Shown here: positions 1 to 47,968 of the stretch, piece after piece
How positions within the stretch are numbered: position 1 is the first letter of the stretch
How the letters are laid out: the number at the start of each line of letters is the position of its first letter
Virus record (IMG/VR): IMGVR_UViG_3300046532_004458
Coordinates: 1 to 47,968 of that record
Direction: 5' to 3' (one strand)
From: a virus
Length of the DNA: 47,968 bases
Translations under genes and position numbers: made by a program
The notes under the pieces: generated by a model
Seen by the model: the letters and a program-made list of their open reading frames with translations, nothing else
Database searches by the model: none
Told to the model about the DNA's origin: nothing

Positions 1-120
1 GAATCAGAAAAATGCGTAAAAGAACAAATCGCCGACAGTGAAGACGATATAGATTTCGCCATGATAATGGGAGCGGGTTGGGCTCCGTTTCTCGGAGGCC
101 CCAGGACCTACTCAAGATGA
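1..120 (+). CDS. 3-hydroxyacyl-CoA dehydrogenase / FadB-FadJ-type protein, C-terminal fragment
   Basis: The window opens inside this gene; only the last 39 codons are present, in frame 1, ending at TGA 118-120. The visible tail, DIDFAMIMGAGWAPFLGGP, matches the C-terminal helix of the 3-hydroxyacyl-CoA dehydrogenase half of bifunctional fatty-oxidation enzymes (family pattern: DxDxAMxxGxGxxPFxGGP). In that family the enzyme hydrates enoyl-CoA and oxidises the 3-hydroxyacyl-CoA with NAD. The acyl-CoA dehydrogenase 220 bp downstream acts one step earlier in beta-oxidation, which supports the assignment. Whether the whole protein is bifunctional or a stand-alone dehydrogenase cannot be told from this piece. 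Confidence 0.8.
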   Translation, partial: ESEKCVKEQIADSEDDIDFAMIMGAGWAPFLGGPRTYSR

Positions 121-338
121 CAAGCAAAGGAGAATCTATATGTCAGGAATTCTGCCACGAAGTGCTGGCTAGAGTAGAAGAAATCAAATGCCGCCTAAGA
201 ATAGAGCACTTCACACCCCTAATGGAGCGTATGGTGGAGGCTGGATATTGCTGCACACAAGTAAAAAAAGTCAAACCCGAAAAAGATTGTATAGCGTTTT
301 TTGAGCGCGCTCAAGAAGATATAGACTACGAATTTTAA
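117..338 (+). CDS. Small protein between two beta-oxidation genes, unknown function
   Basis: A 73-residue protein. I chose the ATG at 117 because it overlaps the TGA of the upstream dehydrogenase as ATGA, the usual sign of translational coupling; a TTG start at 78 would lie inside the upstream gene. The protein has five cysteines (two in QEFCHE- and IKC-type contexts, then a CC pair) and an acidic C-terminus, with no signal peptide or membrane segment. Only one base separates its stop from the next ATG, so it is probably co-expressed with both fatty-acid genes. I do not recognise the family. Confidence 0.55.
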   Translation: MTSKGESICQEFCHEVLARVEEIKCRLRIEHFTPLMERMVEAGYCCTQVKKVKPEKDCIAFFERAQEDIDYEF

Positions 339-339
339 A

Positions 340-2157
340 ATGAGCATAGATACATCTAAAATGTCAAAAGACAAAGCTGCAGCCCTAGAGGCCGCAGAGG
401 AAGGGAGAGAAAATTTAAGCAAAAGCTTTGCGGGGGGCCTTTATAGCGGAACCATAAATTTCGCAGATATATTTCCATTCCCAGAGCAGGATTGCCTCCA
501 GAAAAAAATAGGAGATGCGTTCTCAGAGGACTTGGAGGAAGTTTTTGAAAAATACATTAACCCAGATCAGATCGACGAAGAGGGAGAGATACCGAACGAG
601 GTCTTTGAGGAGTTGGGAAAAATAGGAGCCTTTGCAATAAAGGTTCCAAAGGAATATGGAGGAAGGGGACTGTCTCAAACAAATTACTCAAGAGCCGCGA
701 TGATTTGTGGCGGAAAATGCGGAAACACTTCGGCGCTTCTTTCCGCGCATCAGTCGATAGGAGTTCCGCAACCACTATTAATGTATGGGACGAAGGAGCA
801 AAAAGAAAAATATTTACCCAAATTCGCCAACGGCTCAATAAGTGCCTTCGCCCTAACCGAAGATGGGGTCGGCTCAGACCCTTCGAAAATGACCACGAAA
901 GCAGAACCCTCAGAAGACGGCTCGCACTTCATATTAAGTGGGGAGAAGTTATGGTGCACCAATGGACTAAAAGCGGACCACATTGTAGTCATGGCAAGAA
1001 CTCCAGACAAAAACGGCAAAAAACAAATCACCGCGTTCATAGTAGATATGGACTACCCTGGAGTAAAAATTGAACACAGGTGCAGGTTCATGGGGCTAAA
1101 GGCTCTTTATAACGGTATAGTTAGTTTTAAAAACGTTAAAATCCCAAAAGAAAATATAATTCTCGGAGAGGGGAAAGGCATGAAGGTCGCCCTAGGAACC
1201 TTAAATATTGGAAGGCTAACCCTTCCAGCGATATGCGTGGGCTCCACAAAATGGATGCTAAAAGTTTGTAGAGAGTGGGCCTCCACAAGATCACAATGGG
1301 GATGTGTTATTGGAAAACATTCAGCAATTGCAGACAAAATAGCCCAACTCGCCTCCAGTACATTTGCGATGGAGTCTATGGTTCTACTTACCGCCCAAAT
1401 GGCAGACAATAAAAAACACGACATTAGAGTAGAGTCCGCAATAGCCAAAATGTGGGGCACAGAGGTGGCCTGGGAAATGATAGACGAGACAATGCAAATC
1501 AGGGGAGGTAGAGGGTACGAAACGGCACAATCACTAAAAAACAGGGGGCAGCCATCACCCGCAGTAGAAAGGGTACTTAGAGACTTAAGGATAAACCTGA
1601 TCTTTGAGGGGTCAAGCGAAATAATGAGACTTATATTGGCCAGAGAAGCCCTGGACCCCCACCTAAAGGTGGCAGGAGCAGTCCTCGACTCCAGACTACC
1701 GATTAAAAAGAGGGTTATCGCAGCAATCAAAGCTCTGTGGTTTTACTCAAAATGGTACCCGAGGCAATGGCTCCCAATTCCCCATAAACTCCCAAAGGAT
1801 ATTCACCCCTCACTGAAACCCAAGCTGAGGTTTGTCTCAAGATCTAGCAAGAAATTAGCTCGCAAGCTTTTCCATTCTATGATTCGATACGGCCCAGGGT
1901 TAGACAAACAGCAATTGCTACTAGGAAGATTGGCAGAAATAGGCGCAGAGCTATTTGTTATTTCCGCATCCGTCTCTCGAGCGCAAGCACTTAACAATAA
2001 GGAAGTTTTAAAACTCGTAGACTGCGTCTTCGAAAATTCTAAATTAAGAATTGAAGAAAAGTTTCGAGCCCTAAAAGGCAACAACGACAAGAAAAATTAT
2101 ATTCTAGCAAAGGAAGTGCTGGATTCAGACTATAAATTCCTAGAAAGTATTGTGTAA
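340..2157 (+). CDS. Acyl-CoA dehydrogenase (long, FadE/VLCAD-like)
   Basis: A 605-residue flavoprotein that would oxidise acyl-CoA to trans-2-enoyl-CoA. The first ~60 residues are low-complexity. Then come the N-terminal helical domain (EYGGRGLSQ about residues 107-115), the beta domain with the flavin/substrate signatures FALTEDGVGSDPSK and SGEKLWCTNG, and the C-terminal helical domain with QIRGGRGYE and FEGSSEIMR. In this family the Glu of the FEG(T/S) motif is the catalytic base; here it is residue 423. A ~150-residue C-terminal extension makes it the length of very-long-chain enzymes. It starts one base after the preceding small gene. All key motifs are intact, so it looks functional. Beta-oxidation enzymes are unusual in a phage. 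Confidence 0.92.
   Translation: MSIDTSKMSKDKAAALEAAEEGRENLSKSFAGGLYSGTINFADIFPFPEQDCLQKKIGDAFSEDLEEVFEKYINPDQIDEEGEIPNEVFEELGKIGAFAIKVPKEYGGRGLSQTNYSRAAMICGGKCGNTSALLSAHQSIGVPQPLLMYGTKEQKEKYLPKFANGSISAFALTEDGVGSDPSKMTTKAEPSEDGSHFILSGEKLWCTNGLKADHIVVMARTPDKNGKKQITAFIVDMDYPGVKIEHRCRFMGLKALYNGIVSFKNVKIPKENIILGEGKGMKVALGTLNIGRLTLPAICVGSTKWMLKVCREWASTRSQWGCVIGKHSAIADKIAQLASSTFAMESMVLLTAQMADNKKHDIRVESAIAKMWGTEVAWEMIDETMQIRGGRGYETAQSLKNRGQPSPAVERVLRDLRINLIFEGSSEIMRLILAREALDPHLKVAGAVLDSRLPIKKRVIAAIKALWFYSKWYPRQWLPIPHKLPKDIHPSLKPKLRFVSRSSKKLARKLFHSMIRYGPGLDKQQLLLGRLAEIGAELFVISASVSRAQALNNKEVLKLVDCVFENSKLRIEEKFRALKGNNDKKNYILAKEVLDSDYKFLESIV
2152..2156 (+). promoter_or_regulatory. GTGTA start-proximal motif, 9 nt before ATG
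   Basis: GTGTAATAT ends in the stop of the acyl-CoA dehydrogenase; nine bases separate GTGTA from the ATG at 2166. It belongs to the recurring GTGTA-N9/10-ATG set. Overlap with the GTG TAA codons means it could be coincidental here. Confidence 0.4.
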
Positions 2158-2165
2158 TATATTGC

Positions 2166-2513
2166 ATGATAATAAACAAGAACCGTCGAGTCGGATTCTT
2201 ACCAGAGACGGACAGCATTAAACTCATAATTATAGTGCTACTTCATTGGGCACTTGTATTTGCCAACTTATCTTCATTTTTCATTCTCGCTTACCAAGGA
2301 TTGACACCCTCCCAAAACCCTCCCTGGTATATCGCTGCCCCGCTATGCACTTTCATAGTGATCGTAACCTTCTCCAAGGTATTAGACTGCCCGCTTACGA
2401 GGTTGGAAAATAAAATAAGAAAGAGGCTGGGCAAAAATAAGATTGGAGGCTTTATAAAGCATTATCTCATCAGACCTTACGTAAAATTTAAAAGAAAACC
2501 CAAAACCAAATAA
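2166..2513 (+). CDS. Two-helix membrane protein, DUF2784-like
   Basis: A 115-residue inner-membrane protein with hydrophobic segments at about residues 18-45 and 54-72. A conserved-looking DCPLTRLENKIR segment follows, then a basic tail (KFKRKPKTK). A CPLTxxEnxxR motif after two membrane helices recalls the DUF2784 family, small integral membrane proteins of unknown function; this is a resemblance from memory. It begins 8 bp after the acyl-CoA dehydrogenase and 4 bp before the next gene, so it is probably in the same operon, possibly with its own start-proximal GTGTA motif. Its role is unknown. Confidence 0.6.
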   Translation: MIINKNRRVGFLPETDSIKLIIIVLLHWALVFANLSSFFILAYQGLTPSQNPPWYIAAPLCTFIVIVTFSKVLDCPLTRLENKIRKRLGKNKIGGFIKHYLIRPYVKFKRKPKTK

Positions 2514-2517
2514 CATC

Positions 2518-2790
2518 ATGTTTCAATTCATCATCAAATGGTCGCTATATTCAGTAGGAACCCTATATATATTCGTAGAGAAATTGCGCCGATACCCCAA
2601 TGAGGAAAAGGGAAATATCCTCGGACTGCCAATAGACAAAGAGTTTCAGTCGATGTCTCGATTTGACTTGTGCGACTACATGAATGACTATATGCCTCGC
2701 TCTGGTTTTTGGGAGCTCAACAGCACAACAAAAATAAGACTAGGGGCTCAATTGTTGAAAAATTCGGAGAAAGACGATGTCTCCAAATAA
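2518..2790 (+). CDS. Small protein with one N-terminal membrane segment, unknown
   Basis: A 90-residue protein. The first ~20 residues (FIIKWSLYSVGTLYIFV) form a membrane anchor or uncleaved signal. The remainder is soluble, with DLCDYMNDYMPRSGFW and a hydrophilic end. It overlaps the following lipoprotein gene by 14 bp, which suggests coupled translation within an operon of envelope genes. No family recognised. Confidence 0.6.
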   Translation: MFQFIIKWSLYSVGTLYIFVEKLRRYPNEEKGNILGLPIDKEFQSMSRFDLCDYMNDYMPRSGFWELNSTTKIRLGAQLLKNSEKDDVSK

Positions 2791-3379
2791 TAAAAAAACA
2801 TTTTGGCTAATATCATTTGCATTATTTCTTTTAGTTTTGTCCTTTTGCTCTGGATGCAAAACCCTCCTTCCTAGCGGGCAAGAGACCTCAACGGCAACAT
2901 GGAAAACCTATGCGGAGGCAGAACAAACATTCAAAAGGATTATTCCAAGCAAAACCACCAAGGGAGAACTCGAGGCTTTAGGTATAGACTTCAATAAAAC
3001 TCCAAACCTAAAAAGCCTAACTTATCTAGACGTTATGGAAAGGTTTAAGCTAGATAGTACGGTTTTCAATAAGCTCAAACTTCCCCCTGGCATCGAAGGG
3101 GCGTTAAATAAGCATGAGAAATGCCTGGCTTACGAATTAAATTTAGAGTACGTTGACAAGCGGAGAGTGGGAGGCTTCTGGAAAGATCTTTTGGCGTTCG
3201 AGCAGGTCACGCAAAGGAAAGGGTGGGCCTTCAACGCCCTAATAGTAATGGTTGACGATACAGTTATTTATGTTTTGTACTCTGGATCTCCGAAGATTAA
3301 CACTAGAGAATCAAACAAACAGCCCCTTGGTCCCTTTCAGGGGATTGATGCGGGCGCCATTCTGGACGCGGCAAAATGA
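2777..3379 (+). CDS. Lipoprotein, BamE/OmlA-like
   Basis: A 200-residue protein with a lysine-rich n-region, a hydrophobic core (FWLISFALFLLVLSF) and a lipobox CSGC, so it should be acylated on Cys27 and anchored in the envelope. After the lipobox the pattern FKRIIPSKTTKGELEALGID resembles the start of the SmpA/OmlA (BamE) fold, where a 'G/S-K-T' turn precedes a helix. That similarity is by eye only. It overlaps the upstream gene by 14 bp and the downstream lipoprotein by 4 bp (ATGA). A phage lipoprotein of this kind could coat the outer membrane or block superinfection, but that is inference. Confidence 0.7.
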   Translation: MSPNNKKTFWLISFALFLLVLSFCSGCKTLLPSGQETSTATWKTYAEAEQTFKRIIPSKTTKGELEALGIDFNKTPNLKSLTYLDVMERFKLDSTVFNKLKLPPGIEGALNKHEKCLAYELNLEYVDKRRVGGFWKDLLAFEQVTQRKGWAFNALIVMVDDTVIYVLYSGSPKINTRESNKQPLGPFQGIDAGAILDAAK

Positions 3380-3648
3380 ATGTTCCGTTGAGAGCCGCGA
3401 TGATTAGCCTCTTATTTATTTTTTCTGGATGCAGAGGAATAACCTCTCTGTTCTTAATGGAGTCCCAAGCTAAAGAGCCAACCGAAGAAGATACTTTGTT
3501 CGACGAAAGAAAGAAAGATTGGGTGCAAATATACAACAACGAAGTCAAGGTGGCAGTCGAAAACAACGACGCAGACGCATATCACTTTTTTATAAAAGAA
3601 CTGATTTCGGAAAAGACTAGAGTTATACAAAGAAATGAAAAAGAGTAA
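3376..3648 (+). CDS. Small lipoprotein, unknown
   Basis: A 90-residue protein that starts at the ATGA overlap with the previous gene. The N-terminus, ending in the lipobox FSGC at about residue 19, predicts a lipidated envelope protein. The mature part is short, very charged and helical, with no recognised domain. It overlaps the next gene by 14 bp. Two consecutive lipoproteins suggest a paired or shared envelope job. Confidence 0.65.
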   Translation: MNVPLRAAMISLLFIFSGCRGITSLFLMESQAKEPTEEDTLFDERKKDWVQIYNNEVKVAVENNDADAYHFFIKELISEKTRVIQRNEKE

Positions 3649-4150
3649 TCTATTAATAGTGGGACTCGTTAACTCTGGCAAGAGTACGATAGCTAAGGCT
3701 CTCTGTAAAAAAGGATTCCAAGAGCACTTCTCTATCGACGGCTTTAGGCAAAAATTCTCAAACGGCTCTTACGTTGGAGAATATCGAGCGTGGTATCGTT
3801 TTCTCAGAATCGCATCAAACCCCCCGTTTCAAAAAAATATATTCGAGTTTTCTGGAGTGGGGGCAAATAAAGAAGCGTTTATGCAAACAATGAAATCATC
3901 GGGACAGTCTTGGAAGACCATATACTGTATAGCCTCAAAGGAAACCCTGGAGAATCGAAGAGATATTTATGGTAAAAAGCTGAGCTCTATAAAGACCCCT
4001 TACGGAAAATCCCATCTCGAAGATATTACGCTAGAAGAACTTACAAATCTTTACGAGTCCAATCACTTCCAAACCCCTGCGAAACTTATAGAAACAGACT
4101 CGAAACCCCTTAGCGACATTATAAAAGAAGTTCTAAAATTCTCAGACTAA
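3635..4150 (+). CDS. P-loop kinase-like protein
   Basis: A 171-residue cytoplasmic protein with a Walker A motif GLVNSGKST at residues 10-18, preceded by a hydrophobic beta strand (NLLIV). The size and single P-loop fit the small kinase group (shikimate-kinase, polynucleotide-kinase or zeta-toxin-like). A later ENRRDIYGKKL segment could supply lid arginines. The substrate cannot be deduced. It overlaps the lipoprotein gene upstream by 14 bp, so it appears to be co-translated with envelope genes, an odd partnership. Confidence 0.65.
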   Translation: MKKSNLLIVGLVNSGKSTIAKALCKKGFQEHFSIDGFRQKFSNGSYVGEYRAWYRFLRIASNPPFQKNIFEFSGVGANKEAFMQTMKSSGQSWKTIYCIASKETLENRRDIYGKKLSSIKTPYGKSHLEDITLEELTNLYESNHFQTPAKLIETDSKPLSDIIKEVLKFSD

Positions 4151-4186
4151 AATAGTAGGAGCTATAGACAAATCAACTCCCTTCTT

Positions 4187-4191
4187 GTGTA
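4187..4191 (+). promoter_or_regulatory. GTGTA start-proximal motif, 9 nt before ATG
   Basis: TTGTGTATATA lies just before the ATG at 4201; nine bases follow GTGTA. No purine-rich Shine-Dalgarno sequence and no convincing -35 box are present. Member of the recurring set. Confidence 0.6.
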
Positions 4192-4200
4192 TATAGGCGT

Positions 4201-4434
4201 ATGGATATATCAGAATATATACTAATAGGAGTCGGGACTTGTTTATCTATACTAGGCTTCTTCCTTAAGAAAGAGGCTCGAAGACTAAACTTGGTCGCAG
4301 AGAAGGTTGACGACATGAACATAACGCTAGCTAAAAACGAAGCTAGAGACGCGGAGAGGTGGGTGTCGATAGACAAGAGGTTGGAGGACAGGCGCATGGA
4401 CGTGAGAAAGCTGTACGACCTAGTTCAAAAATAA
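4201..4434 (+). CDS. Small membrane-anchored coiled-coil protein
   Basis: A 77-residue protein: a membrane helix at residues 5-22 (EYILIGVGTCLSILGFF), then about 50 charged residues in heptad-like order (RRLNLVAEKVDDMN, ITLAKNEARDAERW). This N-in anchor plus periplasmic or cytoplasmic helix is common among small phage proteins, including some inner-membrane spanins, but no sequence motif decides the role. It has its own GTGTA start motif. Confidence 0.6.
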   Translation: MDISEYILIGVGTCLSILGFFLKKEARRLNLVAEKVDDMNITLAKNEARDAERWVSIDKRLEDRRMDVRKLYDLVQK

Positions 4435-4462
4435 TAACTCCACTTGATTGTAATGCGGTATT

Positions 4463-4474
4463 GTGTACTATAGT
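4463..4474 (+). promoter_or_regulatory. Promoter before 4480: GTGTACTATAGT
   Basis: GTGTACTATAGT precedes the ATG at 4480 by 5 bases (GTGTA itself by 12). TTGATT at 4444-4449 lies 16 nt before TACTAT (4466-4471) and could be a -35 box. The element is nearly identical to those before phoH (- strand, 45085) and at 35946. Confidence 0.5.
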
Positions 4475-4479
4475 ATACA

Positions 4480-4692
4480 ATGGACGACGAGTTGTATTTT
4501 ACGGGGCCGAGAGATTACGATGAACAGACGGACGCTTTTCGCTTTGAGCTCGATAGCATCGTAGACAGATACCTGAAGGAGTTCGACATTAATACCTTCG
4601 TAATGATTGGAGCTCTTAGAGAAAAAGAGCAGGAACTCATCGACTCTGGAAACATAGACATTGAGCTCGATGATGATTTTTTCGCCGACTGA
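4480..4692 (+). CDS. Small acidic protein, unknown
   Basis: A 70-residue acidic protein with an all-helical look and a run of Asp near the C-terminus (ELDDDFFAD). No signal peptide. The start is set by the promoter elements a few bases upstream and the absence of any other ATG. It could be a DNA mimic or regulator, as small acidic phage proteins often are, but nothing specific supports that. Confidence 0.5.
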   Translation: MDDELYFTGPRDYDEQTDAFRFELDSIVDRYLKEFDINTFVMIGALREKEQELIDSGNIDIELDDDFFAD

Positions 4693-4720
4693 GGAGATGC
4701 TTGCTTCAAGAATTAACAAC

Positions 4721-4749
4721 TTGACTTCCGTCCGAAAATAGTGTAGAAT
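4721..4749 (+). promoter_or_regulatory. Sigma70-like promoter with GTGTA: TTGACT-N17-TAGAAT
   Basis: TTGACT 4721-4726, 17-nt spacer, TAGAAT 4744-4749, then six bases and the ATG at 4756. GTGTA (4741-4745) overlaps the -10 box. Transcription would start at or next to the ATG. Confidence 0.7.
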
Positions 4750-4755
4750 ATATGA

Positions 4756-5577
4756 ATGAAATCATTATATATCACCATACTTCTCGCGATAGGTTTAACG
4801 ACCTTTTTATTTAGTCAACAACGTTCGCTGGGAGAGAAGCCTCAGATTGAAAAGCCTCACCCGCAGAAAATATTCCCGAAGCACTGGGGTCACCCACCCA
4901 AGATTCAGACGCGTGATTTTATTCCGTTGCCTGCTCCATATGGTCGTGGAAGCTCTACCCTGTCGCATTGGATTATGGACAACCTAACACAGGACGCAAA
5001 GGATTCTGATAAGGGAGAGGGCAAGAAGAAACCTGTCGAAGAGCTAAAACCAAGACCAAAACCCCCAGCAAAACCACAGCCTCGCCCAGAACCGCCTATA
5101 GATATTAAGGAAAAGATGGATTTGCACAAGACAACGCAAAAGGGATTACAGGAGGGCCTTCGCAAGAACCTGCAGACTCTCGGAAAGAAACCATCCCGCG
5201 AGGAAGTTCGCAAGACACTTGAAAAGTTCCGTGCGGAAAACAAAGACGCGATTGAGGCGCAAGAGGAATTGGGAAAGATGATTAATGAATGGCAAAAGAA
5301 AAATCGTCCAGAGCGTCCCAAGAAACCCGAACCAACTGCAGAAGTAAAGGAAAAGCTGAAACAAGTTCATGAGAAGCAAAAAGAATTCAACGCAGTCAAG
5401 GAAGAGTTTCGCGAAAAGCTGAAGAACTCAAGAGAGCTGCCCAAAGAAGAGCGGTTGGAGCTAATCAAGCTCTTCAAGCAATCAAACGCCGATAAGCATA
5501 AAGCAATCAAGGAGGCTCAAAAAGCGCTAACTCAAGAAGTTAGAGGCAAAACCCAAACCAAGGACAGAAGAGAATAA
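4756..5577 (+). CDS. Exported proline-rich coiled-coil protein with a PVC-like motif
   Basis: A 273-residue protein. Residues 1-20 form a Sec signal peptide ending near FLFSQQ. Residues 43-75 carry WGHPPKIQTRDFIPLP and YGRGSSTLSHWI, a motif I associate with exported Verrucomicrobia proteins (WGxPPxIQTxDxxPLPxGYGxGSSTLxxWI); this is recollection, not a search. A proline/lysine-rich linker (about 95-120) and a long charged helix (about 120-270) follow. No catalytic motif. The gene has both promoter signatures. It is probably a surface or periplasmic structural protein copied from the host. Confidence 0.65.
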   Translation: MKSLYITILLAIGLTTFLFSQQRSLGEKPQIEKPHPQKIFPKHWGHPPKIQTRDFIPLPAPYGRGSSTLSHWIMDNLTQDAKDSDKGEGKKKPVEELKPRPKPPAKPQPRPEPPIDIKEKMDLHKTTQKGLQEGLRKNLQTLGKKPSREEVRKTLEKFRAENKDAIEAQEELGKMINEWQKKNRPERPKKPEPTAEVKEKLKQVHEKQKEFNAVKEEFREKLKNSRELPKEERLELIKLFKQSNADKHKAIKEAQKALTQEVRGKTQTKDRRE

Positions 5578-5584
5578 TGCATAA

Positions 5585-5860
5585 ATGAAAAAAATATTAC
5601 TGCTATTATTATTGTTGCCCTCCATTATACTTGCGAATGTAATCGAGGTTAAAGTTTTGGGCTTGGTGTGCTCTTCGTGCGGTATTGGGATAAAAAAGAA
5701 TTTAATGAAAACAAAGAAGGTTGAAAAGATTAAGTTTGATATTGAAAATCACCTTACATACATATATACCCTCAAAAGCGATACCTTAACAGATAAAGAG
5801 ATACATAAAGCAATAATAAAAGCTGGGTATAAAGTATCTACAATCAAAAGGCGAAAATGA
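5585..5860 (+). CDS. Exported heavy-metal-associated (HMA) domain protein, MerP-like
   Basis: A 91-residue protein with a leucine-rich signal peptide (residues 1-17, ending LANV). A ~70-residue ferredoxin-like HMA fold follows: beta strand VIEVKVLGL, the metal-binding loop CSSC (Cys29 and Cys32), helix GIGIKKNL, and a final AGYKVSTI strand typical of HMA domains. MerP-type proteins bind soft metal ions (Hg, Cu, Zn) in the periplasm and hand them to a transporter. No transporter is nearby, so it may act as a metal scavenger or redox protein. It overlaps the next gene by 4 bp. Confidence 0.78.
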   Translation: MKKILLLLLLLPSIILANVIEVKVLGLVCSSCGIGIKKNLMKTKKVEKIKFDIENHLTYIYTLKSDTLTDKEIHKAIIKAGYKVSTIKRRK

Positions 5861-6480
5861 AAAATAAACTACTACCACTATTACTCTGCATAGGAATCGG
5901 ACTGCATGGAGACGAAGATCGCGTTCGACATGTTGATGCAGAAAAACAGAAAGCTTTCGCTAGTAATTCGTTAACCTTTCCGCTTCCTGGTCGTGAGCGC
6001 CGAGCGGGAAAAAAAGCCCCTAACAAAGGAGAGGAAGAATCAAACGCCGCGGATCCCGCAGAAAACGACCCCCCAGAGCCTCCCGCTAGCGTCACAAATG
6101 AAGTGAGCGGTTCTCCAGAGAGCTTTGAGGAAAAAATTGCAGAGCTTGAATCTGAAATTGAGCTGGCTAGCAAAGAAAATAAAGAGCTGAATGCAAAGCT
6201 TAAAGAGTCTCTGGAGGACTTAAATGCCGCTGAAGAGCAAATCCAAGAGCATCGCTCAGAAATCCAAGATCTAGAGAGCTTGTTGGACGATGGTCCAGGC
6301 ACTATATTTAATGGATGGGTGTTCTCTCAAGAATTAAAATGGGTATACTTATCGCCCGCAACTATGCCGTATATATATTCCCAATCCGACGGCTGGATGC
6401 TATACGAATATGGCACCAAGCCCCGACGAGTATTTTACTTCAAGACAAAGAAATGGGTATTATTAGACGCCGTAAAATAA
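5857..6480 (+). CDS. Exported coiled-coil protein with a C-terminal tryptophan/tyrosine-rich domain
   Basis: A 207-residue protein: signal peptide (residues 1-20), basic/acidic linker, coiled coil (about 85-145, ELESEIELASKENKELNAK), then a ~55-residue domain with regularly spaced aromatic residues (NGWVF, LKWVYLSP, PYIYSQSDGWMLYEYG, KKWVLLD). The last part resembles the 'WiYh...GWlY' module at the ends of many exported PVC proteins, by recollection. It starts at an ATGA overlap with the HMA gene. Probably another secreted surface protein; no enzyme motif. Confidence 0.62.
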   Translation: MKNKLLPLLLCIGIGLHGDEDRVRHVDAEKQKAFASNSLTFPLPGRERRAGKKAPNKGEEESNAADPAENDPPEPPASVTNEVSGSPESFEEKIAELESEIELASKENKELNAKLKESLEDLNAAEEQIQEHRSEIQDLESLLDDGPGTIFNGWVFSQELKWVYLSPATMPYIYSQSDGWMLYEYGTKPRRVFYFKTKKWVLLDAVK

Positions 6481-6488
6481 ACATCACA

Positions 6489-6650
6489 ATGAAAGAGAGT
6501 CTTCTTTTAATTTCAATCGCTGCTCTATTCATAGCGGCATGCATAATATCCGCGGAGGCAATCTATGTAGATAATGCACGTGAGGCAATAACGCCATATG
6601 AACTATACCCAGACGCATATCATAACACCACCTCAGACCAAACCAATTAA
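6489..6650 (+). CDS. Small membrane or secreted peptide, unknown
   Basis: A 53-residue protein starting at the ATG at 6489; an upstream in-frame extension would lie inside the previous gene. Residues 5-22 are hydrophobic (LLLISIAALFIAACII), followed by ~30 polar residues ending YHNTTSDQTN. IAAC could be a weak lipobox. It sits 8 bp after one exported-protein gene and 12 bp before another. Function unknown. Confidence 0.5.
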   Translation: MKESLLLISIAALFIAACIISAEAIYVDNAREAITPYELYPDAYHNTTSDQTN

Positions 6651-6662
6651 AAATTTTAAACA

Positions 6663-8576
6663 ATGAAAAATAAAAAAATAAAACGAGCATCGCTCATAAA
6701 TCTAGTGGCTGGATATCTAATGATGTCCTTTTTTGTAGTTTTAATAGTGGCTGGTAGCCCACCCGACGCAGTAGTAGCCGTTGAACACATAGAAGATGTG
6801 CCAGAGACTTTGGTCGAAAATATCGGTGACGTAGATGTGGAGCCAGAGCCTGTCATTTTAGACCCAGAAGGTAGAGAAATTGTATATGTTGATAGAGGTT
6901 TTGTTAGAGATGGTGATATCGGACTCGACTTAGCTCGAAACCATCTTGTCGTTAGCGATGGCATCGATATTGTTAGAGACAGAACAATAACAAACCTCGG
7001 AAATAATCACGATGGCAACATTTACATTGACAATGATAGAGGTGTGGGTATAATTAGGGGAGCAGATGACACAATTCATAGTAGAGCTAATGGTGGTCGC
7101 CGCCATAACGATGATGTTGTGGTGGACCGCAATCGCCCCATTAATCACGGCGATGACTACGTTAGAGTAAACGAGGACTACGATGCTGGGGTATTGGATC
7201 GACGGCTTGAGAATTTATCAGACAACAATATACTCTCGGACGACGACAAATACGGGATTGACGGTCAAGACTTAGGAAACCTGACAATCGATGATGGCGA
7301 AGATGAAGACATTTCGATAGAGTCATTTACAAATGAAGATGGGTTCGGGCCAGAAGGGCTTGTTGAGGATAAAGGCGATTTATACGCTTATAATTACCCC
7401 AGTCAAGGAGTAGGAGCAGGCATAGGAAATGCAGGAGTTGGCGCCGCTGTGGGATTCGCTGGGATTGGAGCTGGAATAGGGGAAGCGGTCCTTAATGGAA
7501 AAACAGTACCCGCTCTTGGAGGAATTGGCTCTGCGTCACCTACTCCAATAAACATGAAGGTTACTCCAGAAAACGACAAGGATAAAGATGGGTTGCCAGC
7601 TTCTGTTGAGGCTCAATTGGGGACAAATCCTAATAATTCAGATACAGACGGAGATGGCATAAAAGACGGAGACGAGGTGTCGAGTTATTCCAACCCCCTT
7701 GATAAAGGAAGTACTCCATCCGATCCAGGCTCTTCCCCTTTGCCTCAGATTGGCGGAGTTGGAGGGTTAATGAGTGGGGCTGGCGCTGGAGTTGCAGCTG
7801 GATTAGTAACGGGCACCATAAAAGAAAAACTCGGGCTAGGGGTTGGGTGCGAAGAGCACGGAGCGGGTTGCAATGGCGGACACGGCGGACATGGAAAACA
7901 CGAATACGACCTTCCGCCCGATGGGGCATTACATATCATGATGCATGTTGATGGAAGCGGTTCTATTCTGGACACGCGCAAGCAACTTGAGATCATGAAA
8001 GATACGCTGTTGAAAAACGCCCTTCTTCCGTATTACAATAACGACGAATCACTTTACAATAGAAGGGTTACGATTATAGACGGTAACGGCGAGCGAACCT
8101 TACAGTTCTTCACTCAAGCAACCAAAGTAGCAAACGTCTTGGCTCTTGTCTTCCAAGATGAGGCGGCTCCTGCATATCACCTACCAACGTTTAACAAAAA
8201 ACCTCAAGATCATTACGCTAAAGACTTGCAGAAACTGAAAGCGGAATTAAACCAATATGGTGGACTATATCGCGGAGTAATGTTTCAAGTAGATAGGGGA
8301 AAAACCTTTGCGAAGTCGTTCAAAGAATTTGTGGAATGCGCATGGCAAGGGACGGGGTACCTAGAGAATTCAAATCTTAAAAAGTATTATTGGCAAGAGA
8401 ACAAACGAAACATTAAACACAAGGAAGGTGTCGTATTCAGCGACGAATACCACGCCAAGGATTCGGGTGATCCACAATATTATTTAGAATTGATCATGGG
8501 TGCGTCCAGGAAGGTGGGTCTAGACTTGAGAGAAAAGGGCTCAGGACTTACCGACGGCAAACAGAATGACAGATGA
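6663..8576 (+). CDS. Membrane-anchored protein with calcium-binding TSP3-like repeats and a von Willebrand A-like domain
   Basis: A 637-residue protein: N-terminal membrane segment or signal (residues 11-30), a very Asp-rich region (about 40-230), a glycine/alanine-rich stretch with possible membrane propensity (GVGAGIGNAGVGAAVGF), then DKDKDG and DTDGDGIKDGD calcium loops (about 304-335) of thrombospondin type 3 kind. A Gly/His/Cys patch follows, then a vWA-like domain with the MIDAS pattern DGSGS (Asp430, Ser432, Ser434) for a divalent metal. vWA domains usually bind proteins or host surfaces. It overlaps the next gene by 4 bp. Possibly an adhesin or envelope modifier; activity is not deducible. 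Confidence 0.65.
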   Translation: MKNKKIKRASLINLVAGYLMMSFFVVLIVAGSPPDAVVAVEHIEDVPETLVENIGDVDVEPEPVILDPEGREIVYVDRGFVRDGDIGLDLARNHLVVSDGIDIVRDRTITNLGNNHDGNIYIDNDRGVGIIRGADDTIHSRANGGRRHNDDVVVDRNRPINHGDDYVRVNEDYDAGVLDRRLENLSDNNILSDDDKYGIDGQDLGNLTIDDGEDEDISIESFTNEDGFGPEGLVEDKGDLYAYNYPSQGVGAGIGNAGVGAAVGFAGIGAGIGEAVLNGKTVPALGGIGSASPTPINMKVTPENDKDKDGLPASVEAQLGTNPNNSDTDGDGIKDGDEVSSYSNPLDKGSTPSDPGSSPLPQIGGVGGLMSGAGAGVAAGLVTGTIKEKLGLGVGCEEHGAGCNGGHGGHGKHEYDLPPDGALHIMMHVDGSGSILDTRKQLEIMKDTLLKNALLPYYNNDESLYNRRVTIIDGNGERTLQFFTQATKVANVLALVFQDEAAPAYHLPTFNKKPQDHYAKDLQKLKAELNQYGGLYRGVMFQVDRGKTFAKSFKEFVECAWQGTGYLENSNLKKYYWQENKRNIKHKEGVVFSDEYHAKDSGDPQYYLELIMGASRKVGLDLREKGSGLTDGKQNDR

Positions 8577-10618
8577 GATTAATATTATTACTCTTGTTGT
8601 CCCCGCTAATCTGCTGTGCAGGAAAAATATACTTTAACGACGGAAACGTCCTTGATGGAAAGATTCTGGAGGCTAACGGATCTCACGTAACCATTGAGAG
8701 AGCAGAAGACCTTCAAAAGTTTAAATTTCCAATCAACTTGCTAACGATTGATTCTCAAAAAGAAATAGAATTATACCACTCACAGGATAGGTATAGCAGC
8801 ATTCCATCACTTAAGACTCCCCTAGACAAGGGGACGAGAAATAGCTATGCAGCCCATATCGATAAGTTGATTGACGGGAACCTAAGATCTAAACAAATAA
8901 ATAAAACCAAAAGCCTGGACGAATACTCGTATACTAGAAGGGTATACCTAACACTCATAGGAAGAATACCCTCTCAATCCGAGTTGATAGAATTTGTAGA
9001 CAATAGAGACCCGAGCAAAAAAGAAAAATTAATACAAAAACTTTTAAATTCTGAGGGCTACGTAAATCACCAAATTAACTGGTGGTCAGACATGCTAAGG
9101 GTAAAAGATCGACCAGCGGGAACAAATATAAACGTGGGGTCAGTATATAGGGAATGGTTGAGAAAAGCGCTGAGGGAGAAAAAGCCCTATGACGAAATGG
9201 TAAGAAATCTAATATCGAGCGCTGGAGAACTATATGGCAACGGCCCAGAAGTCAGTTACTATATAAGAGATAGAGGCATGCAAGAAGATAATCTTTCTCA
9301 TACGATTAGGGTGTTTTTGGGCACAAGATTGCAGTGTGCAATGTGTCACGATCACCCCTTTGACAGGTGGACGCAAAAGGAATTTTACGAGATGACCGCC
9401 TTCACGTCTGGGATAGGTAATGTAAGATTAAATGATGCAAATAAAAAGATCGGCAAATTAAATAAAATCATCAGAGAGGACGAAGACGAAAGATCTGGGA
9501 CATTTAACAACTGGAGAAATCAAGTTAGAGATGCGACTTATTTTGGGTTAGAGAATAGCGGTACAGGAAAAATTAAACTGCCAAAAGATTATGCGGAAAG
9601 CGACGGAGAGCCAGGAGATGTCGTTCACGCGAAGGCTATCTTTACCCCCAAACCTGTCCTTGATCCTAAAAATCCTGACCCCAAAAGCAGACTAGTTCTT
9701 GCGGAGTGGATAACAAGCAAGGATAATCCTAGATTTACCACAATGATCGCAAACAGGATCTGGAAACATATCTTTGGAGTCGGCTTAATCGAACCAATAG
9801 ATACAATGATGGACGACACTGTTGCAAGCAATCAAGAATTAATGAAGCACCTAGAAAGAATCATGGTAAGCGTAAATTATGATTTAAGGGAATATAAAAG
9901 AGTGCTGCTCAATACAAGGCTCTTCCAAAGACAAAGCATGCGGCAAGATTATAAATCATTAGAAGAATATTCCTTTGCAGGCCCACTATTACGAAGAATG
10001 ACTGGAGAGCAAGTGTGGGACTCTTTGGTTACATTAGTATATAATGAGATCGATGACTCAACAAGAACATACCTCCATAATCAGCACGACCACAGTGTAA
10101 TATATAAAAGATATAAGGATGTAACCGCTGAAGAAATATATGCAGACTTCAAGCAACTAGCGAAAGAAAGCCCTAATGATCGAAATTTTCTACGAGTATT
10201 GGGTGCGGACCATTACCAAACAGAGGAAATGAAAAATTTTCGAGACAAAAACCTGGTGAGAAGTAGTTATTTGCAATCGCCTGCTCCCAGCGGACATCTC
10301 ATTCGCCAATTCGGAGGAAGCGATAGAGAGCAAATAGATAATAGCAACAACGAACCAAACACCACACAAGTATTAACCCTTCTCAACGGCTTCGTAGAAA
10401 CCAACATTCTAAACAAGAAGGATGCAGACTTCATGAAACAAGTTCAGGCTGAAACTGTAAAAAACAAACAGATAGAAAGCGTGTTTCTCTCGACGCTCTC
10501 AAGAAAACCAACAACAAAGGAAATAAATGCCCTTAAAAAGCTAATTGATTCCAAAGATGGCTTCAAGCATGTTTCCTGGGTCTTATTAAATTCACATGAA
10601 TTTGTATTTATAAAATAA
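8573..10618 (+). CDS. DUF1549/DUF1553 protein (PSCyt2/PSD1 family) with CxxCH motif
   Basis: A 681-residue exported protein: signal peptide (residues 1-16), an SH3-like N-terminal segment (IYFNDGNVLDGKILEANG), DUF1549 with GTRLQCAMCHDHPFDRWTQ, and C-terminal DUF1553 (SRLVLAEWI, RFTTMIANRIWKHIFG, DTMMDD, SAPGHL-like ASGHLIRQFGGSDRE, NTTQVLTLLNG). The CAMCH is a cytochrome-c type haem-binding motif. In Planctomycetes and Verrucomicrobia these proteins are encoded in many copies beside DUF1501 genes, and their biochemical role is unsettled. The DUF1501 partner is present here, one gene downstream. It starts at an ATGA overlap. Length and motifs look intact, so it is not a decaying fragment. Confidence 0.9.
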   Translation: MRLILLLLLSPLICCAGKIYFNDGNVLDGKILEANGSHVTIERAEDLQKFKFPINLLTIDSQKEIELYHSQDRYSSIPSLKTPLDKGTRNSYAAHIDKLIDGNLRSKQINKTKSLDEYSYTRRVYLTLIGRIPSQSELIEFVDNRDPSKKEKLIQKLLNSEGYVNHQINWWSDMLRVKDRPAGTNINVGSVYREWLRKALREKKPYDEMVRNLISSAGELYGNGPEVSYYIRDRGMQEDNLSHTIRVFLGTRLQCAMCHDHPFDRWTQKEFYEMTAFTSGIGNVRLNDANKKIGKLNKIIREDEDERSGTFNNWRNQVRDATYFGLENSGTGKIKLPKDYAESDGEPGDVVHAKAIFTPKPVLDPKNPDPKSRLVLAEWITSKDNPRFTTMIANRIWKHIFGVGLIEPIDTMMDDTVASNQELMKHLERIMVSVNYDLREYKRVLLNTRLFQRQSMRQDYKSLEEYSFAGPLLRRMTGEQVWDSLVTLVYNEIDDSTRTYLHNQHDHSVIYKRYKDVTAEEIYADFKQLAKESPNDRNFLRVLGADHYQTEEMKNFRDKNLVRSSYLQSPAPSGHLIRQFGGSDREQIDNSNNEPNTTQVLTLLNGFVETNILNKKDADFMKQVQAETVKNKQIESVFLSTLSRKPTTKEINALKKLIDSKDGFKHVSWVLLNSHEFVFIK

Positions 10619-10623
10619 GTGTA
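10619..10623 (+). promoter_or_regulatory. GTGTA start-proximal motif, 10 nt before ATG
   Basis: AAGTGTAATAC lies between the stop of the DUF1549/1553 gene (10618) and the ATG at 10634. Ten bases separate GTGTA from ATG. A short GGA is the only Shine-Dalgarno candidate. Confidence 0.6.
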
Positions 10624-10633
10624 ATACGGAACA

Positions 10634-11212
10634 ATGAAACAACGAGAATTTAAAATCAATTTAACAGAAAAAATAAAAGCAAGACTGCTAGAGGAGGAGG
10701 GTTTCGAGGAAATCACCTCAGAAGAGTCTTGGGCGGCGGAAAAAAATAAAGGTAAAAAACTCAACAAGCCCTTCAGGACTCCAGGGGGACCCAAAAAGTT
10801 TTCGGTCTATGTCAAAAATGAAAAAGGCAACATAGTCAAGGTTAATTTTGGAGATCCAAATATGGAGATAAAGCGAGATGATCCAGCGCGAAGAAAAAGC
10901 TTTAGAGCCAGACATAACTGTTCGAAAAAAAAAGATAAGACAAAAGCAGGTTACTGGTCTTGTAAAATGTGGACGAAGAAAAGCGTTACGAAAATCACTA
11001 AAGGATCTGACGCAGAAAAACACTATTTTGAAAGCAAGGAAGAAGCGATCAAAGACGCGAAAAAGCTTGGTCTAAAAGGATTTCATACCCACAAAACAGA
11101 AGATGGAAAGACTCTTTATATGGCAGGGCCAGACCATGAGACTTTTATGAAAAAGCATAAAGAGATTATGAAAAACAAAGCTGGCTACAAACCATACAAA
11201 AAGAAAAAGTAA
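10634..11212 (+). CDS. Conserved phage protein with RRKSFRARHNC...WSCKMW motif
   Basis: A 192-residue soluble, basic protein. The central block (GGPKKFSVYVKN, VKVNFGDPNMEIKRD, RRKSFRARHNC, YWSCKMW) is a signature I recall from proteins of large marine tailed phages, some annotated as structural or prohead-associated; the function is not established. The paired Cys/His residues around RHNC and WSC may bind metal. The C-terminal ~80 residues look like a separate small domain with FHTHKTEDGKTLYMAG. It is inserted between the DUF1549/1553 and DUF1501 genes, which are normally neighbours, and ends 2 bp before DUF1501. It carries the GTGTA motif. Confidence 0.72.
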   Translation: MKQREFKINLTEKIKARLLEEEGFEEITSEESWAAEKNKGKKLNKPFRTPGGPKKFSVYVKNEKGNIVKVNFGDPNMEIKRDDPARRKSFRARHNCSKKKDKTKAGYWSCKMWTKKSVTKITKGSDAEKHYFESKEEAIKDAKKLGLKGFHTHKTEDGKTLYMAGPDHETFMKKHKEIMKNKAGYKPYKKKK

Positions 11213-11214
11213 TC

Positions 11215-12483
11215 ATGGAAGAAACTAGCAGGCGAAAATTCGCAGAAAATATAGCAAAAAGCCTACTGGGAGTGGGGGCAATACTTGGGAGTCGGGATCT
11301 TTTCGCGGCGAATGTCCCAGCAAACATACCAACGGCAAGAAGCGTTATATTTTTATATATGGCGGGAGGGATGACTCACATTGATACCTTCGACCCCAAG
11401 CCCGAGAATAAAGAGGTTATGGGAGAAACAACCGCAATAGATACTTCTGCAGACGGAATCCAACTAGGTCATTGGCTCCCAGAGACTGCAAAACAAATGC
11501 ATAGAGCCTCACTCATTCGCTCTCTAAATACAAACCAAGGGGCGCACCAGCAAGCAAATTACCTTTTACATACAAGTTATCAAAAAAGAGGAACTATCAT
11601 TCATCCGACCCTAGGAAGTTGGATTACAAAAAAAAGAGGACAACTCAACCCCACTCTCCCAGCTAATGTTCGGATAAATGGCGGTAGTGATATTCTTGGC
11701 GCTGGCTATTTAGAAAAGAAATACGGGCCACTTCCATTAGGGAACCCAAGCGCAGGAATTCAAAACGTAAAAAAAGCTGGATATGTAAGTCAAAACCTAT
11801 ACAACGAAAGACTGGATATATCAAAATCTTTTAATTCAAATTTCCTAAATGACTTTCCACAAAAACAAGTCAGAGCATATACGGACCTTTATGATGACGC
11901 GATTAAGTTAATGAAAAGCAAGGATCTCGACTCGTTTGACTTAACGAAAGAAAGTCAAGCCACCAGAGACGAATACGGAGACAATAACTTCGGACAAGGA
12001 TGTCTTCTGGCGAGAAGGTTGGTTGAAAATAGCGTAAGGTTTGTGGAGGTTCAGTACGGAGGATGGGACATGCATAATGATGTCTTTGGAAATCTCGAGT
12101 CTAAAGCTGCAACATTGGACCAGGGGCTTTCAGCTCTTCTTAAAGATCTAGATAGGAGGGGACTTCTCTCTGAGACTATGGTTGTCGTCGCCAGTGAATT
12201 TGGTAGATCTCCAGAAATTAAGACTGGCAGAGTCGGGAGAGACCATCACCCCTCTTCTTTTAGCGCTCTACTCGCGGGAGGCGGAATTAAGCCTGGTTAT
12301 TCATACGGAAAGTCAGACGATAGAGGTCATTACATAGAAGAAAAAGGAGTAGGCATGGAAGACTTGAATGCAACGATAGCTCACGCAATGGGGATCGATA
12401 TAGGAAAAACTGAATACTCTCCAAGCGGAAGACCTTTTAAGATTGCACATAATGGCAACGTAATTAAGGACGTGTTGGCATGA
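11215..12483 (+). CDS. DUF1501 protein (alkaline phosphatase/sulfatase superfamily), Tat-exported
   Basis: A 422-residue protein. The N-terminus has a twin-arginine signal (SRRKF, then GVGAILG and LFAAN). The body shows DUF1501 marks: FLYMAGGMTHIDTFDPKP, GAHQQANYLLHTS, HPTLGSWI, VEVQYGGWDMHND, VVVASEFGRSP, GRDHHPSSFSALLAGGGI. The Asp/His pattern places it in the alkaline-phosphatase/sulfatase fold; substrates are unknown. In PVC bacteria it pairs with DUF1549/1553 proteins. Start fixed by the ATG three bases after the previous stop and by the complete Tat signal. It overlaps the next small gene as ATGA. Confidence 0.92.
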   Translation: MEETSRRKFAENIAKSLLGVGAILGSRDLFAANVPANIPTARSVIFLYMAGGMTHIDTFDPKPENKEVMGETTAIDTSADGIQLGHWLPETAKQMHRASLIRSLNTNQGAHQQANYLLHTSYQKRGTIIHPTLGSWITKKRGQLNPTLPANVRINGGSDILGAGYLEKKYGPLPLGNPSAGIQNVKKAGYVSQNLYNERLDISKSFNSNFLNDFPQKQVRAYTDLYDDAIKLMKSKDLDSFDLTKESQATRDEYGDNNFGQGCLLARRLVENSVRFVEVQYGGWDMHNDVFGNLESKAATLDQGLSALLKDLDRRGLLSETMVVVASEFGRSPEIKTGRVGRDHHPSSFSALLAGGGIKPGYSYGKSDDRGHYIEEKGVGMEDLNATIAHAMGIDIGKTEYSPSGRPFKIAHNGNVIKDVLA

Positions 12484-12662
12484 ACCTGAAAAGTAGGAAA
12501 CTTTTATGTGCGGCAATATGCTTTTGCTCAGCTTGTGGATTCGTTTTTGCTAATAAAGCCAGCTTCCCAGAATGGGCAGACTTTGTGAAGTGGATCTTCG
12601 GTCTGTATGCTGCTGGAAATGTAGGTGAGCACGTGGCCAAAGTTAAAAAAAATAAAGACTAA
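12480..12662 (+). CDS. Small exported or membrane protein, unknown
   Basis: A 60-residue protein starting at the ATGA overlap with DUF1501. A signal peptide (ending VFANKAS) is followed by a second hydrophobic stretch FVKWIFGLYAAGNVGEHVA and a lysine-rich end. The second half resembles short conserved phage membrane proteins I cannot name. Probably part of the DUF1549-DUF1501 operon. Confidence 0.55.
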   Translation: MNLKSRKLLCAAICFCSACGFVFANKASFPEWADFVKWIFGLYAAGNVGEHVAKVKKNKD

Positions 12663-12725
12663 TCAAAAATCGCCTTGGTGAGCGGGGAAACGATAATGAC
12701 AAAAAATAAAGTTCAAGCCCAACGT

Positions 12726-12753
12726 TTGCTGAGTTTTTTAAGCGAGTTATAAT
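12726..12753 (+). promoter_or_regulatory. Sigma70-like promoter TTGCTG-N16-TATAAT
   Basis: TTGCTG 12726-12731, 16-nt spacer, perfect TATAAT 12748-12753, three bases before the ATG at 12757. With the usual +1 position, transcription would start at or slightly inside the start codon. It sits in the 94-bp gap between the DUF1501 group and the next small gene. Confidence 0.65.
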
Positions 12754-12756
12754 GCC

Positions 12757-12963
12757 ATGAAACAAGAGGAAGAATTAGAACTCCTAGGTATTACCCACAA
12801 AATGCTACTTGCCCTAGAATCTCCAGGCTTGGTCATGACTAAAGAAAAAAGAGAGTCCCTAGAATCCATGAATGAGTCAATGGGGTTTTTTATAGAACAA
12901 GGCAATTTCGATAGAGCGTTAAAAGAAGCGAGGGGATTTCTAAAGAGGCTGGAGCAAATATGA
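12757..12963 (+). CDS. Small helical protein, unknown
   Basis: A 68-residue charged, all-helical protein (EEELELLGITHKMLLALE, then MGFFIEQGNFDRALKEARGFLKRLEQI). No export signal or motif. It lies directly behind a perfect TATAAT box and may be a short regulatory or adaptor protein. Confidence 0.5.
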   Translation: MKQEEELELLGITHKMLLALESPGLVMTKEKRESLESMNESMGFFIEQGNFDRALKEARGFLKRLEQI

Positions 12964-12980
12964 GCATAACAAAATAAATT

Positions 12981-13892
12981 ATGAACTATGTAACCGCATT
13001 GAGTAGCCCTCAGGGCAACCACGGGCATCGACTTAATGAGCAAATCTCTGCCGTGCTTTTATCAAATCTTATTGGGGCTCAGTATTATCACACAAGCAAT
13101 ACAACAAATGATATAACGAGGTTTACTGGTATACATAATTGCTCCGCAGAGCTTCCTAATAATATTAAAAAAATTTTAATACCTGGACAATCTAACCTAA
13201 AAAAAGGAATGGATTCTTCAACCTTAGACATGATCGCAAATATAAATAATAAAGAAAAAAGCGTTCTGTTTATTCTAGATTCCAGGAAAGCAGAAAAAGC
13301 GTTAAATTTATATGCCCATCAAATAACAGATAAATATGTTGTAAAAAAAACAATGCAACAACTTGAAGATTCTTTTCTATTGGAGAACCCAAACGATATT
13401 TTTCGTGAAGAAATTAATGTACATATTAATAGAGGAATTGACTGGTTTAATAAACGTCTTCACGAAAATATGAAATCATCACAATATCAATTCCCAATAT
13501 CTTACTGGATTAATTTAATAGATTCTATAAACGGTCAAAACTCGAAAAATTTAGATATTAATATTTTTACAGAAACCCTCGCGTCGGAAGAAACAGTTGA
13601 AAGGCTTGGTTGTATGAAAAATGTTAAAATGCATCTAGGTCCAAATCGAAAGGATGGTCGAACCGCGCATTCTTGTCCGCCCCAAGATATTATTGCAAAT
13701 ATATGGAGGCGGTTTGTTACAGGTAGCCATATGGTTGCAAGCAATAGCACTTTTGGCACAAGTTCTTTTTGGTTTAGGGGAAATAGACCTTTCCTGTATC
13801 ACGAACATTGCAGGCTTAAAGAATTGCCAAAGAACTGCTCTAAGATAAATTTTTATGGAGGCATCTCTCAAGAAAGGCTATTTATACAATAA
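12981..13892 (+). CDS. Fucosyltransferase-like glycosyltransferase (GT11/GT23-like)
   Basis: A 303-residue protein. N-terminal GNHGHRLNEQISAVLLSNLIGA resembles the 'GxGNqxxxya.a..la' opening of alpha-1,2-fucosyltransferases. VHINRGIDW matches the VHxRRGD donor-binding motif, and ASNSTFGTSSFWFRG recalls the 'SnStFsWWaaw' motif near the C-terminus. Such enzymes move fucose from GDP-fucose onto glycans. The match is by motif order only, and the usual RRG is NRG here. The gene looks richer in A/T than its neighbours (many A and T runs), hinting at later acquisition. Its stop is immediately followed by the pyrophosphatase ATG. It could modify host surface glycans and block superinfection. Confidence 0.5.
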   Translation: MNYVTALSSPQGNHGHRLNEQISAVLLSNLIGAQYYHTSNTTNDITRFTGIHNCSAELPNNIKKILIPGQSNLKKGMDSSTLDMIANINNKEKSVLFILDSRKAEKALNLYAHQITDKYVVKKTMQQLEDSFLLENPNDIFREEINVHINRGIDWFNKRLHENMKSSQYQFPISYWINLIDSINGQNSKNLDINIFTETLASEETVERLGCMKNVKMHLGPNRKDGRTAHSCPPQDIIANIWRRFVTGSHMVASNSTFGTSSFWFRGNRPFLYHEHCRLKELPKNCSKINFYGGISQERLFIQ

Positions 13893-14417
13893 ATGAATTT
13901 ATACAACATTCCGACCCATCCCGAATCCCCTCAAAGAATTAATGCGATTATCGAGATACCAAAAGATACTAATGTCAAATATGAATATGATCCAAAGTTA
14001 GGGGTATTCACTTACGATAGAAGTTTATTAAGCGCTATGGTCTATCCTGCGAGTTATGGGTTCATACCTCAAACATTAGCGGAAGATGGAGATGCACTAG
14101 ATGTCTTGGTATATAACGCTATGCCAATAGACACAGGGACTTTAGTTGAGTCAAGAGTCATAGGGGTTTTAGATATGGAGGACGAAGGGTTTAAAGACTA
14201 TAAGGTGCTAACAACTCCAGTATCTCATGTTAAAGAGTATAGGTCATTAGCAGACATTGATTCTAATTTTTTGAGAATATGCCAAAACTTCTTTTCTCAT
14301 TATAAAGACTTAAACAATAAGAAAGTAAAAGTTCTAGATTGGCACGAGGCAGACATTGCCAAAGAAATAGTCGCCTCCAACTACAAAGTTGAGAAGCGAC
14401 AAGTAAGCGTATACTAA
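13893..14417 (+). CDS. ppa: Inorganic pyrophosphatase, family I
   Basis: A 174-residue soluble enzyme that hydrolyses pyrophosphate and so pulls DNA synthesis forward. All catalytic residues known from the E. coli enzyme are present and at matching positions: Glu21, Lys29, Glu31, Arg43, Tyr55, Asp65/67/70 in EDGDALDV, Asp97, Asp102, Lys104, and HYK at 136-138. The length is normal for the bacterial hexameric type. It directly abuts the glycosyltransferase stop (TAA then ATG) and converges on nrdB with an 18-bp gap. In a phage it fits the nucleotide/replication module: RNR and polymerase lie next to it. Confidence 0.95.
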   Translation: MNLYNIPTHPESPQRINAIIEIPKDTNVKYEYDPKLGVFTYDRSLLSAMVYPASYGFIPQTLAEDGDALDVLVYNAMPIDTGTLVESRVIGVLDMEDEGFKDYKVLTTPVSHVKEYRSLADIDSNFLRICQNFFSHYKDLNNKKVKVLDWHEADIAKEIVASNYKVEKRQVSVY

Positions 14418-14435
14418 TACAGTATATATATTGAC

Positions 14436-15449
14436 TTAAAAATCGTCTTCAAGGGAGCCTCCCTGTTGGTATTCCCTAACCCTTCTCTCGAAGAAGTTGC
14501 CCATAGCTTGAACGTCAACTACCTCACCTAGCCAGGGAAATGGGTTTTGGTCATTAGGGAATCTATAATCTAACCCTATAGACTCCAATCGTCGATTGCC
14601 AATATAATGCATATAATCCACAAACATATCCGCATTTAAGCCCAGTATGCCCACAGGGAGAACATCGTGAGCGTATGCTATTTCCAGCTCCACGGCCCGT
14701 TTGATATGATCAATAAATTCCCCTTGTATTGCCTTTGTCCAGATAGAAGGGTTCTGTTCAATCAGTGTGTTTATAACATAAACTCCAAACTGAATATGGA
14801 TACTTTCATCTCTCAAGGTATACTTGATTTGATCAGAGACTCCCTGAAGTTTGTTTTGCCTACCTAAAGCCAAAAGCATTGCGAAGCCGCTAAAGAAAAA
14901 CGTTCCCTCGCAAACTATGTAATAAGTTAGAAGATTCCTTAAGATTTCTTGTTTGCCAACTTTCGTTGTAGCGTCGAAATCTGGCCTGCTAATGTCCGTG
15001 GTAATCTCGATGAGGAAATCATCCTTAGCTTTGATGCTAGGAATGGTTTCGTATGCATTAAATACTTCGTCGATATCCAGGTCCAGGCTATCACAAATAT
15101 ATACAACGGTAAGGTTATGAAGACTTTCCTCAAAAGCTTGGCGCTGAATATACTGGCGACATTCAGCATCCGTAATAAATCTAAAAGCAGAAAGCAGCAG
15201 GTTGTTACCAACCAAAGACTCGCTTCCAGCAAAAAACCCGAGGCATCTCTTGACGAGGAGTTTTTCATCATCCGTAATTTCTCCATGTTTCCATTGTTTG
15301 ATATCGTTTTGCATTGAGATCTCTGTAGGCATCCAGTTGTTGGCGCAGCTCTTCAGAAATAAATCCCAAGCGTATTTATGTTTATGAGGTAAAATCCTAT
15401 TCACCCCCGCTACATCAGTAGACAATAATTCTCCAGTTTTATCATTCAT
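14436..15449 (-). CDS. nrdB: Ribonucleotide reductase small subunit R2, class Ic-like (no radical tyrosine)
   Basis: A 337-residue ferritin-like R2 that provides the radical for NrdA. I chose the ATG at 15449 because a -10 box lies 8 nt upstream; a TTG at 15467 would fall inside that promoter. Metal ligands are Glu77, Glu108, His111, Glu181, Glu215 and His218. The first ligand is Glu instead of the usual Asp, and the position of the radical tyrosine (four after His111) is Val115. In Chlamydia R2 (class Ic, Mn/Fe cofactor) the same two sites are Glu and Phe. The C-terminal tail REYQQGG...DDF for docking NrdA is intact, with Tyr327 available for electron transfer. Confidence 0.93.
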   Translation of the reverse strand: MNDKTGELLSTDVAGVNRILPHKHKYAWDLFLKSCANNWMPTEISMQNDIKQWKHGEITDDEKLLVKRCLGFFAGSESLVGNNLLLSAFRFITDAECRQYIQRQAFEESLHNLTVVYICDSLDLDIDEVFNAYETIPSIKAKDDFLIEITTDISRPDFDATTKVGKQEILRNLLTYYIVCEGTFFFSGFAMLLALGRQNKLQGVSDQIKYTLRDESIHIQFGVYVINTLIEQNPSIWTKAIQGEFIDHIKRAVELEIAYAHDVLPVGILGLNADMFVDYMHYIGNRRLESIGLDYRFPNDQNPFPWLGEVVDVQAMGNFFERRVREYQQGGSLEDDF

Positions 15450-15457
15450 AGCTTTAT

Positions 15458-15486
15458 ATGATAACAAAAATATACAACGAAGTCAA
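15458..15486 (-). promoter_or_regulatory. Sigma70-like promoter for nrdB: TTGACT-N17-TATCAT
   Basis: On the minus strand TTGACT (15486-15481), 17-nt spacer, TATCAT (15463-15458), 8 bases before the nrdB ATG. nrdB therefore seems to have its own promoter, although it follows nrdA. Confidence 0.75.
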
Positions 15487-15503
15487 GCGGTAAATGGATC
15501 AAC

Positions 15504-17948
15504 TCATTGACAGCTCTCACAACTTTCCCCTCGAGATGCCGCATCTATACTGCATGAAGCAACCTCGCTACCAGCAACTTCATCTGTAGATTTTTCTATT
15601 TTCGAAGCGGCTCTATTCCTGAGGTAGTAAGTCGTCTTAAGCCCAGCCTCCCAAGCGGCCATATATACGTCATTCAAGTACTTCAGGGAAGTTGTTTTAT
15701 TATATAGGTTAAAACTAACAGACTGGTCCATCCATTTTTGCCTAACCGCGTTGCACTCTATAAGCTTAAACATATCCCTGTCAAAAGCCGTTTTATATTT
15801 CACCTTAATCCATTCTGGAATTTCTCCATTCAATAAAGAAATGTCTCCATCCACGTTTTTAATTAAAGAAGCCATCTTGGAAGACCAAAGACCAAGATCC
15901 TTCATGTCCCTTATAAAGTATTCATTAGTTATGTAAAAATTCCCGCTTTTATTCTCGTAAACAAACAATGTAGAAAAGTTAGGCTCGATACTCTGCTCCA
16001 CTCCATTGATGTACCCAATCGTTGCAGTAGGAGCGATAGCCATAACGTTGGAATTCCTCATTCCGTGTTCCTTAACATGCTCTCTAATAAAACTAAAATC
16101 CGAAGAGGTCTCGGTGGATACCTCCTTACCTCTATAGTCCATTAAGTTTTTCCAACTATCAATAGGGAAAACATCGTTATCCCAAAGGGATCCATCGTAG
16201 GTTTGATACTTGCCCCTCTCCTTTGCGAGTTTCGAGCTAGCTAGAATAGCGTGGTGACTATAAAACTCAAAAAGCTTATCGTTGAACTCTACAGCTTCAT
16301 CGCTGTCAAAATTAATCCCAAACGAATGGAGGGTGTCGTGCAACCCCATAACGCCCAGTCCTATTGGCCTGTGGAGAAGATTTGATTGGCGAGATTCCTC
16401 TGTTGGGTAAAAATTGATATCAATAACATTATCAAGAGCGCGAATCGCCAAGTGAATAGTTTCTTCGAGCTTTGGATAATCAAGCTCTCTCTTGAGAGAA
16501 GCTCCGTCTTTTCCAAAGGTTTCATTGATGTGATTTGGGAGATTAATTGACCCCAGGTTGCAGACGGCAGTCTCCCCGTGTTGGATTTTCTTTCCATCCC
16601 TATATTGGGAAGCCTTGGTATGCAGGGTTATCTCTGTACACAAATTAGAGCTGTGAACAGTCCCCTCGTGCTGGTTGGTATATCTAATATTACACGGATC
16701 CTTGAACGTATTCCAAGGGTGGCTGGTTTCGAACAAAACTTTCAACATCTTTTTCCACAAATCCTTCGCGCTAACTTTCTTGAAGTTCCTTATCTTTCCG
16801 TTTTCTGCGAGTCTTATGTACTCAGCGTATTTTTCATCAAATTTACTACCATATAGATCGTGGAGGCCCTTGCATTCGCAAGGATCAAACATATACCAGT
16901 CCTCTGCCGCTTGAGCCTTCCTCATAAAAAGGTCAGGAATCCATGATGCGGTGTTTAGGTCGTGACAGCGGAGTCTTTCGTCTCCAGTGTTTTTCCTAAG
17001 ATTTAAAAACTCCTCATAATCCAAATGCCACGGTTCAAGGTAAGCGCATCCAGCTCCTGGCCTCTTGCCCCCCTGATTTACCGCAACCAATAAATCATTA
17101 TATATTTTAAGCCAAGGCACTAATCCGCTAGAGACTCCGTTAGTTCCCTTTATATAAGAGCCAGTAGATCTAAAAGGAGTCACATCTAATCCTAGTCCTC
17201 CAGCGTATTTAGACTTCCTAGCCTCTTGCCATGCCCCGTCAAAAATACCATCTATAGAATCATCGAAGGTATTAAGGTAGCAAGAGCTCAATTGAGATCT
17301 AGATGTTCCGCTATTAAATAGAGTAGGGGTGGACGGGGTATATCTAAACTGACTAAATAAATTATAAAACTTAATTGCATATTCCTCCTTATTTTCTTCA
17401 TTTAGGGAAAGTCCCATAGCGACTCTCATCCAAAATGCTTGCGGAGCCTCCATGATTTTATCATTCTCGCGTATAAAATACCTATCATGCAAGGTCTGAA
17501 TTCCAAGATACTTAAATTTCTTATCTCTTTTTATATCTATAGCTCTAGACAGCTTCTTTAGATCGAAAGTCAAAAGCCTCTCATCCATCCTTCCAACGCT
17601 GACTAGCGTTTTTATGTTCTGGATAAAAGTTTTCTTATATTGAAGCTCAAACGTATCAGAATCAACTCCCTCGCGGAATACTTCCTTATATAGACTATTT
17701 AAGAGTAGCCGCGCCGCCACATAGTTATAGTTAGGCTCCTTCTCGATCTTCTCCCTGGCAGACAAGATTAGAGCTTTGTCTATTTCCTCCGTGGTGATTT
17801 TATCGTAGAGCTGGAGCTGAGCGTCAAGCACTGTTTCACTTGCGGAAATATCCGTTATCCCCTCGCACGCTCTTTCTGCACTCGCATTAATCTTTTCCAC
17901 TAGGAAGTCTTGAAGTCGACCGTTTCTTTTTTTAACTTTTATATTCAT
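15504..17948 (-). CDS. nrdA: Ribonucleotide reductase large subunit, class I
   Basis: An 814-residue catalytic subunit that reduces NDPs to dNDPs. An N-terminal ATP-cone (residues ~3-95; VKKRNGRLQDF) gives allosteric activity control. The active site has Cys223 (SSCYLN), the radical cysteine Cys437 in SSNLCTEI with Asn435 and Glu439, and Cys463 (VCNLGSINL). The radical-transfer pair is Tyr774-Tyr775 (TTYYLRNRA), and a C-terminal CESC (Cys810, Cys813) accepts electrons from thioredoxin or glutaredoxin. Every key residue is kept. It is divergent from the replicase genes; the two promoters lie back to back at 17.96-18.05 kb, consistent with joint early expression. Confidence 0.97.
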   Translation of the reverse strand: MNIKVKKRNGRLQDFLVEKINASAERACEGITDISASETVLDAQLQLYDKITTEEIDKALILSAREKIEKEPNYNYVAARLLLNSLYKEVFREGVDSDTFELQYKKTFIQNIKTLVSVGRMDERLLTFDLKKLSRAIDIKRDKKFKYLGIQTLHDRYFIRENDKIMEAPQAFWMRVAMGLSLNEENKEEYAIKFYNLFSQFRYTPSTPTLFNSGTSRSQLSSCYLNTFDDSIDGIFDGAWQEARKSKYAGGLGLDVTPFRSTGSYIKGTNGVSSGLVPWLKIYNDLLVAVNQGGKRPGAGCAYLEPWHLDYEEFLNLRKNTGDERLRCHDLNTASWIPDLFMRKAQAAEDWYMFDPCECKGLHDLYGSKFDEKYAEYIRLAENGKIRNFKKVSAKDLWKKMLKVLFETSHPWNTFKDPCNIRYTNQHEGTVHSSNLCTEITLHTKASQYRDGKKIQHGETAVCNLGSINLPNHINETFGKDGASLKRELDYPKLEETIHLAIRALDNVIDINFYPTEESRQSNLLHRPIGLGVMGLHDTLHSFGINFDSDEAVEFNDKLFEFYSHHAILASSKLAKERGKYQTYDGSLWDNDVFPIDSWKNLMDYRGKEVSTETSSDFSFIREHVKEHGMRNSNVMAIAPTATIGYINGVEQSIEPNFSTLFVYENKSGNFYITNEYFIRDMKDLGLWSSKMASLIKNVDGDISLLNGEIPEWIKVKYKTAFDRDMFKLIECNAVRQKWMDQSVSFNLYNKTTSLKYLNDVYMAAWEAGLKTTYYLRNRAASKIEKSTDEVAGSEVASCSIDAASRGESCESCQ

Positions 17949-17961
17949 AATATTGTTTAGA

Positions 17962-17990
17962 ATTGTAGCATATCCAATGCACTATGTCAA
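17962..17990 (-). promoter_or_regulatory. Sigma70-like promoter for nrdA: TTGACA-N17-TACAAT
   Basis: Minus strand: perfect TTGACA (17990-17985), 17-nt spacer, TACAAT (17967-17962), 13 bases before the ATG. The leader would be about 6 nt. Confidence 0.85.
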
Positions 17991-18022
17991 TTAAAATTTA
18001 AACTGGGGGCTGTATTTATTGC

Positions 18023-18051
18023 TTGACATTAGAGAATGAATATGTTAAGAT
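18023..18051 (+). promoter_or_regulatory. Sigma70-like promoter for the replicase operon: TTGACA-N17-TAAGAT
   Basis: Perfect TTGACA 18023-18028, 17-nt spacer, TAAGAT 18046-18051, seven bases before the ATG at 18059. The expected +1 coincides with the ATG, implying a leaderless mRNA. It is back to back with the nrdA promoter. Confidence 0.85.
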
Positions 18052-18058
18052 ATTGGGC

Positions 18059-18832
18059 ATGTTAGCTTTGTTCAAATCACACTTCTCTATAGGAAAAAGT
18101 ATACTTACCCTTGATGATCCAATTACACTGAAACCTGGAGGAGCAGATAGTATTTTCGATATAGCAGAGGAAAACAATCTCAAGAAAATCGTCCTTGTAG
18201 AAGACTCTCTCACGGGTTTTCTTCAAGCCAAGAAAGTGGCAGAAAGTCATAACATGCAGATAGTCTTCGGGTTGCGACTGGACATGTGCCAAGACGCAAC
18301 GCTAGACCCAAAGAAGGAAGAACAAAATTCCCGCCATAAAATTATTGTTTTTTCTAAAAATAATGAAGGGTGCAGATTACTAAATCAAATTTACAGCGAA
18401 GCATTCACGACTCTCCATAACGCAACAGACTCTGCGCACCTTAAGGAACTATGGAATGACGATCACCTTAAACTTGCGATTCCTTTTTATGATTCCTTTA
18501 TATTTAATAATACTATGCGCTTCAGCAATTGCACTCCAAGCTTTTCTTTTACCAAACCAACACTCTTTATAGAAAACAACGAACTCCCTTTTGATAAGCT
18601 TATTAAGTCTAGGGTCTCAGAGTACGCTTCAAGTAATAATTATAAAACGGAATTAGCAAAAAGCATTTATTATAAAAACAAAAAAGACGTCACCGCCCTG
18701 CAAACCTATAAATGCATCTGCGGAAGAGGCTTTGGAAACAAAACTTTATCAAAACCAAACTTGGATCATTTCGGAAGCGACACGTTTTGCTTCGAAAGCT
18801 GGAAGGAGTTAAATGAAAGAAACGCTACTTAG
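18059..18832 (+). CDS. DNA polymerase III alpha, separate N-terminal PHP-like domain (degenerate)
   Basis: A 257-residue protein starting at the ATG right behind the promoter; a TTG 36 nt upstream would be the -35 box itself. It follows the DnaE N-terminus: strand plus SHFSIGKS (the 'HVHSxYSLLxG' region), IFDIAEENNLKKIVLVEDS (the 'ALTDHGNLxG' region), IVFGLRLDM ('PIIGCEV'), IIVFSKNNEGCRLLNQIYSEA ('lla.n..Gy.nL..l.s.a'), ending DTFCFESWKELNE ('fylks.eEM'). The metal-binding His/Asp residues of motifs I and II are mostly lost, so it is probably a structural, non-catalytic PHP domain. It overlaps the exonuclease gene by 20 bp. Confidence 0.75.
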   Translation: MLALFKSHFSIGKSILTLDDPITLKPGGADSIFDIAEENNLKKIVLVEDSLTGFLQAKKVAESHNMQIVFGLRLDMCQDATLDPKKEEQNSRHKIIVFSKNNEGCRLLNQIYSEAFTTLHNATDSAHLKELWNDDHLKLAIPFYDSFIFNNTMRFSNCTPSFSFTKPTLFIENNELPFDKLIKSRVSEYASSNNYKTELAKSIYYKNKKDVTALQTYKCICGRGFGNKTLSKPNLDHFGSDTFCFESWKELNERNAT

Positions 18833-19460
18833 GTTCCGAAAAGACCAAAAATACCTAATCTTTGATTACGAAACTTGTAATCTTAACTTGGTTGCTGGAC
18901 ACAATAAGCCCTGGCAGCTTGCGTTTGTTGTGGCGCAAGGAAACAAAATACTCGACAAGCAAGATTATTGGTTAAAGTGGGACGATTTGAATGTTTCCCC
19001 AGAAGCGGCCAAAATTACTGGCTTTTCCAAAACGAAATACAATAAAAAAGCGATTGACCCGAAGAAGGCTCTAGACCACTTAGAAACATATTTGTATGAC
19101 AAGGAGTACATAAAGGTTGGACACAACCTCTTAGGCTTTGACGTTTATATGCACAACCTTCATCGAAAACTAATAAACCCTGACGCCAAATTAGACCACA
19201 GCTACACATTCAAGCTAGTGGACACTCTCTGTCTGGCTAAAGCGATAAAGAAGCAAATAAAATTAAACAAGGGAGACAATTTTCTAGCCTGGCAATACAG
19301 ACTTAGTAACTTGATAGAAAGAGGCTTAAGATGCAACCTCAAACAATGTTGCAAAGACTACGAAGTGGACTTTGACCCCACAAGATTACACGACGCACTT
19401 TACGACATTAGCGTAAACTACGAAGTTTTCAAAAAAATGATATGGGATATAGAAATATGA
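18813..19460 (+). CDS. DEDDh 3'-5' exonuclease (DnaQ/epsilon-like proofreading subunit)
   Basis: A 215-residue exonuclease expected to remove misincorporated nucleotides during replication. All five catalytic residues of the DEDDh class are visible: Asp18 and Glu20 (IFDYET), Asp110 in GHNLLGFD, and His193/Asp198 in HDALYD. It is encoded between the PHP piece and the polymerase core, overlapping the first by 20 bp and the second as ATGA. In PolC enzymes an exonuclease domain is inserted within PHP in one chain; here the same neighbours are separate cistrons. Confidence 0.85.
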   Translation: MKETLLRFRKDQKYLIFDYETCNLNLVAGHNKPWQLAFVVAQGNKILDKQDYWLKWDDLNVSPEAAKITGFSKTKYNKKAIDPKKALDHLETYLYDKEYIKVGHNLLGFDVYMHNLHRKLINPDAKLDHSYTFKLVDTLCLAKAIKKQIKLNKGDNFLAWQYRLSNLIERGLRCNLKQCCKDYEVDFDPTRLHDALYDISVNYEVFKKMIWDIEI

Positions 19461-22018
19461 GCGACTTTCTAAATGACTTTGAGGCCTACGACAATTGTGT
19501 CCCTCCTGGAGTTCGGCTTCCGAAAACCGAAATAGAGGATAAATATTATAAAATGCTGGGAATATCGAAGGGTGTTTCAAATTTTGATTTTTTAAGAAAA
19601 TTATGCCACAAAGGCGTTAAAGACAGGAATATAGATGAATTCGAAAACAAGACCGAATATTATAAGAGAACCAAAATGGAGCTTGAAATCCTCCGCGATT
19701 TGGGTTTTATTGATTATATTTTGCTTAATTGGGACATCCTTAATTATTGCCACGAGAACGATATTCCAACTGGCCCAGGACGCGGGTCTGCGGCTGGCTC
19801 GCTTGTTCTCTACCTAATAGGGGTTACGAATGTAGATCCAGTAAGATACAATCTATTCTTTGAGCGCTTCGTATCAAAAAGCAGGGCAAAAAAGATAATG
19901 AAGGATGGGATAGCGTACCTTGACGGAAGCCTACTTGCGGACGTGGATAATGACATCGCCTATGAGCGCAGAGCGGAGGTCATCGAATATATCGAACGAA
20001 AGCACCCCTCAAGAACGGCAAAGATTTTAACCCTCAATACTCTGAGTGGTAAATTATGCATTAAGGAATGTGGTAAAATCGTAGGCGAGTATACAGAACA
20101 AGAGGTTAATGAAGTTAGCGACGCAATACCCAAAAGATTCGGAATTGTAGTTCCCTTGAGAGAAGCGGTCGCTGAAAGCGAAAAGTTCGGAGAGTGGGCA
20201 GAAGCAAATCCAGAAATTTTTGAAATTTCTCTAAAACTCGAAGGTTTAAACAAAAATACTGGAGTTCACCCAAGTGGAATTGCGATTTCTTTCGATAAGC
20301 TAACAGACATCTGCCCCATCCAAACCACCAACGACGGAGCATTGGTGACTGGATATGACATGAACTGGGTTGCGGAGCTGATGGTGAAATTCGATATATT
20401 AGGGTTGAGAACCCTGAGCGTTATTTATAATGTTTGCAAAACCCTAGATATTGATATTTACGAAGTCGACCTCGAAGACGAAGACGTATATAAGCCCTTA
20501 CAGGCGCTAGGGTGCCCCCACGGTTTATTTCAAATCGAATCCGACACCAACTATAAGGTTTGTAAAAAAATACGCCCAAAGAACTTAGAAGAGCTAAGTG
20601 CGGCTATAGCGATTGGCAGGCCAGGTGCATTAGATTTTTTGGATCCATATGTTCGATATTCATCCACAGGAGAGCCTCAGAGCATTCATGAGTTTTATGA
20701 TGAAGTTTTAGATTACACTGGAGGCATTCCTTTATATCAAGAGCAATTAATGCAAATGGCAGTTAAGGTAGGCTTTACGCTAGATGAGGCCGAACAACTG
20801 CGAAGAATCGTTGGAAAGAAAAAAGTCGACCAGATGCCAGCTTGGAAGGAAAAAATAGAAAACAAAATCAGAAAAAACAATCTGCCAGAGGAAGTTGGGG
20901 AGGTCTTATGGAAAGTCGCAGAAGATAGCGCTAATTATTCATTCAATAAGTCCCACGCAGTAGCATATGCAACTTTATCCGCCTGGACTACATACCTTAA
21001 ATTTAATCACCCTCAGCAATTTTTTGTGTCCTTGCTTAAGATGACTCAATACGAGCCCGCCCCGCAAGAGGAAATCGCAAGGATTTGCCAAGAGTTACCT
21101 CACTTTAATATCAAGCTGCTTTCTCCCGATTTGGCGAAATCTAAAATGAATTTTTCTATCGAGGGAGAGAATATACGATTTGGTCTAAATAGCATAAAAG
21201 GCGTTAGCGAAAAATCACTGCAAGCGCTTAGAGACTTTAGAGATAGCGAAACCCCCACGAAATACGACATATTTCTTTCAGCAAAACAAGCAGGGCTAAA
21301 TATAGGGATACTTTCATCGCTGATCCAGGCTGGAGCCCTAGGAAGCAAGGGGGACAATAGGTCTCTTATGGCTTTGGAGGCTCAAGCCTTTAACCTCTTA
21401 ACGGAAAGAGAAAAAAGAAACTTTATACAGCTTGGTCCAAAATACGACTACAAGCTGCTCAATGCAGTCGCAGACGCAAAGAATGAAAACTTAGTTGCAG
21501 ATGACGGCAGGGCGCTTATGAAGGAAAGTAGATTTCAAACCTTTAAGAAAAAATACGACCCCTATAAGTCTATATACGATAAAAATAAAAAATATGAAGA
21601 CTTTGCCAATTGGTATTTCGAAACTCAATTACTTGGATATAGCCACAGCACAAGACTAAAGAACGTTTTCCCAGAGCAAACCGCAGAACTAAACGACTCC
21701 GTTTTCTATAACTCTATGCATGAAAATGATTCCGCTCGATTCATAGGGGTTATCGAGGATGCATTCAAGAGAACCAGCAAGAACGGAAACAAATATATCA
21801 AACTAACTATAACCGACGAAAGAGGAAGATACGACGCCATGCTCCTTAATAGCAGGAGGGGGAAAAAATACGATAGATATATAGAGAAAGGAAACGATGT
21901 CCCTAAGAAAAACAACATAGTAATCATGTATGGCTCTAAGGGGGAAGATATTTTATTTTTAGATAACTTAAAAATTATGGACGAAAAGATATATATGAAG
22001 CTGTCCGAAATCAGGTAG
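19457..22018 (+). CDS. dnaE: DNA polymerase III alpha subunit, catalytic core without PHP
   Basis: An 853-residue C-family replicative polymerase. I chose the ATG at 19457 because it overlaps the exonuclease stop (ATGA). It begins at the point where DnaE leaves PHP ('DNC...LP'). GPGRGSAAGS follows at about residue 106. The palm aspartates are Asp162, Asp164 and Asp166 (DVDND, equivalent to PDxDxD), and the third is Asp313 (KFDILGLRTL). Then come GLFQIES, AIGRPGAL, PLYQEQLMQMA, the FNKSHAVAYA finger motif, and a C-terminal OB domain (~residues 755-853). The OB domain at the C-terminus marks DnaE and not PolC. All catalytic residues are intact. Confidence 0.95.
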   Translation: MSDFLNDFEAYDNCVPPGVRLPKTEIEDKYYKMLGISKGVSNFDFLRKLCHKGVKDRNIDEFENKTEYYKRTKMELEILRDLGFIDYILLNWDILNYCHENDIPTGPGRGSAAGSLVLYLIGVTNVDPVRYNLFFERFVSKSRAKKIMKDGIAYLDGSLLADVDNDIAYERRAEVIEYIERKHPSRTAKILTLNTLSGKLCIKECGKIVGEYTEQEVNEVSDAIPKRFGIVVPLREAVAESEKFGEWAEANPEIFEISLKLEGLNKNTGVHPSGIAISFDKLTDICPIQTTNDGALVTGYDMNWVAELMVKFDILGLRTLSVIYNVCKTLDIDIYEVDLEDEDVYKPLQALGCPHGLFQIESDTNYKVCKKIRPKNLEELSAAIAIGRPGALDFLDPYVRYSSTGEPQSIHEFYDEVLDYTGGIPLYQEQLMQMAVKVGFTLDEAEQLRRIVGKKKVDQMPAWKEKIENKIRKNNLPEEVGEVLWKVAEDSANYSFNKSHAVAYATLSAWTTYLKFNHPQQFFVSLLKMTQYEPAPQEEIARICQELPHFNIKLLSPDLAKSKMNFSIEGENIRFGLNSIKGVSEKSLQALRDFRDSETPTKYDIFLSAKQAGLNIGILSSLIQAGALGSKGDNRSLMALEAQAFNLLTEREKRNFIQLGPKYDYKLLNAVADAKNENLVADDGRALMKESRFQTFKKKYDPYKSIYDKNKKYEDFANWYFETQLLGYSHSTRLKNVFPEQTAELNDSVFYNSMHENDSARFIGVIEDAFKRTSKNGNKYIKLTITDERGRYDAMLLNSRRGKKYDRYIEKGNDVPKKNNIVIMYGSKGEDILFLDNLKIMDEKIYMKLSEIR

Positions 22019-22023
22019 GAATA

Positions 22024-22028
22024 GTGTA
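22024..22028 (+). promoter_or_regulatory. GTGTA start-proximal motif, 10 nt before ATG
   Basis: ATAGTGTAAATA precedes the ATG at 22039 by ten bases after GTGTA. There is no -35 box at the expected distance. The gene directly upstream is the polymerase, so this would add a second, separately timed transcript for clpC. Confidence 0.6.
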
Positions 22029-22038
22029 AATAATGACA

Positions 22039-24495
22039 ATGAAGCAAAAGCCCAACTTTACGCCAAGGGCTCAACAGGCGATCAGGCAAGCGAAACGAAT
22101 CGCAAAAAAATACAACGCCACAATCATAACTCTAGAGCACTTGCTCTTCGGGATGCTTGACTTAAATGCTGGAATAGTAAACGAAATTTTATACATACTG
22201 TCCATTGATTCCTCCCTACTGAAGGAAGAGATCGAGAGCCAATTATCTCTCGACAGCAAGAATCATCCGCCCAACGAAACAGTATTTGATGAACACTTCA
22301 CTATCGTACTCAAGGTCTCCGCGTCATTAAGCGAAAAACTTGGGCACGAGTATGTGGGGCTAGAACATATACTACTGTCCATGTTAAAATACTCCCCATC
22401 TCCAACTGAGTTCTATCTTAAAGTAATAGGAGTTTCCGCAGAAACAGTTATAGAGGAGGTTAGGAATTACCTGAGATTCACAAAAGAAACAGGTTCTCCC
22501 TCAAACAAGAAAGATAAGAAAACTTCTTGGAAAAACCCCCCTCTTGGAAAAACTAAAGAATGCGTATCCCCTTATTTGGATAAATTTGCGTCCAACCTCA
22601 ACTCCTTAGCCCAAGACGGCAAATTCGATAAGATAATAGGCAAGGATAGGGAAATTAATGATGTTTGTGAAATCTTATGTAGACGAATAAAAAACAATCC
22701 GATCCTCCTTGGGGATCCAGGCGTAGGAAAAACCGCTATAGTCGAAGGTCTCGCCCAGAGAATATGTGCCGCCGAAGCTCCAGATTTTCTTCTTGGGAAA
22801 ACCATCTACGGATTAGATCTAGGAGCCTTGATTGCGGGCACAAAATACAGGGGACAATTCGAAGATAGACTGAAGAAGATTATGGACGAAGCAAAGAAAA
22901 ACCCGAACATAATTTTATTTGTAGATGAAATACACACATTGATAGGAGCTGGGGCCGCAGAGGGCAGCATGGACGCAGCAAATATGTTAAAGCCCTTGCT
23001 TGCTCGTGGAGAAATAAAATGCATTGGAGCAACAACTCAAGAAGAGTATAAAAAAAGCATATTAAAGGATGGCGCCCTCGACCGACGCTTTCAGGCGGTA
23101 GGCGTTATTGAGCCTACTATATCAGAAACCAAGGAAATCTTAAAAGGTATACGTTCTAGGTACGAAGAGTTTCACGGGATATGCTATAGCGACCAAATTC
23201 TGGATCTCATTACTGAATTGGCGTCAAAATATATACTAGACAAACAATTTCCAGATAAAGCCATCGACATTATGGACCAAGTAGGCTCTAAGGTAAAAAT
23301 TAAAAAAATTCACAGACCCGAAAAAGCCAAGGAAATCGAACACCGATTAGAAGAATTAGCCATTAGAGAGGCGGATTCCATGAAGGATTCGGAGTTGTTC
23401 GACGTACATGAAGAGCAGGTTTCTTTATTAGATCAATATGAGAGTATACTTTCAAGGTGGGTGGTCAAATATAAAAACAAAAAAATCTCCGTTTGCTCCA
23501 AAGAGGTTTATGAGGTCGTATCCTCTAGGACTGGAATTCCAGTACAAGAACTCTCCAAGCTAGAGTCCAAACGTCTATTAGGTCTAAAGTCCACGCTGAA
23601 CAAACATATAATTGGTCAGAGTAAAGCAATAGAGGAAATCTCTAATTCTATTCTTCGATCAAGATCTGGGCTGAAAGACGACAATAAGCCCATAGGCAGC
23701 TTTCTTCTTTTGGGTCCGACTGGAACAGGAAAGACCTATATATCCAAAATGGTTTCTCAAATAATGTTTGGAGGTTCTGATAAAATTATACAACTTGACA
23801 TGAGTGAATATTCCGAAAAGATTTCCTCAAGCAGAATGGTCGGTGCGGCGCCTGGGTACGTGGGACACGAAGAAGGGGGAGTGCTTACTGAAAAAATAAG
23901 AAAAAACCCCTATAGCGTAGTACTCTTTGATGAAATAGACAAGGCTCACCCAGACGTCGTAAACATGTTATTGCAAGTTCTTGAAGAAGGGTTCCTTACC
24001 GACAGCCTCGGAAGACAGGTAAGTTTTAGAAATTCGATTATAATGCTGACGGGAAACGTGGGGGCGCATCTCATGGAAAAGGAATCTCTTGGATTTATGT
24101 CCAGTAAAGAGACGGAAACTCCCAAGGATAGGATTAAAGAAGAATTAAAGAAGACCTTTAAGCCAGAATTCCTTAGTAGACTAAGTGCAATTATTTCATT
24201 TAAGCATTTCGACAAAAAAGACATGCGCAAGATAGTTCGCCTCGAAATAAAGAAAATTCAAGAAAAACTAAATAAAAAGAATATTACAATAAAAGCAACT
24301 CCAGCGTTCATTAATGTAATTGCCGAAAAAGCCGAATTAGAAAAATCTGGAGCGCGTCCTGTGAATAGAATGCTTCAAAAGCATATAGAAAACGAATTGT
24401 CGGAATTAATTCTCAACGACGAACTAAAAGATGGTGGCCATATAATCTTTTCCGCAAGAAGCGGGAAGTTGCACCACAAAGTTAAGGAAGAATAG
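22039..24495 (+). CDS. clpC: ClpC-like AAA+ unfoldase with ClpP-docking loop
   Basis: An 818-residue ATP-driven unfoldase (start at the second of two close ATGs because it fits the GTGTA spacing; 22033 is the alternative). Two Clp_N repeats (FTPRAQQAIRQAKRIAKK; VGLEHILLSML) come first. AAA-1 has GDPGVGKTA and ILFVDEIHTLIGAG, followed by a short ClpC-type middle helix pair (~residues 430-480). AAA-2 has GPTGTGKT (about 560) and VVLFDEIDKAHP. A loop ESLGFM (about 684-689) has the [LIV]-G-F tripeptide that docks to ClpP. A ClpP gene is not in the window, so it may use host ClpP. It converges with a virion gene, overlapping by 14 bp. Confidence 0.93.
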   Translation: MKQKPNFTPRAQQAIRQAKRIAKKYNATIITLEHLLFGMLDLNAGIVNEILYILSIDSSLLKEEIESQLSLDSKNHPPNETVFDEHFTIVLKVSASLSEKLGHEYVGLEHILLSMLKYSPSPTEFYLKVIGVSAETVIEEVRNYLRFTKETGSPSNKKDKKTSWKNPPLGKTKECVSPYLDKFASNLNSLAQDGKFDKIIGKDREINDVCEILCRRIKNNPILLGDPGVGKTAIVEGLAQRICAAEAPDFLLGKTIYGLDLGALIAGTKYRGQFEDRLKKIMDEAKKNPNIILFVDEIHTLIGAGAAEGSMDAANMLKPLLARGEIKCIGATTQEEYKKSILKDGALDRRFQAVGVIEPTISETKEILKGIRSRYEEFHGICYSDQILDLITELASKYILDKQFPDKAIDIMDQVGSKVKIKKIHRPEKAKEIEHRLEELAIREADSMKDSELFDVHEEQVSLLDQYESILSRWVVKYKNKKISVCSKEVYEVVSSRTGIPVQELSKLESKRLLGLKSTLNKHIIGQSKAIEEISNSILRSRSGLKDDNKPIGSFLLLGPTGTGKTYISKMVSQIMFGGSDKIIQLDMSEYSEKISSSRMVGAAPGYVGHEEGGVLTEKIRKNPYSVVLFDEIDKAHPDVVNMLLQVLEEGFLTDSLGRQVSFRNSIIMLTGNVGAHLMEKESLGFMSSKETETPKDRIKEELKKTFKPEFLSRLSAIISFKHFDKKDMRKIVRLEIKKIQEKLNKKNITIKATPAFINVIAEKAELEKSGARPVNRMLQKHIENELSELILNDELKDGGHIIFSARSGKLHHKVKEE

Positions 24496-24994
24496 GCTTG
24501 TCGGGATCCCTTAAATCGTCATTCTTTAGCTCCATTGGATCCTCGAATTTTTCTCCAGGGTTGTCAGATAGGGGCCTTTTTTGCGAATCGTTATGAATAA
24601 GCATACAGGCCACAAATCGATCAGATTGTTCGGGGTATCGTTGCTTCATATTTGCATCGGTTATGCAGCGACCTATAAACTGGTCGCCGCTTTCTGATAT
24701 TACTGGAGTCGGATACCGCTTGTCTTCATTGGAGAGGAAATTGTTTTCCTCCTTAGGTTCCTCAGAATCTTTTGAGGGAAACATTTGGTCATATTCAGTA
24801 TACCTAGAAGCTTCGTCTAAAGCCTCGTAAGCAACCCTAATCTTGTCTTTTACCCAAGTTTCCATGGCTTCATCATCCCCAACCATATCGTACATATATC
24901 TTGCTTTCTTCCAAATATGAAAGAGTTCGGATTTTGTTTTTCTGCTTACGTTCCCGTAGTCAGCTGTAGATTCTTCTGGTTTGAGCTCGTCCAT
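24482..24994 (-). CDS. Putative virion-associated protein, unknown
   Basis: A 170-residue acidic protein, last of the minus-strand structural block and convergent with clpC (stops overlap by 14 bp). A helical segment IWKKARYMYDMVGDDEAMETWVKDKIRVAYEAL resembles short 'WVxxKIxxAxDYxxxV' modules I recall from phage structural proteins. The C-terminus is rich in Pro, Asp and Glu. Its own GTGTA motif suggests independent expression from the capsid operon. Confidence 0.55.
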   Translation of the reverse strand: MDELKPEESTADYGNVSRKTKSELFHIWKKARYMYDMVGDDEAMETWVKDKIRVAYEALDEASRYTEYDQMFPSKDSEEPKEENNFLSNEDKRYPTPVISESGDQFIGRCITDANMKQRYPEQSDRFVACMLIHNDSQKRPLSDNPGEKFEDPMELKNDDLRDPDKPILP

Positions 24995-25004
24995 CTAAAT
25001 GAAT

Positions 25005-25009
25005 TACAC
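25005..25009 (-). promoter_or_regulatory. GTGTA start-proximal motif, 10 nt before ATG
   Basis: Minus strand: AAGTGTAATTC, ten bases between GTGTA and the ATG at 24994. CTGACA lies 17 nt before TAATTC, so a -35 box may also be present here. Confidence 0.65.
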
Positions 25010-25025
25010 TTTATTTTAGCAATTG

Positions 25026-25529
25026 TCAGTTATAATAATCGTTCAAACCAGGACTGTCGTATTGTCCAGTAATGGGGGCGTCCTTGCCAGCCACTTGACT
25101 GGGATTGGCCCCGTATAAATTGTAGGCGTTAACCAATTTCCCCAATTTTTCCTCTGATGCTAAATGGGCTTGGTGGTAATTTTGAGCGGTTGCATTGCGG
25201 TTGGATTTCGCAATCATCGAATCCCCCTCCTTGATAGTTTGCCAATCCGCGGAACCAGCAACACTTCCGTCGATCCCCCTTAAGACTGTTCTTTGTTTTT
25301 TTCTATAATAACTTGACAGATACATCTCTCCGAGAATAGTCTGCTCTTCCAAGTTGAGGCTCGTGGGATTCTCTCCGCTAAGGCAAGTATATATCCGAGT
25401 ATTCAATTCCCCCAAATGGCCGAGTAGCCATCCAGATACCAACGAAACTTCAACTGCCCTGGCGTCCCCAGTCTCAAAACCTATTTCATTATCATAGATT
25501 GTTGTTGCAAGGGTGCCTATTTTGCTCAT
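25026..25529 (-). CDS. Putative head-completion or neck protein
   Basis: A 167-residue soluble protein between the capsid genes and the end of the structural block. It is predicted helical with a central SSYYRKKQRTVLRGIDG segment and a C-terminus rich in Gly, Pro and Tyr. No family is recognised by sequence; the position three genes after the major capsid protein suggests a connector or minor capsid protein, as in many tailed phages. It starts 3 bp after the upstream gene's stop, so it is co-transcribed with it. Confidence 0.5.
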   Translation of the reverse strand: MSKIGTLATTIYDNEIGFETGDARAVEVSLVSGWLLGHLGELNTRIYTCLSGENPTSLNLEEQTILGEMYLSSYYRKKQRTVLRGIDGSVAGSADWQTIKEGDSMIAKSNRNATAQNYHQAHLASEEKLGKLVNAYNLYGANPSQVAGKDAPITGQYDSPGLNDYYN

Positions 25530-25532
25530 GGT

Positions 25533-25931
25533 TTAATCTTTTAGATAGTCTAAGACTTTTTTGTGTTTTGGGTTATTGGGGTCCAGCTCTACAACTGGTT
25601 TACCAACTAATGTTACACTTCCCTGGCCATGGAGGCTAGTATTAAATGCTCTTTTTACCTTATTCCTTAGAACGGTCTTGTTTCCAGAGGGAAATACACC
25701 AACTCGAACAGCCATAGCCTGTAGGTCGGTCAAGTTAATGTCTTCAAGCATCTTTTCGAAAACCTTTGGGTCGGAAGTCTTAAAGGGGCTTGATTTATGA
25801 AAACCTAAGACTTCCTCCAGTTCTTTCGCCCTTGCGATCCGAGCATCGAAATCCTTGCCAGTTGTTTGGCTCAGTTCTTCGAGCTTGGGTTGTTTCTTCT
25901 TTGAAGCGGTTTTTGTTTTTTTAGTAGCCAT
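25533..25931 (-). CDS. Small basic protein with SAP-like helix-turn-helix, downstream of capsid
   Basis: A 132-residue protein: a Lys/Thr-rich N-terminal tail (KKTKTASKKKQPK), then LTDLQAMAVRVGVFPSGNKTVLRNKVKRAFN, which has the helix-extended turn-helix shape of SAP or Rho-N-like DNA-binding modules. The basic tail supports nucleic-acid binding. It lies beyond the terminator that follows the capsid gene and has a Shine-Dalgarno AAGGA plus an upstream GTGTA motif, so it can be expressed separately. Confidence 0.55.
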   Translation of the reverse strand: MATKKTKTASKKKQPKLEELSQTTGKDFDARIARAKELEEVLGFHKSSPFKTSDPKVFEKMLEDINLTDLQAMAVRVGVFPSGNKTVLRNKVKRAFNTSLHGQGSVTLVGKPVVELDPNNPKHKKVLDYLKD

Positions 25932-25955
25932 AGTTTTTCCTTGTTCCTAATTAAA

Positions 25956-25967
25956 ATTTAGTACACA
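25956..25967 (-). promoter_or_regulatory. Promoter-like element TGTGTACTAAAT after the capsid terminator
   Basis: Minus-strand TGTGTACTAAAT lies between the terminator and the gene at 25931. Unlike most copies it is about 30 nt from the ATG and is followed by a Shine-Dalgarno sequence (AAGGA). Confidence 0.5.
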
Positions 25968-25990
25968 TTTTATGATAAATGTGATAACCA

Positions 25991-26021
25991 AAAAATCCAC
26001 CCCGAACCGAGGTGGATTTTT
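25991..26021 (-). terminator. Rho-independent terminator after the major capsid gene
   Basis: A perfect 11-bp inverted repeat, AAAAATCCACC and GGTGGATTTTT, with a 9-base loop, 28 bp beyond the capsid stop. The T run makes it active on the minus strand, and it could also work in the other direction. Confidence 0.9.
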
Positions 26022-26048
26022 GTGGATTGAGAGTTGGGGGTTGAAATT

Positions 26049-27242
26049 TTAAACGATCAGACCCATGAGAACCCTGTCGTCAAGGATCACGCGGCCTTCC
26101 TCTAGGGAGCCATAGTAACCAATCTTAGATTGGCGGCTTACGAATTGATCATCTGCGACAAGAGTGAACTCTTCTCCAGATTCCGAATCGAGAGCTACTG
26201 CACGAATCAATGACTCGCGAGAGAGATCGATACCTACGCAGATTTCCTCGGTAGCGCTTGCGAAGTTGGCGGGCCCAGCATGTTCAGCCACCGCATAGTG
26301 GTCGTCGTATGCTACAGCTGGCGCTGCATCGAAAATACCATTCCATGCTTTATCGCCAACACCAAGTTCATTAAACTCTTGGATCGACACTCCGTAAAAT
26401 TCTGGGATTCCAGCACTATTATAAATAGCGTCACGCATACTATCCGTGGCAGGAATAACTCCGCCGCCTGGGTTGTTTACCGTGATGTCCGCCCCATTAG
26501 CTGGGTTCGGCAAGGTAATGGTTTGCGTTGAGCTAACTCCACGAGTATTAACTGGGTTATAAGCCAATCCACGAATTTCTTCCACGATCTCAGGAGAGAC
26601 CAGGAGGTCCGTGATGCCGCGTCCGCGACGATCAGCGGGAGTTCCACCGCTCCATGAGGAATTGATCCTCTTGGAGTTCGTCAACAGCTTGTTGAGGTCG
26701 GAGAGTAAAAACCTATCCTTTTGAGATGAACGGATAACATGCTTAGTGCTATTGGTAGTAGCAGCTGCAAGAGCGGTCATGATCATGGTCGCAGCGGTCT
26801 TCTCCTGCTTGAGGAGAATTTCCTGAGCGACCCGAGTGAAAGTCTTGCTAACTACGTCAAGGCGTGAACGCGAGGCGTAACGTTTGTCAAAACTTACGGC
26901 GCTGTCAAGCGTATAAGTCGTGAACTTCAGTTCGCTTTGCGAAGGAGCAACTTGATTGGTGGGCAAACCGCCTGGGGCCGATTGGCTCCAGATCTGAATA
27001 TAATCCTCGTCGGTAATATCATGGTAGAGATCCAAAGGAATGCTGGCGTTGTCGTCAGCATTAAACTGGAGAGAGCTAAACATGTTAGAAACCGTAGGAG
27101 CCGTATTGACAACTTGTGCCAGAACTGGCCCAATGAATTGGGCAAGCGCAGTCTGGGCCTCGTATGCGACGTCTCGGTTCTTGGACGCCATCGCTTTCAC
27201 GAGCTCTACCTGTTCGGGGGTTCTTTCTAATGTAATTTTCAT
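26049..27242 (-). CDS. Major capsid protein, HK97-fold type
   Basis: A 397-residue protein placed after the protease/scaffold and decoration genes and followed by a strong terminator, as expected for the most abundant virion protein. Features of a capsid subunit: helical N-arm (residues 1-60), FTTYTLDSAVSFDKRYASRS (an E-loop-like strand pair), a long helix QEILLKQEKTAATMIMTALAAA, a DLLVSPEIVEEIRGL spine segment, and C-terminal beta strands. No enzyme motif. The start has a clear AAGGA Shine-Dalgarno sequence. Codon use is more balanced than in its neighbours, in line with high expression. Confidence 0.82.
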   Translation of the reverse strand: MKITLERTPEQVELVKAMASKNRDVAYEAQTALAQFIGPVLAQVVNTAPTVSNMFSSLQFNADDNASIPLDLYHDITDEDYIQIWSQSAPGGLPTNQVAPSQSELKFTTYTLDSAVSFDKRYASRSRLDVVSKTFTRVAQEILLKQEKTAATMIMTALAAATTNSTKHVIRSSQKDRFLLSDLNKLLTNSKRINSSWSGGTPADRRGRGITDLLVSPEIVEEIRGLAYNPVNTRGVSSTQTITLPNPANGADITVNNPGGGVIPATDSMRDAIYNSAGIPEFYGVSIQEFNELGVGDKAWNGIFDAAPAVAYDDHYAVAEHAGPANFASATEEICVGIDLSRESLIRAVALDSESGEEFTLVADDQFVSRQSKIGYYGSLEEGRVILDDRVLMGLIV

Positions 27243-27285
27243 TTTTTTATTCCTTTATAATGACGTTATAAATTGTTATAAATTG

Positions 27286-28005
27286 TTACGCTGCCACTCC
27301 CAATCCTGCGCCCATAAAGTCTAACTTGCACAAGATCTTATCATCGGCACTTGCTGCGAGGACTACTCCTATTCTACCCTCCTTGAGGTTGCCCAAAGCC
27401 ACAGCAGTGAAAGCTCCCAGTCGGCCATCGTTTTTCTTGGCGGCGATTTCCGTACTTGTCCCGATGAGTTTTCCTACGGTGGGTACGGCGGTATGAAAGG
27501 CGGTTGAATCTAGAAGGACTAGGCCCCTCATAAGAACGGGAACGGCTTGGCCAGGAAGAACTCCTTGGCATTCGTCCAACTTCTGAGGATAATAGAGCAT
27601 CTTCTCCATGTTTTCATCATAAGCCAGCGTTTCCTTAAGGGTAAGCCCGATTGGGGTTTCGGTGGCAACACCACCAATATGCGCTTTAAGCTTCATTGGC
27701 GCTGAAGGATAAGCGACATAACCAACATGAGTCGTGTTTTGAGCATGCGCTGCGCCTAAATAGCCTCGAAGATCGGGCTCGTTAGCGTGCGTGCTATCTT
27801 GAGTGTGAACGTCTCCAGGAAGAACGGCTGCGTCGTCGATACAAACAACGAGACCTGAGTCCCATACATTGCCCTCCGCTGCAAAAGCGGCAAGAGCCGT
27901 ATCGGGCTTCCAGTTGGTTAGTGTTGCGCCCACAGTTGTGAGTGCAGCCATATTAAACACTTCGTGCTCACTGTAATCTCTGAATGGTAGTATTCTTTTA
28001 GCCAT
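27286..28005 (-). CDS. Putative capsid decoration/stabilisation protein
   Basis: A 239-residue protein, alanine/glycine-rich and probably beta-rich, directly between the protease/scaffold and the major capsid gene, the place where head-stabilising or decoration proteins lie in many tailed phages. It has a good Shine-Dalgarno sequence (AGGAG, 9 nt before ATG). No signature motif; the call rests on context. A direct repeat of ATAACAATTT flanks its stop. Confidence 0.55.
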   Translation of the reverse strand: MAKRILPFRDYSEHEVFNMAALTTVGATLTNWKPDTALAAFAAEGNVWDSGLVVCIDDAAVLPGDVHTQDSTHANEPDLRGYLGAAHAQNTTHVGYVAYPSAPMKLKAHIGGVATETPIGLTLKETLAYDENMEKMLYYPQKLDECQGVLPGQAVPVLMRGLVLLDSTAFHTAVPTVGKLIGTSTEIAAKKNDGRLGAFTAVALGNLKEGRIGVVLAASADDKILCKLDFMGAGLGVAA

Positions 28006-28025
28006 AGTTTTTTTCTCCTAAATTG

Positions 28026-29606
28026 TTAGAATGAAATTGTTACTGAATCTTTAAATGTTTTTGCGAAACGTTCGCGAAGAGAAGGCTCTTCGGCAACTTC
28101 CGCGTTATTATTGGTTACTGCAGCGTCTTCAGCTTTAACATTGTCTAAAGCTTCTTCCGTTGCTTCTGAAGTTTCTTTGAGCTCTTCGGTTTTTTCTCCA
28201 GCCTTGGAATCTTTGAGTTCTGCCAAACGCTTTTCAACTTCGGCGGAGATCTTTTCTTCCATTTCTGTAGCGAGAGCGGAAATACGTTCCTTATTCTTAT
28301 GCTTCCAAATAGTAGCGAGCTTCTCTTGATATACGGCGAAGGAATCTTCGGCATCATCAAGATCGGAAACTTCAGATGCGAGAATCTTGCGATCTTCGTC
28401 ATCGAGTTGATAAACTTCGTCTAGAGCTTCCATTCGAGAATTAAAACGAACCTCTGCTTCTCGCGAGGAGTTCTCTTGTTCTAGACTAGAAAGTTTTTCT
28501 TCTGTAGACTTAAGCTGCTCTTCAACCTCGCTCACCTTATCTTTAAGGGAATTGTGGGCTTCTTCAGCATCTTCTTTTTCAGCATTAGCTTGCTCAAGCT
28601 TGGCGGAGTATTCTTCGCTCTTAACCTTGATTGCGTCACTAAAAACTTTAGTCATATTAGCTACCGCTTCTTCGGAAAACTCTTTCTGAGTGAGCTTTTC
28701 GTCGAGGGTTGCTCGGAATTCTTTAATTAGTTGTTCGGTTTCCATGGTATTTAAATAGTTCTTGTGTTCTTCAGTAAGTACATTATCATTTTTGGAATGG
28801 GAAATTTTTTCGCTCTTAATAATGATTTTATCAATAGACTCATTTGGAGCTGGTTTTTCTTTTGGGTAGTCGCCTTCCACAAAAACCCCCTTTACGTCTG
28901 CAGCGGGGTTGGAGGTAAACCCTATCCCCAAAGGATAAATATCTCCGACGATCAATCTATTAACTTCGGTACCGTCCTGTAGTTTACCCTTGCCGCCGAA
29001 CGCTTTAAGGTATGGAGTGTAATTTTCAATCTCTTCCTCATTGGAGATAATTATCGCCTCTCCGACGTCATCTCCCCCTAAGGCAATCACATAATCATTA
29101 AAGCCAACCTCCCAGCTTGCGGAAACGGTTTGGTAATAATCGCTATCCTTGTCGGTAGACTGCAAAACCAAATCAGAGAATTCTTTGCTGACTGTTTTAT
29201 AAACCACAGCCCCAAGCGAAATATTATATGCACCATCCGTAGCAAAAGCTTCCTCTGGGCTTATTAACTCATTGGTTTCGCCCAGTTTGGAGAATGCTGC
29301 AGAAACAATATGTCCGACGACCCTCTCCCTGTCATGCTCTATGTTTGTGGGTTTATGAATAAAGTAATCCTTTATCGCTACGGCTGTATTGCTATCGATG
29401 CCATCTCCGTTTCGGTTAAATTTATTTACGACAGCAGCGTTAAACGCCAAGCCAACTAAGTCAATATTGCGATCCAAGCTAACGCTTTCTGGGATAAGCG
29501 GCCTTAGGGCCTCAAGCGAGGCTTCACTAATGTTGGACGCTTCCAAACCATTTGAAGCGTGGACAACACTATCGAATATGGCGGTATATTTGTATTCCTG
29601 GTCCAT
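28026..29606 (-). CDS. Prohead protease fused to scaffold (coiled coil)
   Basis: A 526-residue protein. The N-terminal ~270 residues look like a phage maturation protease: NRNGDGIDS, then PTNIEHDRERVVGHIVSAAF (candidate His) and YQTVSASWEV (candidate Ser). The rest is an acidic coiled coil (residues ~300-500, rich in Glu/Lys/Ser), as in scaffolding proteins that are later degraded. Protease-scaffold fusions upstream of the capsid gene are common. A GTG at 29621, immediately after the terminase stop, is an alternative start; I prefer the ATG at 29606 because AGGTG lies upstream. Catalytic residues are by position only. Confidence 0.7.
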   Translation of the reverse strand: MDQEYKYTAIFDSVVHASNGLEASNISEASLEALRPLIPESVSLDRNIDLVGLAFNAAVVNKFNRNGDGIDSNTAVAIKDYFIHKPTNIEHDRERVVGHIVSAAFSKLGETNELISPEEAFATDGAYNISLGAVVYKTVSKEFSDLVLQSTDKDSDYYQTVSASWEVGFNDYVIALGGDDVGEAIIISNEEEIENYTPYLKAFGGKGKLQDGTEVNRLIVGDIYPLGIGFTSNPAADVKGVFVEGDYPKEKPAPNESIDKIIIKSEKISHSKNDNVLTEEHKNYLNTMETEQLIKEFRATLDEKLTQKEFSEEAVANMTKVFSDAIKVKSEEYSAKLEQANAEKEDAEEAHNSLKDKVSEVEEQLKSTEEKLSSLEQENSSREAEVRFNSRMEALDEVYQLDDEDRKILASEVSDLDDAEDSFAVYQEKLATIWKHKNKERISALATEMEEKISAEVEKRLAELKDSKAGEKTEELKETSEATEEALDNVKAEDAAVTNNNAEVAEEPSLRERFAKTFKDSVTISF

Positions 29607-29621
29607 TGACAATGGATACAC

Positions 29622-31493
29622 CTACTTTATAAACATGGGAGTAAAGGTAGAGACGACCTTCTCCGCCTTAGTCTCCATCATGTCATAATAAAGCTTTATC
29701 ATCCAGTTTCCCAAAATTAGAGCGGAATACGAATCCTTTCTTGTTTTTTCTGGACCAGTTTGTCTCTTCAAGGAGCTTGGGAGATCAAAAGTTTGAGTTC
29801 CGTTCGGCGAAGAATTTATCTGTATTAAGGCGCACTCTGTTTTTGCCAGATTTAGCATATCGAATTGATGCTCGACTAAATCAATCATTTTCGCAGCATC
29901 GGTTTGTACGTCCAGCATTTCAGAATTTCTAAGGAATTGTATTTTTTTAATCGGAATCTTTTTTCGCCTTTGCTCGTTATACGCATCGTCTATAGCTCTG
30001 GACGCAAACAAAATTCTCTTGTGGTCGAAGTTTGCCTGAAGCAACTCATTGGCTCGCCGTATCCATTGGCTAGTAGGCTTTCTTAAATAACAAATGGTTT
30101 TGTTTTTTAGATCATATTCCTTTTTACCCTCAATTAACGCCTTCTGATAATTTTCAACATCATCAAAATTAGTATTTATACAATTGATTTTTATATTGTT
30201 CTTCTTAAATAGACTACTCTCGTTTGCTGCGTTAAGGAATTGGACCCCTCCGTTGTAGTCTCCAACGACAGATACTATATTAAAATGCTTCAAAAGATAA
30301 TAAAAATAATAAATATGATGCTTTAAGCTTGCTCCAGACAACGCATAAGCGTGAACCATCGTTCCCATTTGATTCTCATCGTCTAATTTATATACGGACA
30401 TAGCGAAATCGTCGCTACTTTCGCTCTCTGCCCAGCTCGGGTCGAATGCTAAAATGTACTTCGCCCCAACTTCACCCGCAACCTCCACGCTCTGAGATTG
30501 CCCATCCTTTAAAGTACAAGAAGCCATCTTAGAGGTCTTGAAGTAACCTGAACTATCATCGGTGAACACCGCACCGAACTCCCTATCGAATTGACTTTGG
30601 CTCATGGTGGACTTGGCCTGGTCTAGCAAGTTTTGGTCGTACAACATTCTCGGTGCGCAATCATAGCTAAATTGCATGATCGTCCTATGAGCTGAAGAAG
30701 CGCTTGAGCTTCCCACCTCGATCATATCCGCAAATTGTTCATAAACCTTATACATATACTCAAACTTATATGACGCAGAAGACAGAGCTATAAGTTTATT
30801 GTTGGGCCAAGCATGACGATCCTTCTCCTTCATCTTTCCCACCTTTATTAATTCACTTTCAGCATTATATAGATCTTCTCTTTGGGTTGGGTTGCCCACG
30901 ACGGATAAGAATGGTATTATAACCTCATTGTAAATCCTTTCTGGCATCAGGGCAAACTCATCAATAATAATTCTATGAAACCTAAAGCCGCGAAGCTTTT
31001 CTCCATCACCCAACGGAAGAGCTCGAATCCTCGACTCCCCAATCTCCATCAACCACTCATCATTATTTTTTGATTTGTGGGTGATGCATTGGGTTAAATA
31101 TTCGGCCTGAGGCTTCGCGGCAATGTCTTCTATTTTCTTGAAGATCATTTTCGCTTGCCTGAAGGATTTCGACAAGATACCTATCTCAACTCCCTGATTA
31201 AAGATCGCGTCTAGATAGGCAAATACAGCCGTAGTAAAGGACTTCGACATACCGCGAGACCAAACCCCTAAGAAATAATCAGTCTCAAACATTGCCTTAA
31301 TAGCCATATGCTGAAAGGGAAAAAGTTTTATTCCAGAAATCAAGTCCGTAGAGAAAGTAATATTTTCTTTCAAAAATTTATACAGCAAAAGCTTCGCCTC
31401 TCGTTCATCCAGAGTGCCCTTCATTGCGAGAATCCTTTGGTTTAAATCGGATTCTTTATTTCTCGAAACTTGATTTCCGTTATCCCACGCCAT
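29622..31493 (-). CDS. terL: Terminase large subunit (ATPase-nuclease DNA packaging motor)
   Basis: A 623-residue motor that pumps DNA into the prohead and cuts it. The ATPase domain has Walker A WSRGMSKS (residues 78-85), Walker B RIIIDE (Asp178, Glu179) and a coupling motif LSSAS (237-241). The RNase-H-like nuclease domain supplies Asp351 (LAFDPSW), Asp412 (VVGDYNGG) and Asp502/503 (SRAIDDAYNE). It overlaps the ERCC4-type nuclease upstream by 14 bp. It is followed by the protease and capsid genes with no portal gene between them, which is unusual. Confidence 0.95.
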   Translation of the reverse strand: MAWDNGNQVSRNKESDLNQRILAMKGTLDEREAKLLLYKFLKENITFSTDLISGIKLFPFQHMAIKAMFETDYFLGVWSRGMSKSFTTAVFAYLDAIFNQGVEIGILSKSFRQAKMIFKKIEDIAAKPQAEYLTQCITHKSKNNDEWLMEIGESRIRALPLGDGEKLRGFRFHRIIIDEFALMPERIYNEVIIPFLSVVGNPTQREDLYNAESELIKVGKMKEKDRHAWPNNKLIALSSASYKFEYMYKVYEQFADMIEVGSSSASSAHRTIMQFSYDCAPRMLYDQNLLDQAKSTMSQSQFDREFGAVFTDDSSGYFKTSKMASCTLKDGQSQSVEVAGEVGAKYILAFDPSWAESESSDDFAMSVYKLDDENQMGTMVHAYALSGASLKHHIYYFYYLLKHFNIVSVVGDYNGGVQFLNAANESSLFKKNNIKINCINTNFDDVENYQKALIEGKKEYDLKNKTICYLRKPTSQWIRRANELLQANFDHKRILFASRAIDDAYNEQRRKKIPIKKIQFLRNSEMLDVQTDAAKMIDLVEHQFDMLNLAKTECALIQINSSPNGTQTFDLPSSLKRQTGPEKTRKDSYSALILGNWMIKLYYDMMETKAEKVVSTFTPMFIK

Positions 31494-32400
31494 CTCTATC
31501 TATATAATACTGCAAGTCCACATCCCATAACTTATCTCCCATAACCAATAGCTTTGGTATAAGCTTTTGAGAGTTTTCTCTACTCCCTGTAAATAAAAAC
31601 TGACAGTGCCCTGCAAATTCATGAGCAAATACCCTCATGTTATGATAAATGTATCTTAAGTTCGACTGGTGAGGACCCCATCTATTGCGCTTATAGATTT
31701 GATTTAGGTCGCTTTCTACAACGATATACATATAACTATTAAATTCCCGTGCGCTCGCGAGCTCATTACGAAACCTTTCGAGGTTGTTTTTGCTTAAAGT
31801 TGATTTAAAATCCTGCTCCCCCTTTCTGTCAACATATGTATATGCATAATCCTCTCCGCCAACTGCGTAGTCGCCGAAATCCAGCTTCATTGATTCTGAA
31901 TCAGCGAAGGAAAGGGGCTGCTGCTCTCTTGTGTCTATGAAAATTTTAACATCTCGCCCCAGGGGTTTATGAAACTCTTCGGGAGCATGAGAACCAAACA
32001 TAAGGGTTGCACCAGCCTGCTTACAGGCTTCAGTATATGATCCGAAATGTTGCCTATAAATATCAATGGTTGGTAGAGAGCTCAATCTTAGCTCTATATG
32101 AGACGGGGCCAGCTTTAAATCTTTTGAGCAAATCCTCTTACTTAAAAGTTTTTTTATATAAGGGGTTACTTTATCCCCGCTTTCGGTTTGGCACCATTTA
32201 AGTAATTGCTGTCGCGTACTAAAGTCTTGATTAAAATACTGATCTTTATTTTTGAATGCCAGCGGATCTCCAGTTAGTAGGTTATTCCTTGGATAAAACT
32301 TGGTATAATATTCCGCCATAGTCAAGCCGTGCTTTTTTATATGCCTATGTAACCCCCCATCAGAGGAAAACTCTTCTCCGCAGACTTCACACTTAATCAT
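31480..32400 (-). CDS. ERCC4-family nuclease with C2H2 zinc finger and HNH-type repeat
   Basis: A 306-residue protein with three modules: an N-terminal C2H2 zinc finger (Cys4, Cys7, His20, His24); a HFGSYTEACKQAGA element (residues ~118-131) like the DNA-binding repeat that accompanies homing endonucleases; and an XPF/ERCC4 nuclease core with FIDTREQ (154-160), LDFGDY (173-178) and VDRKGEQD (190-197), the counterpart of GDxnF and ERKxxxD. The E-to-D change in ERK is conservative. It sits between the small-terminase candidate and terL, overlapping both, where some phages carry an HNH nuclease needed for packaging. It may process packaging DNA ends or branched DNA. Confidence 0.78.
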   Translation of the reverse strand: MIKCEVCGEEFSSDGGLHRHIKKHGLTMAEYYTKFYPRNNLLTGDPLAFKNKDQYFNQDFSTRQQLLKWCQTESGDKVTPYIKKLLSKRICSKDLKLAPSHIELRLSSLPTIDIYRQHFGSYTEACKQAGATLMFGSHAPEEFHKPLGRDVKIFIDTREQQPLSFADSESMKLDFGDYAVGGEDYAYTYVDRKGEQDFKSTLSKNNLERFRNELASAREFNSYMYIVVESDLNQIYKRNRWGPHQSNLRYIYHNMRVFAHEFAGHCQFLFTGSRENSQKLIPKLLVMGDKLWDVDLQYYIDRDGVG

Positions 32401-33449
32401 TAGATCACATCTCCTTTTGAAATTCCCAACACCCTAGCCTTCCAGTCGGGCATAGACTCGATTCGACCAGTCTCCTTTTTTGCTAACTTTTTTTGCATTT
32501 CTGCCATCTTAACCATCAAGACCCTTTCCTCTTCTTCTTGAAAAAGTTGAACTAATGCTAAAATGCTTGCGTTCTGTTTTTGCTTGCTCGAAATTCTCTT
32601 CGACCTGTCTCCCTGCAATTTCTGAATTAGAGACTCCATTCGTTTTTCGCATTGGTTGTATTCTTCGCTTTTGGTTTTAAGTATTTCTGCCAGGCGAACA
32701 GTTAGGTCTCTTTGGTCTTCCGTATCGTCAAACATTCTGTTTAGTTTATTAATTGCACCCTGAATATTTTTTAGATGAATATAATCCATGCACACATTAA
32801 TATATAAATTAATTTCGTCAGAGGTTAGATCGGGCTTATCCCAAGTAGCTCTAACAAACTCCGCCTCAAACAAAACCCTGTCCTCTGTACTATCGTAAGT
32901 ATTGATCACCTGAACCAATCTTGGAGAAGCTAAAAACGAACCCAGAGCCTCAATCCCCTTTTTTTCTAAAATAGCAAGCTTGTCTTCATCTATAGATTTT
33001 AAACAGTAATCATTAATTTTTTTAATTACCTTGCTTGTTGCTTTCGGGGGGGTCCATTTCTTCGTTATCGCATCCTCAGAAGCGTGAATTTCGTCAGGAT
33101 GATATTCTTCAAGAAAGTTATGAACCGCCCAAAACTCCCTACTTAACCTCTTGACTTGTCGATCTGAAAATATAATTGATGCAATCTGAACGCTATCCAT
33201 TCCGTCCTCCGCAGACTTCAGGGCAAACTCTCTTTGATCTTCGGTCAGCTCAATACCCTCCTTTGGGTAAACATGCTTTGTTTCATAGGGCATCTCCATT
33301 TCTACCAAATACGCCCTAACAGCTCGACCTTCTTTAGTTCGCCCATCCAGGTTATCTTCCTCAAACGTTGCCCTAGTTAACTCCGTAAGGTCTGTAATTT
33401 TTTCGTGATTCCCCGAAATAAATTCTTTTTGTTTTTTGCTTAAATCCAT
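32400..33449 (-). CDS. Putative small terminase or packaging accessory protein
   Basis: A 349-residue, mostly helical protein encoded two genes before terL in a string of overlapping cistrons (10 bp with the sigma-like gene, 1 bp with the nuclease). The N-terminal part contains a helix-turn-helix-like LTEDQREFALKSAEDGMDSVQIASIIFSD (compare the DNA-binding domains of small terminases). The C-terminal ~100 residues form a coiled coil (EEERVLMVKMAEMQKKLAKK). The assignment rests on position and helical build, with no sequence signature. Confidence 0.5.
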   Translation of the reverse strand: MDLSKKQKEFISGNHEKITDLTELTRATFEEDNLDGRTKEGRAVRAYLVEMEMPYETKHVYPKEGIELTEDQREFALKSAEDGMDSVQIASIIFSDRQVKRLSREFWAVHNFLEEYHPDEIHASEDAITKKWTPPKATSKVIKKINDYCLKSIDEDKLAILEKKGIEALGSFLASPRLVQVINTYDSTEDRVLFEAEFVRATWDKPDLTSDEINLYINVCMDYIHLKNIQGAINKLNRMFDDTEDQRDLTVRLAEILKTKSEEYNQCEKRMESLIQKLQGDRSKRISSKQKQNASILALVQLFQEEEERVLMVKMAEMQKKLAKKETGRIESMPDWKARVLGISKGDVI

Positions 33450-34186
33450 GGAGGGGCAGTTCTTACGGAAATAATATCTTCTGTTTCTAATATTTCTTGA
33501 GCCTTCTGCTTGAAAACCTTCTTTAGGTTCTTAATTTGCTTATATCCCGCCTTCCTCCCTTTCTCGCTGGTCTTATATCCCATAACTTGAGCGACGGCTT
33601 CTTCGTCTTTATTTTCAATATACAGCAACTTATAAACAGTAAACTGTTTCGCTGAGAGTATTTTCTCCATATAAACGTTCAACCTGTCCTGCGACTCCTC
33701 TATATTAAAAGATAGATCGTGCATAGCATGGACTTCATGGCAATGGTTTTCTAAGGTTAGCGCCATCTTTATGTCGTATGCGGATTTTTTAGTCCTTTCC
33801 CATTTTGCATAGAGGGGGCATGAGGAATCCTGCATCCCGCTTGAAGTGAACCCACAAAGAGAGCCTGAAGCTCCTTCTTTTGCTGGGCCCGATTGATTGA
33901 ATGGGCAACCCAAGCAAGGTCTAACGAAATTACTATAATTGTTCCGCAAAATATTTTTCATTTGGTTGGTAATGATTTTATTAACCCATGGCCGCAAGGG
34001 TCGAATCTGATCCCATTGGTCCCATTTTCTGTAAATATGAGCTCTTATAATTTGCTCCACATCTTCAAAGTCAAACCATGCAAGAGAATCTAAAAACCAT
34101 TTCCCCCTGCGTTTTTTTATTTCTGCGTCAATCTCGAGCGACTGATCTTCGTATTTAAGTTTTTTTGGTTTTTTCGTTGCTGCCAT
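33440..34186 (-). CDS. Sigma-70-like factor with an inserted four-cysteine cluster
   Basis: A 248-residue protein starting at the internal ATG 34186 (MAATKK). Residues ~28-87 look like sigma region 2 (EDVEQIIRAHIYRKW, PWVNKIITNQMKNILRNN). Residues ~173-230 look like region 4 (LSAKQFTVYKLLYIENKDEEAVAQVMGY, then a GYKQIKNLKKVFKQKA helix). Between them is a Cys cluster, Cys91, Cys94, Cys111 and Cys123, able to hold zinc or an Fe-S cluster. Small phage sigma factors of this size (for example T4 gp55) direct late transcription. It is the best candidate for reading the GTGTA motif. Its gene lies in the packaging operon. Confidence 0.65.
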   Translation of the reverse strand: MAATKKPKKLKYEDQSLEIDAEIKKRRGKWFLDSLAWFDFEDVEQIIRAHIYRKWDQWDQIRPLRPWVNKIITNQMKNILRNNYSNFVRPCLGCPFNQSGPAKEGASGSLCGFTSSGMQDSSCPLYAKWERTKKSAYDIKMALTLENHCHEVHAMHDLSFNIEESQDRLNVYMEKILSAKQFTVYKLLYIENKDEEAVAQVMGYKTSEKGRKAGYKQIKNLKKVFKQKAQEILETEDIISVRTAPPWI

Positions 34187-34529
34187 TAGCAGGTTTTTTG
34201 GATGAACTACGCTTTTTCGGTTGTTGTCCTTTATCAAATTCAGAGCCGTCTAGCTCTTCTAATGGAATTAGATCCGATAGCTTTATTTTAGTTGATGGGT
34301 CCATTTCTACGCTATACGACAGTTTGGTAATCTTCGGAACCTTAAATATATCTAGTCCATCTGGGTCAAAATCTTCGATACTCTCCCTCTCTAAGGGTAC
34401 GCGCTTTGGCTTAGATGCTTTGGCTACATCCGACTCAGAAAGTTCACTTCCACAGCCTCCGCAAAATTTAGGCGCACTAAGCGTATACATATTTTTGTAA
34501 CCGCATGACTTACAATAGGTAAACGACAT
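34155..34529 (-). CDS. Zinc-ribbon protein
   Basis: A 124-residue protein. The N-terminus has CKSCGYKN and CGGCGSEL, two CxxC knuckles (Cys8, Cys11, Cys23, Cys26) forming a zinc ribbon. A proline/serine-rich acidic middle follows (IEDFDPDGLDIFKVPKI), ending in a lysine-rich tail. Such proteins often act as transcription or RNA-polymerase adaptors. It is the first gene of the packaging operon and overlaps the sigma-like gene by 32 bp, so the two may work together in transcription. Confidence 0.65.
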   Translation of the reverse strand: MSFTYCKSCGYKNMYTLSAPKFCGGCGSELSESDVAKASKPKRVPLERESIEDFDPDGLDIFKVPKITKLSYSVEMDPSTKIKLSDLIPLEELDGSEFDKGQQPKKRSSSKKPANGSNEKTKKT

Positions 34530-34534
34530 AATCT

Positions 34535-34563
34535 ATTATATAATATAAAGAGCTTAAAATCAA
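34535..34563 (-). promoter_or_regulatory. Sigma70-like promoter for the packaging/capsid operon: TTGATT-N17-TATAAT
   Basis: Minus strand: TTGATT (34563-34558), 17-nt spacer, perfect TATAAT (34540-34535), five bases before the ATG at 34529. It would drive ~8.5 kb, from the zinc-ribbon gene to the terminator at 26 kb. Confidence 0.8.
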
Positions 34564-35154
34564 TTATACTAAATATCCGCTAATCATGCGAGCCTGTTTT
34601 TTAAGGAAACTCTCTGCATTATTTCCCCATTTCCTACGCTCCTTAACGAAATCCATAACCAATACGCCTATAATTTTTCCATCAAGAGTTTTTACGGGTC
34701 TAGCGAACATGCTTTTAATTCCCCTTGCCTCCATAAAGGATCTAAAGCTTAAGTCCTCGCAGAATTTGTCCGAATCCTTGCAAATAAATGTATTTTCCGC
34801 AACAACATCTTTTATTAAATAATGCATGCTGGATATTCTTATGTTTTGTAGATTTTGGACCTCCCGACTAATTCCCTCATTAACCACCTCGTATGTGCAA
34901 CTGAATTTTTGTTGACTCCTTCCAGAAAAGTAATGCTCTCCGTTATGGAACTCCAATATGTAAACCCTATCCGCTTCGGTTTCGCCCCTCATAAACTCCA
35001 GAGCAGTCATTACGTTGCTATGTAATTGAGGGTCATAATTAAAAACCTTATCCTTTCGGGCTTTAATTTTATTCTTAAACCACATACTCCCAATCGTAAC
35101 GATTGCAGAGACTATAGCTGCGACTGCGTATCCGAGCTCTAGTCCGACTTCCAT
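34564..35154 (-). CDS. Membrane-anchored GAF-like protein
   Basis: A 196-residue protein with a membrane helix near the N-terminus (residues 8-26, YAVAAIVSAIVTIGSMWF) and a basic stop-transfer segment. A GAF-like fold follows: YILEFHNGEHYFSG, CTYEVVNEGIS, ICKDSDKFCEDLSFRSF, IKSMFARPVKTLDGKIIGVLVMDFV. Membrane-tethered GAF proteins recur in phage lysis regions with unknown roles. It overlaps the EF-hand lipoprotein by 16 bp, so the two are probably translated together. Confidence 0.65.
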   Translation of the reverse strand: MEVGLELGYAVAAIVSAIVTIGSMWFKNKIKARKDKVFNYDPQLHSNVMTALEFMRGETEADRVYILEFHNGEHYFSGRSQQKFSCTYEVVNEGISREVQNLQNIRISSMHYLIKDVVAENTFICKDSDKFCEDLSFRSFMEARGIKSMFARPVKTLDGKIIGVLVMDFVKERRKWGNNAESFLKKQARMISGYLV

Positions 35155-35474
35155 GGCCCTATTTTTTCCTTAATTTTTTGTCCCGCCCAAGGCCCGCAGC
35201 AGGCAACGCATATTGTCATCACAAGAAGAAAAAACCACTTAACGGCGGTCCAGGGATCATACGATTCCTTGTTTGGCACTCCCGCAATTTGATTAAACTT
35301 ATCGACCTCTTCTTCTGTAACTGTGCCATCATTATTTACGTCAATTTTCTCAAACTCCACCTCCTTCTGAGTATAAGGGGGTGGGTTTGGGACTGGAGTC
35401 GGAGACGAAGTAAATCTCTTCAATATTCCACATCCAGACATAAAAACCAATAAACTAAAAATCAATACCCTCAT
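35139..35474 (-). CDS. EF-hand lipoprotein with C-terminal membrane helix (spanin candidate)
   Basis: A 111-residue protein: signal with lipobox FMSGC (Cys15), a Pro-rich linker (SSPTPVPNPPP), a textbook EF-hand loop DVNNDGTVTEEE (calcium ligands at positions 1, 3, 5, 7, 9 and 12), and a membrane helix AVKWFFLLVMTICVACC near the end. A lipid anchor at one end and a membrane helix at the other is the architecture of a unimolecular spanin, which joins outer and inner membranes in lysis. The adjacent holin (ATGA overlap) supports a lysis role. The EF-hand is unexpected. Confidence 0.65.
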   Translation of the reverse strand: MRVLIFSLLVFMSGCGILKRFTSSPTPVPNPPPYTQKEVEFEKIDVNNDGTVTEEEVDKFNQIAGVPNKESYDPWTAVKWFFLLVMTICVACCGPWAGQKIKEKIGPWKSD

Positions 35475-35905
35475 CGTCTCTTACTTGGTATTGCGTAAAA
35501 GCCAACAACCATAAAACACAAATCCATAAAAGAAGCAAGCATTAGACCACCGCTCATTTGAACCACTTTCCACTCCTCCCCTCCAGAAATCCAACTAAAA
35601 AATCCCCACTTTGCTCCATCACCCTTAGGAACAATGAGGCTGTAAGATATGTGAGGATTTAGGGCGTAATAAATCATTAAAAAACACATGGTAAAGGTTA
35701 TACTCATGAATAGTATTCTTCTTGTAACCTTAACAAAAGGATCTTTTGCTTGTGAGTTTTGGCTTTTAATCAGAGCATCCAGCATCTTTTCATCTCTCGC
35801 AGCAAGGGCTAATTGATCTTGTTTTTTCTGTTCAAGCCAGAAATTTATCAGGTTAGCTCCTAGTTTAATTCCTGCCCCTATTATTGTATTTAGAACTGGA
35901 CCCAT
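35471..35905 (-). CDS. Holin, 3-transmembrane type
   Basis: A 144-residue membrane protein. An amphipathic N-terminus (NTIIGAGIKLGANLINFWLE) precedes membrane segments at about residues 64-82 (ILFMSITFTMCFLMIYYAL) and 115-138 (MSGGLMLASFMDLCFMVVGFYA). The pattern resembles the '3TM holin' family found in phages and gene-transfer agents. Holins open the inner membrane at lysis time. First gene of the minus-strand lysis group; its start carries the GTGTA motif, consistent with late expression. Confidence 0.7.
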   Translation of the reverse strand: MGPVLNTIIGAGIKLGANLINFWLEQKKQDQLALAARDEKMLDALIKSQNSQAKDPFVKVTRRILFMSITFTMCFLMIYYALNPHISYSLIVPKGDGAKWGFFSWISGGEEWKVVQMSGGLMLASFMDLCFMVVGFYAIPSKRR

Positions 35906-35914
35906 ATATATTAA

Positions 35915-35919
35915 TACAC
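35915..35919 (-). promoter_or_regulatory. GTGTA start-proximal motif for holin, 9 nt before ATG
   Basis: Minus strand: AATAGTGTATTAATAT, nine bases between GTGTA and the holin ATG at 35905. There is no -35 box. Confidence 0.7.
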
Positions 35920-35945
35920 TATTTGATATAAAAATTTTAAAAAAT

Positions 35946-35957
35946 GTGTATTATAGT
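35946..35957 (+). promoter_or_regulatory. Promoter-like element GTGTATTATAGT
   Basis: Plus-strand TGTGTATTATAGT, nearly identical to the element before 4480. The next good ATG (35973) is 22 nt after GTGTA. It is divergent to the holin promoter, 27 bp away. Confidence 0.5.
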
Positions 35958-35972
35958 GCATACTGGCATTGT

Positions 35973-36164
35973 ATGATTAAGAGAGCTATACTAGAAACAT
36001 TAAGCAAAAACCTTAATACGTATCAATCTACTGTATGGTTGAAATCGGAAAATGCCCGTTTAGACGGATTTACTCCAGCGGAACTGATGCTAAAAAACCA
36101 ACCAGAAAAGGTGGCAAAAATTCTGCCAGAAGAAATCAAGAGAATAAAAGGCAAAAAGAATTAG
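35973..36164 (+). CDS. Small basic protein, unknown
   Basis: A 63-residue basic protein (start at the ATG 35973, the first in frame after the promoter element). Contents: LSKNLNTYQSTVWLKSENARLDGFTPAELMLKNQPEKVAKILPEEIKRIKGKK. The segment FTPAELMLKNQPEKVAKIL resembles the C-terminal 'xxPxexlxxGxxexVxxll' end of DUF2384/Xre-toxin-like antitoxin domains. It converges with the tail protein by a 4-bp stop overlap. Weak call. Confidence 0.45.
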   Translation: MIKRAILETLSKNLNTYQSTVWLKSENARLDGFTPAELMLKNQPEKVAKILPEEIKRIKGKKN

Positions 36165-36892
36165 CTCCATATGCGAAAAGCATACGATGCATTGGCGAGC
36201 TCACTGCTGCCAGGTGCGTTAGAAATATCATTACCGTTTTGCACCCCTTTCGACCGAACAAAGGCAATTGCGTTTGTGTTGATTTTCATATAAAAAGGCG
36301 GGCCCGCCCCCTGAGCTTCCGCGGTCGCCGCTTCGGCGTTGGTGTTGGTTATTTTGGCCCATCCTAGATTCGCTTCGGGAGCGGTAGTATTAAAATTTCT
36401 CTGGCTGTTTAAATAGCTTTCCTGCAAAATAGCAACTTCTGAAGAACCTGGCCACTGTGTGGTGATACCTATAACGTGAACCGTGTTACTATTTCCCGCT
36501 TTAATGAACGTTAGGTTTGGTGGGGATGGGGTATATCCCGCCAGAACGCCTGCCACGCCGACAGGCTGAAAGTAAATGGTTCCCTCTACGATTGAGCGGT
36601 ACGAGAAGAAACCCTCTCGAAAAATAGCCCAAGGCTCGAAGTTCGCATCCGCCCAGGAGCCGCTCATGGATCCAACTTGTGTTATTCCATTACCGTGCCC
36701 CGAACTGGCAAATATCGTCGGCCTCCCAAGAGCTGAGGCGGTCGAATTCTCCCCAAGAACCTTGGAAACGACTTCTCCAACAGTCATTTTTGCGGTTTTT
36801 CCCGAAGCTTGGTCAACAAGCAAGAAATCCGACGCAGGTACCATCGAGGAAGATGGTAAGCCGTCTAAATCCCTAACCCTTTTATTCGCCAT
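36161..36892 (-). CDS. Putative tail fibre or virion appendage protein
   Basis: A 243-residue protein. The N-terminus KRVRDLDGLPSSSMVPASDFLLVDQASGKTAKMTVGEV is typical of the segment by which phage tail-fibre proteins attach to the tail ('ixdLpala.p...D.lvv.....g.t.kvtl.dl'). The remainder is beta-rich and low in charge, with Ala/Thr/Asn-rich stretches (NTNAEAATAEAQG). No enzymatic motif. Upstream lie a GTGTAAT motif (29 nt away) and an AGGA sequence. Confidence 0.6.
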   Translation of the reverse strand: MANKRVRDLDGLPSSSMVPASDFLLVDQASGKTAKMTVGEVVSKVLGENSTASALGRPTIFASSGHGNGITQVGSMSGSWADANFEPWAIFREGFFSYRSIVEGTIYFQPVGVAGVLAGYTPSPPNLTFIKAGNSNTVHVIGITTQWPGSSEVAILQESYLNSQRNFNTTAPEANLGWAKITNTNAEAATAEAQGAGPPFYMKINTNAIAFVRSKGVQNGNDISNAPGSSELANASYAFRIWS

Positions 36893-36921
36893 AACTTATA
36901 ATAAGATTCCTAAAGAGGAAT

Positions 36922-36926
36922 TACAC
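36922..36926 (-). promoter_or_regulatory. GTGTA motif upstream of the tail protein gene
   Basis: Minus strand TTAGTGTAATTCC, the same core as before 24994, here 29 nt from the ATG at 36892 with AGGA in between, giving a normal leader. Confidence 0.45.
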
Positions 36927-37014
36927 TAACTATTGAAGATTAATAAGATATCTGCAGAAACTTTATCTGCATCCTTATTATTTTTAATATTTTCCCCGCC
37001 AAGGAGGCGCAGGG

Positions 37015-37019
37015 GTGTA
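37015..37019 (+). promoter_or_regulatory. GTGTA start-proximal motif, 10 nt before ATG
   Basis: GGGTGTAACTA precedes the ATG at 37030 by ten bases after GTGTA. An imperfect GC-rich hairpin (CCCCGCC ... GGCGCAGGGG, 36994-37015) with AAGGAGG in its loop lies just upstream. Confidence 0.5.
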
Positions 37020-37029
37020 ACTATTGTAG

Positions 37030-37563
37030 ATGAGAAAAGTTTTGCAAGCGGCAATTTTTGCGGCGGTGAGCCTAGCATTTGCTGGGTGCGGGCACATATC
37101 TCTATCTTACTTAAATAAAAAGGAAACCTTATTGCATAAAAAATTCAGAAAAGAAGGCTATGACCTATGTCACCTGACTAGCTGTGGCCCAGACGCCCTA
37201 AGCGACGCCTTCAAAAAGTTCAACATAAACAAGGCCCCTCTTCAAATAGGAATGGAAATCCAGGACAAGGACCAAGCCCACTATAGATGCATCCTTGGAA
37301 TACTTCATGATGGCTTTTATTCAATAACATGCCCGCGAGAACTAAAGAGATACATAAGGAGTCAAGGCTTTAATATAACAGAAACAAAAGACATAAATCA
37401 AATAACACAAGAAACCATCTCGATTTTCCTCCTAAAAGGAACGGATGACCTCAGGGACTGGCACTGGATCACTTACCCAACAAACTCCAAGTCAACGATT
37501 TTGAACTTTTTCGAAGAAAATACCAAAATAAAAACCATATATATATTAAACAAAAATGAATAA
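37030..37563 (+). CDS. Lipoprotein with C39/papain-like cysteine peptidase fold
   Basis: A 177-residue protein with signal peptide and lipobox FAGC (Cys20). The mature part has HLTSCGPDALSDAF, the Cys-Gly-Pro nucleophile motif of C39-like and papain-fold peptidases, and later DWHWITYPTNSKSTILNFFEE, which offers the catalytic His followed by an Asn/Asp region. It is short for a peptidase but complete in motif order. Possible roles: cleaving envelope proteins or peptidoglycan crosslinks at lysis, or immunity at the envelope. Overlaps the next small gene by 8 bp. Confidence 0.6.
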   Translation: MRKVLQAAIFAAVSLAFAGCGHISLSYLNKKETLLHKKFRKEGYDLCHLTSCGPDALSDAFKKFNINKAPLQIGMEIQDKDQAHYRCILGILHDGFYSITCPRELKRYIRSQGFNITETKDINQITQETISIFLLKGTDDLRDWHWITYPTNSKSTILNFFEENTKIKTIYILNKNE

Positions 37564-37702
37564 AGAAATTGCCATAATACAAGAACTGAGTGTAAAACTA
37601 AGTGAAGCGGAAAAAGAGATTAAGAGACTTAATCGAATGATTGAAATGATTTGCCAAGGATACACTTTTGTTAAAACTCAACTCCCTAACGAGAAGAAGT
37701 AA
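37556..37702 (+). CDS. Small coiled-coil protein
   Basis: A 48-residue protein starting eight bases before the stop of the lipoprotein gene. Residues 5-33 form one coiled-coil helix (IIQELSVKLSEAEKEIKRLNRMIEM). The rest is ICQGYTFVKTQLPNEKK. Translational overlap supports it being real. Unknown role. Confidence 0.5.
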   Translation: MNKEIAIIQELSVKLSEAEKEIKRLNRMIEMICQGYTFVKTQLPNEKK

Positions 37703-37744
37703 ACTTTTTTACTAACCCCAAACACTACAAGGAGGAAAATTGCT

Positions 37745-37849
37745 ATGGAATTACTAGATATCGCTATCTGGGCTTTCGTTGGAGCCGCCGTCGAAGCCTT
37801 TACAGGCATCGGATACAAGGTTCTCGTTAAGCTTGGCTTAAAGAAATAG
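37745..37849 (+). CDS. 34-residue membrane-active peptide, strongly translated
   Basis: A tiny gene with the strongest Shine-Dalgarno sequence in the window (AAGGAGG, 8 nt before ATG) and a strong terminator 25 bp after the stop. The peptide (ELLDIAIWAFVGAAVEAFTG, then GYKVLVKLGLKK) is a hydrophobic/amphipathic helix with a lysine-rich end, like small holins, toxins of type I systems or membrane-lytic peptides. The flanking signals indicate an independent, highly expressed unit. Confidence 0.65.
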   Translation: MELLDIAIWAFVGAAVEAFTGIGYKVLVKLGLKK

Positions 37850-37873
37850 TCCTTTGCTAAAAAGGTTGATTGG

Positions 37874-37900
37874 GGGGTTCACTTCGGTGAGCCCCTTTTT
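37874..37900 (+). terminator. Rho-independent terminator with TTCG tetraloop
   Basis: A 9-bp stem GGGGTTCAC / GTGAGCCCC (one G-T wobble), cTTCGg tetraloop, then five Ts. It ends the short 34-residue peptide gene. Confidence 0.93.
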
Positions 37901-37906
37901 ATTACG

Positions 37907-37911
37907 GTGTA
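37907..37911 (+). promoter_or_regulatory. GTGTA start-proximal motif, 9 nt before ATG
   Basis: CGGTGTACATAAG lies immediately after the terminator and nine bases before the ATG at 37921. No -35 box. It starts a new unit. Confidence 0.6.
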
Positions 37912-37920
37912 CATAAGTGC

Positions 37921-38154
37921 ATGCAGAACAGGTTCATATTCTACGGGCTTATTTTAGTTATTACCTATTTAGGCGCAATTGTCTGGAAGCAGCAGGAAGA
38001 AACATCCTACCTCAAGGAAGTGATCCTAGAACAAGACGAAGCGATTACGCAACAAAAAGAATTAATCGAAGTTCAAATACATTACATCGACATTCTTGCG
38101 CCAGAATATTATAGCCCCCTCAACAAGGGCAATAACTTCAACAGACCGATATAA
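37921..38154 (+). CDS. Small membrane-anchored coiled-coil protein
   Basis: A 77-residue protein with a membrane helix (residues 6-22, IFYGLILVITYLGAIVW), a charged helix (KQQEETSYLKEVILEQDEAITQQKELIEVQ) and a short polar tail. The topology matches an inner-membrane spanin subunit or a small anchor. Its own terminator-separated promoter motif suggests late, separate expression. Confidence 0.6.
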   Translation: MQNRFIFYGLILVITYLGAIVWKQQEETSYLKEVILEQDEAITQQKELIEVQIHYIDILAPEYYSPLNKGNNFNRPI

Positions 38155-38169
38155 ATTTAGGGGTTACTC

Positions 38170-38197
38170 TTGAATAAATTTCCTTTATTTATATGAT
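38170..38197 (+). promoter_or_regulatory. Sigma70-like promoter TTGAAT-N16-TATGAT
   Basis: TTGAAT 38170-38175, 16-nt spacer, TATGAT 38192-38197, seven bases before the ATG at 38205. This spacing decides the start: the in-frame ATG at 38193 lies inside the -10 box. Confidence 0.7.
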
Positions 38198-38204
38198 ATT
38201 TCAT

Positions 38205-38480
38205 ATGTCAAAAGAAGATAAACCCAAAGAGATGCGCGAAGCCTCCTTAAAGGATGAGGCCGAGTCGAAAGCGAAAGCAGCAGACGCTTTAGCTAATCAA
38301 TATTTTAATAACGCCTCCGTAGCGGAGTCTCTTCAGCTTATTCCGCTTAATAGTTTGCTTCAATTAGTGAAGAACCAAGTAATCTCCCAGTCTAAGCGAG
38401 AAGTTGATTCGATGAGTCCAGAGCAAGTTGAAGAACTGCTCAAGACAGCGGAAGGCGGCGCGCCCGCTGAAGGCGGGTAA
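38205..38480 (+). CDS. Small charged helical protein, unknown
   Basis: A 91-residue protein, mostly helical (EMREASLKDEAESKAKAADALANQYF, SLLQLVKNQVISQSKREVDSM), ending in a Gly/Ala-rich tail (EGGAPAEGG). No signal or motif. It overlaps the convergent minus-strand gene by 41 bp. It lies between structural genes; possibly an accessory virion or regulatory protein. Confidence 0.55.
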   Translation: MSKEDKPKEMREASLKDEAESKAKAADALANQYFNNASVAESLQLIPLNSLLQLVKNQVISQSKREVDSMSPEQVEELLKTAEGGAPAEGG

Positions 38481-38763
38481 CTATTTCATTTAAGTTCTCG
38501 CAGGTTATTCGATCCGTTACGAGGTTAGCTCTTCGGGTTTTGATTGTAAACCCCTGTTCTTTCTCCGTATCCTTGATTAATTGGGAAATGTAGTCGTGGG
38601 CTCCATATTGTTTTAACCATTTCCAATACATACTGCGAGTGCCTTCTTTGCATTCTAATAAAATATCCTCAAATGCATATATTTTTGCAAATAAAGTTAC
38701 ATCTCTAAAGCAGGCAATTTCGCTAGGCGGTTCGGTCAGGCAAGACTCTATGATTAGTATCAC
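38440..38763 (-). CDS. Hypothetical protein behind the tail fibre
   Basis: A 107-residue protein with a GTG start at 38763 preceded by a TAGGA Shine-Dalgarno sequence. It contains three cysteines and a basic C-terminus (TRLQRARRLPLS). Probably the last gene of the tail-fibre transcript. It could assist fibre folding, as small genes after fibre genes often do, but there is no direct evidence. Convergent overlap with the plus-strand gene lowers certainty. Confidence 0.5.
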   Translation of the reverse strand: MILIIESCLTEPPSEIACFRDVTLFAKIYAFEDILLECKEGTRSMYWKWLKQYGAHDYISQLIKDTEKEQGFTIKTRRANLVTDRITCENLNEIVTRLQRARRLPLS

Positions 38764-38792
38764 TTATTAATCCTAAATCACAAAACAATTCG

Positions 38793-39047
38793 TTAACCGT
38801 CTAGGCGAGACTCAAGTCCAGCTATTCGCTGCTCTAAACTTGCAAGATGCGCATGTTCGTGGTCACGCTCCGCGTTTGCGGCGAGAACTGCGGCATCTGC
38901 TTCTTCTTTCATTTTTTGATGCAATTCTTGCAAAGGTGAATCACCTTCAATAATCGTACAACCTTCAAGCGAAGGATCATCTAAATTAATATCTCCCCCC
39001 TCAAAGGTGAACATAAAATTTCCATCTTTATCTATAATACTTTTCAT
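38793..39047 (-). CDS. Small coiled-coil protein downstream of the tail fibre
   Basis: An 84-residue protein, one base after the tail-fibre stop, with an AGGA Shine-Dalgarno sequence. An N-terminal beta part (DKDGNFMFTFEGG) is followed by a helix LHQKMKEEADAAVLAANAERDHEHAHLASLEQRIAGLESRL. Coupling to the fibre suggests a fibre chaperone or tip component. Unknown family. Confidence 0.55.
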   Translation of the reverse strand: MKSIIDKDGNFMFTFEGGDINLDDPSLEGCTIIEGDSPLQELHQKMKEEADAAVLAANAERDHEHAHLASLEQRIAGLESRLDG

Positions 39048-39048
39048 G

Positions 39049-42000
39049 TTATTTTATTCCTATTATAATATAATTCGCAGTTCCACTGCCCCCTCCGATC
39101 CCAGTTGTTGTCACCACGCGTGACGCATCTGCAGTATGAGTAAGGTTGTGACTAGCATGATGATCTCCATGTGAAGAAGAAACTGAACCAACAGATACCA
39201 TCCACTTACATTCTGCTTGTGTAAATCCAGCGGGAAGAGGTATTGTGCCGCCATTGGCGATGGTGCCAGTTAACACCCCAACGCTCGCTGCGACACTCGA
39301 TGAACTTTGAACGTGACTATCTATATCCTGACTCCATGGCACAATTAGATCAATCATTTCATTGACCTTATCACGCATTTCATCTGTGGAAACCTTTATG
39401 GCTGTCAATTTATCAATGCTAAATTCAGCCAAACCATCAGAAGCTACCGTTACATCAAAAGCGTCCTCCGCAGATAGCACTCTAGGGAGGGAACCCCCGT
39501 CTGGATCGGTTGCGGTTACCGTAATCGTGGCGGTCCCGAATTGATTGGTCTGGTAATCTAGAGTTAAGGTCTCTCCAGCCACAGAGGCTGTAACTAGGCT
39601 CGTATCGCTTGACGAAGCTGTTTTGGTAGATGCTTCTCCCGCGAGCCCAGCCCGAGCCTCGCCCGATCCATAATTAGTCCAATGAGTGTAGCCCCAACCA
39701 GCTTTATTTAGATTTGAAATATAGGGGCCAGTAGCGGCGGAGCCACCGCTAACATAGGAAGAATAAGCGCTGGCAAGATCTGTATTAGTGGAGTCATCAA
39801 CATATGCTGCATAATCTAAATCAGCATCAGTAAAAACACTAGTTAAATCAATCGTGGTATTCGCCGCATCCTCCGCAACGGATACGTCTAATATAGCACT
39901 TGCCACCGTTGGTGCGCTAGAGTTAACAATAACCGTAAAGTAATCGTATGCGTACTTACCATTGGAGTCTCCGCGAACACCTATTTCTGCATATCCGACT
40001 TCCCCCATATGACGGAGGAAATTAAGAGTTAAGGTATTGCCTGCTATCGAGGCGGTAACTAAGTTAGGATTGCCATTAAAATAAATAGTTTTAACTATGT
40101 TTGTGTTTGTAGGAGTCCCATCTGGATCAGTGAAAACATTGGTCAAGTCAATTGTGTGATCCGCAACGTGATTTTTTGTTTTTGTAACGTCGGAAATGGC
40201 CGCGTTTACCGTAGGTAATTGATCGACATTCTCAACCTCCACAGTGAAAGTATCATCGTAATATTGACCTTCTGAAGTCGCCCTAATGGTAACACTTGTA
40301 GTGCCAATCGCCTGAAAATTAAGCGTTAAAGTATTACCTGGAGATGCGCTAATTGACGGAATGACAACGCTGGAGCTTCCTGCGGTTTGTATGGTTTTAA
40401 CTATAGCTGAATTTGAGGGAGCTCCCTGGAATTGATAGGTGGGGTAATCTGGATCTGTATAAAGATTAGATAGGTCGATGGTCATATTACCATCTCCTAT
40501 TGTTGCAGTTCTCGTCCCAACGCCAGAGCTTACTAGTACTGGTGCGTTATTTTCTATCGTTATGACAAAAGAATTATCAATGTATCCCCCAGTCGATGTT
40601 CCCCTGATGGTAATCGTAGTGTCTCCAGTATCTGACCATGCTGGATATGTCAAGGTTAGCGTATCGCCAACAATGCTGGCGTCTACCTTTGTATTGTTGG
40701 GAGAAATGGACTGAACCGTCTTCGTGATTGCATCCCCCTCTGGATCACTAAAAACATTAGTTAAGGAAATAGTCTGGTCTGGCCTATTGACATGACGGGA
40801 GTAACTAGGCAGAGGATTAGCTACTACGGGACCGTCTTGAACCGCATTAACCGTTACTACAAATGCTTCGTCTACCGAATCTCCCGTTACTGCCGTACCT
40901 CTAATGGTGATGGTGGCCGACCCATTCGCATTGGCCGTATAAGCCAATCTTAGAGTATTACTGCTTTCAATTGTTGCGGTTACTAAGCCCGTATTACTAT
41001 TACTTTGAACAGCCTTGGTTACATCTCCACTGCTGGCAACGTCCGCATCGGCAAAAGTATTGGTTAAATCAATTGTAGTGTCTGCTGCATCTTCATTAAC
41101 AGAAAAGTCTGCAATTGGGTTTGTTACGGAAATTGCATCATTAACAGCAGTAACCGTTACTAAAAAAGTGTCATTTACGGTCAGAACATTAGAAGTTCCA
41201 GTAACCGTAATTGTGGCCGTATCGGTTCCTCCCGCTGTACCTAGCGGCCTATCCGCAACATAATCCAAAGTTAAGGTATTTCCATTGGTGCTGCTCGTTA
41301 CCGCAGTTACAAGGCCAGTGTTGCTCGACGAGGCGGTTTTAGTGATTAAAGAGTCATCATTATCTGAATCGGTGAAAACGTTCGTTATGTCTATTGTAGT
41401 ATTTGCAGCATCTTCACTAACTGCAACGTCGCTGATGGCATTAGCTACTGTTGGCGAAGCATCGGGAGGTGTTGACAGTTGATATGCGGAGATTCTGCCG
41501 CTCGTCGTGGCGTTCCAGTCTGTAGCGATAAAAATAACCTTATCCCCAGCCCAATTCAAACAAAGTTTACTCCCTCCCCCAATTGGATAAGACGTGCTAC
41601 TCCCAGTAATCACTTTTCTTTCGACCCATGTCCAGGTTGAGACGACTTTTTCTAGGTGATATAAATATACCCGCCCCACCGCTCCAGCACCAGCGTCATA
41701 ACCAGGTTCACCTACAGCCATCCAACTGCCTGCTCCATTAATTCCTACCGCTGCCCCGAAGTTCGAATTGTTCTGGCTGCTGCCCGCTAGACTTTCAGCA
41801 GAGCCTAACTCGCGCCAAGTACCATCGCGGTCTGGTTGGTTGGAAAATACGGCGACTCCCCCTCGGTCGGTGCCGCCCGTGTCCTCACCTGGTTCACCAG
41901 CGACAACAATACTTGGCTTGTAGTAACCGTCTCCAGCCCTAATCCCGCCTGCGGTACTTATTCCGATAGTCCCGATACCGTGCGTCGTCGCGGTTTCATG

Positions 42001-44310
42001 ATTTTCGCCTCCCCCCAACCGCCAGTTTGTACCTTCCAAGGTATTGGTGGAATCTCCAGCTTCCAATTCCCATGCCGACGACGTGCTTTCAAGTGGTCCG
42101 TTATAGTTCCATATGGTTATTCGGCCAACCATGTAGCCTCCAGGATTGTCCCAAGCTGGATGAGATACGGCAAGTTGATCGCCAGCAGCGTTTAAAGCTA
42201 CTTCAGTCCCCATCCATTCGGGATTAGTATCATCGGAACTGGGCGGCAATATGGTTTGTTCAAGTTGATAGCTTCCCCCCGCACCATCCCACATTCCTCG
42301 CGTAGAGTGGGAGGCGGTGCCAAATCTGTAAATTTTAACCTGGCCTGCATTATCGAGAGCACCATCATGATCTGGGAGCCCGACTGCAATGATATCCCCC
42401 GCAGCGTTTATTGCAATACCTCTGCCAAACTGGGCTCCGTCACTCGTAACTCCTGTAATTTCGTCAAGAAAATCCCAGGTTTCGTCGAAGGGATCCCATC
42501 TAAAAACTTGAACTTTCCCGTCTTTTGAGTCGCTTTTATAATGGCCGACAAGAAGAATATTCCCCGCCGCGTTTAATCGCACCTTTGTTCCAAAATTGTC
42601 GCCTGAAGTGCCTCCGTTTTCTGTTATATTGCTTCCTATTTGTGTCCACGCAGTACTGCCTAGGGCGTGCCCATATACTTGCACATCACCTTCGTCACTA
42701 TTGGCCGTTGTGCGACCAACTGCAATTCTGGTACATAAATCATTTGCGTCTATATCGTGACTTCCGTAACCTGGAGTGATATCACTCCCTATTTGAGTGA
42801 GGTCTGGAGGACTAACAGCAATATCAGAAGGCTGCAGTTCTGATATTGAATATGTCCTGATGTCTCCTTTTGCCGCCGACGAGGCCCCGTCGTGAGCATC
42901 AGCGACAACGAACCTGTCTCCAGCGTAGTTTAGGTCACAACTTGTCCCAAAATAGCCCTGATCGTAGAAATACGGGAGGTCTCCTCCCTCGGGCCCAAAT
43001 ACTGTGTCCCCAATTTGAGACCACGAACTGCCGTTGTATTTATATAACTTGAAGTAGCTATATTGGACAGGGGTTCCGTCCGAATCGGGAAATGCTCCAA
43101 CCAGAACGATATCACCTTCGCCGTTAATTGAACACGCCGTCCCGAGGGATTCTTTATCAGCGCCACCCATTATAGGGGGAGTGCTTCCGCTCCAACCAAG
43201 ATTGTCCCACGCTGGGGTTGATGCGTTCCATTTATATGTCAGTGCACATCCCGCATAGTTCCCCCCAGAGTCTTCGCCAGGAGCGCCTACGACAATAACA
43301 TTTCCATGGGCATTTAAGGCGCAAGAAAAGCCAAATCGATCATAATCGCTACCCGAAATCGAAGCGAAAGTCAGGGTGCTGCCAAGTTGGCTCCAAGAAC
43401 CCGAGGATGGATCACCTGTGAATCTGTAGGCTCTGACTCCTGTGGGCCCTAAGAGAGCAGCTGGGCTGATAGCATCTCCTTCGGTAAATATTATTACATC
43501 GCCAACGTCGTTTATATCTAGTTGGTGGGAAGCTAACGGCCCTCCAAATTGATCATCCTCATCAGTTCCTTCAATTGTACTTCCCATTTGAGACCAGGAT
43601 TCAGACCCAGTGGCGCCTGTAAGGTAAAATACCCGTATTCGTCCTACGTCATCTACGTCGGTTTGGGGATAGGAAGGATCATGATCATAGCCATGTTCAG
43701 AAATAACAATTACATTACCAGCCGCGTTCAGTTTGATACATTGGCCGAACCAATCTGAACTCTCCCCCGTGCCAGTGATAGCTCCGCCTATTTGCCTCCA
43801 TTGGCCTTTTCCGCGTCCAATGCCTCCATCATAAGTTGTTACGTCGGTAGCTGGAGAGCCCGAGGTCCAAGTCTCCGTAGCGGTGGGATCGAATCTAAAT
43901 ACCCGAACTGTCCCCCCTGGCGATGCATCGTGCGATCCTACTGCAACTACATCCCCTGCGGCATTAATCGAAACTCCTCCCGCAGGGCCATAAGAATTGC
44001 CCAAGTCGCCAGCCGCCAACCCTTTGATGTTTCCACCCACGTGTTTGGCATTTGGCCCGCCCAAAACGGAGTATAGCTCCATGCCGCCAACTTGATTCCA
44101 GCCGTCTTCCCCGTAAAGATAGCTCCCGTCTGAGACGCTTTCGAGAAAGTCCCATACGGTGACGTACCCAGCATAATCCGCTTGCCCATCACCTTTTGGG
44201 GCCGTTGCGGCAACCCTACCCCCAGCTGCATTTATCGCAAGGGTCGAACCAACTTGGTCGGAGTGTGCGAAGTTGATGGTGTCGCCGAGCTGCTCAGTAG
44301 TATAAGCCAT
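39049..44310 (-). CDS. Giant tail fibre/adhesin: 14 FG-GAP-like propeller repeats plus 6 cadherin-like domains
   Basis: A 1753-residue protein with no signal peptide. Residues ~1-950 hold about 14 repeats of 60-70 residues, each with [L/I]NxxGDxxxVG-type strands (for example SINAAGDVVAVGSHD, ALNAHGNVIVVGAPG), resembling FG-GAP/integrin-type beta-propeller blades; 14 blades would give two seven-bladed propellers. Residues ~952-1625 hold six cadherin/Ig-like units, each opening like 'VSEDAANTTIDLTNVFTDxD'. The last ~125 residues (DEMRDKVNEMIDLIVPWSQDID, a Gly/His/Ser-rich end) may be a trimerising tip. Almost certainly the receptor-binding fibre; its start has the GTGTA motif. Confidence 0.82.
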   Translation of the reverse strand: MAYTTEQLGDTINFAHSDQVGSTLAINAAGGRVAATAPKGDGQADYAGYVTVWDFLESVSDGSYLYGEDGWNQVGGMELYSVLGGPNAKHVGGNIKGLAAGDLGNSYGPAGGVSINAAGDVVAVGSHDASPGGTVRVFRFDPTATETWTSGSPATDVTTYDGGIGRGKGQWRQIGGAITGTGESSDWFGQCIKLNAAGNVIVISEHGYDHDPSYPQTDVDDVGRIRVFYLTGATGSESWSQMGSTIEGTDEDDQFGGPLASHQLDINDVGDVIIFTEGDAISPAALLGPTGVRAYRFTGDPSSGSWSQLGSTLTFASISGSDYDRFGFSCALNAHGNVIVVGAPGEDSGGNYAGCALTYKWNASTPAWDNLGWSGSTPPIMGGADKESLGTACSINGEGDIVLVGAFPDSDGTPVQYSYFKLYKYNGSSWSQIGDTVFGPEGGDLPYFYDQGYFGTSCDLNYAGDRFVVADAHDGASSAAKGDIRTYSISELQPSDIAVSPPDLTQIGSDITPGYGSHDIDANDLCTRIAVGRTTANSDEGDVQVYGHALGSTAWTQIGSNITENGGTSGDNFGTKVRLNAAGNILLVGHYKSDSKDGKVQVFRWDPFDETWDFLDEITGVTSDGAQFGRGIAINAAGDIIAVGLPDHDGALDNAGQVKIYRFGTASHSTRGMWDGAGGSYQLEQTILPPSSDDTNPEWMGTEVALNAAGDQLAVSHPAWDNPGGYMVGRITIWNYNGPLESTSSAWELEAGDSTNTLEGTNWRLGGGENHETATTHGIGTIGISTAGGIRAGDGYYKPSIVVAGEPGEDTGGTDRGGVAVFSNQPDRDGTWRELGSAESLAGSSQNNSNFGAAVGINGAGSWMAVGEPGYDAGAGAVGRVYLYHLEKVVSTWTWVERKVITGSSTSYPIGGGSKLCLNWAGDKVIFIATDWNATTSGRISAYQLSTPPDASPTVANAISDVAVSEDAANTTIDITNVFTDSDNDDSLITKTASSSNTGLVTAVTSSTNGNTLTLDYVADRPLGTAGGTDTATITVTGTSNVLTVNDTFLVTVTAVNDAISVTNPIADFSVNEDAADTTIDLTNTFADADVASSGDVTKAVQSNSNTGLVTATIESSNTLRLAYTANANGSATITIRGTAVTGDSVDEAFVVTVNAVQDGPVVANPLPSYSRHVNRPDQTISLTNVFSDPEGDAITKTVQSISPNNTKVDASIVGDTLTLTYPAWSDTGDTTITIRGTSTGGYIDNSFVITIENNAPVLVSSGVGTRTATIGDGNMTIDLSNLYTDPDYPTYQFQGAPSNSAIVKTIQTAGSSSVVIPSISASPGNTLTLNFQAIGTTSVTIRATSEGQYYDDTFTVEVENVDQLPTVNAAISDVTKTKNHVADHTIDLTNVFTDPDGTPTNTNIVKTIYFNGNPNLVTASIAGNTLTLNFLRHMGEVGYAEIGVRGDSNGKYAYDYFTVIVNSSAPTVASAILDVSVAEDAANTTIDLTSVFTDADLDYAAYVDDSTNTDLASAYSSYVSGGSAATGPYISNLNKAGWGYTHWTNYGSGEARAGLAGEASTKTASSSDTSLVTASVAGETLTLDYQTNQFGTATITVTATDPDGGSLPRVLSAEDAFDVTVASDGLAEFSIDKLTAIKVSTDEMRDKVNEMIDLIVPWSQDIDSHVQSSSSVAASVGVLTGTIANGGTIPLPAGFTQAECKWMVSVGSVSSSHGDHHASHNLTHTADASRVVTTTGIGGGSGTANYIIIGIK

Positions 44311-44320
44311 AGAATGTTTT

Positions 44321-44325
44321 TACAC
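44321..44325 (-). promoter_or_regulatory. GTGTA start-proximal motif for tail fibre, 10 nt before ATG
   Basis: Minus strand: AATAGTGTAAAAACATTCT then ATG at 44310; ten bases between GTGTA and ATG, no -35 box, no Shine-Dalgarno sequence. One of the cleanest members of the set. Confidence 0.75.
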
Positions 44326-45062
44326 TATTTCTTGTAGTGTTGTAACTTATCAATTATGAATTTGAGTATTTCACTACGCTTAATGTCACTCTTGTCAAAG
44401 TTGAAGCAGTGAATACCTCTTTTCGCACTCTCGGGATTATTGAAAATCGCGCGCATATCATTAAATCCTGTCTTTCCATTTATATCACTCTGCATGGGAT
44501 CGCCGCATATTAATAATTTGCTGTTTTTGCCTAATCGCGTTATTAAAGTTGTTAGCTCTTTGAATGTGAAGTTTTGTGATTCATCAGCTATAACTACCTC
44601 GTCAATCCAAGATGCTCCACGAAGAAAATTAATGGGGAGTCCAGTTATTATTTTTTTTTCTTTTACTTTAACGGAATCGCCAGTGTGAAGAATTTCGTCC
44701 AGCTTATCGTACATAGGCATCATGTAGGGGTTTATCTTTTCTTGCATCTCCCCAGGTAATGCACCGAGGCTCCTGTCACCGCTCTCGATTATTGTTCTAA
44801 CATAAGTTATGTTATACTCATTGTTCATATTATAAAGCTGCAGAGCCCCATAGATGGACATGAAGGTCTTGCTGGTTCCAGCAGGACCGTTGATGAATAT
44901 TATTTTTGTGTTTTTATCAAATATTATCTTGAGTAACTCAAGTTGCTTTTTTGAAAAATTAAATTTCTTAAGCTTTATGTTTGTCTTATGCAACGTAGAC
45001 ATCGCATCCTGAATGCGCATTTCGTCAGATATTTCTAAATTGTTTTTCTTTCCTCTTGGCAT
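44325..45062 (-). CDS. phoH: PhoH-like ATPase
   Basis: A 245-residue P-loop ATPase, shorter than bacterial PhoH because it lacks the N-terminal extension. Walker A GPAGTSKT (residues 59-66), Walker B VVIADESQN (~155-163) and the RxLGALPGEMQEK and GDPMQSD segments characteristic of PhoH. It is very common in marine phages, and its role (RNA/NTP-linked, stress) is unresolved. It ends 14 bp before the fibre gene. Promoter-like TGTGTACTATAT lies 18 nt upstream. Confidence 0.92.
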   Translation of the reverse strand: MPRGKKNNLEISDEMRIQDAMSTLHKTNIKLKKFNFSKKQLELLKIIFDKNTKIIFINGPAGTSKTFMSIYGALQLYNMNNEYNITYVRTIIESGDRSLGALPGEMQEKINPYMMPMYDKLDEILHTGDSVKVKEKKIITGLPINFLRGASWIDEVVIADESQNFTFKELTTLITRLGKNSKLLICGDPMQSDINGKTGFNDMRAIFNNPESAKRGIHCFNFDKSDIKRSEILKFIIDKLQHYKK

Positions 45063-45073
45063 GAAAGTATATG

Positions 45074-45086
45074 TATATAGTACACA
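45074..45086 (-). promoter_or_regulatory. Promoter-like element TGTGTACTATATA for phoH
   Basis: Minus strand TGTGTACTATATA, closely matching the elements at 4463 and 35946. GTGTA is 18 nt before the ATG at 45062; TATACT nearer the ATG could be the functional -10. Confidence 0.5.
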
Positions 45087-45178
45087 CGAAAGTCTGTGGG
45101 ATATTGAAAAAAAGCACCCCCGCCCCTAACAGAAAGACACGATCCTTGAACCGTTTTGAAAAAAGGGGGGGGTCTATA

Positions 45179-45212
45179 GGGGGGGGGCTACCCCTTAAGC
45201 GCCTGGTAATCA
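45179..45212 (+). repeat. Composite G/C hairpin plus AAGC-TGGTAATCA repeat, copy 1
   Basis: GGGG...CTACCCC followed by TTAAGCGCCTGGTAATCA. The same order (GC hairpin, then an AAGC-CTTGRTAATCA-like 18-22-mer) recurs at 46293 and 47322. This is the most diverged copy. Confidence 0.5.
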
Positions 45213-45226
45213 ACCACTTAGGTAAG

Positions 45227-45246
45227 CACTCACTCACTCACTCACT
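45227..45246 (+). repeat. Tetranucleotide repeat (CACT)5
   Basis: Five perfect CACT units followed by CAGT. Prone to slippage; non-coding. Confidence 0.85.
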
Positions 45247-45307
45247 CAGTCATAACCCCACGAACAATTCCAACGATAAGAGAAAATAATACAAGCCAAA
45301 CCATTAC

Positions 45308-45550
45308 TTATATGTTCGTGCTGAAGTTGTTTGAATCTGGATGAGTCGAGTAGTCGACTAGATTGTTATGGGTAAACATCCGCTTGTAATCTTTACGCCA
45401 TACAGTTGTTTTTCCGAAGTCTTCGCAATTTCTTGCAAAGTCTTCAGCAGACTTCAAGTTCCAGAAATACTTTCTGACCCATGCTCGACCTTTTGAAAAG
45501 CCGACATGATAGTTGCAACGCAGGAGAGTTTGAAAGATAAATTGCTTCAT
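45308..45550 (-). CDS. Small basic protein, unknown
   Basis: An 80-residue protein with many aromatic residues (NYHVGFSKGRAWVRKYFWNLKSAEDFARN). Its start overlaps the stop of the preceding small gene as ATGA, which is good evidence that both are translated. No motif. Part of the minus-strand group of tiny, probably early genes. Confidence 0.6.
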   Translation of the reverse strand: MKQFIFQTLLRCNYHVGFSKGRAWVRKYFWNLKSAEDFARNCEDFGKTTVWRKDYKRMFTHNNLVDYSTHPDSNNFSTNI

Positions 45551-45711
45551 GCGAGTTGTTTTTCTAGCTCTTGGATCTTGTTGTCAATGTCAACCTGCAC
45601 CGATTGAATTTGCAAAACTTCTCTTTGCCTACCGTTGCGTGATGCCTCCATCTTTTGCAAGGTCATGGCTTGCAAGAGGGAAACGAGTCTTTCGATTTCT
45701 GTTTTAATCAT
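45547..45711 (-). CDS. Small coiled-coil protein
   Basis: A 54-residue helical protein (ATG at 45711, ERLVSLLQAMTLQKMEASRN, then DIDNKIQELEKQLA). A well-formed promoter ends six bases before the ATG and its stop is coupled to the next gene (ATGA). Function unknown. Confidence 0.6.
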   Translation of the reverse strand: MIKTEIERLVSLLQAMTLQKMEASRNGRQREVLQIQSVQVDIDNKIQELEKQLA

Positions 45712-45717
45712 AATGTA

Positions 45718-45746
45718 ATAATACTAAATTTTTTGGATAACTGCAA
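45718..45746 (-). promoter_or_regulatory. Sigma70-like leaderless promoter TTGCAG-N17-TATTAT
   Basis: Minus strand TTGCAG (45746-45741), 17-nt spacer, TATTAT (45723-45718), then six bases and the ATG at 45711. Confidence 0.75.
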
Positions 45747-45777
45747 GCAAATAATTCAATTTTCTTTGTGTCCTATT

Positions 45778-46185
45778 CTATGCCCTATCTTGAGCTTGAC
45801 CATGTAGTAGCTTGCCAGCCTTACAGGTTTGATCATTAGCACAGCTATATACAGCCATAACCTTAGTGCATTGCCAAGTCCAATTGCTACCATCGAGACC
45901 ATTGTAGTAACGCCTAACGGCTTGATAAGCATTCTTACCATAGGCTTGCACTCTCATGGTATGGTCATAGGTGCGAGCTTGTACATACAGAACATAAGCG
46001 TTGCCAGTAGTATGGGCTTGCCAACGAGCTTGATCCCTGCAAGCCTTGCCCGCTTGATCCTTAGTCAAGGCAGTATGGGTGCGAGGTGCAGTATCCTTGG
46101 CGTGTATCTTGGCAAGGTTGCTCGGAGTAGTAGCATCCAGTATCATCTTCAGCACATCGAGGTTTATGTTTTTGTTGTTATTCAT
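45778..46185 (-). CDS. Hypothetical protein, probable early gene
   Basis: A 135-residue protein rich in Ala, Gln, Thr and Tyr (ARTYDHTMRVQAYGKNAYQAVRRYYNG), with four cysteines in the C-terminal third (QCTK, SCANDQTCKAG). No family recognised. The ATG at 46185 lies six bases behind a promoter with a perfect -35 box. Phage early proteins of this size often modify host processes; nothing more can be said. Confidence 0.6.
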   Translation of the reverse strand: MNNNKNINLDVLKMILDATTPSNLAKIHAKDTAPRTHTALTKDQAGKACRDQARWQAHTTGNAYVLYVQARTYDHTMRVQAYGKNAYQAVRRYYNGLDGSNWTWQCTKVMAVYSCANDQTCKAGKLLHGQAQDRA

Positions 46186-46191
46186 ACCTAT

Positions 46192-46220
46192 ACAATACTA
46201 TAGAAAGACCCCTTTGTCAA
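46192..46220 (-). promoter_or_regulatory. Sigma70-like leaderless promoter TTGACA-N17-TATTGT
   Basis: Minus strand perfect TTGACA (46220-46215), 17-nt spacer, TATTGT (46197-46192), six bases before the ATG at 46185. Confidence 0.75.
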
Positions 46221-46292
46221 GGCTAACATTCAACTAATGTTTTGCACTATACTACTCACGTAAGTGCCTGCATACCATGGGCTTACGGCACA

Positions 46293-46328
46293 GGGGGAGG
46301 CCCCCTAGGCGTAAAGCCTTGGCTATCA
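46293..46328 (+). repeat. Composite G/C hairpin plus 21-bp repeat, copy 2
   Basis: GGGGGAGGCCCCC hairpin, then GGCGTAAAGCCTTGGCTATCA (46308-46328), related to the repeat family at 47.1-47.5 kb. Its end coincides with the stop of the 36-residue gene. Confidence 0.55.
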
Positions 46329-46436
46329 GTTAGTTGCGACGCTGATCAGGCAACCGATATAGAAGCACGCGACCATTAGCCCAGCAAATGCGGTGTATAA
46401 GACGCCGCAAATGATTAGATTTCTGTATTCTCTCAT
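46326..46436 (-). CDS. 36-residue membrane peptide
   Basis: ATG at 46436, overlapping the previous stop (TAATG), with a Shine-Dalgarno sequence AGGAG 11 nt upstream. The peptide is one membrane helix (LIICGVLYTAFAGLMVACFYIGCLI) with three cysteines. Last of three coupled micro-genes. Confidence 0.6.
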   Translation of the reverse strand: MREYRNLIICGVLYTAFAGLMVACFYIGCLISVATN

Positions 46437-46558
46437 TAGTTAAACTTCTCCTGCTTATGCTTTGCCTTGCGTGGTAGAGTGTTACGCTTTACCTTGTGAG
46501 GTCTTGACTTAGTGAAGACGAACGGAATGCGAACCCTTACCTTGTTGCCCTTGCTCAT
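46436..46558 (-). CDS. 40-residue very basic peptide
   Basis: ATG at 46558 overlaps the previous stop as TAATG. About 16 Lys/Arg/His in 40 residues (NKVRVRIPFVFTKSRPHKVK, then RNTLPRKAKHKQEKFN), suggesting nucleic-acid binding. Its stop overlaps the next ATG. Confidence 0.6.
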   Translation of the reverse strand: MSKGNKVRVRIPFVFTKSRPHKVKRNTLPRKAKHKQEKFN

Positions 46559-46731
46559 TACCCATGAGTAGCGAAACCATCAGACAGTCGAATGATGCGG
46601 AAGCGTCTTGTTCCTGTAGCGTTAGCCTTGCGAGCTTCAAGCAATGCGTGAGCATGACGCTTGATTAGTGGAATGGTCTCGTTGACCCATCCAGATTTTG
46701 AGGCGAAAGGAATTGATTGTAGTATGAACAT
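46558..46731 (-). CDS. 57-residue protein, unknown
   Basis: ATG at 46731, stop overlapping the next ATG (TAATG). It contains IKRHAHALLEARKANATGTRRFRIIRL, a basic helix plus strand. It heads the three micro-genes and lies 30 bp after the acidic 101-residue gene. Confidence 0.55.
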   Translation of the reverse strand: MFILQSIPFASKSGWVNETIPLIKRHAHALLEARKANATGTRRFRIIRLSDGFATHG

Positions 46732-46761
46732 AATTTTGTGTTTTTTTTGGTTATAGCTTTC

Positions 46762-47067
46762 TCAGCATTCGATTGTGTCGAAGAGATCGGAGAATGCTTC
46801 GCTGACGCAAGACATATCGGTAGACTCTTCATCGTCTTCGTCAATGTCGTCCTTGTCTGACTCGACTGCATCGAGGGAAACAAATTCTTGCTCGATCTCA
46901 CGATCTGAAGCGTGTTGAGTGCCATGCTCAACAGTAAAATCTTCGGCGAGCTTTTGACCTAAGAGGTCAGCATTCAAGCTTGCAAACTTGTCAGAAACGG
47001 CGTTGCCGTTAGCGTTAGCCAAGGCGATTGCCTGAGCGATGTGGTTAAAGTCTTTCTTAATTATCAT
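46762..47067 (-). CDS. Acidic early protein, unknown
   Basis: A 101-residue protein with an amphipathic N-terminal helix (DFNHIAQAIALANANG) and a strongly acidic C-terminal half (DAVESDKDDIDEDDEESTD). Acidic phage proteins of this kind may mimic DNA or inhibit host nucleases, but this is only a possibility. The first gene of the leftward group; a promoter ends six bases before its ATG. Confidence 0.6.
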   Translation of the reverse strand: MIIKKDFNHIAQAIALANANGNAVSDKFASLNADLLGQKLAEDFTVEHGTQHASDREIEQEFVSLDAVESDKDDIDEDDEESTDMSCVSEAFSDLFDTIEC

Positions 47068-47073
47068 ACCTTC

Positions 47074-47101
47074 ATTATGACAGAATGCCTTTCAATTGCA
47101 A
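47074..47101 (-). promoter_or_regulatory. Leftward promoter TTGCAA-N16-CATAAT
   Basis: Minus strand TTGCAA (47101-47096), 16-nt spacer, CATAAT (47079-47074), six bases before the ATG at 47067. It shares the 13-mer TTCTGTCATAATG with the rightward promoter at 47550. Confidence 0.75.
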
Positions 47102-47129
47102 CGGTATTCGTATTCAGCTAACTTTCGCA

Positions 47130-47150
47130 GTCGTAAAGTGTTGATAATCA
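47130..47150 (+). repeat. 21-bp repeat, copy A
   Basis: GTCGTAAAGTGTTGATAATC plus A. Closest to the consensus GTCGYAAAGNGTTGATAATC-A. Confidence 0.7.
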
Positions 47151-47226
47151 ATCAAATAAAAAATAAAATAAAATCGACCCTCTGCGGAGCAAAAACGCCT
47201 AAAAAACAATTGTCGACTTTTTTTCT

Positions 47227-47247
47227 GTCGTAAACAGTTGGTAATCA
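47227..47247 (+). repeat. 21-bp repeat, copy B
   Basis: GTCGTAAACAGTTGGTAATC plus A; differs from copy A at three positions. Confidence 0.7.
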
Positions 47248-47321
47248 TTAGCTAACAACGATTTTCTTCGTGCAAAAAACGAATTGTTTCCCTAACCCCC
47301 TCAAGGTCAATAACTTAGGAC

Positions 47322-47363
47322 GAGGGGCGCTACGGCCCTCGCGTCGCAAAGCCTTGATAGCCA
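47322..47363 (+). repeat. Composite G/C hairpin plus 21-bp repeat, copy C
   Basis: GAGGGGCGCTACGGCCCTC hairpin (47322-47340) followed by GTCGCAAAGCCTTGATAGCC plus A (47343-47363). Same order as at 46293. Confidence 0.65.
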
Positions 47364-47393
47364 ATGAGATACAGTTTTTTAACGAAAAAAAAT

Positions 47394-47414
47394 GTCGTAA
47401 AGCGTTGAGATTCA
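47394..47414 (+). repeat. 21-bp repeat, copy D
   Basis: GTCGTAAAGCGTTGAGATTC plus A. Confidence 0.7.
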
Positions 47415-47501
47415 GCCGTTTCTGTAGAAAAAAAAGTCGAGATGAGATTTTCTTCAAAATTCCTCCGCAAATATCGAAAAATAATTACATTTTCTTCTTA
47501 C

Positions 47502-47522
47502 TGATAATCAACGACTTGCGAC
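47502..47522 (-). repeat. 21-bp repeat, copy E (inverted)
   Basis: Reverse strand GTCGCAAGTCGTTGATTATC plus A. Opposite in direction to copies A-D. Confidence 0.7.
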
Positions 47523-47549
47523 AATGATCTTCTCTTTTGAAAATAAAGT

Positions 47550-47577
47550 TTGCCATCTGTCGGTTTTCTGTCATAAT
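47550..47577 (+). promoter_or_regulatory. Rightward promoter TTGCCA-N16-CATAAT
   Basis: TTGCCA 47550-47555, 16-nt spacer, CATAAT 47572-47577; mirror of the leftward promoter with the same 13-mer (47566-47578). The leader to the ATG at 47617 is about 33 nt and contains TAGGAAAG. Confidence 0.75.
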
Positions 47578-47616
47578 GTACTTATAACACTTAGGAAAGA
47601 CTAAACAAAAAAAATT

Positions 47617-47841
47617 ATGAAAATAGAAATAAACGAAACAATCAAAGAACTCGAAAAAGGCATTGCCGAAATCAAAGGCATACTTAAAGATGCTTCCCTC
47701 AAACTTTCTCGGAATGTTGGAAATCATTCTCTCTCTGCTTCCGAAAAACAAGATCTTTGGAGCAAGTTGGAAAAGCTCGAAGATGAACTCAACGAGTTGC
47801 TTGTTGAGAATGGCGTAGAAGTCAACTCTTGGGATTGGTAG
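47617..47841 (+). CDS. Small helical protein, first rightward gene
   Basis: A 74-residue, mostly coiled-coil protein (IKELEKGIAEIKGILKDASLKL, KQDLWSKLEKLEDELNELLVENG), ending VNSWDW. No motif. It is the first gene after the rightward promoter and so probably early. Confidence 0.6.
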   Translation: MKIEINETIKELEKGIAEIKGILKDASLKLSRNVGNHSLSASEKQDLWSKLEKLEDELNELLVENGVEVNSWDW

Positions 47842-47866
47842 AACTTTAAAACTAAATAAAAATAAT

Positions 47867-47968
47867 ATGATAAACACAATTCTAAAATCTCTTTTCGATT
47901 CATTCCTTTGCCTTACCTTAACCCTCTCGCTTTCGATTGCTGGCTGGCTTATAGTTGATTACTGCACA
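47867..47968 (+). CDS. Small membrane protein, truncated by the window end
   Basis: ATG at 47867, open to the last base (34 codons seen). Residues 12-30 are hydrophobic (FLCLTLTLSLSIAGWLIV). Same direction as and 25 bp after the previous gene, so probably co-transcribed. Incomplete. Confidence 0.45.
   Translation, partial: MINTILKSLFDSFLCLTLTLSLSIAGWLIVDYCT

Follow-up and report, generated by a model that had tools for sequence, protein, structure and literature searches.

Phage-borne thiolase, FadB and acyl-CoA dehydrogenase genes as a probable auxiliary module for the core cycle of fatty-acid beta-oxidation

Arguments that viruses reprogram host lipid catabolism have so far drawn mainly on virome reads and individual genes. 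A study of the Pacific Ocean Virome proposed fadB and fadL as viral genes and fatty-acid oxidation as a form of viral metabolic reprogramming (PMC4053976). An acyl-CoA dehydrogenase (ACAD) on a soil viral contig was described as a transcribed auxiliary metabolic gene (AMG) (PMC8390657), and Prymnesium kappa virus RF01 and other giant viruses encode an ACAD and an acyl-CoA synthetase (PMC9270025). Further, when a marine bacterium short of phosphate was infected, its fatty-acid degradation proteins reportedly went up and its lipids were depleted (PMC11170926).

The DNA analysed here (the window) is an entire linear IMG/VR record of 47,968 bases, the left end of which cuts into a FadB/FadJ-type gene. 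A first-pass annotation had read this end as the remainder of a FadB/FadJ-type dehydrogenase followed by an intact 605-residue ACAD in a coupled operon with a 73-residue protein, and all three parts of that description hold. An IMG/VR search with the window ACAD found a related virus contig of 107,410 bases, G001, which carries the full operon. The features of the window that bear on the argument are the following.

1–120, + strand: 3' end of the FadB/FadJ-type gene, matching the last part of the complete G001 FadB at 64% identity
117–338, + strand: 73-aa ORF with no assigned function and no Pfam match, absent from G001
340–2157, + strand: VLCAD/ACAD9-type ACAD, 605 aa, with predicted catalytic Glu423 (from Pfam, solved relatives and alignment)
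2152–2156, + strand: GTGTA motif inside the 3' end of the ACAD gene, 9 nt ahead of the following ATG (2166); the G001 site is the same
2166–2513, + strand: DUF2784 small protein, probably membrane; adjoins the module in G001 and lies near it in T4-like group B (see below)
2518–2790, + strand: module neighbour with no assigned function, 74% identical in G001 and not found in the other relatives compared
2777–3379, + strand: probable lipoprotein, module neighbour, 62% identical in G001
14436–15467, − strand: ribonucleotide reductase small chain, the right-hand phage flank of the accessory region
15504–17948, − strand: ribonucleotide reductase large chain
18813–19460, + strand: phage DNA polymerase exonuclease subunit
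19442–22018, + strand: phage polymerase of DNA polymerase III alpha type
26049–27242, − strand: probable major capsid protein (judged by its position and its conservation in the family; nothing matched in Pfam or PHROG)
29622–31493, − strand: terminase large subunit
33440–34237, − strand: sigma-70 region 2-like protein, conserved in the phage family

Frame 1 of bases 1–117 reads ESEKCVKEQIADSEDDIDFAMIMGAGWAPFLGGPRTYSR, then a stop, and comprises only the last 39 residues of the FadB, a fragment too short to give a Pfam match on its own. The FadB stop overlaps the start of the 73-aa ORF (ATGA), and the ACAD starts two bases past the stop of that ORF. No relatives of the 73-aa protein were found. 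By eye it resembles a split-off FadB tail, an idea that was rejected as its score against the tail profile was no higher than those of 500 shuffles. The ACAD itself matches the Pfam domains Acyl-CoA_dh_N, _M and _1 as well as the ACAD9/ACADV C-terminal domain, each over the cut-off (30.3 bits against 27.8 for the last). Its closest solved relatives are human ACAD9 (1.8e-86) and VLCAD (5.6e-80). Residue E423 occupies an invariant column aligned with the IFEG motif of ACAD9/VLCAD, and we take it to be the catalytic glutamate. The protein is of the VLCAD/ACAD9 type, for which FAD binding and ETF-coupled long-chain activity are predicted.

The terminase, phage-type polymerase, exonuclease and probable capsid gene mark the window as DNA of a tailed phage. 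A weak ACBP match at 4756–5577 (E 0.026) was disregarded. A family I inorganic pyrophosphatase is encoded at 13893–14417 (+), with a 40% identical relative in a T4-like contig of group C (G682). Unusual for phages are a DUF1549/DUF1553 protein (8573–10618, +) and, after it, a DUF1501 protein (11215–12483, +); by eye, similar pairs adjoin ribonucleotide reductase in the long relatives G004 and G042, and DUF1501 occurs in G001 and G017. These families are known mainly from Planctomycetota and their relatives, and the pair is a hint of the host group.

An operon cut by the end of a record, with clear bacterial relatives in the same gene order, may also have come from a bacterium, as a host flank, as a chimera at the edge of the contig or as randomly packaged DNA of which the phage makes no use. 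Against this, the module and its neighbours lie mid-contig in G001, where thiolase (420 aa), FadB (660 aa) and ACAD (605 aa) are all complete. The order there is UvsX-like recombinase, DnaB helicase, primase, Cas4-like protein, NUDIX, thiolase, FadB, ACAD and DUF2784 (the primase and the Cas4-like/PD-(D/E)XK protein were assigned by eye), and more genes common with the window follow to the right, up to ribonucleotide reductase. Phage genes thus stand on both sides, and no integrase or chromosomal junction was seen. In all, 33 window ORFs have G001 homologues in largely collinear order, and the two records have neighbours in common at 60–80% protein identity. Since the module sits in G001 between the phage replication module and ribonucleotide reductase, the worry about a contig edge or chimera is removed; a host flank or chimera at the edge is ruled out by this synteny, which is the same in two records, and a separate T4-like lineage has the module too. 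The earlier suggestion that the left arm is phage is therefore borne out, the thiolase, FadB, NUDIX, DnaB and UvsX genes all lying left of the ACAD in G001. A second contig from the G001 sample (L012), with a thiolase 100% identical to that of G001, was not counted as independent.

Composition and divergence point the same way. The ACAD proteins of the window and G001 are 80% identical, with dN at 0.13, dS saturated and identities of 0.82, 0.91 and 0.49 at the three codon positions, which indicates long-term purifying selection. GC at third positions is 0.34–0.45 in the phage ACADs and 0.89–0.96 in the sampled bacterial relatives, so that the genes are phage-like in composition. Further, a signal of the phage family precedes the gene after the ACAD (DUF2784) in both the window and G001. 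This is the GTGTA motif, which the first-pass annotation had cited as a shared motif suggesting that the left arm is phage. There is no overall excess of it in the window (33 sites against 46 expected), but it is strongly enriched next to starts: across eight members of the family it stands between −24 and −5 in 79 of 742 genes, where 3.4 were expected, mostly 9–10 nt ahead of the ATG. Start-proximal examples in the window lie at 2152–2156, 4187–4191, 10619–10623 and 37015–37019, with others in G001, G004, G011, G015, G017 and G042; the motif is nearly absent from T4-like contigs. GTGTA is a candidate phage promoter (short-leader) or non-Shine–Dalgarno start signal, and the sigma-70 region 2-like protein is a candidate for its reader. 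Taken with the synteny, the purifying selection, the composition and this signal leave the bacterial-DNA reading hardly any chance of being right.

The module is an accessory seldom met in the window's own phage family. More than 500 relatives came up in IMG/VR with an alignment of the terminase, and among the 50 contigs searched, many of them fragments, ACAD or thiolase was present in G001 and in none of the other 49, so the module is dispensable. In G004 and G042 the gap between the replication module and ribonucleotide reductase is filled by other genes, mostly glycosyltransferases (by eye). The expectation that such genes would be rare in phages holds for this family, but the module recurs in other phage lineages. 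Early viral scans with the two phage ACADs alone returned G001 only; family-wide alignments then uncovered three further groups, B, C and D, those that uncovered group B including bacterial relatives.

Group B consists of nine T4-like contigs, which a tail sheath and a single-strand binding protein show to be myoviral. The order is ribonucleotide reductase, DUF2784, Ldh-2 dehydrogenase (named in one contig), thiolase, FadB and ACAD, and the shorter contigs end within the module. Ribonucleotide reductase and the module with DUF2784 recur in both group B and the window lineage, as does a 60–70% identical protein encoded between the two reductase genes; aside from these and some weak or partial matches, no shared structural or replication genes were found. 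In the ACAD tree, the window and G001 (group A) form a single clade with group B (100/99) inside bacterial diversity. The FadB tree agrees weakly with this clade (86/89), and the thiolase tree does not distinguish a single origin from separate origins for A and B. One group-B phage has genes for arginine succinyltransferase, succinylarginine dihydrolase and serine dehydratase. In the T4-like contig G671 (L297:7394–13332 and L297:18156–19508), an arginine succinyltransferase-like set lies near the beta-oxidation genes, together with a serine dehydratase; the set comprises AstA and AstB, an incomplete aldehyde dehydrogenase, an aminotransferase of class III and an M20 peptidase.

Group C is T4-like by its polymerase, helicase and UvsX, and its thiolase and FadB come from a different branch. 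Two of its contigs have, by Pfam, an E. coli-type FadE that is unrelated to the VLCAD-type ACAD of the window and group B; the one tested passed the NCBIfam family cut-off. The loci of this group, with thiolase and FadB adjacent and FadE about 6 to 17 kb off on the same contig, are as follows.

L305:1759–4986 and L305:11197–13395
L308:2101–4224 and L309:795–4109

Group D (L260–L263) has a VLCAD-type ACAD at 44–47% identity, and one of its contigs is 171 kb long and includes a terminase; neither thiolase nor FadB was found beside the ACAD, and the group is kept out of the claim for a module. The single ACAD clade of A and B, together with the unrelated FadE of group C, means that phages acquired complete core sets on at least two occasions. 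At least two further phage lineages carry such enzyme sets, so infected cells probably receive a lipid-burning cycle from some of their phages.

The cellular counterpart of the module is found in bacterial operons with the order thiolase–FadB–ACAD, in Acidobacteriota (L244, L245) and Planctomycetota (L246). The three enzymes and their order are as in G001, with identities of 51–52%, 43–46% and 53–58%. The operons differ in being cellular and GC-rich and in having full-length FadB tails, and the planctomycete operon, unlike the phage module, has a CoA-ligase-like gene (by eye) just upstream. Among the Planctomycetota, Acidobacteriota and single genomes from further phyla that were compared, no donor phylum stood out. 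The cellular counterpart operon and the absence from 49 related contigs, many of them fragments, indicate host-derived metabolic genes that basic phage replication does not require, as expected of an auxiliary metabolic module.

The G001 FadB (L002:8017–9999) has the ECH and the N and C 3HCDH domains in a single chain, with E115 and E137 (hydratase) and H443 and E455 (the His–Glu pair of the dehydrogenase) in invariant columns, as are C90, H375 and C405 of the thiolase; these residues, too, are presumably catalytic. Beyond the GGP motif, the FadB of G001 and of the window stop within about ten residues, unlike the group-B FadB with its full tail; that the G001 FadB is without this usual tail is a point against the reading adopted here. 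The FadB is nearest to FadJ. Since the G001 protein scores under the NCBIfam FadJ equivalog cut-off (542.8 bits against 869), it was classed as FadB/FadJ-like and not as FadJ.

The module genes are phage-borne, complete in relatives and under selection, and a bacterial operon with the same gene order is related to them. We hold it probable that the thiolase–FadB–ACAD operon of the window and G001 is a genuine auxiliary metabolic module for the core beta-oxidation cycle, by which host lipid catabolism would be lifted. Most likely, the phage boosts fatty-acid catabolism of the host and gains acetyl-CoA, NADH and reduced ETF. No acyl-CoA ligase over the cut-off and no ETF were found in ten phage records, which are linear and perhaps not complete genomes. 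It follows that the host must supply both ends and that the module is a booster, not a stand-alone pathway. The original proposal of a module for lipid breakdown is upheld to this extent: the core cycle is there and, in G001, phage-borne, and of the genes asked about further left, thiolase and more phage genes are present in G001, whereas no ligase was found.

In the cycle as we picture it, a host ligase would provide long-chain acyl-CoA, which the phage VLCAD-type ACAD would desaturate, passing electrons to host ETF as its family suggests. The phage FadB would then carry out hydration and oxidation to yield NADH, as its conserved domains and residues imply, and the phage thiolase would release acetyl-CoA (in G001; that of the window would lie beyond the contig end). 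During infection, a larger flux into acetyl-CoA and respiratory electrons for phage production could thereby be drawn from membranes, lipid stores or scavenged fatty acid. Faster conversion of fatty acids to acetyl-CoA, NADH and reduced ETF would fit the low-phosphate infection described above (PMC11170926).

The same enzymes could instead remodel lipids or signals by removing or shortening particular acyl-CoAs or fatty acids, with a membrane change, acyl-CoA-responsive derepression or the loss of a signal or immune cue as the effect. DUF2784, a probable membrane protein, accompanies the module in both group A and group B, and a large energy flux depends on the host for ligase and ETF. However, a thiolase kept along with the two preceding cycle enzymes is a better fit to full turnover to acetyl-CoA, and the arginine and serine catabolic genes of group B point to a broader range of genes for feeding on what the host has stored. 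We regard remodelling as unlikely, if still a serious competitor. Much further from favour is that the enzymes run in the making direction or serve some other CoA pathway, for instance the breakdown of branched-chain, dicarboxylic or aromatic acyl-CoA. The thiolases of the window family and group B match several NCBIfam thiolase types and pass no specific equivalog cut-off, and the CoA-ligase-like gene ahead of the planctomycete operon would suit such a pathway. Yet the ACAD is nearest VLCAD/ACAD9 and the FadB nearest FadJ, both enzymes of long-chain beta-oxidation, and ETF-coupled ACAD reactions run downhill; we deem this very unlikely.

Boosted beta-oxidation may be more than the habit of one family. 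It is a tentative proposal, to which we give somewhat less than even chances, that complete three-enzyme cycles are a recurrent, convergent tool of environmental phages, the VLCAD-like block having moved between unrelated tailed-phage lineages and the E. coli-type FadE set having arisen independently in a T4-like lineage, to give lipid-burning virocells. If true, virion production in infected cells would be fed by respiration of the cells' own membranes or storage lipid. Full three-enzyme operons under selection, gained at least twice, make it a testable question whether host lipid is burned for virions; a further one is what share of lipid carbon is respired and what share released on lysis. 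Thiolase–FadB–ACAD beside ribonucleotide reductase provides a searchable marker for metagenome data.

GenBank phage records with ACAD, FadB or thiolase were considered as prior art. The matches listed were mainly mislabelled or bacterial, including Acinetobacter phage MD-2021a and Salmonella genomes; in Microcystis phage MaAM05 the neighbouring genes, FliM and MurJ among them, look bacterial, and MT835486 is unverified and unannotated. As these matches are mislabelled, bacterial or unverified, none was counted. Records such as MW495066.1 and CAKLQF/CAKLQH, phage-labelled but largely bacterial-looking (FliM, MurJ, fad genes), are a trap for AMG surveys.

In the published open-access papers searched, no report of a complete phage beta-oxidation set was found. 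In the Pacific Ocean Virome, fadB was reported as a viral gene family, but the genes were found singly on reads or short contigs; linkage to viral genes confirmed fadL and not fadB, and thiolase and ACAD were not named (PMC4053976). The soil viral ACAD is virus-encoded like that of the window, but it is a lone gene, with no cycle partners reported (PMC8390657). Large pmoC phages also contain ACAD DNA, though as a partial gene ascribed to recombination and without a module (PMC7674155). Giant viruses have eukaryotic hosts, and according to a review the hydratase and thiolase steps were detected in none of them (PMC9270025), whereas the phage module has both. Single fad genes in viromes had already been reported; a complete phage set on long contigs appears to be new.
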